A DNA stretch of 54,863 nucleotides from Candidatus Bathyarchaeota archaeon. Lineage in GTDB: Archaea > Thermoproteota > Bathyarchaeia > TCS64. Shown here one piece after another: positions 1-54,863 of this stretch. A program made the translations under genes and the position numbers. Under the pieces are notes generated by a model that worked only from the letters and a program-made list of their open reading frames with translations, was not told the origin of the DNA and did not search any database. The stretch spans positions 1-54,863 of the forward strand of contig JAGTRB010000014.1 of assembly GCA_018396865.1 (NCBI GenBank), given 5' to 3'. Within the stretch, counting starts at the first letter, position 1; each line of letters starts with the position of its first letter.

Positions 1-1195
1 CTACATAGTCTGGCCTAGCCGGGTCTGAGGCCATAAGGGCTCCGGCGAGATGGTAAATACCCCTTCCCCTATTGATCTCGAATGAATATTGGGCGTCTCT
101 CAATGCGGGTGGAGGTATGATGTTCTCGGCTGAAAGGCTGAAGGTAATTCCGGCGGCCTCGACTGAGAGCTGGACCGCCGGGAGGTTGTCGAAGTATGTG
201 ACCGCCACTGGTCCGAAGGCTCCGTTGGAGGGTACAGTGATCTTGGAGTGAGTTGTCATGTAGGATGTTGCCTCAGTCTTTATCTTCAGGCTGTTCGCTG
301 GAATCTCGGTGTCAGCAACCCAGTTCCTACCCCATAGGTACACTGTGGAGGCTGCGACGGGTATTGAAACCGTGGGCTCGAGGTCCGCATCGCTGTCAAG
401 GTCGAAGGCTATTGTCGGCTTTATCGTGAAGCTCTTCGAGACGGTGATTCCCGAAGAGGAGCCGAAGATTATGACGTTTACTGTTCCACCCTGCCTTGCT
501 CCCGAAATGTAACCGACATTGGTCATTAAGCCGCTTGTGCATCCATCAGCATTGACTTTAAAGCTTGTGAACTTGTCCGTTCCATCCGGAGCTGTGACTA
601 GAAAGTTTGTGGGTATTATACTTACCTCCTCGTTCCCCTCGAATCCTGTGAGGAGGATGTGGACCCTGCTGTTGTATACGCCTGTTGAGGTTTGGCTGTT
701 CTCCTCCAGGACCAGTATGTCTGCCTTGACCTCGAAGAGGGCTCCGGCTGTTGTTGTGGCCACCCCGCCCTCAGGCGTGTAAACGGCGAATATGTTGTAC
801 ATTCCAGCCTTGAGGGATGGGAGCCTGAAGACCGCCTGGAAGTATCCATTGGCATCAGCCTTCACGCTGTTCGGAGCCGAGCCCGCCATGCTGAAGTATC
901 TCAGAGTGACCTCTTTTCCAGCCGTGGTTTCAATATCCTCATCTACGGAGGCTATCCTTATGGTTATGCTATCCTGCTCGGATTCAAAGTTGGATCCAGT
1001 AACCGTGACCTCTGTCGCCGATGACCAGCCCGAGAAGGCGTTCGAACCGTCCTCTAGGACCCCTCTGCCTGAGGTTGGTGATACGGTGACTACTGGTACC
1101 TGTGCCTCCACGGCGACTGGAATCGCCATGGCCACTATGGAGATGGCCATTATGGCTGTCAGGAAGATAGACAGCAACTTCTTAGAGCTGTACAT
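1..1195 (-). CDS. Secreted Ig-like surface protein, 3' end outside window
   Basis: The reading frame is open from an ATG at 1195 to the left edge, giving 398 residues without a stop. The N-terminus is a typical Sec signal: a basic start (MYSSKK), a hydrophobic stretch (LLSIFLTAIMAISIVAMAIP) and a VEA/Q-like cleavage site. The mature part shows beta-rich modules of the archaeal S-layer/IPT type: VTVTGSNF near residue 47, then a segment with DANGYFQAVFRLPSLKAGMY, then VRVHILLTGFEGNE-like and GGTVNVIIFGSSSG segments that look like further Ig-like repeats. A GGGG run lies about 10 nt before the ATG. It is likely exported and cell-surface bound, but no anchor is visible because the C-terminus is missing. 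It could equally be a secreted adhesin or solute-binding scaffold. The frame was translated by hand; family assignment is by pattern only. Confidence 0.8.
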   Translation of the reverse strand, partial: MYSSKKLLSIFLTAIMAISIVAMAIPVAVEAQVPVVTVSPTSGRGVLEDGSNAFSGWSSATEVTVTGSNFESEQDSITIRIASVDEDIETTAGKEVTLRYFSMAGSAPNSVKADANGYFQAVFRLPSLKAGMYNIFAVYTPEGGVATTTAGALFEVKADILVLEENSQTSTGVYNSRVHILLTGFEGNEEVSIIPTNFLVTAPDGTDKFTSFKVNADGCTSGLMTNVGYISGARQGGTVNVIIFGSSSGITVSKSFTIKPTIAFDLDSDADLEPTVSIPVAASTVYLWGRNWVADTEIPANSLKIKTEATSYMTTHSKITVPSNGAFGPVAVTYFDNLPAVQLSVEAAGITFSLSAENIIPPPALRDAQYSFEINRGRGIYHLAGALMASDPARPDYV

Positions 1196-1257
1196 TCTCA
1201 ATTTTCCCCTTCTTTCCTTTTTGCGCCTTTCGCGCATGTGGAAGCGCGATACATAGA

Positions 1258-1265
1258 TATTTAAG
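1258..1265 (-). promoter_or_regulatory. TATA box for the surface-protein gene
   Basis: Read on the minus strand this is CTTAAATA, close to the archaeal TATA consensus. Its centre is about 66 nt before the ATG at 1195, so transcription would start near 1235 and leave a leader of roughly 40 nt containing the GGGG ribosome-binding stretch. No other gene lies between it and the start. Confidence 0.5.
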
Positions 1266-1495
1266 CATATGTCTACAGCCCGGATTTTCATGTATACCCT
1301 TATGCGATTCTCCAATTGATTGGATCCCTGGAATCTTCATGATGAGTCGCTGTTAGATATGTAAAGTTTGGGTTTCTGGTCTTCTTCATGTCCTGGAGGA
1401 TACTTTAATTTTTATCTAAAATTAAATGTTCTCTTTATGGAGGAGCCTTCCACTAAAAAACGCGATTTTATACCTTTAAATTTTATCTTTTTCTG

Positions 1496-2128
1496 TTAAT
1501 TCCTCCCGGGCTGCCTGATGGTCGGGATCCTTCTGTACTCTAGGGTTGCGAGGCCCCTTAGGGAGTCCCTCCCAACCTCCTCATATCCCAAGGTGCTCAT
1601 GAGGCCTGATATGTAGCTGATCATGAGTTCTGTGGCCTCTAGGGACATGTTAAAGGAGACGCATCTAACCCTCACTAGACCCTCCTCAGACCCTATCTCA
1701 GCCTCATCCAAGTTCCACGCAGCCTCAAGGACCCTCTCGAGGAACTCGAGAACCCTTTCGTCCTTCAATTTGGCCTTTAGGTACTCCCCGTACCATCTGC
1801 CCTCCTCGAACCACAACCTCTCCAGCTCCTCCCCAATCTCGCCATACAGCTTAGAGACTAGGTGCTCCATGATCGAGCGGCTCACCTGGATGATTCCAGC
1901 ATCCCTCTGCACCCTCATCATCCTGTAGAGCTCAACTGCCTCCCCTAGGGGAACCCCCATCCCCTCAGCCCTCACCGCCTCCTCCAAGGCCTCTGAGGCG
2001 AACCGGGTGAGGGGAACCCCAGCCCTCTCAGCCGCCTCCTTGAGCCCTTCAACCATCCTCCTGGGAAGGATTATCAACTTGGTGCCATCGGCGGACCTTG
2101 AGCTCGCAGACCGCGCCATACCCCTCAC
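1496..2128 (-). CDS. RHH-like N-terminus plus conserved C-terminal domain, twin paralogue B
   Basis: A 210-residue soluble protein. Residues about 13-52 (TKLIILPRRMVEGLKEAAER, then VPLTRFASEALEEAV) look like a ribbon-helix-helix DNA-binding fold. After a linker, residues about 90-200 share a layout with its upstream neighbour: an E-x-GRWYGEYL motif, a segment that alternates strands and helices (VRVRCVSFNMSLEATELM) and an ending of the type SGLMSTLGYEEVGRDSLRG. This C-terminal layout resembles V4R-like or heme-NO-binding-like sensor domains, but that is inference. Its start overlaps the stop of the upstream paralogue by 4 nt (ATGA), so the two are translationally coupled and may form a heterodimer. 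I do not recognise a named family; a ligand- or redox-responsive regulator is a guess. Confidence 0.75.
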   Translation of the reverse strand: MRGMARSASSRSADGTKLIILPRRMVEGLKEAAERAGVPLTRFASEALEEAVRAEGMGVPLGEAVELYRMMRVQRDAGIIQVSRSIMEHLVSKLYGEIGEELERLWFEEGRWYGEYLKAKLKDERVLEFLERVLEAAWNLDEAEIGSEEGLVRVRCVSFNMSLEATELMISYISGLMSTLGYEEVGRDSLRGLATLEYRRIPTIRQPGRN

Positions 2129-2706
2129 CCAGCCCTCTCGAAGACCAGCCTCAGCAGCCCCCTTGAGACCTCCCTGTTGTGAATCTTATATCCGAAGTTC
2201 TCGAAGATCCCCTCGATAAATAGGCTCAGGAGGTTGAGGTAGCCAACTGTGAACCTCTCGCCTATTAGTGAGACAGAGATCTGCCCTCCCTTGCCCTCCT
2301 TGACCTCGAACTCGGGTGGGCCGAAGGCCAGGAGCTCCATGGCCTCCCTGAAGGCCCTCAGGCTCTCTTTGCCCATGGAGTTTAGATACTTCCCATACCA
2401 GCGTCCCATCTCAAGCCACATCTGGGATGCCTGACCCCTCGCCCTCTCATAAGCCAGCTCAGATACCCCATATATTAGGCGCTCAATGGTGAAGGTGAAG
2501 CCCAGCCTCCTAGCCCGTTCTATGATTCCCCTCTCCTCAACTATATCCCTGAGCCTTAGGCCGGCCTCCTCCACCCTCAAGGCCTGCTCAAGTATCTCAT
2601 TCACAGTCTGGAATACGGTGACCCCCTTTCTCTTAGCCAGCTCAACAACCCTGTTGGCTAAATCCTCATCAGCAGCCAGCATCTTCCTCCTAGCCAGAAA
2701 GCCCAC
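2125..2706 (-). CDS. RHH-like N-terminus plus conserved C-terminal domain, twin paralogue A
   Basis: A 193-residue soluble protein, first gene of the pair, starting at GTG. The N-terminal 45 residues (DEDLANRVVELAKRKGVTVF, then QTVNEILEQALRVEE) fit a CopG/RHH-like fold. The middle and C-terminal part shares the EMGRWYGKYL motif and the FIEGIFENFGYK segment with the downstream paralogue, so the pair arose by duplication of a two-domain gene. There are no membrane segments and no obvious catalytic residues. The gene is probably cotranscribed with 1496-2128. It could be a two-subunit sensor-repressor; function unknown. Confidence 0.75.
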   Translation of the reverse strand: MGFLARRKMLAADEDLANRVVELAKRKGVTVFQTVNEILEQALRVEEAGLRLRDIVEERGIIERARRLGFTFTIERLIYGVSELAYERARGQASQMWLEMGRWYGKYLNSMGKESLRAFREAMELLAFGPPEFEVKEGKGGQISVSLIGERFTVGYLNLLSLFIEGIFENFGYKIHNREVSRGLLRLVFERAG

Positions 2707-3155
2707 CCCGGAAAGGCCACGAAACTAACTAAGCCCCATCCCTCAAAAACATTGCTGACGAGGCATTTGAAGACAAATCAATTCTCCACAATCTCCAAGG
2801 TTCAAGCTGTTAGATAAAGTCAACCATCCGGGAAATTTGAGAAGGGAGTTCCTCGAATTCTGAGTTATATTCAAGGACATGACTTGTCGAGCTGACATAT
2901 TAGGAACTTGCATTTCTAGATACTTATACTGCTTTATAAGAAAGTTAAAGAGGGTTCTTTTAATTTTGATTGAATCTCGTTCATCGAGGGAGAAGAGAGG
3001 GTAACATGATTCGGCCATTTCCCCTCAGGATTAAATCTCATAGGCTAATTGGGAGAACCATAAGAAAGGTTATGTTTAAATTGTTTCCATCCCCTCTCGA
3101 TTCAGGAAGCCATTGTCCCTCACCCGAGAACTCTATGAGCTAATAATAGAGGTGG
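2707..3155. other. Intergenic region, no gene seen
   Basis: An AT-rich spacer between two divergent units. Short open frames here have poor composition and no recognisable motif. A TTTAAATT stretch near 3075 could be a weak TATA element for the plus-strand gene starting near 3156. Nothing else stands out. Confidence 0.4.
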
Positions 3156-3833
3156 TTGACGATAGAGTCAAAGGTCACTAGAGAAGAGTTCGACAAGCTG
3201 AGGAAGTCTATGAATAAGAGATTTTCAAGAATGGAGAGGGCCATTAGCAATCTAGCAGAAGCCCAGCTAAGAACAGAGGAGAGACTTGAAAAGCTGACAG
3301 AGAGAGTGGAAGCCCTAGCAGAAGCCCAGCTAAGAACAGAGGAGAGACTTGAAAAGCTGACAGAGAGAGTGGAAGCCCTAGCAGAAGCCCAGCTAAGAAC
3401 AGAGGAGAGACTTGGGGAGTTCGTGGCTGGTCTAGAGAGTCTTAGGACAGAGGTGGGTAGGCTCAGTGATACAGTGGGTTTTGGGCTTGAGGATGTCGCT
3501 AGGGTTGTCCTACCAGGCTGGCTCTCCAGACATCTGGAAATGGAGGTTGAGGAACTTAGGAGGGAGTTCGTTGAGGTTGAAGGTAGGTTGGTTGAGGTCA
3601 ACCTCTATGGTGAGGGTTTGCTTAAAGGCGAAAGGGCTATCGTTGTGGGGGAGGTAAAATCTAGGATATATGGATCTGAGGTTAAGAGCTTCTATGAGAA
3701 CATTTACACCCCCATAGCCGAGAAGATGAAGATAGAAGTTGTGGGAGTGCTCTTCGGATACTTAATACATCCATCCGCCAAGAAGCTCGCAGAAGAACTA
3801 GGATTATATGTAATAGCATCATATGAAAGGTGA
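3156..3833 (+). CDS. Coiled-coil protein with C-terminal PD-(D/E)XK-like domain (DUF3782-like)
   Basis: A 225-residue protein. Residues about 5-110 form a long charged heptad coiled coil containing a 21-residue unit repeated nearly three times (LAEAQLRTEERLEKLTERVEA). The rest contains VNLYGEGLLKGERAIVVGEV followed by KSRI, which matches the D/E-x(n)-E-x-K signature of PD-(D/E)XK nucleases. This architecture is known from archaeal DUF3782-type proteins, often amplified in thermophile genomes; their role is unknown and nuclease activity here is inferred. The start is uncertain: the TTG at 3156 sits only 1 nt after a GAGGTG sequence, while an in-frame ATG lies at 3210. It stands alone, with no operon partner. 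Confidence 0.7.
   Translation: MTIESKVTREEFDKLRKSMNKRFSRMERAISNLAEAQLRTEERLEKLTERVEALAEAQLRTEERLEKLTERVEALAEAQLRTEERLGEFVAGLESLRTEVGRLSDTVGFGLEDVARVVLPGWLSRHLEMEVEELRREFVEVEGRLVEVNLYGEGLLKGERAIVVGEVKSRIYGSEVKSFYENIYTPIAEKMKIEVVGVLFGYLIHPSAKKLAEELGLYVIASYER
3252..3413 (+). repeat. 63-bp tandem repeat inside the coiled-coil gene
   Basis: Two identical 63-bp copies (3252-3314 and 3315-3377) are followed by an exact 36-bp start of a third (3378-3413). The unit length is a multiple of three and encodes 21 residues, i.e. three heptads, so copy-number change lengthens the coil without breaking the frame. Nucleotide identity, including synonymous positions, indicates recent duplication or ongoing homogenisation. 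Confidence 0.95.
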
Positions 3834-4400
3834 CAAGGACAAATATCTATAAAACACAGAATAGAAATATATGATTTTATGTTCATAATATTATCTGTAA
3901 ACTACAAATCCCTTCATTAACATCTGATGTAAAACAAACTAGAATATTCATAGAATAGGATATATCGATTACTAAGAATTACAAGCTCTCGATTTAAGTT
4001 CTCTGATTTTTAAAGATTAGAAAAAACCTATGTCCTTTGTCATGCAATATAGTTAGATGAGCTAGGCTAAACCTAGAGTTTAGGGGCTTTCCACTCATCT
4101 CAGAGTAAAAATTTGGAAAACCTTATTTGGATAAGCTTTATTCGGTAAATAAAGAAAATGCAGAAAAGTTGGGTTGCCTCGAAAGAAGAGGCTCGGCCTC
4201 AAGCTAAACACCCAGTGATCTACATCTCCACTGCGTGACAGTTTCAGCTGCTATCTGTTATTTTCAAGCTTTTTATCATAAAATTTAATTCAGTTTTAGT
4301 ATCTCTATCATCCGCATAATGGAAAAGACTTGAAAATAAGATCGATCGATGAACGCTATTGAGCTTGGTCGTGGAGTTGGGAGAGTAAATTAGCGTAAGC
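3834..4400. other. AT-rich intergenic region, no gene seen
   Basis: About 570 bp between two convergent genes. No open frame of reasonable composition, no tRNA-like cloverleaf and no repeat array were found. Several A/T runs could serve as transcription ends for both flanking genes. Confidence 0.4.
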
Positions 4401-6164
4401 TTATTCTCTATAGAGGATTCTGCCGGGCCTTGCTCCTGTGTGTCTCCCCTTTTCGATGACCAATACGCCGTTCACCACGACATGCTCTATTCCTTCGGGG
4501 TATCTCCTCGGCTCCAGCTGGTCTCCCCTGTCGATGATGGTCTCTGGGTTCATGACAACGATGTCGGCGTAGGCTCCTGGCTTTATGATGCCCCTATCTC
4601 TCAGCTTAAACTTTCTGGCGGGTAGGGATGTAACCTTCCTTACCGCCTCCTCTAAGGTTAGGGTCTTGGTCTCCCTGACCGCCCTCCTGAAGTACCTGGG
4701 GAATCCTCCGTAGCTGTTCTCGTTGGGCATGTACCATGGTGGGTGGCGGCACTCCCACTTGTCATCTAGGGCGAAGGTGTCTATCCCGACCATCATCTCA
4801 GGATGCTTGTAGAACATCAGCTTGGCCGAGTCGTCTTCCCCCTTTCTCACGGCCTTCGTGTAGGGGTCCCTAGCCAATACCTCCATAAGGGCGTCGAGCG
4901 GGTCCAACTTCAACATCTCTGTGACCTCGGCTAAGGTCTTGCCCATGAACCTCTCCTCCCTGCAGCTGACTATGGTCAGTTCAGCGGCCCAGTTCGGGTT
5001 TATGTTCGGGTTCAGGCCGTACCACTTCCCGGACATGATGATGGCCTTTATCTCAGCCCTGAACTCCTCCATCCTTAAGGCCTCAGCCAGCCCCTCTCTA
5101 GAGCCTGTGACCCTTAGCCATGGGAGCAGCAGCCCGGCAAGCCATGGGGAGGTGTATATGCCCCCTGTTAGGTGGTGTGGTATCACGTCGAAGCTCACGT
5201 CGAGGCCTTCCCCCCTGGCGTCATCTATCAGCTTCAGTGTGGCCCTGACGGAGGCCTCGGTCATGACCTCGCTCCCGGCTGGGTATACGTCGTACAGTGG
5301 GCTGAGGTGGGATATCTGGACTGGAATCCCGCATCTCCTCGCGACCTCTATCGCCTCCAGAACCCCCTTAGCCTTCGGTGGGGGAGGCTCCCCAGGCCTC
5401 CTCTCCCTCCTCAATCCAGTTCGTAGGCTGTGGCTCGTGTATATGCCGCCGTACTCGGCTGCCACCTTGGCGCATGCCAAAAGCTCATCGAGGCCGGCGT
5501 AGTATCCTGGCTCGTAGTCCCTGCCCACGCTGAGGCCCCTGCACCCCTCCTCCATTGCATGCCTTACCTCCTCCTGCATCCTCCTAACCTCCCTCCTAGT
5601 CGCCTTCCTCTTGTAGTCTGGGCCCATCACCAATGTCCTGATCTCACCGTGGCCGACTATTGGAACATAGTTCGGGCTCAGTCCCTTGGCCTCAACCCTC
5701 TTGAAGAACTCCCCCATGGTGTGCCAGTCTATCTCCCATCCGTAAAGCTCCCGATGCCTCTCGTTGACCAGCTCCCTCGGGAGAACCCTGTCCAGGTAGT
5801 ACATGTGAGGTGCAACATCGCAGTATAGGTCGTATAGGAAGTATGCATAGCCTAGATAGTCTCCGTAGGGTCCTGGGCTGGTCCCGCAGTTCCCCCCGAC
5901 GAAGGTGGTTATCCCCTGCCGAAGGAAGCCCTCAGCCTCCGGGTAATATAATATGGAGAGGTCCCCGTGATTATGGACATCGATGAACCCTGGAGCGACA
6001 GCCAACCCACCAACATCCAAGACAACCCTGGCATCACCCCTGATAGTTTCTCCCACCTCGCCTATCCTATCACCCCTGATTGCGACAGAACCCCTGTAGG
6101 CCTCTGAGCCAGTCCCATCCACTATGAGCCCATTAACTATTAGGACATCAAACTCCTCGGACAT
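4401..6164 (-). CDS. N-acyl-D-amino-acid deacylase family amidohydrolase
   Basis: A 587-residue cytoplasmic metal-dependent hydrolase of the amidohydrolase superfamily, subgroup D-aminoacylase. The N-terminal small beta domain (FDVLIVNGLIVDGTG) is followed by GFIDVHNHGD, where the usual H-x-H metal motif is HNH, then FLRQGITTFVGGNCG carrying the conserved Cys of this subgroup. Further metal-ligand histidines are in YTSHSLR and VQISHLSPL, and an Asp lies in VGIDTFALDD. The C-terminal part (VTSLPARKFKLRDRGIIKPG, then AYADIVV) is typical. It would remove acyl groups from N-acyl-D-amino acids or related amides. A paralogue lies at 7967-9640. Compared with that copy, the region around the last Asp is diverged (WECRHPPWYMPNEN), so the substrate may differ. 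It is transcribed alone. Confidence 0.88.
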   Translation of the reverse strand: MSEEFDVLIVNGLIVDGTGSEAYRGSVAIRGDRIGEVGETIRGDARVVLDVGGLAVAPGFIDVHNHGDLSILYYPEAEGFLRQGITTFVGGNCGTSPGPYGDYLGYAYFLYDLYCDVAPHMYYLDRVLPRELVNERHRELYGWEIDWHTMGEFFKRVEAKGLSPNYVPIVGHGEIRTLVMGPDYKRKATRREVRRMQEEVRHAMEEGCRGLSVGRDYEPGYYAGLDELLACAKVAAEYGGIYTSHSLRTGLRRERRPGEPPPPKAKGVLEAIEVARRCGIPVQISHLSPLYDVYPAGSEVMTEASVRATLKLIDDARGEGLDVSFDVIPHHLTGGIYTSPWLAGLLLPWLRVTGSREGLAEALRMEEFRAEIKAIIMSGKWYGLNPNINPNWAAELTIVSCREERFMGKTLAEVTEMLKLDPLDALMEVLARDPYTKAVRKGEDDSAKLMFYKHPEMMVGIDTFALDDKWECRHPPWYMPNENSYGGFPRYFRRAVRETKTLTLEEAVRKVTSLPARKFKLRDRGIIKPGAYADIVVMNPETIIDRGDQLEPRRYPEGIEHVVVNGVLVIEKGRHTGARPGRILYRE

Positions 6165-6364
6165 TCATGAAGTGAATATGATCAAATCCTCTTAACACTT
6201 TCCCTAACCAAAATCTCTAGAATTATATCTACCCAGAAGACTGAAAACATGGAGTCTTCCTTCCTCCTATTACCATCTGCTCTGTTGAATGACTAATACA
6301 AGGGATCGAATTTACAAGTTAGCGAGTTAAAATCCACCAGTAGCAGCTTCTAATCACGCCAGTT

Positions 6365-6763
6365 TTAGACCGAGAAGTGCTTAACACTCACTTCTCTAAC
6401 TTTCGCCAGTTCGCTGTCCGTTGTGAGGAGGATTGCCTCCTTCAGCTCGGAGAGGGCTAGGGCGAAACAGTCAGCCAGTGAAAGCGTGCCTCTATATCTG
6501 CATTTTTTCTCACCTGCCTTCAAAGTTAGAGTCTCATCTGTCGCGACTGAAATGATGTCCGAATCCCTTATCTGGTGGTAGCGGAGATCAGCGATACCCT
6601 TCCCAAGCTTTTCGCATGTCTTGTAATAGTATTCCGCAAGGTTTACATCGGAGATGAAGGCCTGAGCCTTTCCCTGAATGATCTCATCAAGGTATGGTCT
6701 AACACCTTCATCGTCGATGAAGTGGAGGAAAAGGATCCCTGCATCTATCACGTATCTCCTCAC
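6365..6763 (-). CDS. PIN-domain toxin (VapC-like)
   Basis: A PIN-domain ribonuclease of about 132 residues. It begins with RRYVIDAGILFLHF (first acidic residue of the PIN site), has an acidic/EYYY segment (DVNLAEYYY), then SLADCFALAL with the central Asp and LLTTDSELAKV with the C-terminal acidic residue. I chose the GTG at 6763 because it overlaps the antitoxin stop as GTGA and directly precedes the conserved first strand; a longer frame from 6808 would add unrelated residues. VapC toxins cleave tRNA or rRNA; the target here is unknown. It forms an operon with the AbrB-type gene upstream. Confidence 0.85.
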   Translation of the reverse strand: MRRYVIDAGILFLHFIDDEGVRPYLDEIIQGKAQAFISDVNLAEYYYKTCEKLGKGIADLRYHQIRDSDIISVATDETLTLKAGEKKCRYRGTLSLADCFALALSELKEAILLTTDSELAKVREVSVKHFSV

Positions 6764-6999
6764 TCCCTCGCCTCCCGGCGGTGTTCTGCCCCAAGCTCCC
6801 TTACGCATTCAATCATCTCCGAGGCATATTGACGGTCTATCCCACGGAGATCCCCTAGGCTTGGAATGGGGATCATGAGTATTCCTGCTTCTGTCTCAAC
6901 GAATTTAACCCTCATCCCTCCCTTAATCCCATACTTTCTCATGATCTCAGCGGGAATCGTCACCATACTTTTACTGGTGACTTTGGCAAGGAAGCCCAC
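6760..6999 (-). CDS. AbrB/SpoVT-type antitoxin
   Basis: A 79-residue protein with an N-terminal swapped-hairpin AbrB domain (KVTSKSMVTIPAEIMRKYGI, then KGGMRVKFVE) and a charged C-terminal tail that would bind the PIN toxin. The GTG start at 6999 is supported by a TATA-like TTTTTAAATA on the minus strand near 7032-7040 and a GGTGAG ribosome-binding stretch. The gene overlaps the toxin by 4 nt. Antitoxins of this type usually repress their own operon. Confidence 0.85.
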   Translation of the reverse strand: MGFLAKVTSKSMVTIPAEIMRKYGIKGGMRVKFVETEAGILMIPIPSLGDLRGIDRQYASEMIECVRELGAEHRREARE

Positions 7000-7289
7000 A
7001 ATCTCACCAGGAATTTCAGAATTTAAATGGTATTTAAAAATTTTCCATGGAACACAACCTCTTCGGGATCCTCCTAATGAAGAGAGATGTTTGAGATCTG
7101 GGATTCGTCAGATGAAGCTTGGTTCTCGTACATGAAGCTAGAACCGTCATAAGTCAAGGCGAGAGGGAAAGAGGCGAGTGCTGCTATCCAACATCATGGA
7201 GATGCTTATAGAGTGAGGCCAAAGGATGTGTAGACAGCTGGTAAAGGATTAAGTGAGGATTTTTATCATTTGATTGAGGCTTTTGAGGG

Positions 7290-7868
7290 ATGCCTGTCAT
7301 AGTCCTGATCATGGGAGCCATCGGGGAGGGGAAGACAAGAACCTGCCTAGAGCTTGCTGAGAGGTGCAGGAGAAATGGGTTCAAGGTGTATGGCCTTGCG
7401 AGCCCCAGGGTTTTTCTCGGGGGAAGACTGATAGGATATGATGGCCTAGACCTCTCATCCCTGGAGGAGTTTCCTTTAGTAAGGCTTAAGGAGATGGTTG
7501 AGGACCCGGACTGGTTCCATTTCGGAGGGTTGAGATACGCCTTCTCCACCGCGGGCTTCGAGAGGGCGAACTCCACCCTGCTCAAAGCCTCCGAGGCCCT
7601 AGACAGTCTCTCCATCATATTCGTCGACGAGTTTGGGAGGCTGGAGGCTGCTGGGCGAGGCCTCCTCCCTGGAATTCTATGCGTGGTGGACGGGATCAGG
7701 AAGGGTAGGATAGCCGTATTCACCTGCCGCCCAGAGCTTCAAGGCTCTCTCGGGAAGCTATTAGGAGGTGATGATATAAATCTCCTCTATTACACACCCG
7801 CGGATCTAGAGGAAGCTTGGGCTACGATACAAGGATCGAGAAGCTCGCAGCTGCATGAGGCTCCATGA
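7290..7868 (+). CDS. THEP1-like P-loop NTPase
   Basis: A 192-residue soluble nucleotide triphosphatase. Walker A is GAIGEGKT (residues 9-16) and Walker B is IIFVDEFGRLEA (about residues 109-120), the DE-x-G-x-x-E pattern typical of the archaeal/bacterial THEP1 (NTPase_1) group. The segment VYGLASPRVFLGGRLIGYD matches the family's region after Walker A. THEP1 proteins hydrolyse ATP and GTP; their physiological role is unclear. The stop overlaps a 32-codon gene by 4 nt, which is followed after 3 nt by a deacylase gene, so this is the first gene of a three-gene unit. Confidence 0.75.
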   Translation: MPVIVLIMGAIGEGKTRTCLELAERCRRNGFKVYGLASPRVFLGGRLIGYDGLDLSSLEEFPLVRLKEMVEDPDWFHFGGLRYAFSTAGFERANSTLLKASEALDSLSIIFVDEFGRLEAAGRGLLPGILCVVDGIRKGRIAVFTCRPELQGSLGKLLGGDDINLLYYTPADLEEAWATIQGSRSSQLHEAP

Positions 7869-7963
7869 TGTTAGACTTGTTGGACAAGATTTTTAAGAGT
7901 AGAAGTCAACATGGTGAGGATGAGTTTTTATCCTTTATGAAAAACTTACAAGAGGAGGGTTAA
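7865..7963 (+). CDS. Small 32-residue protein in the NTPase-deacylase operon
   Basis: The frame encodes MMLDLLDKIFKSRSQHGEDE followed by FLSFMKNLQEEG. It starts with an ATG that overlaps the NTPase stop as ATGA and ends 3 nt before the deacylase ATG, so it fills the gap exactly. Its end carries the GAGGAGGG ribosome-binding site of the next gene. The peptide is amphipathic and helix-prone at its start. It could be a real small subunit or only a translational-coupling leader; I know no family. Confidence 0.5.
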   Translation: MMLDLLDKIFKSRSQHGEDEFLSFMKNLQEEG

Positions 7964-7966
7964 GAC

Positions 7967-9640
7967 ATGAATAGAGATGTGTTCGACATCGTAATTAAGA
8001 ATGGAAAAATATTCGATGGTACGGGAAATCCCTGGTTCAGGGCGAATATAGGCATCAAGAATGGGATCATCTCTAAAATAACTCGTAAAGAGGATATCAA
8101 AGCTGAAAGGGTTATAGACGCCCGAGGAAAAGCAGTCATGCCCGGAATCGTGGACCTCCACACCCACACGGACTTCTCCATAACATGGAATAACAGGGCA
8201 AAAAATAGGCTAAGGCAGGGGATCACCACCGACGTCGTAGGCAATTGTGGCCTATCTTCCTACGGCTTCAAGAGGGGATTTGAGGGAAAGATTAGCGGAT
8301 GGCTTTCCTCAATGGCTGGAAAGCATATCGAGGTAGATTGGAACACCCTAGCCCAGTGGCGAAGAAAGCTAGAGAGTATTGGAATAGGGAACAATATAGT
8401 CCCATTCATTGGGTTTGGCACTGTGAGGAGGAGCGTTATGGGAGATGAAGGCGAGGGGGGAGAGAGAAATGAGCCTGAGGAACATGAACTGGATGAGATG
8501 AGAACCCTTGTGGAGGAGGCGATGAGAGAGGGCGCCTTCGGATTGACAACAGGATTAGAATATGCTCCACAACGCAATGCCTACACTGAAGAGATAATAT
8601 CTCTTGCTAAGGTTGCATCCTCTTATGGCGGCTGCTACATGTCCCACATAAGATCGGAGGATGACTTCCTCATCGAAGCCGTTGAGGAATTCATCAGGAT
8701 CTGTCTCGAAGCGGATATACCTGGCTGCATATCTCACCATAAGGCATGTAATCCAAGGGTTTGGGGAAAGTCCAAGGAGACCCTGAGACGGATAAATGAA
8801 GCAAGGAATAGGGGTTTAGAGATTATCTGCGATACATATCCATGGCTTTATGTGGCCGTCCGTAATGTTGGGCTCTTCTTCCTGAAGCCAGGAGATTCAA
8901 TCGAGGCTAAGAGAGACGACATCCTTAGATCTATGAAAAACGAGGAGGAATGGATGAAGCTGAAGAATGATGCAAAGATGAGATATGAAGAAGAGAGGAA
9001 ATGGATAGAGGAAACCCGGGAAAAGCTTAAGAGAAGAGGCACCCCAGGTAGGATCCCCTGGGATCCCACAACCTATTACATCATCGTCTATTCGAAGAGA
9101 TTTCCCGAACTAGAGGGGAGGAACTTCACAGAGGCGGCCAAGATGCTGGGCATCGAAGACCCCTGGGACGCGATGAGAAGGCTGTACCTGGCCGATGAAG
9201 GAACAACCTGCGTAGCCATGGGCAGCATGGATGAGGAAGATCTCATAGAAATCCTTAAGGCACCCTTCACAGCGGTCTCCACCGACGCATCGGCTGAGGA
9301 CGAGCCCAGATCTCTTCATCCAAGAGGTTATGGCACCTATCCCCTACTCTTCGAGAGATATGTCAGAGATAAGGCTGTGCTCAGTTTGGAGGAGGCTGTC
9401 CGTAAAATAACATCGCTCCCGGCAGGCTTCCTCGGGCTTGAAGATAGGGGCCTGATAAGAGAAGGTTTCTGGGCCGATCTGGTCGTATTCGACCCATCCA
9501 TGATAGAGAACAGGGCTACATACACTGAGCCAACATCATATCCGATCGGTATCTCCCATGTACTGGTTAACGGAGAACTCGCTGTAGACAACGGAGAGTT
9601 CACCGAGTCCTTGAGTGGAAGGGTCCTAATCCATAGATAA
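7967..9640 (+). CDS. N-acyl-D-amino-acid deacylase (D-aminoacylase)
   Basis: A 557-residue metal-dependent amidohydrolase. The N-terminal beta domain (FDIVIKNGKIFDGTGNPWFR) is followed by PGIVDLHTHTDFS with the H-x-H metal pair, LRQGITTDVVGNCGLS with the conserved Cys, YMSHIRSEDD and CISHHKACN with metal-binding histidines, and AVSTDASAEDEP with the catalytic Asp. HPRGYGTYPLLFERYV and the GLIREG-FWADLVVFDP tail are hallmarks of D-aminoacylases. The length fits the family. It hydrolyses N-acyl-D-amino acids to carboxylate and free D-amino acid. A strong GAGGAGGG site lies just upstream. Compared with the copy at 4401-6164 this one keeps the canonical motifs. Confidence 0.9.
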   Translation: MNRDVFDIVIKNGKIFDGTGNPWFRANIGIKNGIISKITRKEDIKAERVIDARGKAVMPGIVDLHTHTDFSITWNNRAKNRLRQGITTDVVGNCGLSSYGFKRGFEGKISGWLSSMAGKHIEVDWNTLAQWRRKLESIGIGNNIVPFIGFGTVRRSVMGDEGEGGERNEPEEHELDEMRTLVEEAMREGAFGLTTGLEYAPQRNAYTEEIISLAKVASSYGGCYMSHIRSEDDFLIEAVEEFIRICLEADIPGCISHHKACNPRVWGKSKETLRRINEARNRGLEIICDTYPWLYVAVRNVGLFFLKPGDSIEAKRDDILRSMKNEEEWMKLKNDAKMRYEEERKWIEETREKLKRRGTPGRIPWDPTTYYIIVYSKRFPELEGRNFTEAAKMLGIEDPWDAMRRLYLADEGTTCVAMGSMDEEDLIEILKAPFTAVSTDASAEDEPRSLHPRGYGTYPLLFERYVRDKAVLSLEEAVRKITSLPAGFLGLEDRGLIREGFWADLVVFDPSMIENRATYTEPTSYPIGISHVLVNGELAVDNGEFTESLSGRVLIHR

Positions 9641-9746
9641 TATTCAAATCATAAAAGGGATATAAAACTGATAATTTGAATATTGTTGCCCATGTTCATC
9701 GGGATCTTGATGGCTACCTCAAGGGCCTTTCAACCCTATAGCCAGG

Positions 9747-10859
9747 TTAAGCTTTTTGTTTGATGTAAGCTATTTGGCCCTGTTGGATGATCTCCACATT
9801 AAGTGGAGAAGACAGGGATCTTAGGTGTCTTATAACGTTATAAGAATCCTCAGATATCATGGGTAAACCTGTTCTATCTGTTCTCGTCGGTAAAATCTCG
9901 ACCTTAGGTGTTTTCACATCATCTATAAAAACCCTCACCATGAAAGCCTCGTTAAGATATGCTTCACATCTAGCTATATCCCACTCAACCTGCATAGCGA
10001 AATTTCCGAGGCTATAAAATATGTATTTTCCCTTATAGCTCTCTATTGACTGAGCAGTGTGGGGATGATGCCCGATGATCATATCCGCCCCCGCATCGAT
10101 CATCTCGTGACCGAGCCTCATCTGACTCTCACTCGGGGTATCCTCGTATTCTCTACCCCAGTGAATCGAGACTATCAGGAAGTCCGCCTCATCTTTCACA
10201 TGCTTGATATGCTCCCTCAGCATCTTGACATCTTCCTCCATAGGCAACTCGTATATCTTGGGAAGAGAGGCATAACCCTGCCTCAGATCCGTGGGAAGCC
10301 TTTGAGTCTCGAACTCGTAGATTATCTTGCTTCTTATGGCCGCAACACCAGGAATATCAAAGCCCGCGACGCCTGCGAGGGGGAAAACCGTGGCAAAGCC
10401 GAGGAAAGCTAATCTAAGTCCATCCACATCAAAGAAGACAGGGGCCAAGGCATCCTCCAGGTTCATCCCCGCGCCCACATGCTTCACCCCCGCCTCATCT
10501 AAGACCTTCAAGGTCTCAGAGAAAGCCGAGTCACCATAATCGAAGACATGATTATTGGCCAACGAAACTATGTCTATTCCAAGATTCTTGAGACCCCCGC
10601 CGTTTTCGGGGTCTGCTCTAAACCTGTAGGTAGTTGGCCTTGAGGGATAATATGGTTTATTCTCGGCGAGAGTCGTTTCGAGATTTGCGAGGGCGATATC
10701 GGCCTCTCTAAGCCAGTCCAATATGAGGGTTGATTTCGTCGCTTCTGCGTGTTGCCTCATAGCGGCCTCGAACGAGGGGAAATGCTCATTTTTATTCTCG
10801 TATCTTCCCAGATACAACCCGCTGAACTCCACATCTCCCACAGCAACCAGACAAACCAT
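9747..10859 (-). CDS. CapA/PgsA-like metallophosphatase superfamily protein
   Basis: About 370 residues of the PGA_cap family. Visible motifs are VGDVEFSG at the start (metal-binding Asp), IALANLETTLAENKPYYPS (the family's N-x-E signature), VSLANNHVFDYG (the NNH motif), FLIVSIHWGREYEDTPSESQ and MIIGHHPHTAQSIESYKGKY with the GHHPH motif. Family members are linked to poly-gamma-glutamate synthesis or release, but no PgsB/PgsC partners are nearby and there is no signal peptide, so it is probably a cytosolic phosphoesterase-like enzyme of unknown substrate. ATG at 10859 follows GAGAGGTTGA; a TTG lies 6 nt upstream. A small RHH-like gene lies 20-odd bases upstream on the same strand. Confidence 0.85.
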   Translation of the reverse strand: MVCLVAVGDVEFSGLYLGRYENKNEHFPSFEAAMRQHAEATKSTLILDWLREADIALANLETTLAENKPYYPSRPTTYRFRADPENGGGLKNLGIDIVSLANNHVFDYGDSAFSETLKVLDEAGVKHVGAGMNLEDALAPVFFDVDGLRLAFLGFATVFPLAGVAGFDIPGVAAIRSKIIYEFETQRLPTDLRQGYASLPKIYELPMEEDVKMLREHIKHVKDEADFLIVSIHWGREYEDTPSESQMRLGHEMIDAGADMIIGHHPHTAQSIESYKGKYIFYSLGNFAMQVEWDIARCEAYLNEAFMVRVFIDDVKTPKVEILPTRTDRTGLPMISEDSYNVIRHLRSLSSPLNVEIIQQGQIAYIKQKA

Positions 10860-10881
10860 GCTCAATCAACCTCTCATAATC

Positions 10882-11091
10882 CTATTTTATAGAGGAATTT
10901 GACCCCTTTCTCATCCAAGTCTGTAAGCGTCCTATCTCTAGACCCTTTCTTTTCAGTAGATCTAGTGCTGCATAGTTTACGAACTCTTCAACGCTCTTGA
11001 ATCCCAGCTCAGGATAATCCCTTATCAATGTAGAGATCATCTTAAGAGTTCTACTATCTACCTTAACCTCGTTTGAAATTTCATCCACCAA
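10882..11091 (-). CDS. Small RHH-like archaeal protein
   Basis: A 69-residue protein (69 from TTG; a GTG follows one codon later). The pattern VKVDSRTLKMISTLIRDYPE followed by LGFKSVEEFVNYAALDLLKRK matches small archaeal ribbon-helix-helix-like proteins in which a strand is followed by two helices. It lies just upstream of the CapA-like gene on the same strand, so it may be the operon's regulator. There is no PIN partner, so I do not call it an antitoxin. Confidence 0.6.
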   Translation of the reverse strand: MVDEISNEVKVDSRTLKMISTLIRDYPELGFKSVEEFVNYAALDLLKRKGLEIGRLQTWMRKGSNSSIK

Positions 11092-11337
11092 TTTTACCAG
11101 AAATAGTTATACGAGGAAATTAAAAAAATTTCTGATTATACAGCGTATAATCGGTTAACTGGATCTCTCCTAGGTGGAATTTTAGGATAGATATGAACCT
11201 AGTTTCTTAAGGCACCCCACAGCCATATCATCCATGGTATGCATCACTAAGGCTTGGTTCTGTTCAAATCATTAAAATCAAAACTCGAGCCTTTATATGA
11301 AATCCTAATTCGTAGGACTCTCAAAACTAATGGAAAC

Positions 11338-11345
11338 CTTTATAT
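11338..11345 (+). promoter_or_regulatory. TATA box for the M20 peptidase homologue
   Basis: CTTTATAT, centred about 35 nt before the ATG at 11377, puts the transcription start near 11368 and leaves a leader of about 9 nt, typical of archaeal leaderless or nearly leaderless messages. A second CTTTATAT occurs at 11291-11298. Confidence 0.55.
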
Positions 11346-11376
11346 GTACTAAAATAAATTCAATAATAGAAGTGAT

Positions 11377-12756
11377 ATGAATTTAAATGAACTTTATGAA
11401 TATATAGATGATCATAGAGAGGAGTATATTGAAAAGCTCCGAGGGTTGCTTATGCAGCCTACTATAGCCGGGGAGAGAAAGGGAATTATGGAGTCTGCGA
11501 ATATGGTGCTGAGCTTCATAAGGGAGACCGGAGCCGAGGCAGAGCTTATTCCGACGAAGGGGGAGGGGAGCCCAGTCATTTATGGAAAGCTCATCGGAGA
11601 CCGAGCGAAGAGAACTATAGTCGCTTACCAGATGTATGACACCCAGCCCGTCATAGACCCTGAATTGTGGATATCCCCACCCTTCGAGGCAAGGATCGTC
11701 GATGATAAGATCATCGCAAGGGGTGCAATCAACAGCAAGGGCCCCCTAATGGCTGAGCTTATGGCCATTAGGGCGGTTAAAGAGGCTACAGGAGAAATGC
11801 CTGTTAACATAATCTTCACCTTCGACGGGGAGGAGGAGGTGGGGAGCTGGCAGTTAAGGCACTTCCTGAGGGAGCAGCCAGAGCGGCTTAAAGGGGCTGA
11901 GTGCGTCTGGATGCCCGGGGTCTTCTCGAGGCACTACAAAAATACGATGATGAGCCTAGGCTCTAAGGGCTGCATCGACTTCCAGTTAAGCATAGATCAT
12001 AAGAGGCCCGAGATACATTCCAGCTGCGCCCCGATCGTCGAGAACCCAGCCTGGCGCCTCGTCTGGGCCCTCAACAGCATGAAGGATTCGGAAGGCCGGG
12101 TGACGATTGAGGGATTCTATGACAACATCATACCCCCAAGCGAGGAGGATATAGAACTGATGAGGAAACTGGTGGAGGCTGGAGAGGAGGAGAGGCTGAG
12201 GAGGCGGTTCGGAATAGAGAGGTTCAGAAAAGACCTTCACGGCCTAGAGCTATTTAAGGAGTACCTCTTCCAGCCTACATTGACAATAAACGGGCTGAGC
12301 AGCGGGTATGTAGGCCCAGCAGCCATGACCATAAACCCAGGGTGGGCCAGGGCAAACCTAGATATCCGGCTGGTCCTAGGGATGGACGCTGATGACATCT
12401 GGGAGAAGATAGGGAGGCACTTGAAGAAGCACGGTTTTGATGATGTTGAGATGAGACTCACAGGTTGGAAGGCTAACGCATCAAAGTCGCCGTTGAACAC
12501 AAACATAGCCAGGGCCTGGAGGAATGCCATAAAGAGCGCGGGGTTCAACGACCCCATCATCTACCCAATGGGAGCAGGAACAGGCCCATACATGTATTAT
12601 ACCGCACCTCCTCTGAACCTAGCCGCGGCTTCGGCGGGAAGCTCCGACATGCCTCCCCACCACGCCCATGCACCTAACGAGTACATAACAACAGAGGAAT
12701 ATATCACGACGACGAAGATGGCCGCCACCTTTCTTATAGAATATGGAAAACTTTAG
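11377..12756 (+). CDS. M20-family metallopeptidase homologue with altered metal site
   Basis: A 459-residue cytoplasmic protein with the M20 layout: catalytic domain, dimerisation domain (about 190-310) and a C-terminal return to the catalytic domain. In place of the usual NHYDVQP motif it has YQMYDTQPV (Met86 where the first metal His is expected, Asp88 kept). In place of RGAxDxKG it has RGAINSKGP (Asn119 for the bridging Asp). The EEE at 152-154 keeps the catalytic Glu pair, the Asp expected near 178-180 is not seen (CVWMPG), and the C-terminal His is present in HAPNEYITTEEY. Such proteins are normally aminoacylases or dipeptidases using two zinc ions. This copy may bind one metal or none, or belong to a distinct subfamily. 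It stands alone with its own promoter. Confidence 0.85.
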   Translation: MNLNELYEYIDDHREEYIEKLRGLLMQPTIAGERKGIMESANMVLSFIRETGAEAELIPTKGEGSPVIYGKLIGDRAKRTIVAYQMYDTQPVIDPELWISPPFEARIVDDKIIARGAINSKGPLMAELMAIRAVKEATGEMPVNIIFTFDGEEEVGSWQLRHFLREQPERLKGAECVWMPGVFSRHYKNTMMSLGSKGCIDFQLSIDHKRPEIHSSCAPIVENPAWRLVWALNSMKDSEGRVTIEGFYDNIIPPSEEDIELMRKLVEAGEEERLRRRFGIERFRKDLHGLELFKEYLFQPTLTINGLSSGYVGPAAMTINPGWARANLDIRLVLGMDADDIWEKIGRHLKKHGFDDVEMRLTGWKANASKSPLNTNIARAWRNAIKSAGFNDPIIYPMGAGTGPYMYYTAPPLNLAAASAGSSDMPPHHAHAPNEYITTEEYITTTKMAATFLIEYGKL

Positions 12757-13088
12757 AGACACCCCTTTTCTTACATAAAAAAAGGAAGTTAATTAGATAT
12801 TTTGAATGTAATTTTTTAAACATATTTTATTGTAGTACAAAAATTTACCATAATTAACCCGATAAAGATATTTAGATCTCTCGGAAAAAATCAAAATAAT
12901 TAGCAAAATATATAAGTAATTAGATAAGGTTATTATAATGAGAATGTATCAAATCTTGTTAAAAGTTGTTATTGGATTGAGGTGGTCACATAATTAACTT
13001 ATGCTTCCTAAATTAATCCGGAGTTAATATAAAGATGGGGCAAAAACCTTTAAATAAGAATATAAACAATAAATAGGAGGTCTTGAAA
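12757..13088 (+). promoter_or_regulatory. AT-rich spacer with promoter of the four-gene membrane operon
   Basis: No gene is seen in this roughly 330-bp, very AT-rich stretch. CTTTAAATA at 13048-13056 is a good TATA box, and AGGAGG at 13075-13080 precedes the first gene. Because AGGAGG is only 2 nt before the TTG at 13083 but 8 nt before a second in-frame TTG at 13089, the latter is the better start. Confidence 0.5.
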
Positions 13089-13847
13089 TTGCTAAAATCC
13101 GGAACTGCCTCAGCTTTTGTGTTTTTAGTAATCTCTTTTGCAATATTCACCTACTACCTCTACAGGTCTGTTCGAGGAAAGGCTCCGAGGATCCGGACCA
13201 TACCGGGACTGGAGGCATTTAAAGAGGTCATAGGTAGGGCGGTGGAGACGGGTAGACCCGTCTATTACTCCACGGGTGTGGGGCGTCTGACAGGAGGAGA
13301 CATGTCGATGACGGTGGCAGGTCTCAGCCTCCTAGGATACGCTGCTCAATTATCTTCAAGCTATGGAGCCCGCTTCCATTATATCGCTGCAGCAGCTCCG
13401 GAGGTGGTTCCAATAGCCGAGGATATGATAAAGACTGCCTATAGGGAGAATTACAGGGAGGATCAGATCACCTATGTTCCATCTCAGCCAGCCCTAAAGT
13501 CGACGGTCGCCGGGACATACGAGCGGGAGAGGCCCGCGGCCAATTTCGTATTGGGGGCTCTTTACTGGGAGACGGTCGTTCTATGCGAGGCTGGTGCTAG
13601 GGCCGGTGCGATGCAGATAGGAGGAACCGGCAGACTCTATCAGGTTCCCTTCATAGCCTCGCTGTGCGACTTCTCTCTAATAGGAGAGGAGCTACTGGCA
13701 GCTGGGGCTTATGTCTCTAAGGAGCTCGCCATGCTGGGCTCTATACAGGCATCCGACGTTTTAAGGGCAGTCATCGTGGGTCTCTCAATCCTCATCATGC
13801 TTGGAAGTATCCTTAGGGTGAACATTCCTCAGCTGCTTGGGATGTGA
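13089..13847 (+). CDS. Membrane-anchored DUF6754-like protein, cassette gene 1
   Basis: About 252 residues. One N-terminal membrane segment (SAFVFLVISFAIFTYYLY) and one C-terminal segment (VLRAVIVGLSILIMLGSIL) flank a soluble domain of about 180 residues. That domain contains conserved-looking blocks: GRPVYYSTGVGRLTGGDMSM, the Ala-rich FHYIAAAAPEVVPIAEDMI, and GARAGAMQIGGTGRLYQVPF. It resembles the uncharacterised family DUF6754, from memory and pattern. No catalytic motif is recognisable. It is the first of four genes joined by 4-nt or short overlaps, which suggests a fixed membrane complex. The start is TTG, chosen by distance to AGGAGG. Confidence 0.7.
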   Translation: MLKSGTASAFVFLVISFAIFTYYLYRSVRGKAPRIRTIPGLEAFKEVIGRAVETGRPVYYSTGVGRLTGGDMSMTVAGLSLLGYAAQLSSSYGARFHYIAAAAPEVVPIAEDMIKTAYRENYREDQITYVPSQPALKSTVAGTYERERPAANFVLGALYWETVVLCEAGARAGAMQIGGTGRLYQVPFIASLCDFSLIGEELLAAGAYVSKELAMLGSIQASDVLRAVIVGLSILIMLGSILRVNIPQLLGM

Positions 13848-14476
13848 GAGATATGGGTGCGATGAACTGGGTTAGATCAAAGGAAGTCCCACTGATAATT
13901 TTCGCTATATTTTTCTTTGCCTCTATTGGAGGATACTACATTGATGTACCTATAATTTCGAGGATAAATACTGAGCTCGCTGACTGGGTTACAATAATGG
14001 TGAACATAGCTTTAGGAACTGGCCTTATAGCATTAATTCTTTACCATAGAAGAAGAATCGTGCAAAGGGCGAGAGGATATCAGCTTAGCTTCATCATATT
14101 TGTTGCTATAATGGTGATGTTCATAGCAATGTATTCTGGTCCAGATATAAGCGGATGGTTATATGGTAAGGTATTTACAAGCATGCAGACAGCGGTCATA
14201 TGTTTTGCTCTCTTCTATGAGATCAGTGGGGCCTATAGAGCCTTTAGAGTTAGGAATATCGAGGCCTTCCTACTGATGATCTCAGGTTTCATCCTGATAA
14301 TGAACTTCGCACCAGTCTATGAGTCCGCCTTCCCAGCCTTCGGAGAACTACCTAGATGGATCTTGAGCGTTCCGGCGATGGGGGCGAGCCGAGGAATCTT
14401 GATAGGTGTAGGAATTGGGACCATCGCCTTGGCGGTGAGGATCCTCCTAGGATATGAGAAGCTTTACACGAGGTGA
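13844..14476 (+). CDS. Six-helix membrane protein, cassette gene 2
   Basis: 210 residues with about six membrane helices, including VPLIIFAIFFFASIGGYYI, VTIMVNIALGTGLIALILY, LSFIIFVAIMVMFIAMY, TAVICFALFYEISGAY and ILIGVGIGTIALAVRILL. A basic loop (HRRRIVQRARGY) follows the second helix and is probably cytoplasmic. The GTG start overlaps the stop of gene 1 (GTGA); an ATG 9 nt later is an alternative. I recognise no named family. It is likely the integral partner of the DUF6754-like protein. Confidence 0.7.
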   Translation: MRDMGAMNWVRSKEVPLIIFAIFFFASIGGYYIDVPIISRINTELADWVTIMVNIALGTGLIALILYHRRRIVQRARGYQLSFIIFVAIMVMFIAMYSGPDISGWLYGKVFTSMQTAVICFALFYEISGAYRAFRVRNIEAFLLMISGFILIMNFAPVYESAFPAFGELPRWILSVPAMGASRGILIGVGIGTIALAVRILLGYEKLYTR

Positions 14477-15300
14477 AGAGGTTGGCATTGAAGGTGCTCG
14501 GCCAGAATTATCGTCAGATAATATTTATCATAGTGCTTATAGGTTGCTTTTTCCCAGCTTTCTTTCCGATAGGCTTACCGATCTCGACGAGCCCGCTAAC
14601 AGTAAAAGCTTACAGGTTTATAGAGGCCCTGAAAGCTGATGACCTGGTTTTGGTTTCAATAGACTATGGACCAGGGGGCTGGGCTGAGATAGGCCCAGGC
14701 ATGAACGCCGTAGTCCAGCATCTTTTCTTAAAAAAGGTGAACATAGTCTTCGTTAGCTTTGTAACCGATGGCCCGGCTATGACCGAGAAGTTGCTCAAGG
14801 AGATCGACATAGCCGGGGCCAAGTACGGCGTGAACTATGCGATCCTGGGATATATGCCCGGAGATGAAGTCGCCATGGCAGCTTTCGCGGAGAACCCTCT
14901 AAGAATAACTAAAGACTATTACGGAAACGAGATAGGTCAACTCGACATCATGAAGAAGATAACGACGATAGGTGATTTCAAACTTTACATACCCGCGCAT
15001 ATAACGGGTCCGGAGCCCTGGATACGTCAATTCTATGGGAAGGTCCAGACAATAATAATGGTGATATCCCCAGCTGCGCTTTCCTTAGTTCAGCCATGGG
15101 TTGACTCTGGCCACCTATACTCCATGATACCTGGGACGAAGGGGGGAGGTGAGTACGAGGTTTTGCTAAGGAAACCAGGGATAGCGACATCTATAATGGA
15201 TGCAACATCCTTAACCCTTACTCTAGTAATGGTCCTCATCATTATAGGTAACATCGTGTATCGTAAGGAGAGATCAAAAGAAGTTAGAGGAGGTGGTTAA
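14473..15300 (+). CDS. Membrane-anchored protein with large soluble domain, cassette gene 3
   Basis: 275 residues, starting at a GTG that overlaps the previous stop by 4 nt. An N-terminal membrane helix (IIFIIVLIGCFFPAFFPIGL) and a C-terminal one (SLTLTLVMVLIIIGNIVY) enclose an extracytoplasmic-looking domain of about 190 residues. The domain has an alternating strand-helix pattern (DDLVLVSIDYGPGGWAEIGP, VNIVFVSFVTDGPAMTEKLL, YGVNYAILGYMPGDEVAM), suggesting an alpha/beta fold, and ends with MIPGTKGGGEYEVLLRKPG. No family is recognised. Same topology as gene 1: two anchors around a soluble core. Confidence 0.7.
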   Translation: MKRLALKVLGQNYRQIIFIIVLIGCFFPAFFPIGLPISTSPLTVKAYRFIEALKADDLVLVSIDYGPGGWAEIGPGMNAVVQHLFLKKVNIVFVSFVTDGPAMTEKLLKEIDIAGAKYGVNYAILGYMPGDEVAMAAFAENPLRITKDYYGNEIGQLDIMKKITTIGDFKLYIPAHITGPEPWIRQFYGKVQTIIMVISPAALSLVQPWVDSGHLYSMIPGTKGGGEYEVLLRKPGIATSIMDATSLTLTLVMVLIIIGNIVYRKERSKEVRGGG

Positions 15301-15301
15301 T

Positions 15302-15964
15302 ATGGATATAATGACAGATATAATTATAGCCTTGTTTACGCTAATGGCTTGGAGTATGCTATATAGAGAGAACTTTTTCTACAACATAGTTGAAAATCTC
15401 ATCATAGGATTTGGTATGGGCTACACTCTATACATAATGATCACCACTTTAGGTAGGGTATTGTACACACCTTTAATGGGAGGAAGGTGGACACTAATAA
15501 TACCAACCATATTAGGTTTTCTGCTATATACAGCGATCTCTGAAAGGTATAGATTCCTCAGCAGATGGGGCGCTGCAGCCATCACCGGGAGCGGGCTGGG
15601 GTTCGCCGTGAGCAGAGCCATACCGGTGCAGATCCTCGGACAGGTAAAAATGTTCTATATTAAGCTTGATGGATCAGATGCGTTCGGAATAATAAATTGG
15701 ATCATAATATCTATAACAGCAATAACCACAATAATGTATTTCACCTTCACCAGAGAACATAAGGGAATTCTGGGAACTGTAAGTAAAATAGGGAGATGGA
15801 GTATGATGATAGCGTTTGGCGCAACCTTTGGCTCAACCATAGGCGGCGATTTAACTTATGTCATAGAGCGAAGCATCTTCCTATCCAGATACCCTCAAGT
15901 CTATCTCCTCATACCAGCTGCTGCAGTTATTCTATATGATGCTTATAGAAGAAGAAAATCCTAA
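15302..15964 (+). CDS. Polytopic membrane protein, cassette gene 4
   Basis: About 220 residues with some six or seven membrane segments, including IIIALFTLMAWSMLY, LIIGFGMGYTLYIMITTLG, LIIPTILGFLLYTAI, AAAITGSGLGFAVSRAIPV, WSMMIAFGATFGSTIGG and VYLLIPAAAVILYDAY. The ATG at 15302 has GGAGGTGG five bases upstream and is preferred over the GTG at 15293. It overlaps or abuts gene 3 and is followed at once by a T-run, so it ends the cassette. Function unknown; genes 2 and 4 would form the membrane core for the anchored proteins 1 and 3. Confidence 0.7.
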   Translation: MDIMTDIIIALFTLMAWSMLYRENFFYNIVENLIIGFGMGYTLYIMITTLGRVLYTPLMGGRWTLIIPTILGFLLYTAISERYRFLSRWGAAAITGSGLGFAVSRAIPVQILGQVKMFYIKLDGSDAFGIINWIIISITAITTIMYFTFTREHKGILGTVSKIGRWSMMIAFGATFGSTIGGDLTYVIERSIFLSRYPQVYLLIPAAAVILYDAYRRRKS

Positions 15965-15972
15965 TTTTTTTT
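15965..15972 (+). terminator. Oligo-T terminator of the membrane cassette
   Basis: Eight T residues follow directly on the TAA of cassette gene 4. Archaeal transcription commonly stops at such runs, which supports the cassette being a unit that ends here. Confidence 0.5.
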
Positions 15973-16225
15973 AAAATAATTAGCATTGATATGAAAAGGC
16001 ATTGTAGGTGCTTGATGAGAGGTGGTGTTTACACAGAATAGCGGACTTCCTCTTTTGAGATAAAAAGAGTTTTGGCAATGCCACCCCTCCACTCAAACTT
16101 CTAGAAACTGGGTTTGACAATTAAATGGTAAGCTCCCCTATCCCTCTGAGAGGTTGGAAAATTAACTAAGGGGCTGAGGAGCACAAAATCCTTAAGTTGA
16201 CTGCACCCCTTTTGAAGACGGTTGG

Positions 16226-18541
16226 ATGGCTTACGATAAGATCCTTGAGGGGGTTCTGCAGAGAGACGAGTATCTGATTGTGGGTAAGAGCATAGCCAGG
16301 GTCGACGCCCTAGACAAGGCCCTCGGGAGGGCCATGTTCACAGGGGACTATATCTCGAAGGAGGCCATTACGGTCAAAGTTCTTAGGAGCGCCGAACCTC
16401 ACGCGAAGATTGGGAGGATAGATTACGGGGAGGCCCTCCAGATCCCTGGTGTCCTGGCGGTCCTGACCGCATCAGACATTCCGGGGGAGAATCAGATCGG
16501 ATACGCCCTTCCAGACCAGCCCCTCCTAAATGACAGGAAAGTTCACTGCATCGGGGATCCAATAGCCCTCATCTGCGCCTTGGATGAGGAGGCCGCCTCG
16601 GAGGGGCTTGAGGCTGTGAGTGTGGAGTACGAGCCCCTCAAACCCAACTTCGACATAGACTCTTCTCTGGAGGCCGGGGCCGAGCTCATCCATGAGGGGG
16701 GCAACATAGCCACCAAAACCCGGATAAGGAAGGGGGACATCGATAAGGGCTTCTCGGAGGCGGAGGTAGTGGTGGAGGAGACCTATGAGACCCCCTACCA
16801 GGAGCACATGTGCCTAGAGCCTGAGGCGGCTTACGCTATACCCGAGGGGGTTGGGAAGGTGACGGTGATAGGCACGATGCAGAGCCCCTTCCTCGTGAGG
16901 GAGAAGGTGGCCCAGGTCCTTGGCTGGAGCCTGAACAGGGTTCGGGTGATACAGGCTCTAACTGGAGGGGCCTTCGGGAAGAAGGATGACATGGGCCCCA
17001 TAGTCTCCGCGATGGCCGCCTTGGCAGCCTACAAGCTCGGCAGGCCCTCAGCCTTGGTCCTGGACAGGGATGAGTCGGCAGCCCACTCGGTGAAGAGGTA
17101 TCCAGCCAGGATAAGATACAGGTCTGGGGCCGGCGGGGAGGGGAGAATAACCGCGGCAGAGGTGGATATAACCCTTGACTGCGGGGCGTACGCTAATAGG
17201 GCTCCCTACTGGCTCTGGAGGCAGACAGTCCACGCCACAGGCCCATATGAGGTTGAGAACGTGTATGTCGATGGGAGGGCGGTCTACACCAACAAGGTCT
17301 ACGGCGGCAGCTTCAGGGGTTTCGGCGACGTGGCCATCCACTTCGCAGCCGAGTCCCAGGTGGACAGATTAGCGGAGAAGCTTGGGATGGACCCCATAGA
17401 CTTCCGCTTGAGGAACGTATTGAGGCCGGGCTCGAGGACTGGATGCGACCAGCTCCTAGACCACTCGGTTGGGATGGAGGAGTGCCTAAGGGGGGTGAAG
17501 GAGGCCTCCTCCTGGAGGGATCTCAGGAAGACGGAGAGGGGCGGCAGAAGGGTTAGGGGGGTTGGAGTTGGATGCGGCTTCCACGGCATAAGCACGAGCA
17601 GGGCGGCCCCGGACTGGTCTGCAGCCTACATAATCCTGAACGCCGATGGGACCTTCACTTACAGGACTGGGATCTGCGAGCTCGGCCAGGGATCCCCCAT
17701 AGGCCACGCCAAGATAGTCGCGGAGATCCTCGGAGCGCCCATAGAAGCCATAAGGGTTGAGGGGCCAGACACAGACTCGACGCCGGATGCAAGGCCGACC
17801 CATGGGAGCAGGGGACTCATGCTTGGGGGGACAGCCGCGGCGGAGGCGGCCCTAGAGCTGAGGAGGAGGATGATCGGGGTTGCCGCGGAGATGCTGGGAT
17901 GCGGGATTGAGGAGGTGGAGATGAGGGGGGGAAGGGCCTACAAGAGGGGCGACCCATCCCATGGGGTGAGCTTCTCGGAGCTCGCCGAGGAGCTCTACTA
18001 TAAGGGGTTATCCCCAGCAGCCTATGGGTTCTACGCGCCTCCCAAACGGCAGTTCGACCCTGAGACGGGATTGGGGGTGAGCTACTCGGTTTACACCTTC
18101 ACCGCGACTGTGGCGGAGGTAGAGGTGGACCTAGAGACGGGATTTGTAGAGGTTCTTAGAGTCTGGCCCGCAATGGATGTGGGGAAGGCCGTGGACCCCT
18201 TGATGGTCGAGGGGCAGATCCACGGGGCCATATCCCAGGGGATGGGCTTCGCATTGATGGAGAAGCTCGTCGTCGAGAAGGGCAGGGTCCTGAACCCGAA
18301 CTTCAAGGATTACATAATCCCCACAAGCATGGATATGCCGAAGGTGGAGAAGCCCATCATAGTAGAAGCCCCCTACAGGCACTCCGCCTTCGGGGCTAAG
18401 GGAGTGGGGGAGCCGGCCATTATCTCGATAGTCCCGGCCATAGCCAACGCCATCCACCACGCAACGGGGATAAGGTTCAGCAGGCTGCCCATCACCCCCG
18501 AGGCCCTATACATGGCCCTGAGGAGGGGGGATGAGATATGA
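16226..18541 (+). CDS. Molybdenum hydroxylase large subunit (xanthine dehydrogenase family), triad 1
   Basis: A 771-residue molybdopterin-binding subunit. Order: an N-terminal hammerhead domain (GRAMFTGDYISKEAITVKVL), a first molybdopterin domain with GGAFGKKDDMGP, the active-site loop KVYGGSFRGFGDVAIHFAAE, the second molybdopterin domain (ICELGQGSPIGHAKIVAEIL), and the catalytic-Glu motif FGAKGVGEPAI near the C-terminus. The loop lacks the Cys of the AYRCSFR motif of true aerobic CO dehydrogenase (Gly here), so CO is unlikely as substrate. These enzymes hydroxylate purines, aldehydes or N-heterocycles, passing electrons through Fe-S and FAD subunits encoded directly downstream with 4-nt overlaps. 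Confidence 0.9.
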   Translation: MAYDKILEGVLQRDEYLIVGKSIARVDALDKALGRAMFTGDYISKEAITVKVLRSAEPHAKIGRIDYGEALQIPGVLAVLTASDIPGENQIGYALPDQPLLNDRKVHCIGDPIALICALDEEAASEGLEAVSVEYEPLKPNFDIDSSLEAGAELIHEGGNIATKTRIRKGDIDKGFSEAEVVVEETYETPYQEHMCLEPEAAYAIPEGVGKVTVIGTMQSPFLVREKVAQVLGWSLNRVRVIQALTGGAFGKKDDMGPIVSAMAALAAYKLGRPSALVLDRDESAAHSVKRYPARIRYRSGAGGEGRITAAEVDITLDCGAYANRAPYWLWRQTVHATGPYEVENVYVDGRAVYTNKVYGGSFRGFGDVAIHFAAESQVDRLAEKLGMDPIDFRLRNVLRPGSRTGCDQLLDHSVGMEECLRGVKEASSWRDLRKTERGGRRVRGVGVGCGFHGISTSRAAPDWSAAYIILNADGTFTYRTGICELGQGSPIGHAKIVAEILGAPIEAIRVEGPDTDSTPDARPTHGSRGLMLGGTAAAEAALELRRRMIGVAAEMLGCGIEEVEMRGGRAYKRGDPSHGVSFSELAEELYYKGLSPAAYGFYAPPKRQFDPETGLGVSYSVYTFTATVAEVEVDLETGFVEVLRVWPAMDVGKAVDPLMVEGQIHGAISQGMGFALMEKLVVEKGRVLNPNFKDYIIPTSMDMPKVEKPIIVEAPYRHSAFGAKGVGEPAIISIVPAIANAIHHATGIRFSRLPITPEALYMALRRGDEI

Positions 18542-19416
18542 AGCCCCTACCGGCCTTAAGCCTCCACCGCCCAAGAACCCTAAATGAGGCCTTGAAACTC
18601 CTCAAAGAGCTGGAGGATGCTAAGCCCATTGCGGGGGGAACAGACCTCATCCCAACTATGAGGGAGGGAGCCCTAAGGGTGAGAAACCTCGTAGACCTGA
18701 CCATGATAGAGGCCCTAAGGGGGATCTGGGAGAAGGCCGGCGAGATCTATATAGGCGCGGCTACAACCCTAAGCCAGCTCGAGAGGTCGAAGATCATAGC
18801 TGAGAGGGCTCCAGCCCTCTGGGCCGCGGCCACCTCCATCGGCAGCGTCCAGATAAGGAACCTAGGAACCATAGGGGGGAACCTTTGCAACGCCTCCCCA
18901 GCCGCTGACACAGCGCCACCCCTCCTAACATTAAACGCGGTGGCCGACATAGCCTCAGAGGATGAATGGAGGACGATACCCCTCCATAGCCTCTTCGCAG
19001 GGCCGAAGCTCACCAGCCTGAAGCCCTGGGAGCTCCTCACCCATGTAAGGTTCCCAACACCACCTGAGAATGTAGGGATGTCCTTCCAGAAGCTTGGGAG
19101 GAGGAAGGGGCACACCATCTCCCTCGTCAACGCCTCGGCCTACCTAGAGCTCGAGGGGCTGACCTGCCGAGATGTAAGGATCGCGCTCGGGTCCGTGGCC
19201 CCTACGCCCATAAGGGTTTGGGAGGTGGAGGAGATGATGAGGGGGAGGAGGATGACGGAGGAACTCATAGAGGAGGCAGCCTCCAACTGCTACAAGCTCG
19301 TGAGCCCCATAGACGATTTGAGGGCATCAGCCAGTTATAGAAGGGAGATGTCAAGGGTTCTGGTTAGGAGGGCTCTAAGGGAGGCCTGGACGAGGGCTAG
19401 GGGTGAGGTGGGATGA
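18538..19416 (+). CDS. Molybdenum hydroxylase FAD-binding medium subunit, triad 1
   Basis: 292 residues of the CoxM/CutM type. It carries both FAD-binding signatures: AKPIAGGTDLIPTMREGALR near residue 35 and IRNLGTIGGNLCNASPAADT near residue 110. The C-terminal CO_deh_flav_C-type domain includes GRRKGHTISLVNASAYLELE and ALGSVAPTPIRVWEVEEMM. It accepts electrons from the Fe-S subunit. Its ATG overlaps the large-subunit stop (ATGA), and its stop overlaps the small-subunit start in the same way. Confidence 0.92.
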   Translation: MKPLPALSLHRPRTLNEALKLLKELEDAKPIAGGTDLIPTMREGALRVRNLVDLTMIEALRGIWEKAGEIYIGAATTLSQLERSKIIAERAPALWAAATSIGSVQIRNLGTIGGNLCNASPAADTAPPLLTLNAVADIASEDEWRTIPLHSLFAGPKLTSLKPWELLTHVRFPTPPENVGMSFQKLGRRKGHTISLVNASAYLELEGLTCRDVRIALGSVAPTPIRVWEVEEMMRGRRMTEELIEEAASNCYKLVSPIDDLRASASYRREMSRVLVRRALREAWTRARGEVG

Positions 19417-19880
19417 GGATCTCCTTCAAGCTCAACGGCAGAGATGTGACATGTGAGGCTAGGGACAACATCTCCCTCCTAGACCTCCTGAGGAGAGAGC
19501 TGGGGGTTAAGAGCGTGAAGAAGGGATGCGACCAGGGCGAGTGCGGGGCCTGCACCGTCCTGCTCGACGGGTCACCTGTCAACTCCTGCCTAATACTAGC
19601 CCCAAAACTGGAGGGGAGGGAGGTCACAACGGTTGAGGGACTCCAAAAGGACCCGATCATGAGGAGGCTTGTGGATAGCTTCATAGAGGATGGGGCCATC
19701 CAGTGCGGCTTCTGCACACCCGGAATGCTCCTCTCAGCCTACGCCCTTCTCAGGGATAATCAGAGGCCCACCATCGATGAGGTGAAGAGGGCGATCGTGG
19801 GAAACCTATGCAGGTGCACAGGCTACGTCAACATAGTTAAGGCCATCCTCGACGCCTCTGAGAGGATCAGAGATGGGTGA
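19413..19880 (+). CDS. Molybdenum hydroxylase [2Fe-2S] small subunit, triad 1
   Basis: 155 residues of the CoxS/CutS type. The plant-type cluster is ligated by KGCDQGECGACTVLLDG with SCL further on; the second cluster by QCGFCTPGM and GNLCRCTGYV. All eight cysteines are present, so electron transfer should be intact. Coupled to the FAD subunit by a 4-nt overlap and to the XdhC gene by an 8-nt overlap. Confidence 0.94.
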   Translation: MRISFKLNGRDVTCEARDNISLLDLLRRELGVKSVKKGCDQGECGACTVLLDGSPVNSCLILAPKLEGREVTTVEGLQKDPIMRRLVDSFIEDGAIQCGFCTPGMLLSAYALLRDNQRPTIDEVKRAIVGNLCRCTGYVNIVKAILDASERIRDG

Positions 19881-20670
19881 TGTAGAGATACTCAGGAGGC
19901 TCACGGACCTATTAGAGGGAGGGAGGCCCGCAGCCCTCTGCACCCTAATCGAGAAGAGGGGGTCCGCGCCAAGGGGCGTGGGAGCCAAGATGATCGTCGA
20001 TGCGGATGGCAACAGCTATGGCACGATCGGGGGTGGAGATATGGAGAGAAAGATCGTTAAGGAGGCCTTAGAGGCTATCAGGGAGGGTAGACCCCGGGTC
20101 CTGAACTTCGCCCTTGGAGTCGAGCCGGGGGAGGGAGCGATCCCGGTTGAATCTATGTGTGGAGGCGAGGTAAGAGTATTCATAGACGTTTTGAGGCCCG
20201 AGCCTAAGCTCATAATAATAGGCTCAGGCCACATAGCGAAGCCCCTCGCCACACTCGCGGAGATAGTTGGCCTCGAGGCAATAGTGGTGGATGACGCCGA
20301 GACGGCGACTGCGGAGAGGTTCCCCAAGGTCAGAGAGTTGAGGACAGGACCCTTCGAGAGGGAGCTTGAAGAGCTGAAGGTGAGACCATCGGACTTCGTG
20401 GCCATAGTCCACGGGGATGAGAGGCATGAGCTGGAGGCGTTGAGGAGGATGCTGGGGAAGACGGGCTATATAGGTCTACTGGGGAGCAGGAGGAAGGCCG
20501 AGGCCCATAAGAGGAGGCTGATGGAGATGGGCTTCAATGAGGAGGATGTTAGGAGGATCCACGCCCCCATCGGCCTGGATATAGGCGCCACAACACCCGA
20601 GGAGATAGCCATAAGCATAATGGCCGAGATCATCAGGGAGAGGCGGCGGGGGCCTCATAAAGCCTCCTAG
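19873..20670 (+). CDS. XdhC/CoxI-type molybdenum hydroxylase maturation factor
   Basis: 265 residues. The N-terminal XdhC/CoxI domain has CTLIEKRGSAPRGVGAKMIV and GTIGGGDMERKI. The C-terminal Rossmann-like domain has KLIIIGSGHIAKPLATLAEI and GYIGLLGSRRKAEAHKRRLM. XdhC proteins bind the molybdenum cofactor, help its sulfuration and insert it into the large subunit. It ends the triad 1 operon. Its last 38 bases overlap the 3' end of the convergent nucleotidyltransferase gene. Confidence 0.9.
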   Translation: MGDVEILRRLTDLLEGGRPAALCTLIEKRGSAPRGVGAKMIVDADGNSYGTIGGGDMERKIVKEALEAIREGRPRVLNFALGVEPGEGAIPVESMCGGEVRVFIDVLRPEPKLIIIGSGHIAKPLATLAEIVGLEAIVVDDAETATAERFPKVRELRTGPFERELEELKVRPSDFVAIVHGDERHELEALRRMLGKTGYIGLLGSRRKAEAHKRRLMEMGFNEEDVRRIHAPIGLDIGATTPEEIAISIMAEIIRERRRGPHKAS

Positions 20671-21238
20671 CCCTTTCGAAGTCCTCGGGGGTGTCTATGT
20701 CAAGTACGCATAGGGGGCCCCCCTCAACGAATCTATGAGCCGAACTGTGCCTCTCGATAAGGTCTCTAAGGGTCTCCCCGCCTCCTAGGTTCAGGATCTC
20801 ACCGAAGATCGTCCTCCTGAATAGGACCGGGTGGCCCCTCCTCCCCATATGGGTGGGGCTCACGATATGAGCTTGGGGGTCCCCCTCCATGACCGAGGAC
20901 ATCCTAACAAGGAGGGCGGGCTCAAGGAGCTGGTCACCTAGGATTAGGAAGGCTGCGTCGGATGATACTCTTCTAAGTCCGGCCTTGAAGGAACTCAGCA
21001 TCCCCTCCTCGTAGTCCGGATTTAACACCTCCTCCACGTTGTGCCACTTGAGGATGGGCCTGAGCTCTTCAGGCCTGTGGCCCAAGACGACATAGATCTC
21101 TTGGAGGCTTGAGGCCTTAAGGGCCTCGAGGATGAGGTCCAGGAGGGTTTTACCCGCTATCCTGAGGAGGAGCTTGTTGACACCCATCCTCTCCGACTTG
21201 CCCGCAGCTAAGACGACAGCCGAAAGCCTCAAGCCCAT
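20633..21238 (-). CDS. MocA/MobA-like molybdenum cofactor nucleotidyltransferase
   Basis: About 200 residues of the GT-A-like NTP-transferase fold. The nucleotide-binding loop is SAVVLAAGKSERMGVNKLLL with the LAAG-x-S-x-R-M-G-x-x-K signature, and the metal site is AFLILGDQL. HPVLFRRTIFGEIL fits the MocA/MobA-like group, which attaches CMP or GMP to molybdopterin. Its position between two molybdenum hydroxylase operons supports this role over a sugar-phosphate transferase. ATG at 21238 is preferred; a TTG frame extends 5 codons upstream. The 3' end overlaps xdhC-like sequence on the other strand. Confidence 0.8.
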   Translation of the reverse strand: MGLRLSAVVLAAGKSERMGVNKLLLRIAGKTLLDLILEALKASSLQEIYVVLGHRPEELRPILKWHNVEEVLNPDYEEGMLSSFKAGLRRVSSDAAFLILGDQLLEPALLVRMSSVMEGDPQAHIVSPTHMGRRGHPVLFRRTIFGEILNLGGGETLRDLIERHSSAHRFVEGGPLCVLDIDTPEDFERARRLYEAPAASP

Positions 21239-21260
21239 AGGGAAGGTTGTCAACTAGAGA

Positions 21261-21896
21261 TTATAAGTTTAGGGCATGGGATAAATTCATCATGGCTTTC
21301 CTCATCCTCACGGCCTCTTCAAGCAGGTCCACGCCTAAGGATAGGAGTATAGACCTCAACCTGTGGAGGGGGAGGCCCACGACGTTGAAGTAGTCACCCT
21401 CGATCCTCTCGATCAGGAGGGATGCAAGGCCTTGGATGGCGTAGCCCCCCGCCGCGTCGAGGGCCTCACCCGCGGATAGGTAGAGCTCTATCTCCCTCTC
21501 AGTTAGCTCCTTAAACTTGACCCTCGTCACCTCACAGTCCGATATAGATTCTCCCTTTCCCATGTCTACCGCACATACCGCCGTGTGAACCTCATGCCAG
21601 CCTCCACTAAGCTCCCTCAGCATCCCATACGCCTCTTCTAGGCTGGCTGGCTTACCATAGGCATAGCCCCCCTTCCACACCAGTGTGTCGAAGGCCACCA
21701 GTATGGAGTTTGGGAGGCCATGGATGGAGAATGCCTTCGCCATCGCATTCCTCTTGGCGAGAGCGCATGGATCCTCGCAGGGACCCCATTTCACCTCGAT
21801 CTCCTCCCTAGGGTATGTCACCTCGAAGGGAATCCCAAGGGAGGAGAGGATGGAGAATCTCCGGGGAGATCTAGAAGCCAAAACGAGCCTAGCCAT
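21261..21896 (-). CDS. maf: Maf-like nucleoside triphosphate pyrophosphatase
   Basis: 211 residues of the Maf/HAM1-related fold. Family motifs: LASRSPRRFSILSSLGI at the start, VAFDTLVWKGGYAYGKP with the catalytic Asp, WHEVHTAVCAV, and the end motif AGGYAIQGLASLLIERIEGD with YFNVVGLPL. Maf proteins hydrolyse dTTP, UTP or modified pyrimidine nucleotides to monophosphates. The gene sits directly upstream of the MocA-like gene on the same strand (22 bp apart), so the two are probably cotranscribed although the functions differ. Confidence 0.88.
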   Translation of the reverse strand: MARLVLASRSPRRFSILSSLGIPFEVTYPREEIEVKWGPCEDPCALAKRNAMAKAFSIHGLPNSILVAFDTLVWKGGYAYGKPASLEEAYGMLRELSGGWHEVHTAVCAVDMGKGESISDCEVTRVKFKELTEREIELYLSAGEALDAAGGYAIQGLASLLIERIEGDYFNVVGLPLHRLRSILLSLGVDLLEEAVRMRKAMMNLSHALNL

Positions 21897-21946
21897 GACT
21901 GTTATACATCTCTCAAGAAAGTTAAAAAAGCAAATTGAAGATTAGG

Positions 21947-22411
21947 TTAGTGCTTTGCTCTTCCGGCTGCCGATTTCACTGCCTTAACTATGTTGACATA
22001 GCCTGTGCACCTGCATAGGTTCCCCTTGAGGTACTCCCTTATCTCCTTCTCCGTGGGCTCTGGGTTCTCTTTCAGTAGGGCTTTAGCCGCCATTATGAAT
22101 CCAGGTGTGCAGAAGCCGCACTGGATGGCCCCGGTCTCCATGAAGGCCTCCTGCAGCGGGTCGAGGCTGCCTCCCTCGCCCAGACCCTCTATTGTCTCCA
22201 CAGTCTTTCCATCCACTTCAGCGGCGAGGGTGAGGCATGAGAGGACCGGCTCCCCATCTAATAGGACCGTGCAGGCCCCGCACATGCCTATTCCGCATCC
22301 ATACTTGGTCCCCGTAAGGCCAAGCTCATCTCTGAGGAGGTTCAGGAGGAGCTGGTTAGGCTCAACATCCACGCTCTTCTTCCTACCATTCAGGGTGAAC
22401 TCTACCCTCAT
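21947..22411 (-). CDS. Molybdenum hydroxylase [2Fe-2S] small subunit, triad 2
   Basis: About 154 residues with both Fe-S cluster motifs: YGCGIGMCGACTVLLDG plus SCL, and QCGFCTPGF plus GNLCRCTGYV. I chose the ATG at 22411 because it overlaps the FAD-subunit stop as ATGA and follows a GGAGG site; an ATG six codons upstream would lie inside the previous gene. Last gene of triad 2, which runs in the order large, FAD, Fe-S. Confidence 0.93.
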   Translation of the reverse strand: MRVEFTLNGRKKSVDVEPNQLLLNLLRDELGLTGTKYGCGIGMCGACTVLLDGEPVLSCLTLAAEVDGKTVETIEGLGEGGSLDPLQEAFMETGAIQCGFCTPGFIMAAKALLKENPEPTEKEIREYLKGNLCRCTGYVNIVKAVKSAAGRAKH

Positions 22412-23310
22412 GGCCTCCGCCCCCCACATCTCTCCATCGCAGTCTTAAGGGCGTCCCTCAACAAAACCCTTGAGGCCTCCTTTCTATACTCGGCTGTTGC
22501 CCTGATATCGGTTATTGGTTTTATGGAGGCCTCCACCATCCCAGCGGCCTCCTCTAAAACCTCTGGTGCAAACTCCCTGCCCAAGAGGAACCCCTCCACG
22601 TTCCTCAGCCTTAAGGGCTTTGGAGCCACAGATCCCATAGCTATCCTGCAGTGGTCGATGGTCCAGCCTTTTAGACGGAGGACCACGGCTATGTTGACGA
22701 TGGCTAGGTCTAGGCTGGTTCTCCCTAGCTTCATAAAGGATGACCCGCCATCCTCAGGGGGGTAGGGGACATAAACACCTGTGAGGATCTCGTCTGGCTT
22801 GAGGAGGGTCATCCTCGGCCCGAGGAAGAACTCCTCCAAGGGAGACCTCCTAATCCCTGTAGGACCTGCGATCTGGGCCTCCGCCTCTAGGGCTAGGAGG
22901 GCGACGGCGGCGTCGGCTGATGGGCTCGCCCTGCATAGGTTACCACCAATAGTCCCCATGTTCCTGACCTGAACAGAGCCCATGGAGGAGACGGCTTCAC
23001 GTAGGAGGGGGAACCTCAACTTGATGGCCTCAGACCTCTCCAGCTCCCTAAGCCTCACAGCTGAGCCTATCATGAGGCCCCCTGAATCCTCCCTCAAGAG
23101 CCTTAACTCGGGGATCCTCTTTATGTCGATAAGGTGTCTGGGCTCTATGAGCCTCTGCTTCATGTCCACAAGCAGGTCTGTTCCCCCGGCCAGGATCCGG
23201 GCCTCTGAGCCGTACTTTGAGAGGAGGGCTAGGGCCTCTTCGAGGCTGTTTGGGGAGTGATACTCGAACCTGAAGGGTATTATGCGTGTGTTGACCCTGT
23301 TGATCTCCAA
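22408..23310 (-). CDS. Molybdenum hydroxylase FAD-binding medium subunit, triad 2
   Basis: 300 residues. FAD motifs are ARILAGGTDLLVDMKQRL near residue 40 and VRNMGTIGGNLCRASPSADA near residue 115; the C-terminal domain has AMGSVAPKPLRLRNVEGFLL. A TTG start 4 nt after the large-subunit stop follows AGAGGTGAGAGG. It pairs with the other two subunits of triad 2 and is clearly paralogous to, but distinct from, the triad 1 subunit. Confidence 0.92.
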   Translation of the reverse strand: MEINRVNTRIIPFRFEYHSPNSLEEALALLSKYGSEARILAGGTDLLVDMKQRLIEPRHLIDIKRIPELRLLREDSGGLMIGSAVRLRELERSEAIKLRFPLLREAVSSMGSVQVRNMGTIGGNLCRASPSADAAVALLALEAEAQIAGPTGIRRSPLEEFFLGPRMTLLKPDEILTGVYVPYPPEDGGSSFMKLGRTSLDLAIVNIAVVLRLKGWTIDHCRIAMGSVAPKPLRLRNVEGFLLGREFAPEVLEEAAGMVEASIKPITDIRATAEYRKEASRVLLRDALKTAMERCGGRRP

Positions 23311-23314
23311 CCTC

Positions 23315-25657
23315 TCACCTCTTATCTCTCAGGGCCTTTAGGATCCTGTCCGGGGTTATCGGGAGCTCGTAGAACCTAACCCCAAGGGCGTTTGAGATGG
23401 CGTTAGCCACAGCAGCGGCCGCGGGGTTCTTGGCCGCCTCCCCCAGCCCCTTGGCCCCGAAGGGGCCTGTTGGCTCATGAGTATCAACGAAGAAGACCTT
23501 GAAATCCTCCACATAGGGCATGTCAGCGGCTGTGGGCACCTTATAGTCTGTTATGTATCCCCTGCATAGTAGGTCCCCGGTCTCTGGGTCGTAGGGGGTG
23601 TCCTCCAGCACAGCGAGGCCCCAGCCCATGGCGAAGCCCCCGTGGATCTGGCCCTCCGCCAGGTCGGGGTTTATAACGGTTCCTATGTCGGCCCCCGCCA
23701 CAACCCTTACCGGCCTAACCCTCCCAGTCTCGGTGTCCACCTCGACCTCTACGAAGAAGGCTGTGAAGTGGGGTGGACAGCTTCCAGGCCTTAGGCTCAC
23801 AGCTGAGGCTATGGTCCCCCAGTTCTTATGTCTGGCCATGGATGCCAGCTCGCCTATGGTGATCTCCTTACCCTCTATGCCCTTGGCGTAGATGACCCCC
23901 TGCCCGAGCTCCTCATCGGGCCTTATCTCCAGGGCGTGGGGGTAGGCGTCGAGAGCCCTCGCAGCTAGCTCTAACAACCTCCCCTTAACCTCCATCGCCG
24001 CCTTAAGGGCGGCACCTCCACCGGCGTATACGCCCCTTGATGCGTGGGTGCATACATCGTATAGGGTTGTCTGTGTGTCGGCTGCGACTATGTTGACGGC
24101 CTTGAGGGGTACCCCAAGCTCCTCTGCAATTATCTTGGCGTGGGCCTCTAGGGAGCCCCCTCCCTGGTCTACCATGGCTGTGATGTAGTCGATGGTTCCA
24201 TCCTCGTTCACCTTCAGTATGGCTCCGGAGTAGTCGACGACGGTGCCTGGGACCGCAGCGCCCGCGCTTGAGGTGTGGAACCCCCTTCCCAGGCCGATGC
24301 CGCGCCTGTATCTCCCCCTCTGCTCTCCGGGTTTGGGCCTCTTATCCCATCCTATCAGCTCCGCTCCCCTCCTGAGGATCTCCTCAACCCCGCAGCTCTG
24401 TATGATCGACTTCACCGTGGGGCCCTGACCCCAGAATACGTCCCCCTCGCCCACATAGTTCTTCAGGCGGAGTTCTATGGGGTCCATATCAAGGGTCTCA
24501 GCCAACTCGTCCATCATAGACTCCACCATCCATGTCGTCTGGGGGTTTCCATAGCCCCTCATGGCGCAGGATGGAACCTTATTCGTGTAGACGGCCCTTC
24601 CCCTATACCTCTTACTTGGGAGCTTGTAGAGGGAGACCCACCAACCCACAACACAGCCTAGGAGGGGGTAGGCCTGAACCTGGTGTGCCCCTATATCCAT
24701 AACCATATCGAGCTCCCCAGCGGTGAGCCTTCCATCCCTCTTAGCCCCGAGCCTCAGCCTGAAGATCATCTGGTACGATGAGTGGTCGTGCATATCCTCC
24801 TCTCTCGTGTAGGCCAGCTTGACGGGCCTCCCAGCCTTAAGGGCTAGGGCGACGGCGATCGGCACAACGAGGTTTGTGTGGATGCTTGAGCCGAAGCTAC
24901 CCCCCAGGGGAAGCCTATAAACCCTAATCCTGCTCACCGGTATGCCGAATATCTCGTGGATGAGGAGCCTCGTGTTATGTATGGTCTGGGTTGTGCACCA
25001 GACTGAGACCCCTCCATCCGGCTCGGGGTTGACGAGGGCGGACTTCACCTCAAGCTGGTTGTGGTAGCGCCTGCTCGTCCTGTACTCCCTCTCCAGAACC
25101 ACATCGGCCTCTCCAAACCCCTTCTCTACATCCCCCTCAGCGACCTCTAAACGGCATGCGAGATTCCCCTCAACCCATGTCTCCTTCTCTCCCAGAAGGA
25201 TGGTCTCGTGGAGCTGGGGCTTCCCAGGCCTCATCGACTCTAGGGGGTCTAATACTGGTTCTAGGACCTCATACTCAACCCTTATCGACTCCAGCGCCCT
25301 CTGGGCCTCCTCCTCAGACTCGGCGGCCACAGCCGCGATGGGCTCCCCGACATACAGGGGCCTATCCGTGAGGGCCAACCAGTCCTTATAGGTGGCCTCC
25401 GGGGTGCTGACAAGCCTCGGGCAGAACCTGACCCTGGGGATATCCCTGAAGGTTATGACCGTTGCCCCCATACCCTCAGCCTCAGAGACGTCGATGTTTC
25501 TCACCCTTGCGTGGGGGTAGGGGCTCTTCAAAACCCTAGCGTGGAGCATATTCCTCAGGCCATAATCCGACGCGTATCTCTCGAGGCCTCTAACCCTGGC
25601 GATGCCATCCTTCCTCGCGGTCCTCTCCCCTAGCACCCTGAAACTCTTCCCAGACAT
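23315..25657 (-). CDS. Molybdenum hydroxylase large subunit (xanthine dehydrogenase family), triad 2
   Basis: 780 residues. The N-terminal domain (IARVRGLERYASDYGLRNML) is followed by molybdopterin-domain motif LGGSFGSSIHTNLVVPIAVA, active-site loop KVPSCAMRGYGNPQTTWMVE, MVDQGGGSLEAHAKIIAEEL and the catalytic-Glu motif FGAKGLGEAAKNPAAAAVAN. The loop ending MRGYGNPQ resembles 4-hydroxybenzoyl-CoA reductase or nicotinate-dehydrogenase-type enzymes more than CO dehydrogenase, although a Cys sits near the position of the CoxL active-site Cys. Substrate unknown; probably an aromatic or N-heterocyclic compound. First gene of triad 2, facing triad 1. Confidence 0.9.
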   Translation of the reverse strand: MSGKSFRVLGERTARKDGIARVRGLERYASDYGLRNMLHARVLKSPYPHARVRNIDVSEAEGMGATVITFRDIPRVRFCPRLVSTPEATYKDWLALTDRPLYVGEPIAAVAAESEEEAQRALESIRVEYEVLEPVLDPLESMRPGKPQLHETILLGEKETWVEGNLACRLEVAEGDVEKGFGEADVVLEREYRTSRRYHNQLEVKSALVNPEPDGGVSVWCTTQTIHNTRLLIHEIFGIPVSRIRVYRLPLGGSFGSSIHTNLVVPIAVALALKAGRPVKLAYTREEDMHDHSSYQMIFRLRLGAKRDGRLTAGELDMVMDIGAHQVQAYPLLGCVVGWWVSLYKLPSKRYRGRAVYTNKVPSCAMRGYGNPQTTWMVESMMDELAETLDMDPIELRLKNYVGEGDVFWGQGPTVKSIIQSCGVEEILRRGAELIGWDKRPKPGEQRGRYRRGIGLGRGFHTSSAGAAVPGTVVDYSGAILKVNEDGTIDYITAMVDQGGGSLEAHAKIIAEELGVPLKAVNIVAADTQTTLYDVCTHASRGVYAGGGAALKAAMEVKGRLLELAARALDAYPHALEIRPDEELGQGVIYAKGIEGKEITIGELASMARHKNWGTIASAVSLRPGSCPPHFTAFFVEVEVDTETGRVRPVRVVAGADIGTVINPDLAEGQIHGGFAMGWGLAVLEDTPYDPETGDLLCRGYITDYKVPTAADMPYVEDFKVFFVDTHEPTGPFGAKGLGEAAKNPAAAAVANAISNALGVRFYELPITPDRILKALRDKR

Positions 25658-25872
25658 CGACCAAAGAGAAGTTACAGCTCGCCATTAAAAGGGTTGCCTA
25701 AACCCAGTGAAAGGCTAAAACATTGAATATGGAAGAATCCAGAGTCTGAACAGATCTTAAAAGGGCCTTGGATTTAAGGCTCACAGAGCTTAACATAAAA
25801 TGAAGATAAATGTTTTTAATGGTAATTTTAAATGGAGTTAAAAGGCATCATGCCCTTTGAGGGATTACAAAA

Positions 25873-26454
25873 ATGCAGTGCAGAGGTTTCGATGAGAGCT
25901 CTTCGATATCTGGGTTCTTCCACTTTACCTCCCTCGATCTCGCTATCATCGTAATATTCAGCTCCCTTGGAGGGGCCTTGAGTGTCCCCGTAGGGCATCT
26001 GGGGAATTTCCTTAAGACGTTGCCCGGCCTCCCGTTGGGGAGCTCCCAGATCCTCTCGGGGATACATGTCCTATGGATAATCCTCACGGTGGGGTTGACG
26101 AGGAAGGTCGGCTCAGGGACCTTAACAGGGTTTTTGAAGGGGCTCGTCGAGCTCTTCATGCTGAGCTTTCATGGGGTCCTCGTCGTCCTCATCTCCCTGG
26201 TCGAGGGGTTGATCGTCGACCTTTTTTTCACCGCGATAAGAAAGATAAACACGGTTTCACTCTGCCTTGCAGGTGCCCTATCCTCCTCGAGCAACGTATT
26301 CATAGTTAAATACATAGTTGTGCCATCACTTCCATTAAGCATCTTCGCTTTGATGTATTTCATATCCTTCATCTCAGGGTTCTTCTTCGCTGGATATGTT
26401 GGAAGAAGAGGCTTAATTATCGCGGATAAGTTGTTAAAAAATAGAGTTCTTTGA
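25873..26454 (+). CDS. ECF transporter S component (YkoE/PF09819-like)
   Basis: 193 residues with about six membrane helices. The signature stretch GGALSVPVGHLGNFLKTLPG, followed by LPLGSSQILSGIHVLWIIL and LKGLVELFMLSFHGVLVVLI, matches substrate-capture subunits of energy-coupling factor transporters of the YkoE/ABC_cobalt type, which often take up thiamine precursors. No EcfA or EcfT gene is nearby, so it must share a common energising module or act alone. The substrate is not shown by the context. Confidence 0.75.
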   Translation: MQCRGFDESSSISGFFHFTSLDLAIIVIFSSLGGALSVPVGHLGNFLKTLPGLPLGSSQILSGIHVLWIILTVGLTRKVGSGTLTGFLKGLVELFMLSFHGVLVVLISLVEGLIVDLFFTAIRKINTVSLCLAGALSSSSNVFIVKYIVVPSLPLSIFALMYFISFISGFFFAGYVGRRGLIIADKLLKNRVL

Positions 26455-26666
26455 CTACGAGATATTCATAATTAAACCAGTAGAATAGTGGTGAGCCCTG
26501 ATTAAAAATCAAGAAACTTTAAACGATTATAATTTTTATAATTACCAGGTATTAAGAATATTTTAATAGGGAGAGGACGTCCGAAGGAGAGGAGAATAGA
26601 ATATTCTGCAAAATGTTTATTAGCAAATCTCTTTCCCTATGAAAGACCAATCCGGGGGCACAGCGG

Positions 26667-27887
26667 TTGAGGGGAAAGGCTAACTTCTATGTGCTGCTTC
26701 TATCCATGGTCTCCCTCTGGATGACCAGCTCAACCATCTATATGGTCCTCCCAATATATTTTAAGGGTGCAGGGCTCTCAGCATCGGATATAGGCCTCCT
26801 GATAGCTCTTGGAACCCTTCCGGGATCCTTCAGCGCGTTCATCGCCGGATGGCTATCAGATAAGATAGGGAGGAAGCCCATACTCATCCTGGGGCTGTTC
26901 CTCTACTCTTCATGCTTCCTGCTCTTCTACTTCTTCAAGGGCTTCTGGTTCTTCGCCGTAACGAGGTTCATCGAGGGGGTCAGCTATTATGTCATACCGC
27001 CTGTGGCGACCGCCATCATCTCAGACCTCTTCCCCCCGGAGAGGAGGGGGCAGGCCATGGGCCTTTACCAGAGCGCCGGGAGCGTTGGGAGGGTTGTTGG
27101 GCCATTGGTCGCCGGTGCACTTTTGGCCTCCTCCACCTCGTTCAGCTCCTACTTCCTCTTCTGCAGCCTCTCAGTATTCATAGGAGCCGTCTCGGCGACC
27201 ATCCTAGTGAGGGAGACCTTGCCCCGTGAAACGGTTCACCGGCCCGGGCGGCGGGTAGGGTTGAGGGGTTTAAGGAATTCCCTATCCAAGATGGAGAGGC
27301 CCATTGTTGCTTTCTACACCGCCTCTTTCGTCCAGTCCCTCGGGCGGACTGGAGTCTCCCCCCTGATATCTGTCTTCCTCCAGGAGAGGATAGTGGGGAT
27401 CGGATGGATGGAGATGAGCCTCCTATTCAGCATACCTCAAGTCATCCCGCTGGTTCTCTCACCTATCGCCGGGAGGCTCTCGGACAGGATAGGAAGGAAG
27501 ATGCTGCTTATAGGCTCCATAATCGGGCTCTCAATAGTTATGATTCTATATGTGAATTGCAGAACATTCAACCTGGCCCTAATTCTGAGAGGGGCGGAGG
27601 CGTTCTTCCACTCCTTCACCATGACCCTCAGCACGGCCTACATAGCCGACCTTCTGACGGCTCTGGGGCATCAGAGGAGGTCGGGGATGGGGTTAGGGCT
27701 ACACCAATTCCTAACCATCGAGACATCCACCCTAGGCACAATATATGGAGGCTACGTAGTCGAATCCTTCGGCTTCAACACCCTCTTCCAGATAGCCTCC
27801 ATCCTCTTGGTATCCGGCTCACTGCTACTGACGAGGGTCCCTGAACCCCGAACCCTGATGAAGAAGGAGGCCATACATAAAGAATGA
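26667..27887 (+). CDS. Major facilitator superfamily transporter
   Basis: 406 residues with 12 predicted membrane helices. MFS motif A is seen after helix 2 (GWLSDKIGRKPILILG) and again in the second half (GRLSDRIGRKMLLIG). PPERRGQAMGLYQSAGSVGR after helix 4 resembles drug:H+ antiporter or sugar-efflux groups. The start is TTG at 26667 with no classic Shine-Dalgarno site. No neighbour reveals the substrate. Confidence 0.85.
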   Translation: MRGKANFYVLLLSMVSLWMTSSTIYMVLPIYFKGAGLSASDIGLLIALGTLPGSFSAFIAGWLSDKIGRKPILILGLFLYSSCFLLFYFFKGFWFFAVTRFIEGVSYYVIPPVATAIISDLFPPERRGQAMGLYQSAGSVGRVVGPLVAGALLASSTSFSSYFLFCSLSVFIGAVSATILVRETLPRETVHRPGRRVGLRGLRNSLSKMERPIVAFYTASFVQSLGRTGVSPLISVFLQERIVGIGWMEMSLLFSIPQVIPLVLSPIAGRLSDRIGRKMLLIGSIIGLSIVMILYVNCRTFNLALILRGAEAFFHSFTMTLSTAYIADLLTALGHQRRSGMGLGLHQFLTIETSTLGTIYGGYVVESFGFNTLFQIASILLVSGSLLLTRVPEPRTLMKKEAIHKE

Positions 27888-27975
27888 GGCATATCCGCCT
27901 TCCAGGTCACCATCGAGATCGGAAACCGATCTTGATATTTCCATAAACCAGCCTAAGACCCATCCCCTCATCCCA

Positions 27976-29367
27976 TCATCGTATGATCAGGTTTGGAGCC
28001 CTCTCCTGGATAATGGGCCTCAGCTCCTTTATGCTCAGCCTCATAGCTTCGAGGGCCCTTTCAATATCCTTCTCGGTCGTTGCCGTTGAGACGTTGGGAT
28101 GGGCGCGTAGGTAGACCCCCCTGTTCATGAGGTCCAAGGAGAAGATGCGTTCCAGAGCCCTATCCCCGCTGGATGCCGTCCTATAGTCAACAACCTTCTC
28201 CCCCGTCCAAGTTATATTGAATAGGGAGCCAACCCCGTCTACATGGGCTGCGATCCCCTCCTCCTCCAGGATCCTCCTCAGCCCCTCCCTCATAGCATCC
28301 CCAAGGCCTTCCAACATTTTATATGTCGGCGGGGTCAACTCCCTCATAACGGCGAGGCCTGCAGCCATAGCTATGGGATGGGCGTTGAAGGTGCCCGAAT
28401 ATCCCAACCTTGAAGGTTTGAGTTCTGGAAACTCGGATCGGGGAATATTTAAGGGCTCCATCACATCCTCCGTTGAGGCGTACGCCCCCACGGGGAAGCC
28501 CCCTCCTATTATCTTTCCAAGGGTCGTTATATCGGGGACCACTCCGTAGAGCCTCTGGGCGCCTCCCGGGCTCAGCCTGAAGGAGATGACCTCATCGAAG
28601 ATCAGGAGGATGCCCAGCCGCTCGGTCAGCTCTCTTATGGACTGTAGGAAGCCGGGTTTCGGGGGTATATCTCTCTGAACAGGCTCGACTATGACCGCGG
28701 CGAGATCATCTCTATGCCTCTTGATGAGGGCCTCAGACGCCTCAGGATCATTATATGGTAGAATTATGGTATTCTCTAGAACTCCCCTGGGGATGCCATC
28801 GTGTTGAGGAACCGGTCTGGGCTCCGAATCTGGTCCAGCTAGGCTTAGAGGGGGTGAGACGCTTATATCGACTGTGTCCCAGGAGCCGTGATAGGCCCCC
28901 TCAAACTTGGCTATCCTCATCTTCCCGGTATAGCATCGGGCCAACATTATCGCCTGCATGTTAGCCTCCGTTCCGGAGGGGGTGAACCTGATCAAATCGG
29001 CCCCCTTCAACCTTCCAAGGAGCTCCTCAGCCAGCTTGAGCTCAACCTCGCTGGGAGCTCCGAGCACTGTTCCCCTCCCGAGCTGCTCTCGAACCGCCTC
29101 CAGAACCCTGGGATGATTATGGCCAAGGATGAGCGTGGTGTTGTTGAAGTTGAAGTCTATCCTCTCATTGCCGTCGACGTCGAATATGCGGGAGCCCTTT
29201 CCGGCTGCCATATAGAGAGGGAAGGGGGGATAATATAGGACATTCCTGGTAGATCCACCTGGAAGCAGACCCCTAGCCCTGTCATAGAGAACCCTAGAAG
29301 ATGGGTTCTGTCGGAGATACTCCTCAACTACCTTCATAACCACGAGATCATTATTCATGACTGACAT
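27976..29367 (-). CDS. Class III aminotransferase, glutamate-1-semialdehyde aminomutase-like
   Basis: 463 residues, PLP-dependent. Visible: LLPGGSTRNVLYYPPFPLYM at the start, RFTPSGTEANMQAIMLARCY (phosphate-binding region), FEGAYHGSWD, LLIFDEVISFRLSPGGAQ with the PLP Asp, and TLGKIIGGGFPVGAYAST with the PLP lysine near residue 271. It is close to HemL in layout, but no heme or cobalamin genes are nearby and the N-terminal part is longer than usual, so it may be a HemL-like aminotransferase acting on other amino compounds. Confidence 0.85.
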   Translation of the reverse strand: MSVMNNDLVVMKVVEEYLRQNPSSRVLYDRARGLLPGGSTRNVLYYPPFPLYMAAGKGSRIFDVDGNERIDFNFNNTTLILGHNHPRVLEAVREQLGRGTVLGAPSEVELKLAEELLGRLKGADLIRFTPSGTEANMQAIMLARCYTGKMRIAKFEGAYHGSWDTVDISVSPPLSLAGPDSEPRPVPQHDGIPRGVLENTIILPYNDPEASEALIKRHRDDLAAVIVEPVQRDIPPKPGFLQSIRELTERLGILLIFDEVISFRLSPGGAQRLYGVVPDITTLGKIIGGGFPVGAYASTEDVMEPLNIPRSEFPELKPSRLGYSGTFNAHPIAMAAGLAVMRELTPPTYKMLEGLGDAMREGLRRILEEEGIAAHVDGVGSLFNITWTGEKVVDYRTASSGDRALERIFSLDLMNRGVYLRAHPNVSTATTEKDIERALEAMRLSIKELRPIIQERAPNLIIR

Positions 29368-29446
29368 TATTAGTTTTATTATCGAGTTTAAGTAGATTTC
29401 TAATATTACAGTTAAATTGGGTGAGTGGAAAATATCCTACGAAAAC

Positions 29447-30154
29447 TCAATATAATATTTTAGAGGAGGTAAATTCGTCTATCATCCTCCGTGCCTCTAT
29501 GAATATGTCCATCCAATCCTCCCATCTGAGCTTCCCCGTGAGGGTGTTCTGCCTGCTTGGATGGTAGGAGGCTATCAGATGTGGCTGGCCGCATCCAAAA
29601 TCATAAAGGGCTCCATGTTTAAACACCGGCCTTCGGCCCGCCTTGAGGGTCACATGTCCCAAGTAGGCGTTGAAGGCCACCCTCCCCAGGGTTAGGACGA
29701 GCCTCACATCCCTCAGCAGTCTCAACTCCTCGGATAGATACGTAGAGCAGTTATCGATCTCCTCTCTCAGGGGCTTGTTGCCTGGAGGAGCGCAGCGGAC
29801 AACCGCTGTTATATAGGTGGATCTTAGCTCCAGCCCATCCCCTCTGCTCAAGCTTGTGGGCTGGTTGGCAAGGCCAACCTCGTAGAGCGCCCGGATGAGC
29901 CAATCCCCTGAGCCGTTACCCGTAAACATCCTCCCAGTCCTGTTCCCTCCGTGGGCCGCTGGAGCCAAGCCGATTATTAGGAGGACGGCGTGGGGATCGC
30001 CGAAGCCTGGGAGGGGCCTACCCCAGTAGGTCCATTCCCTGTAGGCCCTCCTCTTCACCCTCGCCACCTCCTCGCAGTAGCCCCTCAGCCTCGGGCACCT
30101 CTCGCAGTTGACGATTCTTTCAGCCAGCTCTCTGAGCGCGGCCTCCGCCTCCAT
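29447..30154 (-). CDS. Uracil-DNA glycosylase family 5 (UdgB-like)
   Basis: 235 residues. Cys motif CERCPRLRGYC at the N-terminus plus Cys in RCAPPGNK and NCSTYLSEEL provide a 4Fe-4S cluster site. Motif 1 is LIIGLAPAAHGGNRTGRMFT, which has the family 5 GLAPAAHG form without the polar catalytic residue of families 1 and 4. Motif 3 is ASYHPSRQNTLTGKL. Family 5 enzymes remove uracil, hypoxanthine and other deaminated bases, useful at high temperature. It diverges from the FUN14 gene across a 97-bp spacer. Confidence 0.9.
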   Translation of the reverse strand: MEAEAALRELAERIVNCERCPRLRGYCEEVARVKRRAYREWTYWGRPLPGFGDPHAVLLIIGLAPAAHGGNRTGRMFTGNGSGDWLIRALYEVGLANQPTSLSRGDGLELRSTYITAVVRCAPPGNKPLREEIDNCSTYLSEELRLLRDVRLVLTLGRVAFNAYLGHVTLKAGRRPVFKHGALYDFGCGQPHLIASYHPSRQNTLTGKLRWEDWMDIFIEARRMIDEFTSSKILY

Positions 30155-30250
30155 AGCTCCTCCACCATGTTTAAAATCTCGGAAATTAGCTGTTCGCTCT
30201 TGAAGGCCTAAAACCTATCGCGAGAAGGTTAAAATAATTCCTGGTGGTGA

Positions 30251-30580
30251 ATGGAGTTAGCCTTGGTCTCCATGAGCGATCTCCTAGCCCCGTTGGCCTT
30301 CCAGGTTGGAGCTGGCGGCATAGCCGGGTTCATCGTGGGATATGCCCTGAAGAAGCTAGCAAGACTGGTTGCCGTCATCGCGGGCATATTCTTCGTCGTC
30401 CTGCTCTACCTGAGCTACATAGGCATAATAAACATAAACTATGATAAGCTCATCGAGGCCTTGAAGGGGTTGACGGGACAGGCTGGGGGCGCAGCCGGTC
30501 TGGTTACACCCATAGTTGCGAACCTCCCCTTTGCAGCCACCTTCATGGCCGGCCTCGGATTAGGGTTGAAGATGGGTTAG
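30251..30580 (+). CDS. FUN14-family membrane protein
   Basis: 109 residues. GAGGIAGFIVGYALKKLARL, followed by a hydrophobic helix (VAVIAGIFFVVLLYLSYIGI), then a loop (NINYDKLIEALKGLTGQAGG) and a final helix (ANLPFAATFMAGLGLGLKMG), is the FUN14 pattern. Archaeal FUN14 proteins are small integral membrane proteins of unknown function; eukaryotic relatives act at the mitochondrial outer membrane. Its stop overlaps the end of the convergent phosphoribosyltransferase gene by 4 bp. Confidence 0.85.
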   Translation: MELALVSMSDLLAPLAFQVGAGGIAGFIVGYALKKLARLVAVIAGIFFVVLLYLSYIGIININYDKLIEALKGLTGQAGGAAGLVTPIVANLPFAATFMAGLGLGLKMG

Positions 30581-31785
30581 GCTTGAGAGCATCCGCGAGT
30601 TGAAAGCCTCTTGAGTTGATCTAGCACATATCCTCTTATCTTCTTGGGCTCTGGAAGATCAGCCACTATCTCGCCCCCTTTGATCAGGGGCTTGAGCATC
30701 GGCTCGGTTTCTCCACCGCAGCATGGGCAGCTTGGAGGCTCGCTCCCCCACGGCTTGACCAGGTCAATGAGGCATCTTGGACACCTGTATACCTGCTTCT
30801 TCCCCCCGAGCTTCCCCCTCTTGGCCGCCGGCCTCCCCTCGACCTCCACTATGTCAAGGGCGAAGTCCACCGTTGGGGCGCTGCTCACCCAGGTTCCAAC
30901 CCCGAAGGCGTCAGCCCCCGCCTCCCCCAGAGCCTTCACAGCCTCGTCGTCGAGGCCTCCTGAGACGAAGATCCTGACATGATTGTAGCCCCTGATGTCG
31001 AGCTCCCATCTCACCTCCCTCACGATCTCCGCGAAGTTCCCCTTCCTGGACCCTGGGGTGTCCAGCCTAACCCCCTGAAGCTTCTCCCCCAGCGCTTCGG
31101 CGGCCATGATCGCCTCAGTCTTCTCGTCGAAGTATGTGTCCACCAGGGCTATCCTGGGCACCTCGGGCTCCATAACCTCATGGAAGCCTCTCCATGCGGA
31201 TGTCTGGTCTCCGAGGGCTATTATCAGGGCGTGGGGCATGGTCCCCATGGGCCTCCCCCCGATGACCTCAGCCCCTATGAGGCTTGAGACGCCATCCATG
31301 CCACCGATATAGGCGGCCCTGTCAATGGCTGGTGCGAGGGCTGGATGCATCCTCCTTATCCCGAAGGAGACCGTGAGCCTCTCCCCGGCAGCCAATCTCA
31401 CCCTCGCAGCCCTTGTCGCCACCCCCGACTCCTGGCATAGAAGGCCAAGCATGGGGGTCTCCATCAAGCAGAAGTCGGAGTAGGCCCCCTCAACCATTAG
31501 AACCGGCTCTCTAAATCCCCTGTGATCCGATGGGTGGAAGATGCTCCCCTCAGGCATGGAGTAGACATCCACTGGGATCCCCTCTAGGAGGTGGGCCACC
31601 TCCTCAACCCCGCAGAGAACCCCCCAGGGATGATCGTCTGGGATGGCCCCGGAGGTGACCTCCGCAGCAACCCATACCCGATCCCTACCCTTAGCGTGGA
31701 GGATCTCCTTCGTCCTCACGAAGTATATGTCGGTAGTCCTTCCATTCTTGATCTCCTCAGCCGTGGCTATGTGAAATTTCCTCAA
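30577..31785 (-). CDS. pncB: Nicotinate phosphoribosyltransferase
   Basis: 402 residues. The phosphoribosyltransferase core has GRTTDIYFVRTKEILHAKGR at the start, TPMLGLLCQESGVATRAARV, LVDTYFDEKTEAIMAAEAL, VRLDTPGSRKGNFAEIVREV and VFVSGGLDDE-like IRIFVSGGLDDEAVKALGE. The C-terminus has a zinc-ribbon-like pair CPRC and CPCC, known from archaeal members of the family. It makes nicotinate mononucleotide from nicotinate and PRPP. A nicotinamidase-like gene follows about 800 bp away on the same strand, so nicotinamide salvage to NAD is likely. TTG start preceded by GGAGA. Confidence 0.88.
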   Translation of the reverse strand: MRKFHIATAEEIKNGRTTDIYFVRTKEILHAKGRDRVWVAAEVTSGAIPDDHPWGVLCGVEEVAHLLEGIPVDVYSMPEGSIFHPSDHRGFREPVLMVEGAYSDFCLMETPMLGLLCQESGVATRAARVRLAAGERLTVSFGIRRMHPALAPAIDRAAYIGGMDGVSSLIGAEVIGGRPMGTMPHALIIALGDQTSAWRGFHEVMEPEVPRIALVDTYFDEKTEAIMAAEALGEKLQGVRLDTPGSRKGNFAEIVREVRWELDIRGYNHVRIFVSGGLDDEAVKALGEAGADAFGVGTWVSSAPTVDFALDIVEVEGRPAAKRGKLGGKKQVYRCPRCLIDLVKPWGSEPPSCPCCGGETEPMLKPLIKGGEIVADLPEPKKIRGYVLDQLKRLSTRGCSQA

Positions 31786-32360
31786 GAGATCTCCCCGCTA
31801 TCATTGGATTATAGGTATCATAAGGATTTCGGATATGCCATTGAGATATTATTGAAGAGGTCTCAGAGATTGTGCCAATTCCAATAGAGGAATGCTATGA
31901 TGCTTATAAAGAATGTTTTCAGAGATTTAACCAATATCGTTGAAACACTAAACCTGAGATTCAATCCGAATCTAATGATTGTCACCTAATAGCGTTGTGA
32001 ACTAAGCTCCTACTTCGTTTTTAGGATTATGCGATGATGACAGAAACTCGTAGGAATAAACCATTTTATCGGGACGATTCGCCTGAGGGCTCATACACCT
32101 TAACAGTTTAGCTGAGAGGGGAATAAGCATCCAGACCGCATATGTCGAGATGACCTCATAGTAACTGAAACCCATCAACAGACCCATATGTCACAATGTC
32201 ATATCATAAGCTGCAACTACACATCCCAGTTATTTGGGTTATGTATAGATCTAAGGGTTCAGACATCATCTAACAAGAACTCTGGGAATTGAAATAAGTA
32301 TATAGAATCTCCCTTCCCCGTGATTTTTATAGTTCGCGGAGATCGGGAAGGGAGTAAGGC
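31786..32360 (+). promoter_or_regulatory. Intergenic region with TATA box for the 49-residue gene
   Basis: No gene is recognised between 31786 and about 32320; short frames there have poor composition. TTTTTATAG at 32324-32332 is a TATA box about 33 nt before the ATG at 32361, and GGGAAGGGAG (32345-32354) is a strong ribosome-binding sequence just after it. Confidence 0.45.
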
Positions 32361-32510
32361 ATGTCTGCATCAGGAGCTAAAACAGATCATGGGGGTGGTC
32401 AGTGTCCATTCTTCAGGAACTGGATGACTCGGAAGGACTGGCGGTGTGGGCGCTGGCACATCTGCAGATTCAGGAGCGATGTAAGATGCCCAGCTAAAGG
32501 AGGAACCTAA
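32361..32510 (+). CDS. Small Cys-rich protein, 49 residues
   Basis: The frame reads MSASGAKTDHGGGQCPFFRN, then WMTRKDWRCGRWHICRFRSD, then VRCPAKGGT. Four cysteines (15, 29, 35, 43), two Trp-centred segments and many Arg/Lys suggest a metal-binding or nucleic-acid-binding mini-protein. A TATA box and GGGAAGGGAG stand at proper distances, and the codon use is like that of its neighbours. I know no named family. It lies alone between the two NAD-salvage genes but on the opposite strand. Confidence 0.6.
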   Translation: MSASGAKTDHGGGQCPFFRNWMTRKDWRCGRWHICRFRSDVRCPAKGGT

Positions 32511-32575
32511 AGGATGTAACCCAAGCACCTAAGCGTGCAGCCGAAAGACGGAACCGACCTTTTATCCAAATGTAA

Positions 32576-33106
32576 CTATGTAAGGGCCCTTACTAGCTCT
32601 TCAGAGGAGACTAACTTGGCCCCGTAGATTCTCTCCATATATCTTAGGGCTGCCTCCTGCTCGTCTTGGGTGGGGGCCTCAACGCAGTCGCGAGGGATTA
32701 CAACTCTATATCCGCGGAAGAAGGCGTCTGCCGCAGTGTGCTGGATACAGATGTTCGTGACCAGCCCCGTGAGGATGACCGTGTCCACGCCAAGCTCTCT
32801 GAGGAGGGGGTCTAGGCCTGTGGCGTAGAAGGCGCTATAACGCCTCTTCTTAAGGTTATAGTCTCCGGCCTCTGGCCTCAGCTCCTCGATTATCTCAGCC
32901 CCCCAGGATCCCTCCAGGGCATGGCTGGGCCATAGCTCGAACTCTCTGTCGATCCCGGGGAGGTGGGCATCAGAGACATAGATCACCGGGATCCTAACCT
33001 CCCGAGCCCTCCTCAGGAGCTCCCTCAGGGGGGCTATTATCCTCAAAGCCCTCTCGCCTCCAAGGGCTCCTGAGACGAAGTCATTAATCATGTCTATTAC
33101 AAGCAC
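32576..33106 (-). CDS. Isochorismatase-fold hydrolase, likely nicotinamidase
   Basis: 176 residues of the cysteine hydrolase fold. The catalytic Asp is in LVIDMINDFV, the Lys in NLKKRRYSAFYATGLDPLL, and the Cys in TGLVTNICIQHTAADAFFRG. HLPGIDREFELWPSHALEGS carries the metal-binding Asp-x-His-like region seen in nicotinamidases. The GTG at 33106 is the first usual start. Homologues often begin a few residues earlier, and an in-frame CTG lies four codons upstream right after GATGAGGG, so a CTG start is possible. With nicotinate phosphoribosyltransferase on the same strand, conversion of nicotinamide to nicotinate is the best role. Confidence 0.8.
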   Translation of the reverse strand: MLVIDMINDFVSGALGGERALRIIAPLRELLRRAREVRIPVIYVSDAHLPGIDREFELWPSHALEGSWGAEIIEELRPEAGDYNLKKRRYSAFYATGLDPLLRELGVDTVILTGLVTNICIQHTAADAFFRGYRVVIPRDCVEAPTQDEQEAALRYMERIYGAKLVSSEELVRALT

Positions 33107-33262
33107 GGAGGGTTTCAGCCCTCATCACCAAATCTTTGTGGCAACTTCTCAATTATAATATTTCCCGAGAGGATGGGCCACTATAAGCCCAAGCAGAGCC
33201 AGGTCCCTAGGCTAGGGGATAGAGATATTAGGCTACCATTGACCTCTATTTGATGATGACTT

Positions 33263-33514
33263 ATGTCTGGGGAGGAGTTACCTATCTCTGAAAAGCTCAA
33301 GGTGATAGATGCAGTTACCCTGTATAAGACGGAGAAGTGGTGGGCAGCCGTAGCCCTTGTGGACTCCTTCGGGAGGAGGCAGATAGCCCTGTACCTATGG
33401 CTCAAGAAGAACGGGAGATGGAGACGGAACCAGAAATATGTCATCCACAGCAAAGGAGAATGGTCACAGATTAAGGAGGCCGTAGAGAGATTCACCCCTC
33501 AACTCGTCATGTGA
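33263..33514 (+). CDS. Conserved small archaeal protein, PC4-like
   Basis: 83 residues. VTLYKTEKWWAAVALVDSFG, then RRQIALYLWLKKNGRWRRNQ and KYVIHSKGEWSQIKEAVERF, gives a run of beta strands followed by one C-terminal helix, rich in aromatic and basic residues. The layout resembles PC4-type single-stranded DNA-binding domains, and I recall similar proteins in Thaumarchaeota and Bathyarchaeota, but the assignment is by pattern. It stands alone. Confidence 0.65.
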   Translation: MSGEELPISEKLKVIDAVTLYKTEKWWAAVALVDSFGRRQIALYLWLKKNGRWRRNQKYVIHSKGEWSQIKEAVERFTPQLVM

Positions 33515-33540
33515 GCTGCGCATAGATGGACAATTAATTT

Positions 33541-33883
33541 TGGCTCGACGACATGGTCAACATCATCTCATCCTCCAAGGTGTATTTGCTGAGAAGGCAT
33601 CTAACTTACGAGCTAGGATGATGAGAAGTGTTTGGGGTGCCCGTCCTCGAAGGACCCGAGGGCTCCTACTTCTTCTGGAACCCCTGCGTATGCAAAGCTT
33701 ACAGCCAAGCGTCTGAAAAGCTGTATAAAAGTTGTTGAGAGTGTATTAAGGGTGTAAGTAGAGGTATTCGATATACCGCAGACCGCGGAGTATAAAAGGA
33801 GAGGTAAGTGGGATGCTAGAGACGGCTTAAACGGATTTATCAAGATCCTTGAGGAAGATAGAATTGGGCTTTCCTCTGAATAG
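33541..33883 (+). pseudogene. Possible decayed gene with frameshift and stop
   Basis: Two plus-strand frames have protein-like composition: one around 33541-33617 (MVNIISSSKVYLLRRHLTYE), then a second from about 33617 to 33883 ending VEVFDIPQTAEYKRRGKWDA, RDGLNGFIKILEEDRIGLSS. The second frame is cut by a TAA at 33755-33757. A frameshift plus one stop would join them into a protein of about 110 residues. Not recognised; it could also be chance. Confidence 0.35.
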
Positions 33884-33887
33884 GAAG

Positions 33888-34376
33888 CTACGAACTCTCC
33901 AAGCCTTTCGTCTCCGTGAGAAATGCTAAGGGCAGTTCTCTCAGTTCTTTTACTCTATTGAGCATCTCCTTCTCCGGTTTTAGGAAGAGAGCCTTTGCAT
34001 GGAGCTTTATTGCGGTGACTATCACATAGCAGTCTGATAGAGCTATTCTGAGCTTTTTCCTGAGTTCTCCGGCTTCAAGTGCTATTTCCGGTGTTACCTC
34101 CGCTATCTCAATTCTCACAGTAAGCCACTTGACGAAGTTCAGTGCCTCCTCGTTGGGATTCTCAATGCGAGCCAGCTCATAGAGCCTAGATGTAACGGGT
34201 ATGACTTCTGAGACCGTAATAGGTGTTATATATAGCTCCACGCTATTCTTCAGCGCGTCGTCAAGTAGCTTCTCAACGGTGCTCCTATAAGGTGAACTCC
34301 TCACAATATACTCTGCTAGAACCCCGGTGTCAACCACATACTTCTCTAAGGATTCTCCTAAACTTCTCCTCCTCAA
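33888..34376 (-). CDS. PIN-domain toxin (VapC-like)
   Basis: Up to 162 residues. PIN motifs: EKYVVDTGVLAEYIV (first Asp), PITVSEVIPVTSRLYELARI (Glu), IALSDCYVIVTAIKLHAKAL (central Asp) and FLKPEKEML. The start is uncertain. TTG at 34376 has GAGGAG about 6 nt upstream but overlaps the antitoxin by 47 nt; GTG at 34337, just before the first strand, overlaps it by 8 nt. Second PIN/AbrB module of the window. Confidence 0.83.
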   Translation of the reverse strand: MRRRSLGESLEKYVVDTGVLAEYIVRSSPYRSTVEKLLDDALKNSVELYITPITVSEVIPVTSRLYELARIENPNEEALNFVKWLTVRIEIAEVTPEIALEAGELRKKLRIALSDCYVIVTAIKLHAKALFLKPEKEMLNRVKELRELPLAFLTETKGLESS

Positions 34377-34575
34377 GTCTATTCTCCTCGCCTAGTATCT
34401 CCTCAACGATTTGGGGGTCTATATCGACGACCCTTGGCTTAAAAGACCTTATCACTATTTCCCCCTCCCTAGCCTCGACAGCCACCTCCCCCTCACCTAT
34501 ACCAGCAGCCATCCTAAGAGACTTCGGGAGTATCAGCACACCTTTATCCCTTATCTTCAGTATAACTTTGACCAC
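34330..34575 (-). CDS. AbrB-type antitoxin
   Basis: About 81 residues with the AbrB hairpin (VILKIRDKGVLILPKSLRMA, then AGIGEGEVAVEAREGEIVIR) and an acidic tail (EEILGEENRLEEEKFRRILR) that likely wraps the toxin. On the minus strand CTTTATAAT lies at about 34607-34615, so transcription should begin near 34582. That excludes the upstream TTG at 34605 and favours the GTG at 34575. It likely autoregulates the module. Confidence 0.8.
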   Translation of the reverse strand: MVKVILKIRDKGVLILPKSLRMAAGIGEGEVAVEAREGEIVIRSFKPRVVDIDPQIVEEILGEENRLEEEKFRRILREVCG

Positions 34576-34605
34576 ATTTTCACCAATGTCTTTATAGTTA
34601 ACCAA

Positions 34606-35232
34606 ATTATAAAGTTTAACTTTGTATTAGGCCGCAGTAGGCCTCCTGGGAGTAGTTTGACCTAAGACCTCCGCAGCCACACGGGTCCAGGAGTGGGAGA
34701 ACGAGAAAGGCATCATATTCACCAATACTGTGAAGGCTGCGAAGCGATTAAGGGGTCGCTCTCAAGAACCAACATGAATTGGGGGAGGTGGCCATCCTAG
34801 TCGGGAGGGGGGAATTTCGATGGAGTAGCAGGCCTTAGCCCTCCACCATTTCAGGGAGAGAGACATCCTATACTAATTAATTGGTATACGATACTCAGGG
34901 AGGATAGGAGCAGCTTTGGCGAAGGATCATCAGGCTCGGAAGGATAATCATACGTCACAGGATATTCATATCCAAAGGCGAGGATCACAAGACGAAGGAC
35001 ATACTATATGCTAAGCAGCCCCTAGGACGTAGAGAGCAGAGACAATGACGGTCTATATTCCAACTAGAAGAGACATCCCAATTTCAAGAAGAGTTTCACT
35101 CAACGACCGCAGAGAGCGTGGAGGAGGCCATTGGGCTTAAAAATCTGGACATAAAGCGGAAAACCTAGGATGGAAAGCTTTTTACGTCTAGGTGCTCCTC
35201 AGGCTTTTAAACTGCTTAGAAGAGGGAGGGTG
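34606..35232. other. Intergenic region, degraded sequence, promoter of the ribosomal islet
   Basis: No intact gene. Protein-like fragments occur on the plus strand (VQEWENEKGIIFTNTVKAAK near 34688-34750) but stop quickly, so decayed coding sequence is possible. Before uL13, GCTTAAAAAT at 35135-35144 and GCTTTTAAACT at 35203-35213 are candidate TATA boxes. The upstream neighbour usual for archaeal uL13, eL18, is not recognisable here. Confidence 0.4.
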
Positions 35233-35661
35233 ATGAGCGAGAGCCGCAGGGTCATCGACGCTGAGGGCCTCATACTGGGGAGGATGGCCAGCATCGTGGC
35301 GAAGAGGCTGCTTCAGGGAGAGAGGATAGAGATCGTCAACGCTGAGAGGGCCGTGATCTCTGGGAGGCGTCTGATGGTGATCGAGAATTGGAAGAGCCGT
35401 CTTAGGCTTGGGGGGGCTGGGAAGGGGCCGATCCACTACAGGAGGCCTAACATGATCCTGCGGAGGGTCGTCAGGGGCATGCTCCCATATAGGAGTGCTC
35501 ATGGGAGGGAGGCCTTCAAGAGGCTAAGGGTCCACTTGGGAGTCCCAAGGGAGCTTGAGAACGTTGAGAGGGAGAGCATCCCTGAGGCGCATGTTAGCAG
35601 GCTTAGGGGACGCTACGTCACCCTCGGAGAGGTCGCGGAGCAGATGGGGTGGAGGAGATAA
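35233..35661 (+). CDS. rpl13: Ribosomal protein uL13
   Basis: 142 residues. VIDAEGLILGRMASIVAKRL and NAERAVISGRRLMVIENWKS are typical of archaeal uL13, as is HYRRPNMILRRVVRGMLPYR. The ATG at 35233 follows GAGGGAGGG and matches the usual N-terminus; a longer frame from 35170 would add about 21 unusual residues. It is a large-subunit protein that binds 23S rRNA. It begins the islet uL13-uS9-eL13. Confidence 0.95.
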   Translation: MSESRRVIDAEGLILGRMASIVAKRLLQGERIEIVNAERAVISGRRLMVIENWKSRLRLGGAGKGPIHYRRPNMILRRVVRGMLPYRSAHGREAFKRLRVHLGVPRELENVERESIPEAHVSRLRGRYVTLGEVAEQMGWRR

Positions 35662-35706
35662 AAACCCAAACAGTTTTATTATGGATAGATTTTGGGGATT
35701 GAGGCG

Positions 35707-36111
35707 ATGACCAAGATGTTGCTATCAACCGGGAAGAGGAAGACCTCTATTGCAAGGGTTCTAATAAGGGAGGGGACTGGAAAGGTGAGGGTTAACGATA
35801 TACCCATCCAGCTCTACCAGCCCTGGATAGCTAGGGAGAAGATAATGGAGCCCTTATACCTAGCCGGAGAAGGGGTTACAAGCAGGATAGACATAGATGC
35901 GAAGGTGGAGGGGGGAGGATTCATGAGCCGGGCGGAGGCCGTGAGGATGGGCATAGCTAGGGGACTGGTCAAATGGACGAAGAGCGAGATCCTGAGAGAT
36001 ACATACCTAAAGTACGATAGGAGCATGCTGGCGGGAGACAGCCGAAGGACCGAGCCGAAGAAGTTCGGGGGGCCCAGCGCCAGAACTAGAAAACAGAAAT
36101 CCTACAGATAG
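35707..36111 (+). CDS. rps9: Ribosomal protein uS9
   Basis: 134 residues. LLSTGKRKTSIARVLIREGT at the start, VEGGGFMSRAEAVRMGIARG in the centre and the C-terminal tail ARTRKQKSYR, which reaches the P-site tRNA, are diagnostic. ATG at 35707 is preferred over the TTG five codons upstream. It follows uL13 by 45 bp, as in most archaea. Confidence 0.95.
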   Translation: MTKMLLSTGKRKTSIARVLIREGTGKVRVNDIPIQLYQPWIAREKIMEPLYLAGEGVTSRIDIDAKVEGGGFMSRAEAVRMGIARGLVKWTKSEILRDTYLKYDRSMLAGDSRRTEPKKFGGPSARTRKQKSYR

Positions 36112-36146
36112 GCCAGTATGTGTAGGGGTGGCCACCCTTGGCTAGG

Positions 36147-36467
36147 ATGGTCACACCAATAGTTAAGAGGGGCTCCCTGATAAGGGAGGGAAGGGGATTT
36201 TCGATAGGAGAACTCGTGAAATTGGGCCTCAACGTAGGAGAGGCCCGCCACCTAGGCATCCCGGTCGACGAGAGGAGGAGCACCAGCTACGAGGAGAATG
36301 TGGAGAGGCTGAAGAGCTGGATAGCCGAAGCGGAGAAGACGGGCTTTAGGACCCCCGAACCAAGACAGAGCTCCAAGAGGAAGAGGGGGCGGGTCTACAG
36401 AGGCCTAACGAGCTCAGGGAAGGAGATGAGAGGCCTAAGGAAGAAGAGAGGTTTAGGGAAACAATAA
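36147..36467 (+). CDS. rpl13e: Ribosomal protein eL13
   Basis: About 106 residues. [20 protein letters not shown], then [20 protein letters not shown] and [20 protein letters not shown], match eL13, a protein found in Thermoproteota-type archaea and eukaryotes but not in Euryarchaeota. The tail is very basic ([22 protein letters not shown]). ATG at 36147 is 9 nt after a TTG that is also possible. In many archaea rpoN and rpoK follow uS9; here eL13 takes that place. Confidence 0.88.
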
Positions 36468-36596
36468 AGCCTCCCGCCTGGTTCGGGTAACCAACTCCCT
36501 ATTGATATGAGGAGAAAATCACTCAAGACGGCGAGTTCTCTAATCCTCCATCGATAAGTTAAAAACATAGTGTTGATTAAAGTTAAAGAGATAGAA

Positions 36597-37073
36597 ATGA
36601 GTGAGATTCTGGAGCTACCTAAAGAACTCTATGAGATCATTAAAAAGGAGGCGTATAAGATGGGGAAAACAGTAGAAGAAGTTATTCTGGATTCGGTATA
36701 TCCTTCTCTGGATCCCGAAGATAGAGAAAAGATCTACCTGAAGCTGTATGAGAATTACCTGCGAGAGGTGGAAAAACTCTACGAGAGGGAGGACCTTCCC
36801 CAGTCCGGTGAGAAGTGCTGGGGGGCCGTCACCGCTCTCCTCAACATTATAGCGGAGAGGAGGGGATGGAGGCATTACAGCCATACAGATTACACAGAAA
36901 TAATAGAGAAGCTATCCAACGAGACCAGAGAGCCTCTCGGAAGGCTTTTCGCTAGTGCGGAGAGACTCCACGCGAACTTCTATCATAACTTCCTAACCAA
37001 AATAAACTTTGAAGCTCATAGAGATGATGCTCTAGATCTAATAGAAAAATTAAAGAAGATATTGAATATATGA
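36597..37073 (+). CDS. PaREP1-like protein
   Basis: About 158 residues, all-helical. LELPKELYEIIKKEAYKMGK at the N-terminus may be a short DNA-binding-like helix-turn segment; LDPEDREKIYLKLYENYLRE, then SGEKCWGAVTALLNIIAERR and RLFASAERLHANFYHNFLTK, follow the PaREP1/HEPN-like pattern common in Thermoproteota, where these genes occur in many copies. Function unknown; HEPN-like helices suggest nucleotidyltransferase partners or RNase activity, but no such partner lies next to it. TTAAAAAC about 40 nt upstream may be its TATA box. Confidence 0.65.
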   Translation: MSEILELPKELYEIIKKEAYKMGKTVEEVILDSVYPSLDPEDREKIYLKLYENYLREVEKLYEREDLPQSGEKCWGAVTALLNIIAERRGWRHYSHTDYTEIIEKLSNETREPLGRLFASAERLHANFYHNFLTKINFEAHRDDALDLIEKLKKILNI

Positions 37074-37353
37074 ATCAATCACTAAAAATTATTTCACTTA
37101 CTTTAATCCTTAGTAAACGGTCGCCAAAATCATCTGTCCCAAAATCTTTAATAAATGGCCACATCTACAGACAATGCTTTAATATCTTTTTATTATAAGG
37201 AGATAAGAGTATTAGCTTAAATTTAGTATAAGCATATCATCTTTGTGTTCAAATAATCAAGGTTTTCGATGATAAAATTAGTTTTACGTTCCCACGTCGA
37301 TCATAGACAATTAAAAATGGATTAATGTGGACAAGAGGTAGATGGGGATCCTG

Positions 37354-38511
37354 CTACTTCAGCTTACCTAGAGCCTTCTCCATCCTGTCGAAGACCTCGT
37401 TTATTATCGTCCTGCTCGTGGCTATGCACATCCTGAGGTGGCCCTCTCCCTTGGATCCGAACTCCGATCCTGGGGAGAAGGCCAGCTTAGCCTCCTCTAG
37501 CATGTACTTGTGGAGTTGGCTGCTGCTCATCCCGTAGTTGAACCGCGGGAACATGAGGTAGGTTCCCTCCAGCTTCGGGCAGGTGACCCCGGGCAGCTCC
37601 TTAAACCTCCTCTCGCATAGATCCCTTATCATGTGTAGATGCCTCATCAGCCCCTCCCTGTACCAGTTAAGGTCCTTACTCAGCATAGCCGGGACTGCCG
37701 CCCTCGCAAGCGTTGAGGCCCCCCTCAGGACCCCCCGGGATATCTTTCTCAGGTCGTCGATGACATCTTTGGGGGCGCTGAGGTATCCGAGCTGGAGGCC
37801 CGCTACGCCATAGGCCTTGGAGAAGCCCCAGCTGGTTATGGTTAGGTCTGCTATCTCTGGGCTCAGGGAGGCCAGGGTTATGTGCTCCCTCCCGTCGAAG
37901 ACTATCTCCTCCCAGAGCTCGTCAACCATGACCATTATCCTCCTGTCAACGGCTATGTCTGCTATCCCCTTGAGCTCCTCCCTTGTCATGACCCTGCCGC
38001 ATGGATTATGGGGGTTGCAGACGAAGATCAGCTTTGTCCTCCTGGTCACAAGCTCCTTCAGTCTCTCTATATCGAACCTGTATCCCTCCTCCATCTCCAG
38101 GGGCCAGCGTACGGGTTTTGTGTAAGTCACATCAACTGCGGTGTAGAAGGGGTAGTACATCGGATCGGTGACTATAACCTCATCTCCTGGCTTGCAGGAG
38201 TATTGTAATGCTAGCCACATGGCCGGTAGAACCCCCTGGGTTATCATTATATTCTCGGCCTTAACATCAAGCCCGTTCCTCTTCCTAACCTTCTCGGCGA
38301 GAGCCTCCCTGGTCTTGGTGTCGTCGCCGTAGAATAGATCCTCGTCCTGCACAGCGTTTATCAGGGCCCTTTTTATCTCGGGCGCTATCGGAAAGTCTAG
38401 GTCTGCCAGCCACAGGGGGATGACATCGGGTGGGTACCTATGCCACTTGATGCCGGGAGCCGCAAGCATACCCTCAACAGTGGCCGAGTCGAAGAACTCT
38501 TCCCTGATCAT
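37354..38511 (-). CDS. PLP-dependent aminotransferase, MalY/PatB type
   Basis: 385 residues, fold type I. IPLWLADLDFPIAPEIKRAL matches MalY/PatB C-S lyases; MITQGVLPAMWLALQYSCKP, FVCNPHNPCGRVMTREELKG with the PLP-binding Asn, MVMVDELWEEIVFDG with Asp, ITSWGFSKAYGVAGLQLGYL with the PLP lysine, and GEGHLRMCIATSR with the carboxylate Arg. It could be a cystathionine beta-lyase or an aminotransferase. It stands alone. Confidence 0.87.
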   Translation of the reverse strand: MIREEFFDSATVEGMLAAPGIKWHRYPPDVIPLWLADLDFPIAPEIKRALINAVQDEDLFYGDDTKTREALAEKVRKRNGLDVKAENIMITQGVLPAMWLALQYSCKPGDEVIVTDPMYYPFYTAVDVTYTKPVRWPLEMEEGYRFDIERLKELVTRRTKLIFVCNPHNPCGRVMTREELKGIADIAVDRRIMVMVDELWEEIVFDGREHITLASLSPEIADLTITSWGFSKAYGVAGLQLGYLSAPKDVIDDLRKISRGVLRGASTLARAAVPAMLSKDLNWYREGLMRHLHMIRDLCERRFKELPGVTCPKLEGTYLMFPRFNYGMSSSQLHKYMLEEAKLAFSPGSEFGSKGEGHLRMCIATSRTIINEVFDRMEKALGKLK

Positions 38512-38802
38512 ATCTATATCACGTCGACCATTAGAGTTTATGGAGGCTATAAGCCTTTTCAGATATCACTCCACGCCCTCTATCAGCATTCTTGAGCGGG
38601 GAAGAAGCCCACGAACCTTGAGACTTTTCACCTGCTCCACTGATGAACAGATTTAGTAGAATTTCCAAATAATCTTGACAGAGTTTTGGAGAAGTCATTA
38701 CTATGATGGCATTTGAGGAGGGCGAGCATCAGGGTTTATTTGTATTCCTGCTAGAGGTGTGTTATACCTAATGGGGCTTGTGAATCTGTTTATTTGAGGC
38801 TT

Positions 38803-40569
38803 CTAGGTGAACCTTGAGAGGTTTGAGGCTAGGATCTCCTCATTGTTCGGGGTCTTCAGGAATATCGGGACATTCCTCTGCTTGGTCGCCCTGTAGGAGA
38901 CGAAGAGCCACTCGCCCGTCTCCAGCTCCGTCGTCTTGTCCAAGAGGTCATAGCTCAGGCTGAATGCGTCGGCTATTACCATCCTGTCGTAGAACCTTGG
39001 GAGGACGCTGACGAAGTAGCTGTGGAGCTGCTGCAACGCGTTCACGTTTAGGTGGGCGACCCTCTGGCTGCAGACCCAGCAGCTGGCCCTGTATTTCCTC
39101 CCCTGTCTTAGGAGGGCCTCAACCGACCTATTCGACTGCTCTGTGTAGTCTTCCCTCCTCGTCCTGTCGGGGATGAACTCCTGGGCCTCATCTATTACCG
39201 TTAGGACGGGCCTTCCAGTCCCTTGGGTCTTCTTCAGCCATAATAGATGGTCTACGAATCGGCTTACGGCCTCGCGGGCGGTCTCTGGCTCTGGGATGTA
39301 GACGATGACGAGGCCTGAGAGGGGGCCGTGGGAGACAGCTGAGGCGAGCCACTCGGGATTCCTGAACACGGTTCTCCTCTCCACCTCTTGGATCCTTTCC
39401 TCATTCAGGGCTCTGAGTATGGCCTGTATATCCTTAGAGGTGCTCGACATGGAGTGGATGGAGGTCGAGAAATCCGTTAGGATCCTTGAGAGTTCCGCCT
39501 TCGCCGCCGGGTCTCCGGCTATCTCCTCGAAGGTTGTATCCTCCTCGTATCCCCCCACCTCCATGAAGGCGTTGAGCTTGTTTAGGGCTATGTGGGCCTG
39601 GATGGACTCCCTCTCCCCCTTGTCAGCGATCCCCCCTATCAGCTTTAGGATCAGCCCAAGGTTAAGCGGTATCTCCTTCGGGGGCTGAGCCATAGATAGT
39701 CTCCTTATCCTCCCAGCCTCCAGCAGTTCCTCGACAGCTCTCTCTAGGTGGCTCCTCTCGAGGAGCTCCTCCAGAGTCTCGGGTATGGCTTGGGAGTCCA
39801 TTATCCTTCGTGACTCTCCTCTGAAGTCTTCGGTCGAGTAGGTGTAGGGTGCGAGGTCGAGGAGGTGTATCAGGTACTCCCCGGCGACATCGAAGATCAC
39901 GATAGCTATATCGGTTGACTCTCCCAGTACCCTCCTTATGAGGTAGGATGCCAGGTTGGACTTTCCACACCCTGTGAAGCCGAAGAAGCCGGTGTGATAG
40001 CGGACCAGCTCTCCGATGTCAACGGTGAGGGGTAGGTTGAAGCCCTTGAGAACTCCTACCTCTGCCCCTCCCTCTACGCAGAGGAACTCCCTGACGGTCT
40101 CCCTTGATAGGATGTGGGCCTCGCTTCCAACGAGGGGCGTGAGGTTGGAGCGTCTAAATGCTACGCCACCTTCTATGAGGTCCATCCTGTAGTCCGTGGG
40201 GACTGCCACCACGTCTATCCAGGTCTCCTCGCTCCCCTCCCAGCTCCTGTCTATGGTCTCCAGGAACTCCCTCCTTATCACCTTGGGTACCGCTATGTCG
40301 ACCCCCAGCATCTGGAAGTGCATGGGCCTGACATCCACGACCTCATATATTATATAGGTCTCCCCGTCCAATGTCGGCCTTCTCAGGCCTATGAAGCTCG
40401 GTTCGTGGAGCCTGTCCAGTACAGCTATGCTGAACCTGGCCTCGACTATGGCCACCCTGCTGGTTAATGTCACCTCACCCTCCCTTGTCCTTGAGGTCCT
40501 CGTGGTCACTCTGTGGGCCCTTAGCCTCGCTGAAAACTCCCCTTCCATGTCGTCGAATATCCTGTTCAT
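38803..40569 (-). CDS. HerA-like hexameric ATPase, enlarged
   Basis: 588 residues, longer than the usual HerA of about 500. An N-terminal beta-barrel (HAS-barrel-like, about 30-190) precedes the FtsK/HerA ATPase core: Walker A GFTGCGKS at 197-204, Walker B VLTVIDEAQEF at 455-465, and a RQGRKYRASCWVCSQR segment that fits the arginine region. A helical insert of roughly 200 residues (about 260-420) separates the Walker motifs. HerA translocates DNA and, with NurA, resects ends in recombination. The start overlaps the NurA stop (ATGA). No Mre11 or Rad50 gene is near. Confidence 0.88.
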   Translation of the reverse strand: MNRIFDDMEGEFSARLRAHRVTTRTSRTREGEVTLTSRVAIVEARFSIAVLDRLHEPSFIGLRRPTLDGETYIIYEVVDVRPMHFQMLGVDIAVPKVIRREFLETIDRSWEGSEETWIDVVAVPTDYRMDLIEGGVAFRRSNLTPLVGSEAHILSRETVREFLCVEGGAEVGVLKGFNLPLTVDIGELVRYHTGFFGFTGCGKSNLASYLIRRVLGESTDIAIVIFDVAGEYLIHLLDLAPYTYSTEDFRGESRRIMDSQAIPETLEELLERSHLERAVEELLEAGRIRRLSMAQPPKEIPLNLGLILKLIGGIADKGERESIQAHIALNKLNAFMEVGGYEEDTTFEEIAGDPAAKAELSRILTDFSTSIHSMSSTSKDIQAILRALNEERIQEVERRTVFRNPEWLASAVSHGPLSGLVIVYIPEPETAREAVSRFVDHLLWLKKTQGTGRPVLTVIDEAQEFIPDRTRREDYTEQSNRSVEALLRQGRKYRASCWVCSQRVAHLNVNALQQLHSYFVSVLPRFYDRMVIADAFSLSYDLLDKTTELETGEWLFVSYRATKQRNVPIFLKTPNNEEILASNLSRFT

Positions 40570-42362
40570 CTCTCCTCCACCTCCACAGCCCTCCTCTCCC
40601 TGGCCCCCTCAGTCTCCCTCCTGATATCTCTGAACCTCCTCGCTATTGTGAATATCTTCTGCCTTCTGGCCAGGGCTCCAAGCTCGAGGTCCGCCACCCC
40701 CCTGAGGAGGCCCTTCATCAGTTTAACCTCGGCCTTAACGGCCTTGTCAGCTAGGTAGAGGAGCTGGTTGTGGCCCATAGCCTCCAAAACCTCCGGGTTG
40801 TCGCATTTAGAGAGGAGGAGGAGGATGGTGTTGTCCAGGGGGTTCTCCATCTCCCCCTCCCAGTATGGATAGATCCTCGCCGGCTTCCCCCGGTCCAGCA
40901 CCTCCAGCTCGACGGTGTATCTGTCATCCATCTCTGGGTTATAGAAGCGGTCGTATAGGAAGGTTGGCGACCTGACGGCACTGTCACCTTTGAACTCCCT
41001 GAGCTGGAAGTATCCCCTCACGAACTGCCTCTCCATCGAGACCACCTTCCTAGCGGCCTTTAGGGTTCCACCCTCCCTATCCTCTACGAGGGTTGTGAAG
41101 CATGCGTCGTAGGTGAGGGTCCTCCAAGGGGCCCTGAAGGCGTCGGGGTTGACGCTGCTCAGGATGGTCAGGAAGGCCCTGTCGTGTTTAAAGCTAGGAA
41201 GCCTCTCCCCTCCAGGGATTAGACCCCTGGCCTTGGCGTAGGGCATGGCCGCCCTTATGAAGTCTGATGAGGAGGTGTCCTTCGCTATACCCACGATCGT
41301 CACCCCTCTCTTCAGGGCCTCCTCCCTGAGCATCTGGATCAGCATGGCGTTTATAGAGTTGAGATCGACCACTGTCAGCCATGTCTCCCCCTCATCCATC
41401 ATGAGCGGATGGCCCGAAGATTTGTAGAAGATCCTCTCAACGATCATCCAGGCCACTCCCCTCACCCTGAGCCAGTAGTCCCTAACATGCCGCTGAAGCT
41501 CCAGATAGGGGTCCTCACCCCTGAGGCCGTCCTCGACTAGGAGGGCCCTGCCATGCTCCCTGTGCATCCTCTCCAGCCTCACTATCAAGTCCCCTCCAAG
41601 CTCCTCCCCTATGCCAAGCTCCTCGAAGAGCTGCCTCGCCCTAAGCCCGTCGGAGCCTAAAAGCCTCTGGATGGCTGCGTAGGGCAGGTAGCGCCTCCTC
41701 TTGGGCACCCATCCTCCCCCAGAGCCTAGGACTGAGGCTATTCTGAGATCTAGGAGGGTGAGGGGGCCGTAGGGGGTTTCCACGCCGAAGAGGGGCGACT
41801 CCCCACGCCTTAGGAGGAGGCCGAGATCCCTAGATAAGGGACCATATGTTCCAGATAGGGGCCTGTCCAAGAGGAGGAGGCGAACCTTCTCATCCTCCAC
41901 AGCCCTTAGGGCTGTTGTTAACTCCGCCATGGTCATTAGGGCGAAGGGGATCCTCTCAGCTGCTCTTTCAGGATCCTCATCCGATGAAGCGGGGGCGCCA
42001 GCCACGTGAAAGAGATCCTCCGCCCATAGGGGGACTGAGGCGGAGGTTGCTAGATGTCTATCCCTCTCGACGCCCTTGAGGTGGAAGGATATGTCCTCCC
42101 CCACGGTGAAGCCGCATTTAAATCCCGAAGCGCACACATAGAAGAGGAGCATCTCTAGGAGTTCGTCATAGTCCATGGAGCCATCTATCCCAACCGCGGT
42201 GTATTCCCCAGGCTCGAGATAAGCGAGCTTAGATCTTCCTTCACATCCACATTTTATGAAGGATGTGAGCCCCTCCCTCCCCGCAAGTTCCCTTATCCTC
42301 CGAGTCAGGAGGTCTGTCAGGATGGAGGTCTGCCCCCGGAGCCTCTCAGCGATGAATCCCAA
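40566..42362 (-). CDS. NurA-domain nuclease, enlarged
   Basis: 598 residues against about 340-390 for typical NurA. The NurA signature is present: YTAVGIDGSMDYDELLEMLL with the catalytic Asp60 and VRLLLLDRPLSGTYGP with Asp166; ADGSHALEM-like final motifs cannot be fixed by eye, but TWLTVVDLNSINAMLIQMLR and AYLEPG-type segments fit. The protein has long inserts in the middle and a basic, helical C-terminal tail. It should be the 5'-3' nuclease partner of the HerA-like ATPase coded directly downstream. Role: recombination, or possibly defence, as HerA relatives occur in defence loci. Confidence 0.85.
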   Translation of the reverse strand: MGFIAERLRGQTSILTDLLTRRIRELAGREGLTSFIKCGCEGRSKLAYLEPGEYTAVGIDGSMDYDELLEMLLFYVCASGFKCGFTVGEDISFHLKGVERDRHLATSASVPLWAEDLFHVAGAPASSDEDPERAAERIPFALMTMAELTTALRAVEDEKVRLLLLDRPLSGTYGPLSRDLGLLLRRGESPLFGVETPYGPLTLLDLRIASVLGSGGGWVPKRRRYLPYAAIQRLLGSDGLRARQLFEELGIGEELGGDLIVRLERMHREHGRALLVEDGLRGEDPYLELQRHVRDYWLRVRGVAWMIVERIFYKSSGHPLMMDEGETWLTVVDLNSINAMLIQMLREEALKRGVTIVGIAKDTSSSDFIRAAMPYAKARGLIPGGERLPSFKHDRAFLTILSSVNPDAFRAPWRTLTYDACFTTLVEDREGGTLKAARKVVSMERQFVRGYFQLREFKGDSAVRSPTFLYDRFYNPEMDDRYTVELEVLDRGKPARIYPYWEGEMENPLDNTILLLLSKCDNPEVLEAMGHNQLLYLADKAVKAEVKLMKGLLRGVADLELGALARRQKIFTIARRFRDIRRETEGARERRAVEVEER

Positions 42363-42525
42363 CTCAGTTCAAAATCATCGGCCGCATTGATAAACATTTT
42401 AGATATCCTACATCTATAAGTTAAATCGAAGAATTCTATGATTCTAAGAGTCTAAGTTAAAGATATGAATTAAATGATGGGGAAAAGATGCATAGAATAC
42501 GATGATCCTCTCTAGGGTTCATGAA

Positions 42526-43455
42526 TCATCTTTTCCTTAGAGCTGGGAGAGCCCTCTCCACACCCCTTGAGAGTATAAGTCCTAGGATTATCGAGACCAG
42601 GGACTGGCCGAAGAGATCTCTGAAGTAGGAGATGATGGCCACGGGGTACCCCTTTATGAATATGTTGACGAAGAAGTAGACGGTTGACATAACGAAGCCC
42701 GCCGCCGCCAGGATCGCGGCTTGGAGGATTATGCTTCTCTTACGGCCCAAGCCGGCTATGAATCCCTGCAGGCCGTGGGCTAGGACGGTCACAAACCATC
42801 GGGGATAACCCACGAAAAGATCGGCCACAACAGGTCCTATTATTCCAACCAAGCCTCCGACCTTGACGCCGAAGAGGAGGGCTGAGATGTAGATGGCGGT
42901 GTCACCTATGTGGGTGTAGCCTCCCGTCGGGGAAGGGAGCATGATACCGGTGGTTCCCGTGAGAACGGCGGTCAAAGCTGAGAAGAGGGCCGTGAAGGCG
43001 GCCTCCAAGGGGGTTATGAAGGGCCCTCCTTTAACCTCCAACCCCTTAACCCTGAAGCTCATAAGGGAGAAAGAGGCGATTATTACAACCGCTAACACCT
43101 CAATAGCCAAACCGATGGGGGAGAACGGATACCCAAAGATGAACGGAAGGGAAAGTACGGATAAGGCTAGGAGGACCCCAAGGGAAGAAATTAGGCCCCC
43201 CCTCCTCGTATATCCCCTGAAGGCCTCAGCCCCCGCCCATATCATGGCGGCGGAGCACATGGAGGAGAGGGTGAGATAGAGAGCCACCTTAACCCTATCT
43301 GGGTCGGGGAGGCTGATTGAGGAGAGGGGGCTCCCAACCTCCAGGAAGGTCAGGATCGTGCCACCCTGTAGGATAGCCCCAGAGAGCATCAGCAGAGCGG
43401 ATGCCAACCCTATGTAGGCTAATCCCCTGAAGATCCGCTTTTCAACGGACATCAA
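42526..43455 (-). CDS. ECF transporter S component with N-terminal membrane extension
   Basis: 309 residues, about nine to ten membrane segments. The C-terminal half (about 145-300) is ECF_trnsprt-like: FSALTAVLTGTTGIMLPSPT, GGYTHIGDTAIYISALLFG, VKVGGLVGIIGPVVADLFVG and FVTVLAHGLQGFIAGLG. The N-terminal half has four or five helices without a recognised motif, unusual for S components, which are usually about 180-200 residues. Substrate unknown; no EcfA/EcfT genes here. Confidence 0.75.
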   Translation of the reverse strand: MMSVEKRIFRGLAYIGLASALLMLSGAILQGGTILTFLEVGSPLSSISLPDPDRVKVALYLTLSSMCSAAMIWAGAEAFRGYTRRGGLISSLGVLLALSVLSLPFIFGYPFSPIGLAIEVLAVVIIASFSLMSFRVKGLEVKGGPFITPLEAAFTALFSALTAVLTGTTGIMLPSPTGGYTHIGDTAIYISALLFGVKVGGLVGIIGPVVADLFVGYPRWFVTVLAHGLQGFIAGLGRKRSIILQAAILAAAGFVMSTVYFFVNIFIKGYPVAIISYFRDLFGQSLVSIILGLILSRGVERALPALRKR

Positions 43456-43592
43456 ATATTATAGTTTAAACTAATATATTAACCTACCGAGCCGGTCCCA
43501 GCCCACCAGACCCGAAAGATGTCACATCAGGGGACGCCTACAGAGCGGTTATCAATTTTTAAAAACTCGTATCACAACTCTTAATGATCCTC

Positions 43593-44354
43593 ATGGTACA
43601 GTTGGCTGAGATCAGCTGGACGGATGCCGAGGAGCTCTTTAAGCGGAACGATGTGGCCCTGATCCCGGTTGGGAGCACAGAGCAGCATGGGCCCCACAAC
43701 CCACTGGGGACGGACCACCTAGTGGCTGGAGCCCTGAGCAAGGTCGTGGGCGAGAGAACGGGTGTAGTCGTTCTTCCAACCATACCGGTCGGGGTCTCGG
43801 AGCATCACAGGCACTTCCCCGGAACCCTCTGGGTTCCCCCCTCCGCCTTTAGGGAGTATGTTAAGGCCGTAGCCCTCTCGGCGGCAAGCCACGGGGCTAG
43901 GAAGATCGTCTTCATAAACGGCCATGGAGGAAACACCGCCTCCCTGATTGAGGTTGCTGGAGAGCTCAGGAGGACGTATAAGGTCTTCTCGGCGGTCATA
44001 ATGGCCTTTCCGCCTGGAATGACTGGCCACGCAGGGGCTGGAGAGACTAGTGTGAACCTTTACCTCCATGGAGGGCTTGTGAGGATGGATAGAGCCGTGG
44101 ACACGAGGCAGAAGGAGAGGCTGGGATCCCTAAAGATGGAGGGATTGGGCAGGGTTGGACCAGCCCAGTTCCCATGGGATACAATAGATCTCTCCGATAC
44201 GGGTGTCCTCGGCGCGGCGGGTGAAGTAATAGCCTCGACAAAGGCCTCTGAGGAGGAGGGGAGGAGGCTCATGGAGCCATACATAGAGGAGATCTGCAGA
44301 TTCATCGAGGAGCTTAGGGCGGCGAAGGTGGAGGAACTCATAAGTAAACCATAG
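43593..44354 (+). CDS. Creatininase-family amidohydrolase
   Basis: About 253 residues. The metal-binding region ALIPVGSTEQHGPHNPLGTD, then VLPTIPVGVSEHHRHFPGTL, KIVFINGHGGNTASLIEVAG and MTGHAGAGETSVNLYLHGG, are the family motifs (E-Q-H, D, H, E). Members hydrolyse cyclic amides or N-acyl amide bonds, including MftE-type peptide cleavage and ArfB-type formamide hydrolysis. ATG at 43593 is preferred because TTTTTAAAAA at 43555-43564 puts the transcription start near 43587, past the ATG at 43584. Stands alone. Confidence 0.85.
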   Translation: MVQLAEISWTDAEELFKRNDVALIPVGSTEQHGPHNPLGTDHLVAGALSKVVGERTGVVVLPTIPVGVSEHHRHFPGTLWVPPSAFREYVKAVALSAASHGARKIVFINGHGGNTASLIEVAGELRRTYKVFSAVIMAFPPGMTGHAGAGETSVNLYLHGGLVRMDRAVDTRQKERLGSLKMEGLGRVGPAQFPWDTIDLSDTGVLGAAGEVIASTKASEEEGRRLMEPYIEEICRFIEELRAAKVEELISKP

Positions 44355-44707
44355 AGAGTTGAAGGCGTTAAATACCAAATCCGTCCAAAACTCATCTAGG
44401 CATATTTCCCTTTCAAGGATTAACTCTAACCCTTTGATACAGAGCCTAAGATAACAAAGGCCCCTGATATCTAGAAGGGAAGGGGGTGGAGGCTTTGAAG
44501 AACCCTCTAGGAGGGGGAGATCAACCCTCGCCTTAAGACTGACTTATGAGGTGAAAAGATCGAACTTTTTTGAGAGGGTGATTCCATTCTTCTGTTGAAG
44601 TTCTATTATGCTATAGTCGTTTTTTGATAGAAGCTCTTTGAGAAAGCCTGTTTAGGGTATGGTGCCAGAATATTGATTGATGCGTCTGGGAAATTTGTGA
44701 GTTCCTT
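44355..44707. other. Intergenic region upstream of the YHS gene
   Basis: No gene or conserved structure recognised in about 350 bp. The promoter elements of the YHS gene follow directly. Confidence 0.35.
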
Positions 44708-44737
44708 AAATATATCTTATTAAGATATATTTATAAA
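44708..44737 (+). promoter_or_regulatory. Perfect 12-bp palindrome overlapping TATA box of the YHS gene
   Basis: AAATATATCTTA (44708-44719) and its exact reverse complement TAAGATATATTT (44721-44732) flank a single T. The right arm runs into TTTATAAAG (44731-44739), a TATA box about 45 nt before the ATG at 44780. A dimeric repressor bound here would block TBP. The neighbouring PadR-like, TRASH-carrying regulator is the natural candidate. Confidence 0.75.
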
Positions 44738-44779
44738 GACCTGCTTGCTGAAGAATATCGGTAAGGGAGTGAAAGTTAA

Positions 44780-44932
44780 ATGGCTAAAGACCCGGTCTGT
44801 GGAATGAACGTCGACGAGAGAACGGCCAAATATAAGTCAGAATATAAGGGCAAGTTCTACTACTTCTGCTGTGGACGTTGCAAGGAAACCTTCGACAAAA
44901 ACCCAGCCAAATATGCAAGCGGACATATGTAG
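44780..44932 (+). CDS. YHS-domain metal-binding mini-protein
   Basis: 50 residues: MAKDPVCGMNVDERTAKYKS, then EYKGKFYYFCCGRCKETFDK, then NPAKYASGHM. DPVCGM and FCCGRCKETF with NPAKY are the complete YHS signature, found in copper- and mercury-handling proteins and at the ends of metal ATPases. As a stand-alone domain it could be a cytosolic copper chaperone or buffer. GGGAG precedes the ATG, and a T-run at 44966-44971 may end the message. No metal ATPase is next to it. Confidence 0.88.
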   Translation: MAKDPVCGMNVDERTAKYKSEYKGKFYYFCCGRCKETFDKNPAKYASGHM

Positions 44933-45309
44933 CACTAGAGAGCCAAAAACTAAAAATATCTCTCATTTTTTGTTATAACATAGAGTGATTTAGATCCCCC
45001 ACTCTTTAGACTCCTATGATATGATCTCATAGATTGGGAGAAAAGTTGAGTATACTCTCACCTAGAAGGATGAGCTCTCCATGGTGGTATTCCCTACTTT
45101 TGATTGCCAAAGTCTTCGCGACTTGGATATATGCCACATCCTCCATGATACCCTTATGACCCTCTACCCAGAGCTTAGCAGCTAATGCAAATGCGGTTGG
45201 ATCGGGCTCTAGCTTGATTATCCGATTGTTTTAGCAGGTTGGTCAGAGTAATCTCAACAATCTACATACCTTCCCCGAAGTTTTATAGATGGCTAGAAGT
45301 TGACTTGCT

Positions 45310-45342
45310 TCCCCCGAGTTTTGGGGGAGTGTCGTCTTTAAA
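45310..45342 (+). promoter_or_regulatory. Inverted repeat and TATA box of the PadR-TRASH gene
   Basis: TCCCCC (45310-45315) and GGGGGA (45323-45328) form a 6-bp inverted repeat with a 7-nt centre, ending a few bases before TTTAAATA at 45335-45342. This TATA box would start transcription near 45366, so the ATG at 45345 cannot be used and the ATG at 45381 is the start. The repeat may be an operator in the BRE region; it does not match the palindrome of the YHS gene. Confidence 0.5.
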
Positions 45343-45380
45343 TAATGTTATCATCTTTTGAAATATGTGTGGCTTGTAGG

Positions 45381-45842
45381 ATGAAGTTGGTTGATATTGA
45401 AGAACTCATCTCGGACTTCGCAAGGTTCTACATACTCGTCATCCTATATGAGGGCCCAGCTCACGGCTACAGCATCCTGAGGAAGTTCAGAGCAAGGGTT
45501 GGCAGGCCAATAAGCCCGGGCGTCGTCTACCCGTTCCTCCAGAGGCTGCAAGAGAGGGGCCTTCTAACATATACGGTGCGTCCCGTGGGGAAGAAGGAGA
45601 GGAAGCTATACTCCCTCACAGAGGAGGGTGTAAGCTTCTGCAATCAGCTGTTCAGAAGGTTTTCAAGCCTTGTATCAACAGCCATTGAGCCAAGCCTGGA
45701 GACCTGCGCCAACTGCGGATGCAAGATATATGAAGGGGGGTACACTGAGGTGATAAACGGCGTTGAGAAGGCCTTCTGCTGCGTCCACTGCGCTGAAGCC
45801 TATAAGAGGATGTTGAAACATCAGGGCCACTTGGAGATTTGA
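45381..45842 (+). CDS. PadR-like transcription regulator with C-terminal TRASH metal-sensing domain
   Basis: About 153 residues. The winged helix is PadR-like: FYILVILYEGPAHGYSILRK, then ISPGVVYPFLQRLQERGLLT and KLYSLTEEGVSFCNQLF. The C-terminal 40 residues, ETCANCGCKIYEGGYTEVIN followed by EKAFCCVHCAEAYKRM, have the C-x2-C ... C-C-x2-C spacing of TRASH domains that bind copper or other soft metals. The fusion resembles the logic of archaeal CopR/CopT regulators although the DNA-binding part is of another type. It probably controls the YHS gene 400 bp upstream and itself. Confidence 0.82.
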   Translation: MKLVDIEELISDFARFYILVILYEGPAHGYSILRKFRARVGRPISPGVVYPFLQRLQERGLLTYTVRPVGKKERKLYSLTEEGVSFCNQLFRRFSSLVSTAIEPSLETCANCGCKIYEGGYTEVINGVEKAFCCVHCAEAYKRMLKHQGHLEI

Positions 45843-46254
45843 GTGACCCTAATCATATCCTGGGCTTACAAATAGGGCCAGCACGACCTCCTATGGGGGA
45901 GCAGCAAAATTCGGGGCTCTTCTCCTCATTGCCTAGCCTATGAGATTCCTCGATGATGGAGATTATCCCAGCTAAGTGAAGGGATATTGCTCTTTATGGG
46001 GGATATCCTCAACGATTTGAATGATGTACTTAACGGTAAGAATTAAGCTTTGAACATCATGATCCTTCTGGTTGGAGGCTTTATGCATAGTTGAAATAAT
46101 GTCGTTGATTCTGATGTAGAAATAATTTTGGACATTATCTTGGTTTGCGGGGCTAAATTTGTTTAAAAATGAAATTGTGAGTGTTTTAAATTAATTAGTT
46201 TAAGTGAAAGTTAGCCCTAAAATCATTTAGTGTTGAGTGTTTATGGTTTTATAT
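45843..46254. other. Intergenic region between convergent genes
   Basis: About 410 bp without a recognisable gene. It becomes AT-rich toward the transporter stop, with TTTAAA runs that may act as transcription ends. Confidence 0.35.
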
Positions 46255-47715
46255 TCATTTTGGCATAATGGGCATCTGGATGTATATTAATAGGATGGCT
46301 ATGGCAAGGGTTGGTATCGAGACTATGGCACCCTTCTTCATCCATTCGAGGAATGTTATGTGAGATCTTCTTTCTCTCTCTAGCATCCCCGCCGCCACTA
46401 TGTTGGCTGTACTCCCTATGAGCGTGAGGTTCCCGAAGAAGGTACCAGCGAAGAGTATGGACCACCAGAGGGGGAAGGTGTAAACTCCCTTTACGCCCAG
46501 GCTTTGAATTATAGGAGCGAACATAGCCACCGCGAGGACATTATCCAGGAAGGCGCTTAGGACAGCAGCCATCGGGGTGAAGGAGAGGAGTATCCCTGTC
46601 TCGCTCCCTCCCGAGGAGTATAGGAGACCTTCTGCAAGACGCTCGGTTACCCCGACATATTGTAAGGTGCCCACCGATGCGAAGAGGAGGGTGAAGAAGA
46701 TCAGGGTTCTCCAGTCCACCCTCCTCTCGATGATCTCCCTACCCCTCTCGAGGTCGATCAGCAGGGCTACTGCCGCCGATGCCATCGCTGTGCCAAGCAG
46801 CAACGTATTCCTCTCTAGATGGAATAGCTCCTCTAAGGGGTGATGCAAGGCAAGGAAGAGGATAGTTCCTATGAATAGGATCCATGAGGCCAGGTTATGC
46901 TTCGAAAGCACCGCTTCTTCTCTTTCCCTATCTAAAGAAGACTCCATGGAGTAGATTTTTTGCGGGAATGTCGTTTCCCATTCCTCTACTGATGGTCCCT
47001 CTGAAACTGTGGATAATGCTTTATCCATCTCCTGAATATCTTTTGAAAATATTCTCATGGAGATGAATATGGTGATAAACAGCGCGGTGATGGATATCGG
47101 CGTAGCCCATCTTATAAAGTCTACGAAGGAGAATCCACCCTTGAAGGCTATAAGAACACCCACGGGATTACCAATTGCTGTAGCGCTGCTGCCTATATTC
47201 GTGGCGAAAACGAGCATTATTATGAATGGAATTGGATTCAGCTTATGCCTGCCAGTTATCTGAAGCATCATCGCTGTCATGAATAGGATGGATGTAACTT
47301 CATCCACCAAGGCTGCGAAGAAGGCAGCCGCCAACATCATGATAAACATAAGCCTCTTCGCATGAAGGCCAGTAGTATAAATGATCCTGTTGACCAGCCT
47401 CTCGAAGAAACCTTCTTCCTCTAGAAAACCTATAACCGTCATCATACTGATTAGAAAGAGTATGACATCGAAGGATGCGAATTCTATTACATGAGGAATA
47501 TCCACAACACCTAATGCGAGGAGGACCGCAATGGCAAAGAAAGCGAATCCTATCCTGTAGCGCCAAAAGAGGATTGTGGCATAGGTTTTGAAGCCGAATA
47601 AGGAGACCGCGATGATCTGCTTAGTATCTAGACCTAAGAGAAATGATACAACTGCAGTCGCAATAGTTAAGATGAAGAGAGATACTTCCCTCATCCTGTT
47701 TTTTATGATTGACAT
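46255..47715 (-). CDS. ArsB/NhaD-type ion transporter
   Basis: 486 residues, about 11-12 membrane helices. FFAALVDEVTSILFMTAMML, NIGSSATAIGNPVGVLIAF and GNLTLIGSTANIVAAGML are the twin conserved loops of the ArsB/NhaD/CitM superfamily; VLSAFLDNVLAVAMFAPII gives the Asp-Asn pair of the second half. A charged cytoplasmic loop (about 220-265) sits between the halves. Substrate may be Na+/H+, arsenite or a dicarboxylate; no arsenic genes are near, so NhaD-like is slightly preferred. It lies 5 bp after the channel-like gene on the same strand, so the two form an operon. Confidence 0.85.
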   Translation of the reverse strand: MSIIKNRMREVSLFILTIATAVVSFLLGLDTKQIIAVSLFGFKTYATILFWRYRIGFAFFAIAVLLALGVVDIPHVIEFASFDVILFLISMMTVIGFLEEEGFFERLVNRIIYTTGLHAKRLMFIMMLAAAFFAALVDEVTSILFMTAMMLQITGRHKLNPIPFIIMLVFATNIGSSATAIGNPVGVLIAFKGGFSFVDFIRWATPISITALFITIFISMRIFSKDIQEMDKALSTVSEGPSVEEWETTFPQKIYSMESSLDREREEAVLSKHNLASWILFIGTILFLALHHPLEELFHLERNTLLLGTAMASAAVALLIDLERGREIIERRVDWRTLIFFTLLFASVGTLQYVGVTERLAEGLLYSSGGSETGILLSFTPMAAVLSAFLDNVLAVAMFAPIIQSLGVKGVYTFPLWWSILFAGTFFGNLTLIGSTANIVAAGMLERERRSHITFLEWMKKGAIVSIPTLAIAILLIYIQMPIMPK

Positions 47716-47720
47716 AGAGG

Positions 47721-48740
47721 TCAGCTCTCCTTACTTTTACATTTGATCACATATCTCTCGTCCATCTTTGAGATCCACGTGTCGTAACCGAGATTTGTAA
47801 GCAGCATCATCACCTCGCCCCATGGAAATGTAAGGGGTTCTAGGACGATGATATGATATCCTCCGTAGACGGGGGATACCTGACCCTTCTCACCCACGAT
47901 CTCCTTGAGCTTGGAGGGGACATCCTCGACGGGTCCAGTGAGCTCCTCCATCAAGGCCGTCCTCACCCTAACCAGCTCCTCTATCCTAGCCTTATGGTCG
48001 GCTAGGCTCGCCTCGAGCTCTTTTACCCTGTCTCTAAGGAACTGGAGCTCCGCCGCCTCCCCAACCCTCTCGACCGCCCCCCTCGCTCCACTAATCCACC
48101 TCTCAGCATTCCTCGCGACGAGGTCCTTGAAGCCCCATCCCAGAGCTATCCCAAGCCCAACACCCACTCCAATGGCGACCCCCCACGCCAGGGCGTTAGC
48201 GAAGATATAGAGTATTGAGACATCGACCTTCATTATGGAGAGGGCGACGATGGCCACGGCGAAGTAAAGGATGAGCCTGAAGCCCAATATCACTACCCCG
48301 GCGTACTCAACCCTAGCCTCCAAGCTGGCAGCCCTCGAAAGATCAGCGACGAAGTCAACGGCCACCAAGCCTATGACGAGTATTAGGATCCCGCCTATGA
48401 GGCTGGGGAGGTACTGAACAGCGGCCGTCACGAAGGGCTGAAGGGCCTTAAACCCCATTATATCTATAGCAACGAGGAGGGAGCCAATGTAAACAAGCCA
48501 TCTAACAGTAAGGTCTAATAAGAGGCCTAGGGCGATGCCGGAGCGGTCCAATGCCCTACCAAGGAAGGTCTTTCTGAAGGACTCCTCGATCTTCATCCTC
48601 CTTATAAGGCTTGAAGCACCTTTCCCGAGGAGGCGCCCAAACCCCCAACCAACCCCGAGGACTATGAGGGCCCCCACTATCTTAGGCGTCGCTTCAACGA
48701 GGGCGTACCAAAAGTTCTCTAGGATCCCGATGAGCTGCAT
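47721..48740 (-). CDS. Mechanosensitive-channel-like membrane protein with coiled coil
   Basis: 339 residues. Paired conserved TM-helix repeats of the MscS-associated type (IVGALIVLGVGWGFGRLLGK; LIGGILILVIGLVAVDFVAD; GVAIGVGVGLGIALGWGFKD) occupy about 15-215. A coiled coil (FLRDRVKELEASLADHKARI) and a soluble C-terminal domain of 70 residues ending ERYVIKCKSKES follow. There is no canonical MscS beta domain, so it may sense osmotic stress or scaffold rather than conduct. First gene of the operon with the ArsB/NhaD-type transporter. Confidence 0.78.
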   Translation of the reverse strand: MQLIGILENFWYALVEATPKIVGALIVLGVGWGFGRLLGKGASSLIRRMKIEESFRKTFLGRALDRSGIALGLLLDLTVRWLVYIGSLLVAIDIMGFKALQPFVTAAVQYLPSLIGGILILVIGLVAVDFVADLSRAASLEARVEYAGVVILGFRLILYFAVAIVALSIMKVDVSILYIFANALAWGVAIGVGVGLGIALGWGFKDLVARNAERWISGARGAVERVGEAAELQFLRDRVKELEASLADHKARIEELVRVRTALMEELTGPVEDVPSKLKEIVGEKGQVSPVYGGYHIIVLEPLTFPWGEVMMLLTNLGYDTWISKMDERYVIKCKSKES

Positions 48741-49313
48741 AGGGTGCTCTGAACCAATTTCCCGGCCAGCTAATAAAAAGTTTCTTCATCAAGGAAATAG
48801 AACGCGATCCGTCCAGATCTCGACCGATTCTACTGACCGTGGGGAAACGCGAAATCTCAGCCAGTATACTACCCTCTAGGCTTATGGTTCTGGGTTATAT
48901 AATCGACGGTGCCCCCTCAGGTCATTTGTCTCGCCAGTCCCTTCCCTTTCTCTCCCAGTTCGTGGTCTTACCCATGAGGGAGTTATGTTCTCTATCCACC
49001 GTCGCTGTCAACAATATATCCATCCTGGAATCGGTGGTTCTCATAGCTCAGCTGGCATTCCTCCGTATATCGTTCAAACAACTATGAGGACTAGACCCTA
49101 CCGCTGAGGAAGTGATTTTAAAGGTAAAGCTCTGGTTAAATATAGAGAACTTACCGTAAACCATCTTTATTAGAAAACTCCGTGGTAAAATCGATTAACC
49201 GCTGGATCTAATTTTATTTTTTAAACTACGTAGCGGAAAACTAACCATTAGCTGCTGGGTTCTCCAGCTAATTATAATAGCGGATTTTCTGACGATTTGC
49301 CTAATAGAAGATT
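48741..49313. other. Intergenic region with a long-loop hairpin
   Basis: No convincing gene. A plus-strand frame 48839-49087 (GTG start, 82 residues) lacks protein-like features. CTCATAG (49040-49046) and CTATGAG (49082-49088) pair over a 35-nt loop that contains a TAGCTCAGCTGG stretch like a tRNA D-arm. The rest up to 49313 is AT-rich. Confidence 0.35.
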
Positions 49314-50018
49314 CTACTTATTCTCCTCTCTGGATCTTCTCCTAATGAGTTCGTCGAAGTAATCGTGGAAGAAGAACCATATGGCGAAGACTCCGATGGA
49401 AACCCCGACGCCAAGGGAGAGGCCCCCTATGAGCTCGTTCTTCACTTGTTCACTGAGGGCGGTGATGTCCACCAGCATCGCTGTCACTAATAGGAGGACT
49501 ATGAACATGGAGTAGCTCCTTAACCTAGCCTCGACCCTGATTTTTCCGACCATGGAGTTGAATACGGCCAGTAGGATTATGGCGAGGCCCATAACGCTGA
49601 TGACCCTCGCCCCATAAGCCAATCCCTCATTCATCAGGTGTAGGTGTTGTGGGGGTAGGAAGAGGCCCGCCACTGCATAGAGGGATGTGAGACATATGCC
49701 AAGATCGGCTAGAAAGATTATGAGGCTGTCTATGGAGAAGGGAAGGTGAAAGCCGGATAGTTGTTTGAACATCTCATCCAGCCTTGCTATGGCTAGGAGC
49801 TTTCTGAATGAGAGGTTCACGATTCTGATCCCCACGAAGGCGAAAGCTATTATCACTAGGGCCACCAACAATTTCGGGAGTAGGCTGATAACCTCATTAG
49901 CTATCTGGAAGAGCACTTCGCCGAGAACTCTGAACAGATCCTGTGCGGCCAAGAGATACCCACTCCCTCTAGACCGGCGCTTGTCTAATAAAATTTCCCT
50001 TAGATCATCAACATCCAT
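49314..50018 (-). CDS. TM-helix-repeat membrane protein, mechanosensitive-channel-like
   Basis: 234 residues, about five membrane segments. LLPKLLVALVIIAFAFVGIR followed by FRKLLAIARLDEMFKQLSG resembles the start of MscS-associated TM-helix repeats also seen in 47721-48740, and GGLSLGVGVSIGVFAIWFFF is a glycine-rich pore-like last helix. No soluble MscS domain. It overlaps the MFS gene upstream by 19 nt, so they are cotranscribed. Confidence 0.72.
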   Translation of the reverse strand: MDVDDLREILLDKRRSRGSGYLLAAQDLFRVLGEVLFQIANEVISLLPKLLVALVIIAFAFVGIRIVNLSFRKLLAIARLDEMFKQLSGFHLPFSIDSLIIFLADLGICLTSLYAVAGLFLPPQHLHLMNEGLAYGARVISVMGLAIILLAVFNSMVGKIRVEARLRSYSMFIVLLLVTAMLVDITALSEQVKNELIGGLSLGVGVSIGVFAIWFFFHDYFDELIRRRSREENK

Positions 50019-51322
50019 AATACTCTATATATGATGTACAACATGACTATGACTGCTGAAAATATGATCAACCTGAGGATAGTTAGTATTGTCTCCTTAG
50101 AGATCTCGAAGGCGAACTGGTAGCTTGTGAGGCTGCTGCTGTAGAGGATGCGGGAATACGTCCTGGCAACGTCCTCTGAAACAACGGCGACCTCAGGTAT
50201 GGTGAGGAAGGCGAGGAGGTTCGCCAATGCCTTCAATGCGAACATCACGGTGAAGCCTAGGAGGTAGTCCCCCCCAACGAGCATCCCGAGGGGAGAGGCC
50301 ACCAACTGGGCGATGCTGCCAATCAACCCCAGCAGCACACTAGACTTAACGGCCCCGAACCATTCCTTATACCTGGCGAAGAGGAAGGAGCCTATGAAGT
50401 TACCAGCGGTATAGGTGAAAGAGGTGTACACGTTTATCGGGATGTGGAGGACTGGAGATGGAGTCATCCAGATTAGGAGTGGTCCTAGGGCGTTGAGGAG
50501 GAGGCCCATCCTGAGGGCTGTGAAGGACCTCCCCTTCCAGAAGAGGGATGCGGTGATGCTGGAAATGGAGCCGAAGAGGCTCATCAATGCCGGTATAAAG
50601 TCAGGCCCCCCAAGGCGGTTCATCACGTAAGGCGTCCAGACGATCCCGCCGAAGTTACCCGAGGCCAGGAAGACCATGAAGAAGGAGGAGGTTGAGAATA
50701 TCCTCTCAGGCTGCTCCACCCTTCCAGGGGAACTCGCCTCCTCCAGATGAGATAGATCGAGGAGCGAGACCAGAAGGGTTGAAATCAGGCCTATGATGGC
50801 ACCGAGGGGGAATATATAGGAGAATTTCTCATAAGGGGGGAGAAGGCCTAGCAGGAAGGCCCCTAAGGCATACCCCAAGACGCTTGAGACCCCGCTGGCG
50901 GCGGACCTCTTCCCAGTAACATCTCGGATCTCCTCCTCTTCGAGAGAGCCATAGATCGTGAAGGCTATCAGGGTGCTGATGAGGGAAGAAGAGATCATAT
51001 AAGCAGAGTAGAGGATAGAGATGAACAGAGTATGACTCACAAGAGAGATCAGGATCCAGGTAATCCTCTCAAATGTATGAAAAAAGATCAGTTTAATCTT
51101 AGGTCTCCTCATGATGAAGGTTGGTCTCCTGTAGAGAAATGCCCCTAGCAGGGTTGAGGAGGCGGAGGAGGCCATGACCACGAAGGAGATACCCTCGACG
51201 GCATATCCCACAGAGACCAGATAGACAACAAATAGGCCCCTTGTTAAAGAGGTGTATACCCCCGCGAATAGGGCTTCAAGAACGAGAATCCACTTGAACC
51301 TGGGCCCGAGGACTCTCATCAA
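50000..51322 (-). CDS. MFS-type transporter
   Basis: 440 residues with about 12 membrane helices. LVLEALFAGVYTSLTRGLFV at the N-terminus, KRSAASGVSSVLGYALGAFL in the middle and TYTAGNFIGSFLFARYKEWF in the second half fit an MFS fold with weak family motifs. The C-terminus has an extra membrane segment (LRLIIFSAVIVMLYIIYRVL). Substrate unknown. Overlaps the following channel-like gene. Confidence 0.75.
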   Translation of the reverse strand: MMRVLGPRFKWILVLEALFAGVYTSLTRGLFVVYLVSVGYAVEGISFVVMASSASSTLLGAFLYRRPTFIMRRPKIKLIFFHTFERITWILISLVSHTLFISILYSAYMISSSLISTLIAFTIYGSLEEEEIRDVTGKRSAASGVSSVLGYALGAFLLGLLPPYEKFSYIFPLGAIIGLISTLLVSLLDLSHLEEASSPGRVEQPERIFSTSSFFMVFLASGNFGGIVWTPYVMNRLGGPDFIPALMSLFGSISSITASLFWKGRSFTALRMGLLLNALGPLLIWMTPSPVLHIPINVYTSFTYTAGNFIGSFLFARYKEWFGAVKSSVLLGLIGSIAQLVASPLGMLVGGDYLLGFTVMFALKALANLLAFLTIPEVAVVSEDVARTYSRILYSSSLTSYQFAFEISKETILTILRLIIFSAVIVMLYIIYRVLWMLMI

Positions 51323-51592
51323 CTACCTCCAGATATGTGGACATAACATCGAAGACGATTCAGTTGAACATACATTTTATAATTTGGAGCATAAAAACCC
51401 CATATATAAATATACATCCGAGCCTCTCGATAAACTAGCCACATATGAAGTTCGTAGGAGATAGGTAAGATAACATAAAAGCTTGCCTAAGACCCAGGAC
51501 CCCGAGAAGACCCGTTTCAGATCCAAAAATAAGAAGATGAAGCATTGATTTAATCCAGAGACAATTGTTCATCAGGTTTTTGGATTTGTAGA

Positions 51593-52738
51593 TTGTTTAT
51601 GCTTTACATCCAATTGTTCCTCCGCCTGAGAAATCTTTATCAACTCCTGAAATTCTGGTTTGGAGTACGAGCGTTGTTCGAAGGGATCTTGGTAAACTCT
51701 CTAGTCCTCGTGATAGCTCTGATAGCTTTGGATAGAGCCAGCTATCTAGCCATCGAGAATACTGTGAAGATTGCGGATGCCACTGGCATGGGGAAGACAA
51801 CAATCGGCTTCGTCCTCGTATCATTCTCCACATCCCTTCCCGAGTTACTAGTAGCAATTTTCGCAGCCCTTGGAGTTGGAAAGATAGGAATAGCAATAGG
51901 CAACGTCCTTGGCTCCAACATATGCAATGTGGCTTTTATACTTGGAGTGTGCATAATCATAGCCTCTTTTAGAAAGGATTGCAGGTTGGATTTCACTCCC
52001 TGTATAACAAAGGAGGAGCTAGGAGGCACGAGGGAGGTGGAAACCCTCTACTTCGGTCTGTTCGCCGCCTCCCTCATACCGCTATTTCTGACATATATCG
52101 GCTATGCAAGCAAGTCGGTAGGGATAATTCTTCTAGCTTTATTCTTCATCTACATGTACCAGCTATCAAAAGCGAGAAACATAAAAGAGGAGGTTATACC
52201 TGAAATTCTTGTAGAAAATAATGTTGAAACTGAGATTAAGAGAGAAGACAGGGAAGGAGCAAGAGGTAAAACTAATACTAGGATATTATTGAGTTTTATT
52301 TGGGTTCTAGTTGGCATTGGGGGAGTTATAGGAAGCTCCTACTTCATTGTAGAATCAGCATCCTATATTGCCTCTGCTCTCGGTGTTCCAAGCCTGATAA
52401 TAGGAGCAACTATAGTTGCCCTCGGCACAAGCCTCCCAGAGCTGGCCACAAGCCTTCAGGCCACCAGAAAGGGCCACCTCGAGCTCGCCTTCGGAAACAT
52501 CATAGGAAGTGGATTCATAAACCTCACCTGTATCCTAGGTGCCACGCTGGTAGCATCACCCTTCCAGGTCAATATGACCGCCTACTCAAATACGGCAATA
52601 TTCTCGGTGATAGTGAACATGTTCCTCTGGTACTTTTTATCGAGTGAAAAGCTAGGATTAAAAGAGGGAATTTTGCTGCTTATTCTATATATAATGTTTC
52701 TGTTAGCAAATTATGGAATTATAAACCTTTCAGCATAA
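51593..52738 (+). CDS. Sodium/calcium exchanger family (CaCA) protein
   Basis: 381 residues, about 10 membrane helices and two inverted alpha repeats: GFVLVSFSTSLPELLVAIFA with IGNVLGSNICNVAFILG in the first half, and IVALGTSLPELATSLQATRK with FGNIIGSGFINLTCILG in the second. These repeats hold the cation-binding Glu residues. A long charged cytoplasmic loop (about 185-220) links the halves. The TTG at 51593 is followed by an ATG two codons later; either may be the start. Exchanges Ca2+ or a similar cation for Na+ or H+. Confidence 0.88.
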   Translation: MFMLYIQLFLRLRNLYQLLKFWFGVRALFEGILVNSLVLVIALIALDRASYLAIENTVKIADATGMGKTTIGFVLVSFSTSLPELLVAIFAALGVGKIGIAIGNVLGSNICNVAFILGVCIIIASFRKDCRLDFTPCITKEELGGTREVETLYFGLFAASLIPLFLTYIGYASKSVGIILLALFFIYMYQLSKARNIKEEVIPEILVENNVETEIKREDREGARGKTNTRILLSFIWVLVGIGGVIGSSYFIVESASYIASALGVPSLIIGATIVALGTSLPELATSLQATRKGHLELAFGNIIGSGFINLTCILGATLVASPFQVNMTAYSNTAIFSVIVNMFLWYFLSSEKLGLKEGILLLILYIMFLLANYGIINLSA

Positions 52739-52767
52739 TTAATGAAATGTCCTTAGTTTGCAGGAGG

Positions 52768-52899
52768 ATGTTTATTAGCAAAGTAATGATAAGGATTCCT
52801 AAGGAATTAAAGCTTAGGATGGAACAGATGGGGCAGGTAAACTGAAGTGAGATTATAAGAACCCTTGAGGAGACTATTCGTAGAGAAGGGGCATCCAGC
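52768..52899 (+). pseudogene. RHH antitoxin gene interrupted by TGA at the conserved Trp codon
   Basis: The frame reads MFISKVMIRIPKELKLRMEQ, MGQVN, then TGA, then SEIIRTLEETIRREGA. In VapB-type RHH proteins this place normally holds N-W-S-E-x-I-R, so the TGA (52843-52845) stands exactly where TGG for Trp is expected. AGGAGG directly precedes the ATG. TGA is a normal stop for many genes here, so a nonsense mutation is the plain reading. After the stop the frame stays open to 53116 but I recognise no PIN toxin there. Confidence 0.7.
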
Positions 52900-53378
52900 T
52901 ATATCCCCTGCTGGCCCTTAGAGATAGAAGCCTTTCCGATTCCTAACCCAACAGCTGTAGACACCATTGGGATCAAGTTCAGATCTAAAGCGGCATCTCC
53001 GGGTGGAGGCCCCCTTAATGGTTTCCAGCAAAATCAAGGCCATTCCAGTTACGCCCTCTCAAACCTCGTCGAGCCATCCTTCATAAGGGATTCAAGTCTG
53101 GGATTTGTTGCGTGAGTTGTGTGGCCGTCCTACATCCGTAGGGCCCTGTCAGCGGCGTGGAGGTGGATGGCCGTCCTCCATGCATATATAATGGCGGTGA
53201 GCGATGCGTGAATGGTGATAGAGTAGAGCGCGTATATGGGAACACACGCGAGTATGGCGGCCAATATATGGATGTTGTATAGGTTTCTCCTATCAGTGGG
53301 GCGAAGAGGGCCCCAACGCCCTGTTTCATTAGGTAGGTTTATATGTATGCGAGAGATTCTACTGTACACGTGATTTGG
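52900..53378. other. Intergenic region, possible gene debris
   Basis: No supported gene. A minus-strand frame (53130-53369) has two hydrophobic stretches (ILAAILACVPIYALY and SLTAIIYAWRTAIHL) and could be a membrane-protein fragment, but nothing recognisable. Where a partner toxin for the broken RHH gene would be expected there is none. Confidence 0.35.
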
Positions 53379-53699
53379 ATGGCCCTTGAGGCGGTTACGA
53401 CGAGGCTTCCAAGAGAGATGCTTAGGGAGGTTGAGAGGTTAGCGGAAAAGGAGAAGGTTGACCGCTCCGAGTTGATAAGGCGATTATTAGATTTTGCGCT
53501 CCGGCAGAAGAGGGTAGATGAGGCCTTGGAGGCCTACCGTGATGGATCGGTAACTCTATGGAGGGCTGCGGAGATGGCGGGTATCTCTCTTCGAGAGATG
53601 ATGGAGCTGGTGAAGATGAAGCAGATACCTATACCGTATACATTGGATGATCTTAAACGTGACATGGAGTATGTCAGGCGGAAAACCGGTTGTGAGTAA
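53379..53699 (+). CDS. RHH/UPF0175-type antitoxin
   Basis: About 106 residues. The N-terminal RHH part (VTTRLPREMLREVERLAEKE, VDRSELIRRLLDFAL) is followed by a UPF0175-like helix-turn-helix (YRDGSVTLWRAAEMAGISLR, then EMMELVKMKQIPIPYTLDDL). This combination is the standard antitoxin partner of DUF3368 PIN-like toxins. ATG at 53379 is preferred over a frame 12 codons longer. It overlaps the toxin gene. Confidence 0.83.
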   Translation: MALEAVTTRLPREMLREVERLAEKEKVDRSELIRRLLDFALRQKRVDEALEAYRDGSVTLWRAAEMAGISLREMMELVKMKQIPIPYTLDDLKRDMEYVRRKTGCE

Positions 53700-54201
53700 C
53701 AGCAGTCCGTTAATTTGGCTGGCTAAGATTGGCAGGCTAGGTCTCTTGAAGACCCTCTTTGGAGAGGTTGTTGTTCCGAGAAGGGTTTACTTTGAAGTGA
53801 CAACAAATGGACGCTCTGCCGAGTCTATTTTGATCAGCGAGGCCCTTAGGGATGGATGGTTGAAGATCTCCGAAGAGGAGGTGGAGAGCACTAATCTTCT
53901 GGCCAGTAGGGCTGGCATACATTTAGGCGAAGCGGAAGCCATCTTACTAGCCCAGAAACTTGGGACTGAGCTTATCATCGATGAGAGAGAAGGGTCGGCG
54001 ACCGCTCAAATATTCGGGGTTAGGCCTATTGGCACCATAGCGGTATTGCTGCTCGCCCTAGCCAGGGATAAACTAACCTTTAACGAGTTCAAGGAATGTT
54101 TAGATCGATTAATCTCCCTCGGCTTCTGGCTTTCTGTGGATATATACAGGGAGGCTTTGGAGGCGGCTCGAACTGTGGAGAATAGAGAGAAGCCACTATG
54201 A
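53671..54201 (+). CDS. DUF3368 PIN-like toxin
   Basis: About 176 residues. VVSNSSPLIWLAKIGRLGLL (first acidic/Ser site of DUF3368), VVVPRRVYFEVTTNGRS, HLGEAEAILLAQKLGTELII followed by DEREGSATAQIFGVRPIGTI (acidic residues of the PIN site) fit the family well. ATG at 53671 gives 29 nt of overlap with the antitoxin; GTG at 53692, right before SNSSPL and 9 nt after AGGCGG, is an alternative. Expected to be an RNase neutralised by the upstream protein. Confidence 0.83.
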   Translation: MSGGKPVVSNSSPLIWLAKIGRLGLLKTLFGEVVVPRRVYFEVTTNGRSAESILISEALRDGWLKISEEEVESTNLLASRAGIHLGEAEAILLAQKLGTELIIDEREGSATAQIFGVRPIGTIAVLLLALARDKLTFNEFKECLDRLISLGFWLSVDIYREALEAARTVENREKPL

Positions 54202-54310
54202 ACATCTGATGGATTTGATCAGGATGATTTAATTATATCTTCCACGAATTATCCTTAAAGACAGTCTAGGAATTCTTAAGGCCAATTTCGAGAAGCCTCT
54301 CCACTATGAA

Positions 54311-54660
54311 CTCTCAGGAGCGTTCTCCGACGAAACTTCTAGTCCTCTCCAGTACATCGTGCGTTTTTTCTTCGAGGGCCCTTCTTAGGTTCTCCTTTAG
54401 CATCCTCGCATCTCTGTATTTCATAACCTCTCCATCGAAGGTGTCAAAGTAGGGGACGTATGAGTATATTATGGAGTTAGGGCCCAAAGGCATAGGTGGA
54501 CAGAGACAGCTATGTGTCCTTGAGTCTGTGGGCCCCTCTCTAATACAATGGCGTCGGCTACCCTTAGGTAGTTGTAAAACTCGTTGGTTTGGATGCTTAC
54601 CGAACCTCACCTCGAGAAACTTGTACCTTTGCCTTATCGACTACATCGCCCTTTAGATAT
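54311..54660 (-). pseudogene. Frameshifted relic of an unknown gene
   Basis: Three minus-strand frames carry protein-like sequence one after another: GDVVDKAKVQVSRGEVR near 54605-54655, then TNEFYNYLRVADAIVLERGP, then YVPYFDTFDGEVMKYRDARM and LKENLRRALEEKTHDVLERT to 54314. Joining them needs at least two frameshifts. A single 98-codon frame (54314-54610) spans part of it but its first half has poor composition. Family not recognised. Confidence 0.4.
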
Positions 54661-54681
54661 CCAGATCACCCGCCCCCTACG

Positions 54682-54863
54682 ATGGAGTTTGGGAGGAACT
54701 CGGCTCGGTGGAGCTTCCTCCTGAAGATCACATCGTCTTCAGCTTCAGGAGGAAAGGAGGATGTTAAGTTAGATAGAGAAAGCTTGATCATAAAACTTTA
54801 CAGTAAAGCGTTGGAATATACAGTTAATCAAAAAGATGAAGAAGAACTCAGGGGATTAATTCA
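54682..54863 (+). CDS. Partial open frame running off the right edge
   Basis: From ATG 54682 the frame is open to the window end (60 codons). The second half (KEDVKLDRESLIIKLYSKAL, EYTVNQKDEEELRGLI) is helical, charged and protein-like; the first half (MEFGRNSARWSFLLKITSSS) less so, so the true start may be further in or the gene frameshifted. No family recognised. Confidence 0.35.
   Translation, partial: MEFGRNSARWSFLLKITSSSASGGKEDVKLDRESLIIKLYSKALEYTVNQKDEEELRGLI

Follow-up and report, generated by a model that had tools for sequence, protein, structure and literature searches.

A four-gene DUF6754 membrane cassette, present in fifteen copies in a bathyarchaeal genome and recurring in Bacillota, is a candidate solute transporter

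The window analysed here, a stretch of 54,863 nucleotides from a Candidatus Bathyarchaeota archaeon (assembly GCA_018396865.1, contig JAGTRB010000014.1), carries one copy of a four-protein membrane system that is near universal in the taxonomic order of its host (30/32 genomes), recurs in Bacillota and has no described function. Pfam holds one of the four proteins as a domain of unknown function and misses the other three. Our analysis strongly indicates that the four proteins, P1 to P4, work as an obligate four-part membrane machine, in which the subunits would be physically assembled. We give about an even chance to the fuller reading that this single obligate complex is most likely a solute transporter and that the 15 cassettes of the host genome are specialised for different substrates. 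Throughout, we use the term four-gene DUF6754 cassette for P1, P2, P3 and P4 lying consecutively on the same strand and in the same order, as they do in the window.

Results

Organization of the cassette in the window

A sequence-only reading of the window had described four genes fused by overlaps, with one TATA box ahead of them and a T8 run behind. Both signals are present, the TATA-like element CTTTAAATAA lying at ~13049-13058 upstream of P1 (Table 1). The fusion by overlaps holds for the P1/P2 and P2/P3 junctions, which are 4-nt overlaps each, and at the third junction it depends on the start of P4: the 8-nt overlap with P3 exists only if translation begins at GTG 15293, and ATG 15302, which follows GGAGGTGG, is an equally good start that would leave a 1-nt gap instead. 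Judged from the DNA, the true start of P1 is probably TTG 13089, 7 nt after AGGAGGT, rather than 13083. Across the host genome, 12 of the 15 cassettes have a TATA-like box ahead of them and 8 have a T6+ run behind, so that most cassettes look like separate transcription units.

Table 1 Features of the cassette and its surroundings in the window
Feature	Position	Strand	Description
M20-family peptidase/deacylase gene	11377..12756	+	PF01546, E 1.4e-17; adjoins the cassette, outside it
Promoter element, BRE/TATA-like (GCAAAAACCTTTAAATAAG)	13040..13058	+	Consensus match only
P1 (DUF6754 protein)	13083..13847	+	254 aa; PF20539; predicted TM helix at each end of a cytoplasmic alpha/beta domain
P2 (six-helix membrane protein)	13844..14476	+	210 aa; N-terminus inside; Arg-rich inner loops, R132/R137 conserved
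P3	14473..15300	+	275 aa; predicted TM helix at each end of an extracytoplasmic alpha/beta domain
P4 (five- to six-helix membrane protein)	15293..15964	+	223 aa; alternative start ATG 15302
T8 run, terminator-like	15965..15972	+	Read from DNA

P1 is a clear member of the Pfam family PF20539 (DUF6754), with E 6.5e-55 and 186.5 bits against a curated cut-off of 27, and the match spans residues 9-241 of the protein and positions 11-245 of the 257 in the model. This confirms the resemblance that had been put forward in the sequence-only reading. The Pfam entry is itself a single domain of unknown function and covers P1 alone, whereas searches of Pfam, NCBIfam, PHROGs and PADLOC with the invariant partners P2, P3 and P4 gave no hit above cut-off. 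Two candidate assignments, P3 as a VWA protein (E 0.17) and P2 as DUF3290 (E 0.097), fell below cut-off and were rejected. None of the four proteins matches a PADLOC model of anti-phage defence or has a relative in the PDB by sequence or profile, and a search for plasmid carriage gave no match. The earlier statement that no enzyme motif or named transporter family is visible is borne out for P1-P4 in Pfam, NCBIfam and the PDB, the last by sequence and profile for all four and by fold for P1 and P3. In the open-access literature we found no mention of DUF6754 or PF20539 (subscription papers, preprints and TCDB lay outside the search), and the cassette looks undescribed in the literature and databases searched here.

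Copy number and distribution

The host genome assembly comprises 1.83 Mb in 43 contigs and is 97% complete with 3% contamination. It contains 15 DUF6754 genes, each the first gene of a complete P1-P2-P3-P4 cassette, and profile searches for P2, P3 and P4 return exactly 15 matches each, all within those same cassettes, so that 60 genes of a 1.8-Mb genome belong to this system. Contamination is not the cause of the 15 copies, because its sister genomes in the genus have matches as well, with as many as 9 in a genome. Within the order of the host, the two genomes that lack P1 also lack P3. In the host phylum a match occurs in 8 of 300 genomes; in 7 it exceeds the cut-off, and all 7 have several copies. 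Outside the archaea, 32 of 399 genomes are positive in a sample drawn from the phylum of one Bacillota metagenome-assembled genome (MAG).

Conserved order and co-inheritance

We assembled 57 distinct complete cassettes, 33 archaeal and 24 from Bacillota, those in high-GC bacterial loci being found by HMM searches of all ORFs. All 57 keep the order and strand P1-P2-P3-P4, with median gaps along the cassette of 12, 2 and 0 nt, and the incomplete cassettes that we observed run into the end of a short locus or contig. The gene order is thus kept over distant genomes, bacteria included, to an extent that chance would not give. The sequence-only reading had named beforehand two outcomes that would count against it, namely the four genes lying apart elsewhere and matches to unrelated transporter families; we looked for both and found neither.

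Between the four proteins, matrices of pairwise distances are correlated (r=0.86-0.90), a level reached in 0 of 500 permutations (best permutation, 0.22). This agreement, which partly reflects shared ancestry, implies together with the many paralogues per genome that subunits are not swapped between cassettes. A concatenated tree unites the Bacillota cassettes in a single supported group and places L025, L088 and L095 as orthologous cassettes within the order of the host. The archaeal paralogues are old, because orthologous pairs (the window cassette with L086, and L023 with L083) span distant families of the phylum. Some Bacillota genomes carry arrays of cassettes alone: seven lie in ~24 kb of one genome (G644; L079 and L080), and a second array is found in another (G687; L098).

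Topology and predicted structure

P2 has six hydrophobic helices joined by positively charged inner loops and P4 has five to six, in keeping with the earlier description of both as polytopic. In P1 and P3, which had been given the same topology, a domain of ~200 residues is flanked on both sides by a single hydrophobic helix. The anchor at each end stands; the orientation is opposite by charge bias. The positive-inside rule gave a decision for 54 P1 sequences, 52 of them with the domain inside, and for 55 P3 sequences, all with the domain outside. Archaea and bacteria agree in this, so that the two topologies are mirror images rather than equal.

AlphaFold2 models of P1 (pLDDT 93.1, pTM 0.87; alignment of 44 relatives) and P3 (pLDDT 93.8, pTM 0.87; 33 relatives) are confident and share one order of elements, with two helices, alternating strands and helices, and a final long helix. 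Comparison of the two profiles with hhalign gives probabilities of only 17.5% and 5.5% and a score of 25.8, whereas the highest score among 40 column shuffles was 19.0 and the other subunit pairs scored 12.7-20.4. These values hint at a possible common ancestry of P1 and P3. We also considered whether P2 and P4 arose from one another by duplication and rejected this (hhalign 3%, and 0.2% with larger alignments). Nearly invariant polar residues are R38, E48, R52, E55, Q135, R148, E163, E169, D196, E202, E203 and D225 in P1, and S82, R132, R137, R183, R199 and E205 in P2.

Foldseek searches of the PDB returned generic Rossmann-like matches only. The best E value was 2.0e-3 with P3 as query and 2.7e-3 with P1, TM-scores by query were ~0.2-0.4, and the two queries matched different proteins; a viral structure library searched with P1 gave no match. 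The best neighbours, SIS, MoCo-carrier and dehydrogenase Rossmann-like folds, resemble P1 and P3 in general alternating beta/alpha architecture, but at E 2e-3 to 3e-3 and low TM-scores this likeness is not evidence of a common function. We take the fold search to reveal no known functional relative for P1 or P3.

Genes beside the cassettes

The genes beside the 15 host cassettes vary by copy, and their recurring theme is peptidases and amidohydrolases. The hydrolase families found by cassettes are M20, M42, M19, M14, M81, creatininase, Amidohydro_2/_3, AstE, M24 and beta-lactamase-type (Table 2). In the host genome, 5 of 21 M20/M42 genes are at most 1.5 kb away from a cassette, against 0.50 expected (binomial P 1.1e-4). 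Of the 18 Amidohydro_3 genes of this genome, 4 fall within 5 kb of a cassette, where 1.4 would be expected (P 0.048), but no Amidohydro_3 gene comes as close as 1.5 kb. The subfamily to which the window cassette belongs adjoins such hydrolases in 3 of 3 genomic places, with M20 in the window, Amidohydro_3 at L086 and M81 at L026. Overall, these neighbourhoods point to the metabolism of peptides, amides and amino acids, and the M20 gene of the window is a probable functional partner of the cassette beside it, not a cassette member.

Table 2 Hydrolase genes neighbouring individual cassettes
Cassette	Genome	Neighbours
Window, L030, L031	Host	M20
L022	Host	M19 with M20
L032	Host	M19 and Amidohydro_2
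L024	Host	M42 and beta-lactamase-type hydrolase
L026	Host	M81/MlrC
L028	Host	Creatininase
L023, L025, L033	Host	Amidohydro_3, one or few genes away
L072	Bacillota	Amidohydro_3 and M20, one each side of the cassette
L069	Bacillota	M24
L070	Bacillota	AstE and creatininases
L074	Bacillota	Beta-lactamase-type
L077	Bacillota	M20

Particular clades keep partners of their own, which are DUF483, OadA-like or MutL-like genes. A DUF483 gene lies downstream of L025 (by Pfam) and of L088, L095 and the Bacillota cassette L098 (by sequence likeness); judged by title and abstract, the papers found on DUF483 do not bear on the cassette. An OadA-like gene, read from sequence, is upstream of L082, L087, L089 and L091, which form one clade, and genes for a MutL-like ATPase and an unnamed protein occur together beside L029, L088, L092, L096 and the Bacillota cassette L097. 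Some copies adjoin CODH/ACS or oxidoreductase genes.

Discussion

The proposal of a hetero-oligomeric membrane machine had been drawn from strict coupling and from equal topology. Strict coupling, with the conserved order, makes it probable, and the argument from equal topology falls away. Transport itself is suggested by context, and we put it at about one half. Many diverged paralogues and enzyme-free tandem arrays are typical of transporters. As an explanation of the diverged copies, the enzyme-free arrays, the recognition-type domain on each face of the membrane, the two polytopic subunits and the neighbours that cleave peptide or amide bonds, a family of transporters with different substrates is preferable to an enzyme or a sensor. 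In such a transporter, the extracytoplasmic alpha/beta domain of P3 would bind the solute, P2 and P4 would provide the path across the membrane with their helix bundles, and the cytoplasmic alpha/beta domain of P1, with its conserved Glu/Asp/Arg set, would gate or couple transport, its acidic residues probably contacting the Arg-rich inner loops of P2. The substrates would likely be small amide, peptide or amino-acid-type compounds, and the direction would be uptake. P1-P4 match no known ATPase family, so transport would likely be powered by an ion gradient, barring an ATPase that acts in trans. Set against the transporter reading are several observations. No sequence or fold match links the cassette to any transporter, the apparent promoters of most cassettes mean that co-transcription with neighbouring enzymes is not implied, ABC permease counts do not differ between cassette-bearing archaea and relatives lacking the cassette, and Amidohydro_3 taken alone is only weakly enriched. 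The CODH/ACS, oxidoreductase, MutL-like and OadA-like neighbours fit other functions too.

That the four genes are independent, brought into an operon by chance or regulation only and sharing no complex, is highly improbable, because the counts of 15/15/15/15 without orphans, the order kept in 57/57 cassettes and the matched distances favour a common complex. More weight attaches to a membrane-bound enzyme complex, for example an amidase or peptidase, an ion-pumping decarboxylase-like complex or a redox complex, with a reaction that spans the membrane, acting on substrates related to those of the neighbouring hydrolases. The dozen or so nearly invariant polar residues of P1 exceed what a scaffold needs, and one clade always lies beside an OadA-like gene, the usual partners of OadA being membrane decarboxylase subunits. 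Such a complex nevertheless appears unlikely, given that no subunit has a catalytic or cofactor motif or an enzyme family match, that the OadA association is limited to that clade, and that 15 paralogues and enzyme-free tandem arrays would be unusual for an enzyme of this kind.

The alpha/beta domain on either side of the membrane, and the many paralogues beside differing catabolic genes, would also suit a transmembrane sensor or signalling complex in which P3 senses a ligand outside and P1 reports it inside, the paralogues being receptors for different nutrients. We hold this to be quite unlikely: in Pfam and NCBIfam searches P1-P4 show neither a kinase or cyclase domain nor a HAMP, receiver or DNA-binding domain, the genes near the cassettes did not regularly include one either, and two polytopic proteins of five to six helices are more membrane than a receptor requires. 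An exporter or a cell-envelope or lipid machine, for which the hydrolase neighbourhood would be incidental, could account for the several Bacillota cassettes that adjoin housekeeping or envelope genes instead of hydrolases (L067, L075) and for the absence of a substrate-binding protein of known kind. It has little probability in view of the M20/M42 enrichment and the neighbours conserved within subfamilies, and neither 15 diverged copies nor absence from most of the phylum (8/300 genomes) would be expected of it.

If the cassette is a transporter, its closest analogies are to multicomponent systems from which it also departs. The cassette resembles ABC peptide importers (Opp/Dpp) in having an outer recognition domain, two membrane proteins, an inner domain and peptidase neighbours, but it lacks the ATPase, the BPD_transp_1 permease and the SBP family, P3 is held by two helices, and P1 does not match an ABC ATPase. 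Pfam and NCBIfam give no match to ABC_tran or another ATPase in any of the four proteins and none to an ABC permease domain in P2 or P4, the PF00528 matches of the genome being located elsewhere. With TRAP and TTT systems the cassette shares two unequal membrane proteins, an extracytoplasmic domain, the lack of an ATPase and large paralogue families; it differs in its additional cytoplasmic-domain protein and in an outer domain anchored at both ends, and P1-P4 have no Pfam or NCBIfam match to DctM/DctQ, TctA/TctB or DctP/TctC. Because the defining features of ABC, TRAP and TTT systems are absent in family searches, the cassette belongs to none of the three types, even if its mode of working should be similar. 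A more tentative proposal, to which we give somewhat less than an even chance, is that it represents a new class of transporter with no recognisable ATPase, shared by archaea and Bacillota, in which ancestrally related P1 and P3 are inserted oppositely around two polytopic subunits and up to 15 substrate-specific copies occur per genome. Such a mirror-image pair would be a rare design.

The cassette bears on how uncultured archaea that ferment peptides and amino acids feed. The only transporters listed in a study of Bathyarchaeota as peptide fermenters are of the oligopeptide/ABC type; the study did not find oligopeptide importers in several of the MAGs, which its authors partly attribute to incomplete genomes (PMC9534799). 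Should the cassette prove to be a transporter, a class of transport would be added, with links to substrates that can be tested copy by copy. Matches to the ABC permease family PF00528 number 3-13 in cassette-bearing archaea versus 2-13 in relatives without the cassette; since these counts are not lower in the cassette-bearing genomes, the cassette is not a simple replacement of ABC importers.

Gene neighborhoods of the cassettes

Several genes recur beside the cassettes (Table). In both archaea and Bacillota, a gene for a MutL-like ATPase (PF13941) followed by one for an unnamed 384-aa protein is repeatedly found next to them; this partner carries the signature AYTPGLKV...RRLPIPG.VLVKVGD and has no match in Pfam. 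Also recurrent is a small helical protein, some 110-140 aa long, at times accompanied by a small membrane protein of two to three helices. The small helical protein, likewise unmatched in Pfam, is possibly an accessory subunit. A DUF483-type gene lies immediately 3' of one archaeal cassette subfamily and adjoins cassettes in Bacillota. Directly upstream of another subfamily (loci L082, L087, L089, and L091) is a putative carboxyltransferase gene, OadA-like by sequence, with candidate DUF917-like, PxpBC-like, Hdr-like, and ETF-like genes in the vicinity.

Beside the cassette, the window carries two convergent three-gene clusters of the molybdenum hydroxylase (xanthine dehydrogenase-like) type, flanking XdhC-like, MobA-like, and Maf-like genes. 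The family scan of these clusters covered 16226-19416, where the XdhA and XdhB matches fell under the NCBIfam equivalog cut-off.

Tandem arrays and broken copies

Whole P1-P4 cassettes also occur in tandem, seven of them within about 24 kb in one Bacillota genome (G644; loci L079 and L080) and three consecutive plus one inverted in another (G687; L098). These arrays have no other genes between the cassettes, with the sole exception of a DUF483-like gene in L098. The frame-broken DUF6754 genes of two further genomes (G315 and G665) suggest decay of single copies or assembly errors there.

Table. Features associated with the cassettes (L, cassette locus; G, genome; C, contig)
Feature	Positions	Remark
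MutL-like/384-aa pair	L029 3555-6595; L088 6565-9556; L092 5394-8403; L096 2026-5033; L097 3670-6611	
Small helical protein	L027 3729-4061 and 4669-5043; L028 7198-7524; L029 6647-6997; L033 5967-6341; L088 4744-5160	With or without small membrane protein
DUF483-type gene	L025 5916-6809; L088 12684-13559; L095 4814-5698; L098 8699-9604	PF04467 in L025
Molybdenum hydroxylase clusters	Window 16226-20670, 21947-25657	
Two Amidohydro_3 (D-aminoacylase-like) genes	Window 4401-6164, 7967-9640	Upstream of M20-family peptidase/deacylase gene and cassette
Seven-cassette array	G644 C1 about 2074000-2097000	
Frame-broken DUF6754 genes	G315 C10:12409-13013; G665 C120:8064-8931
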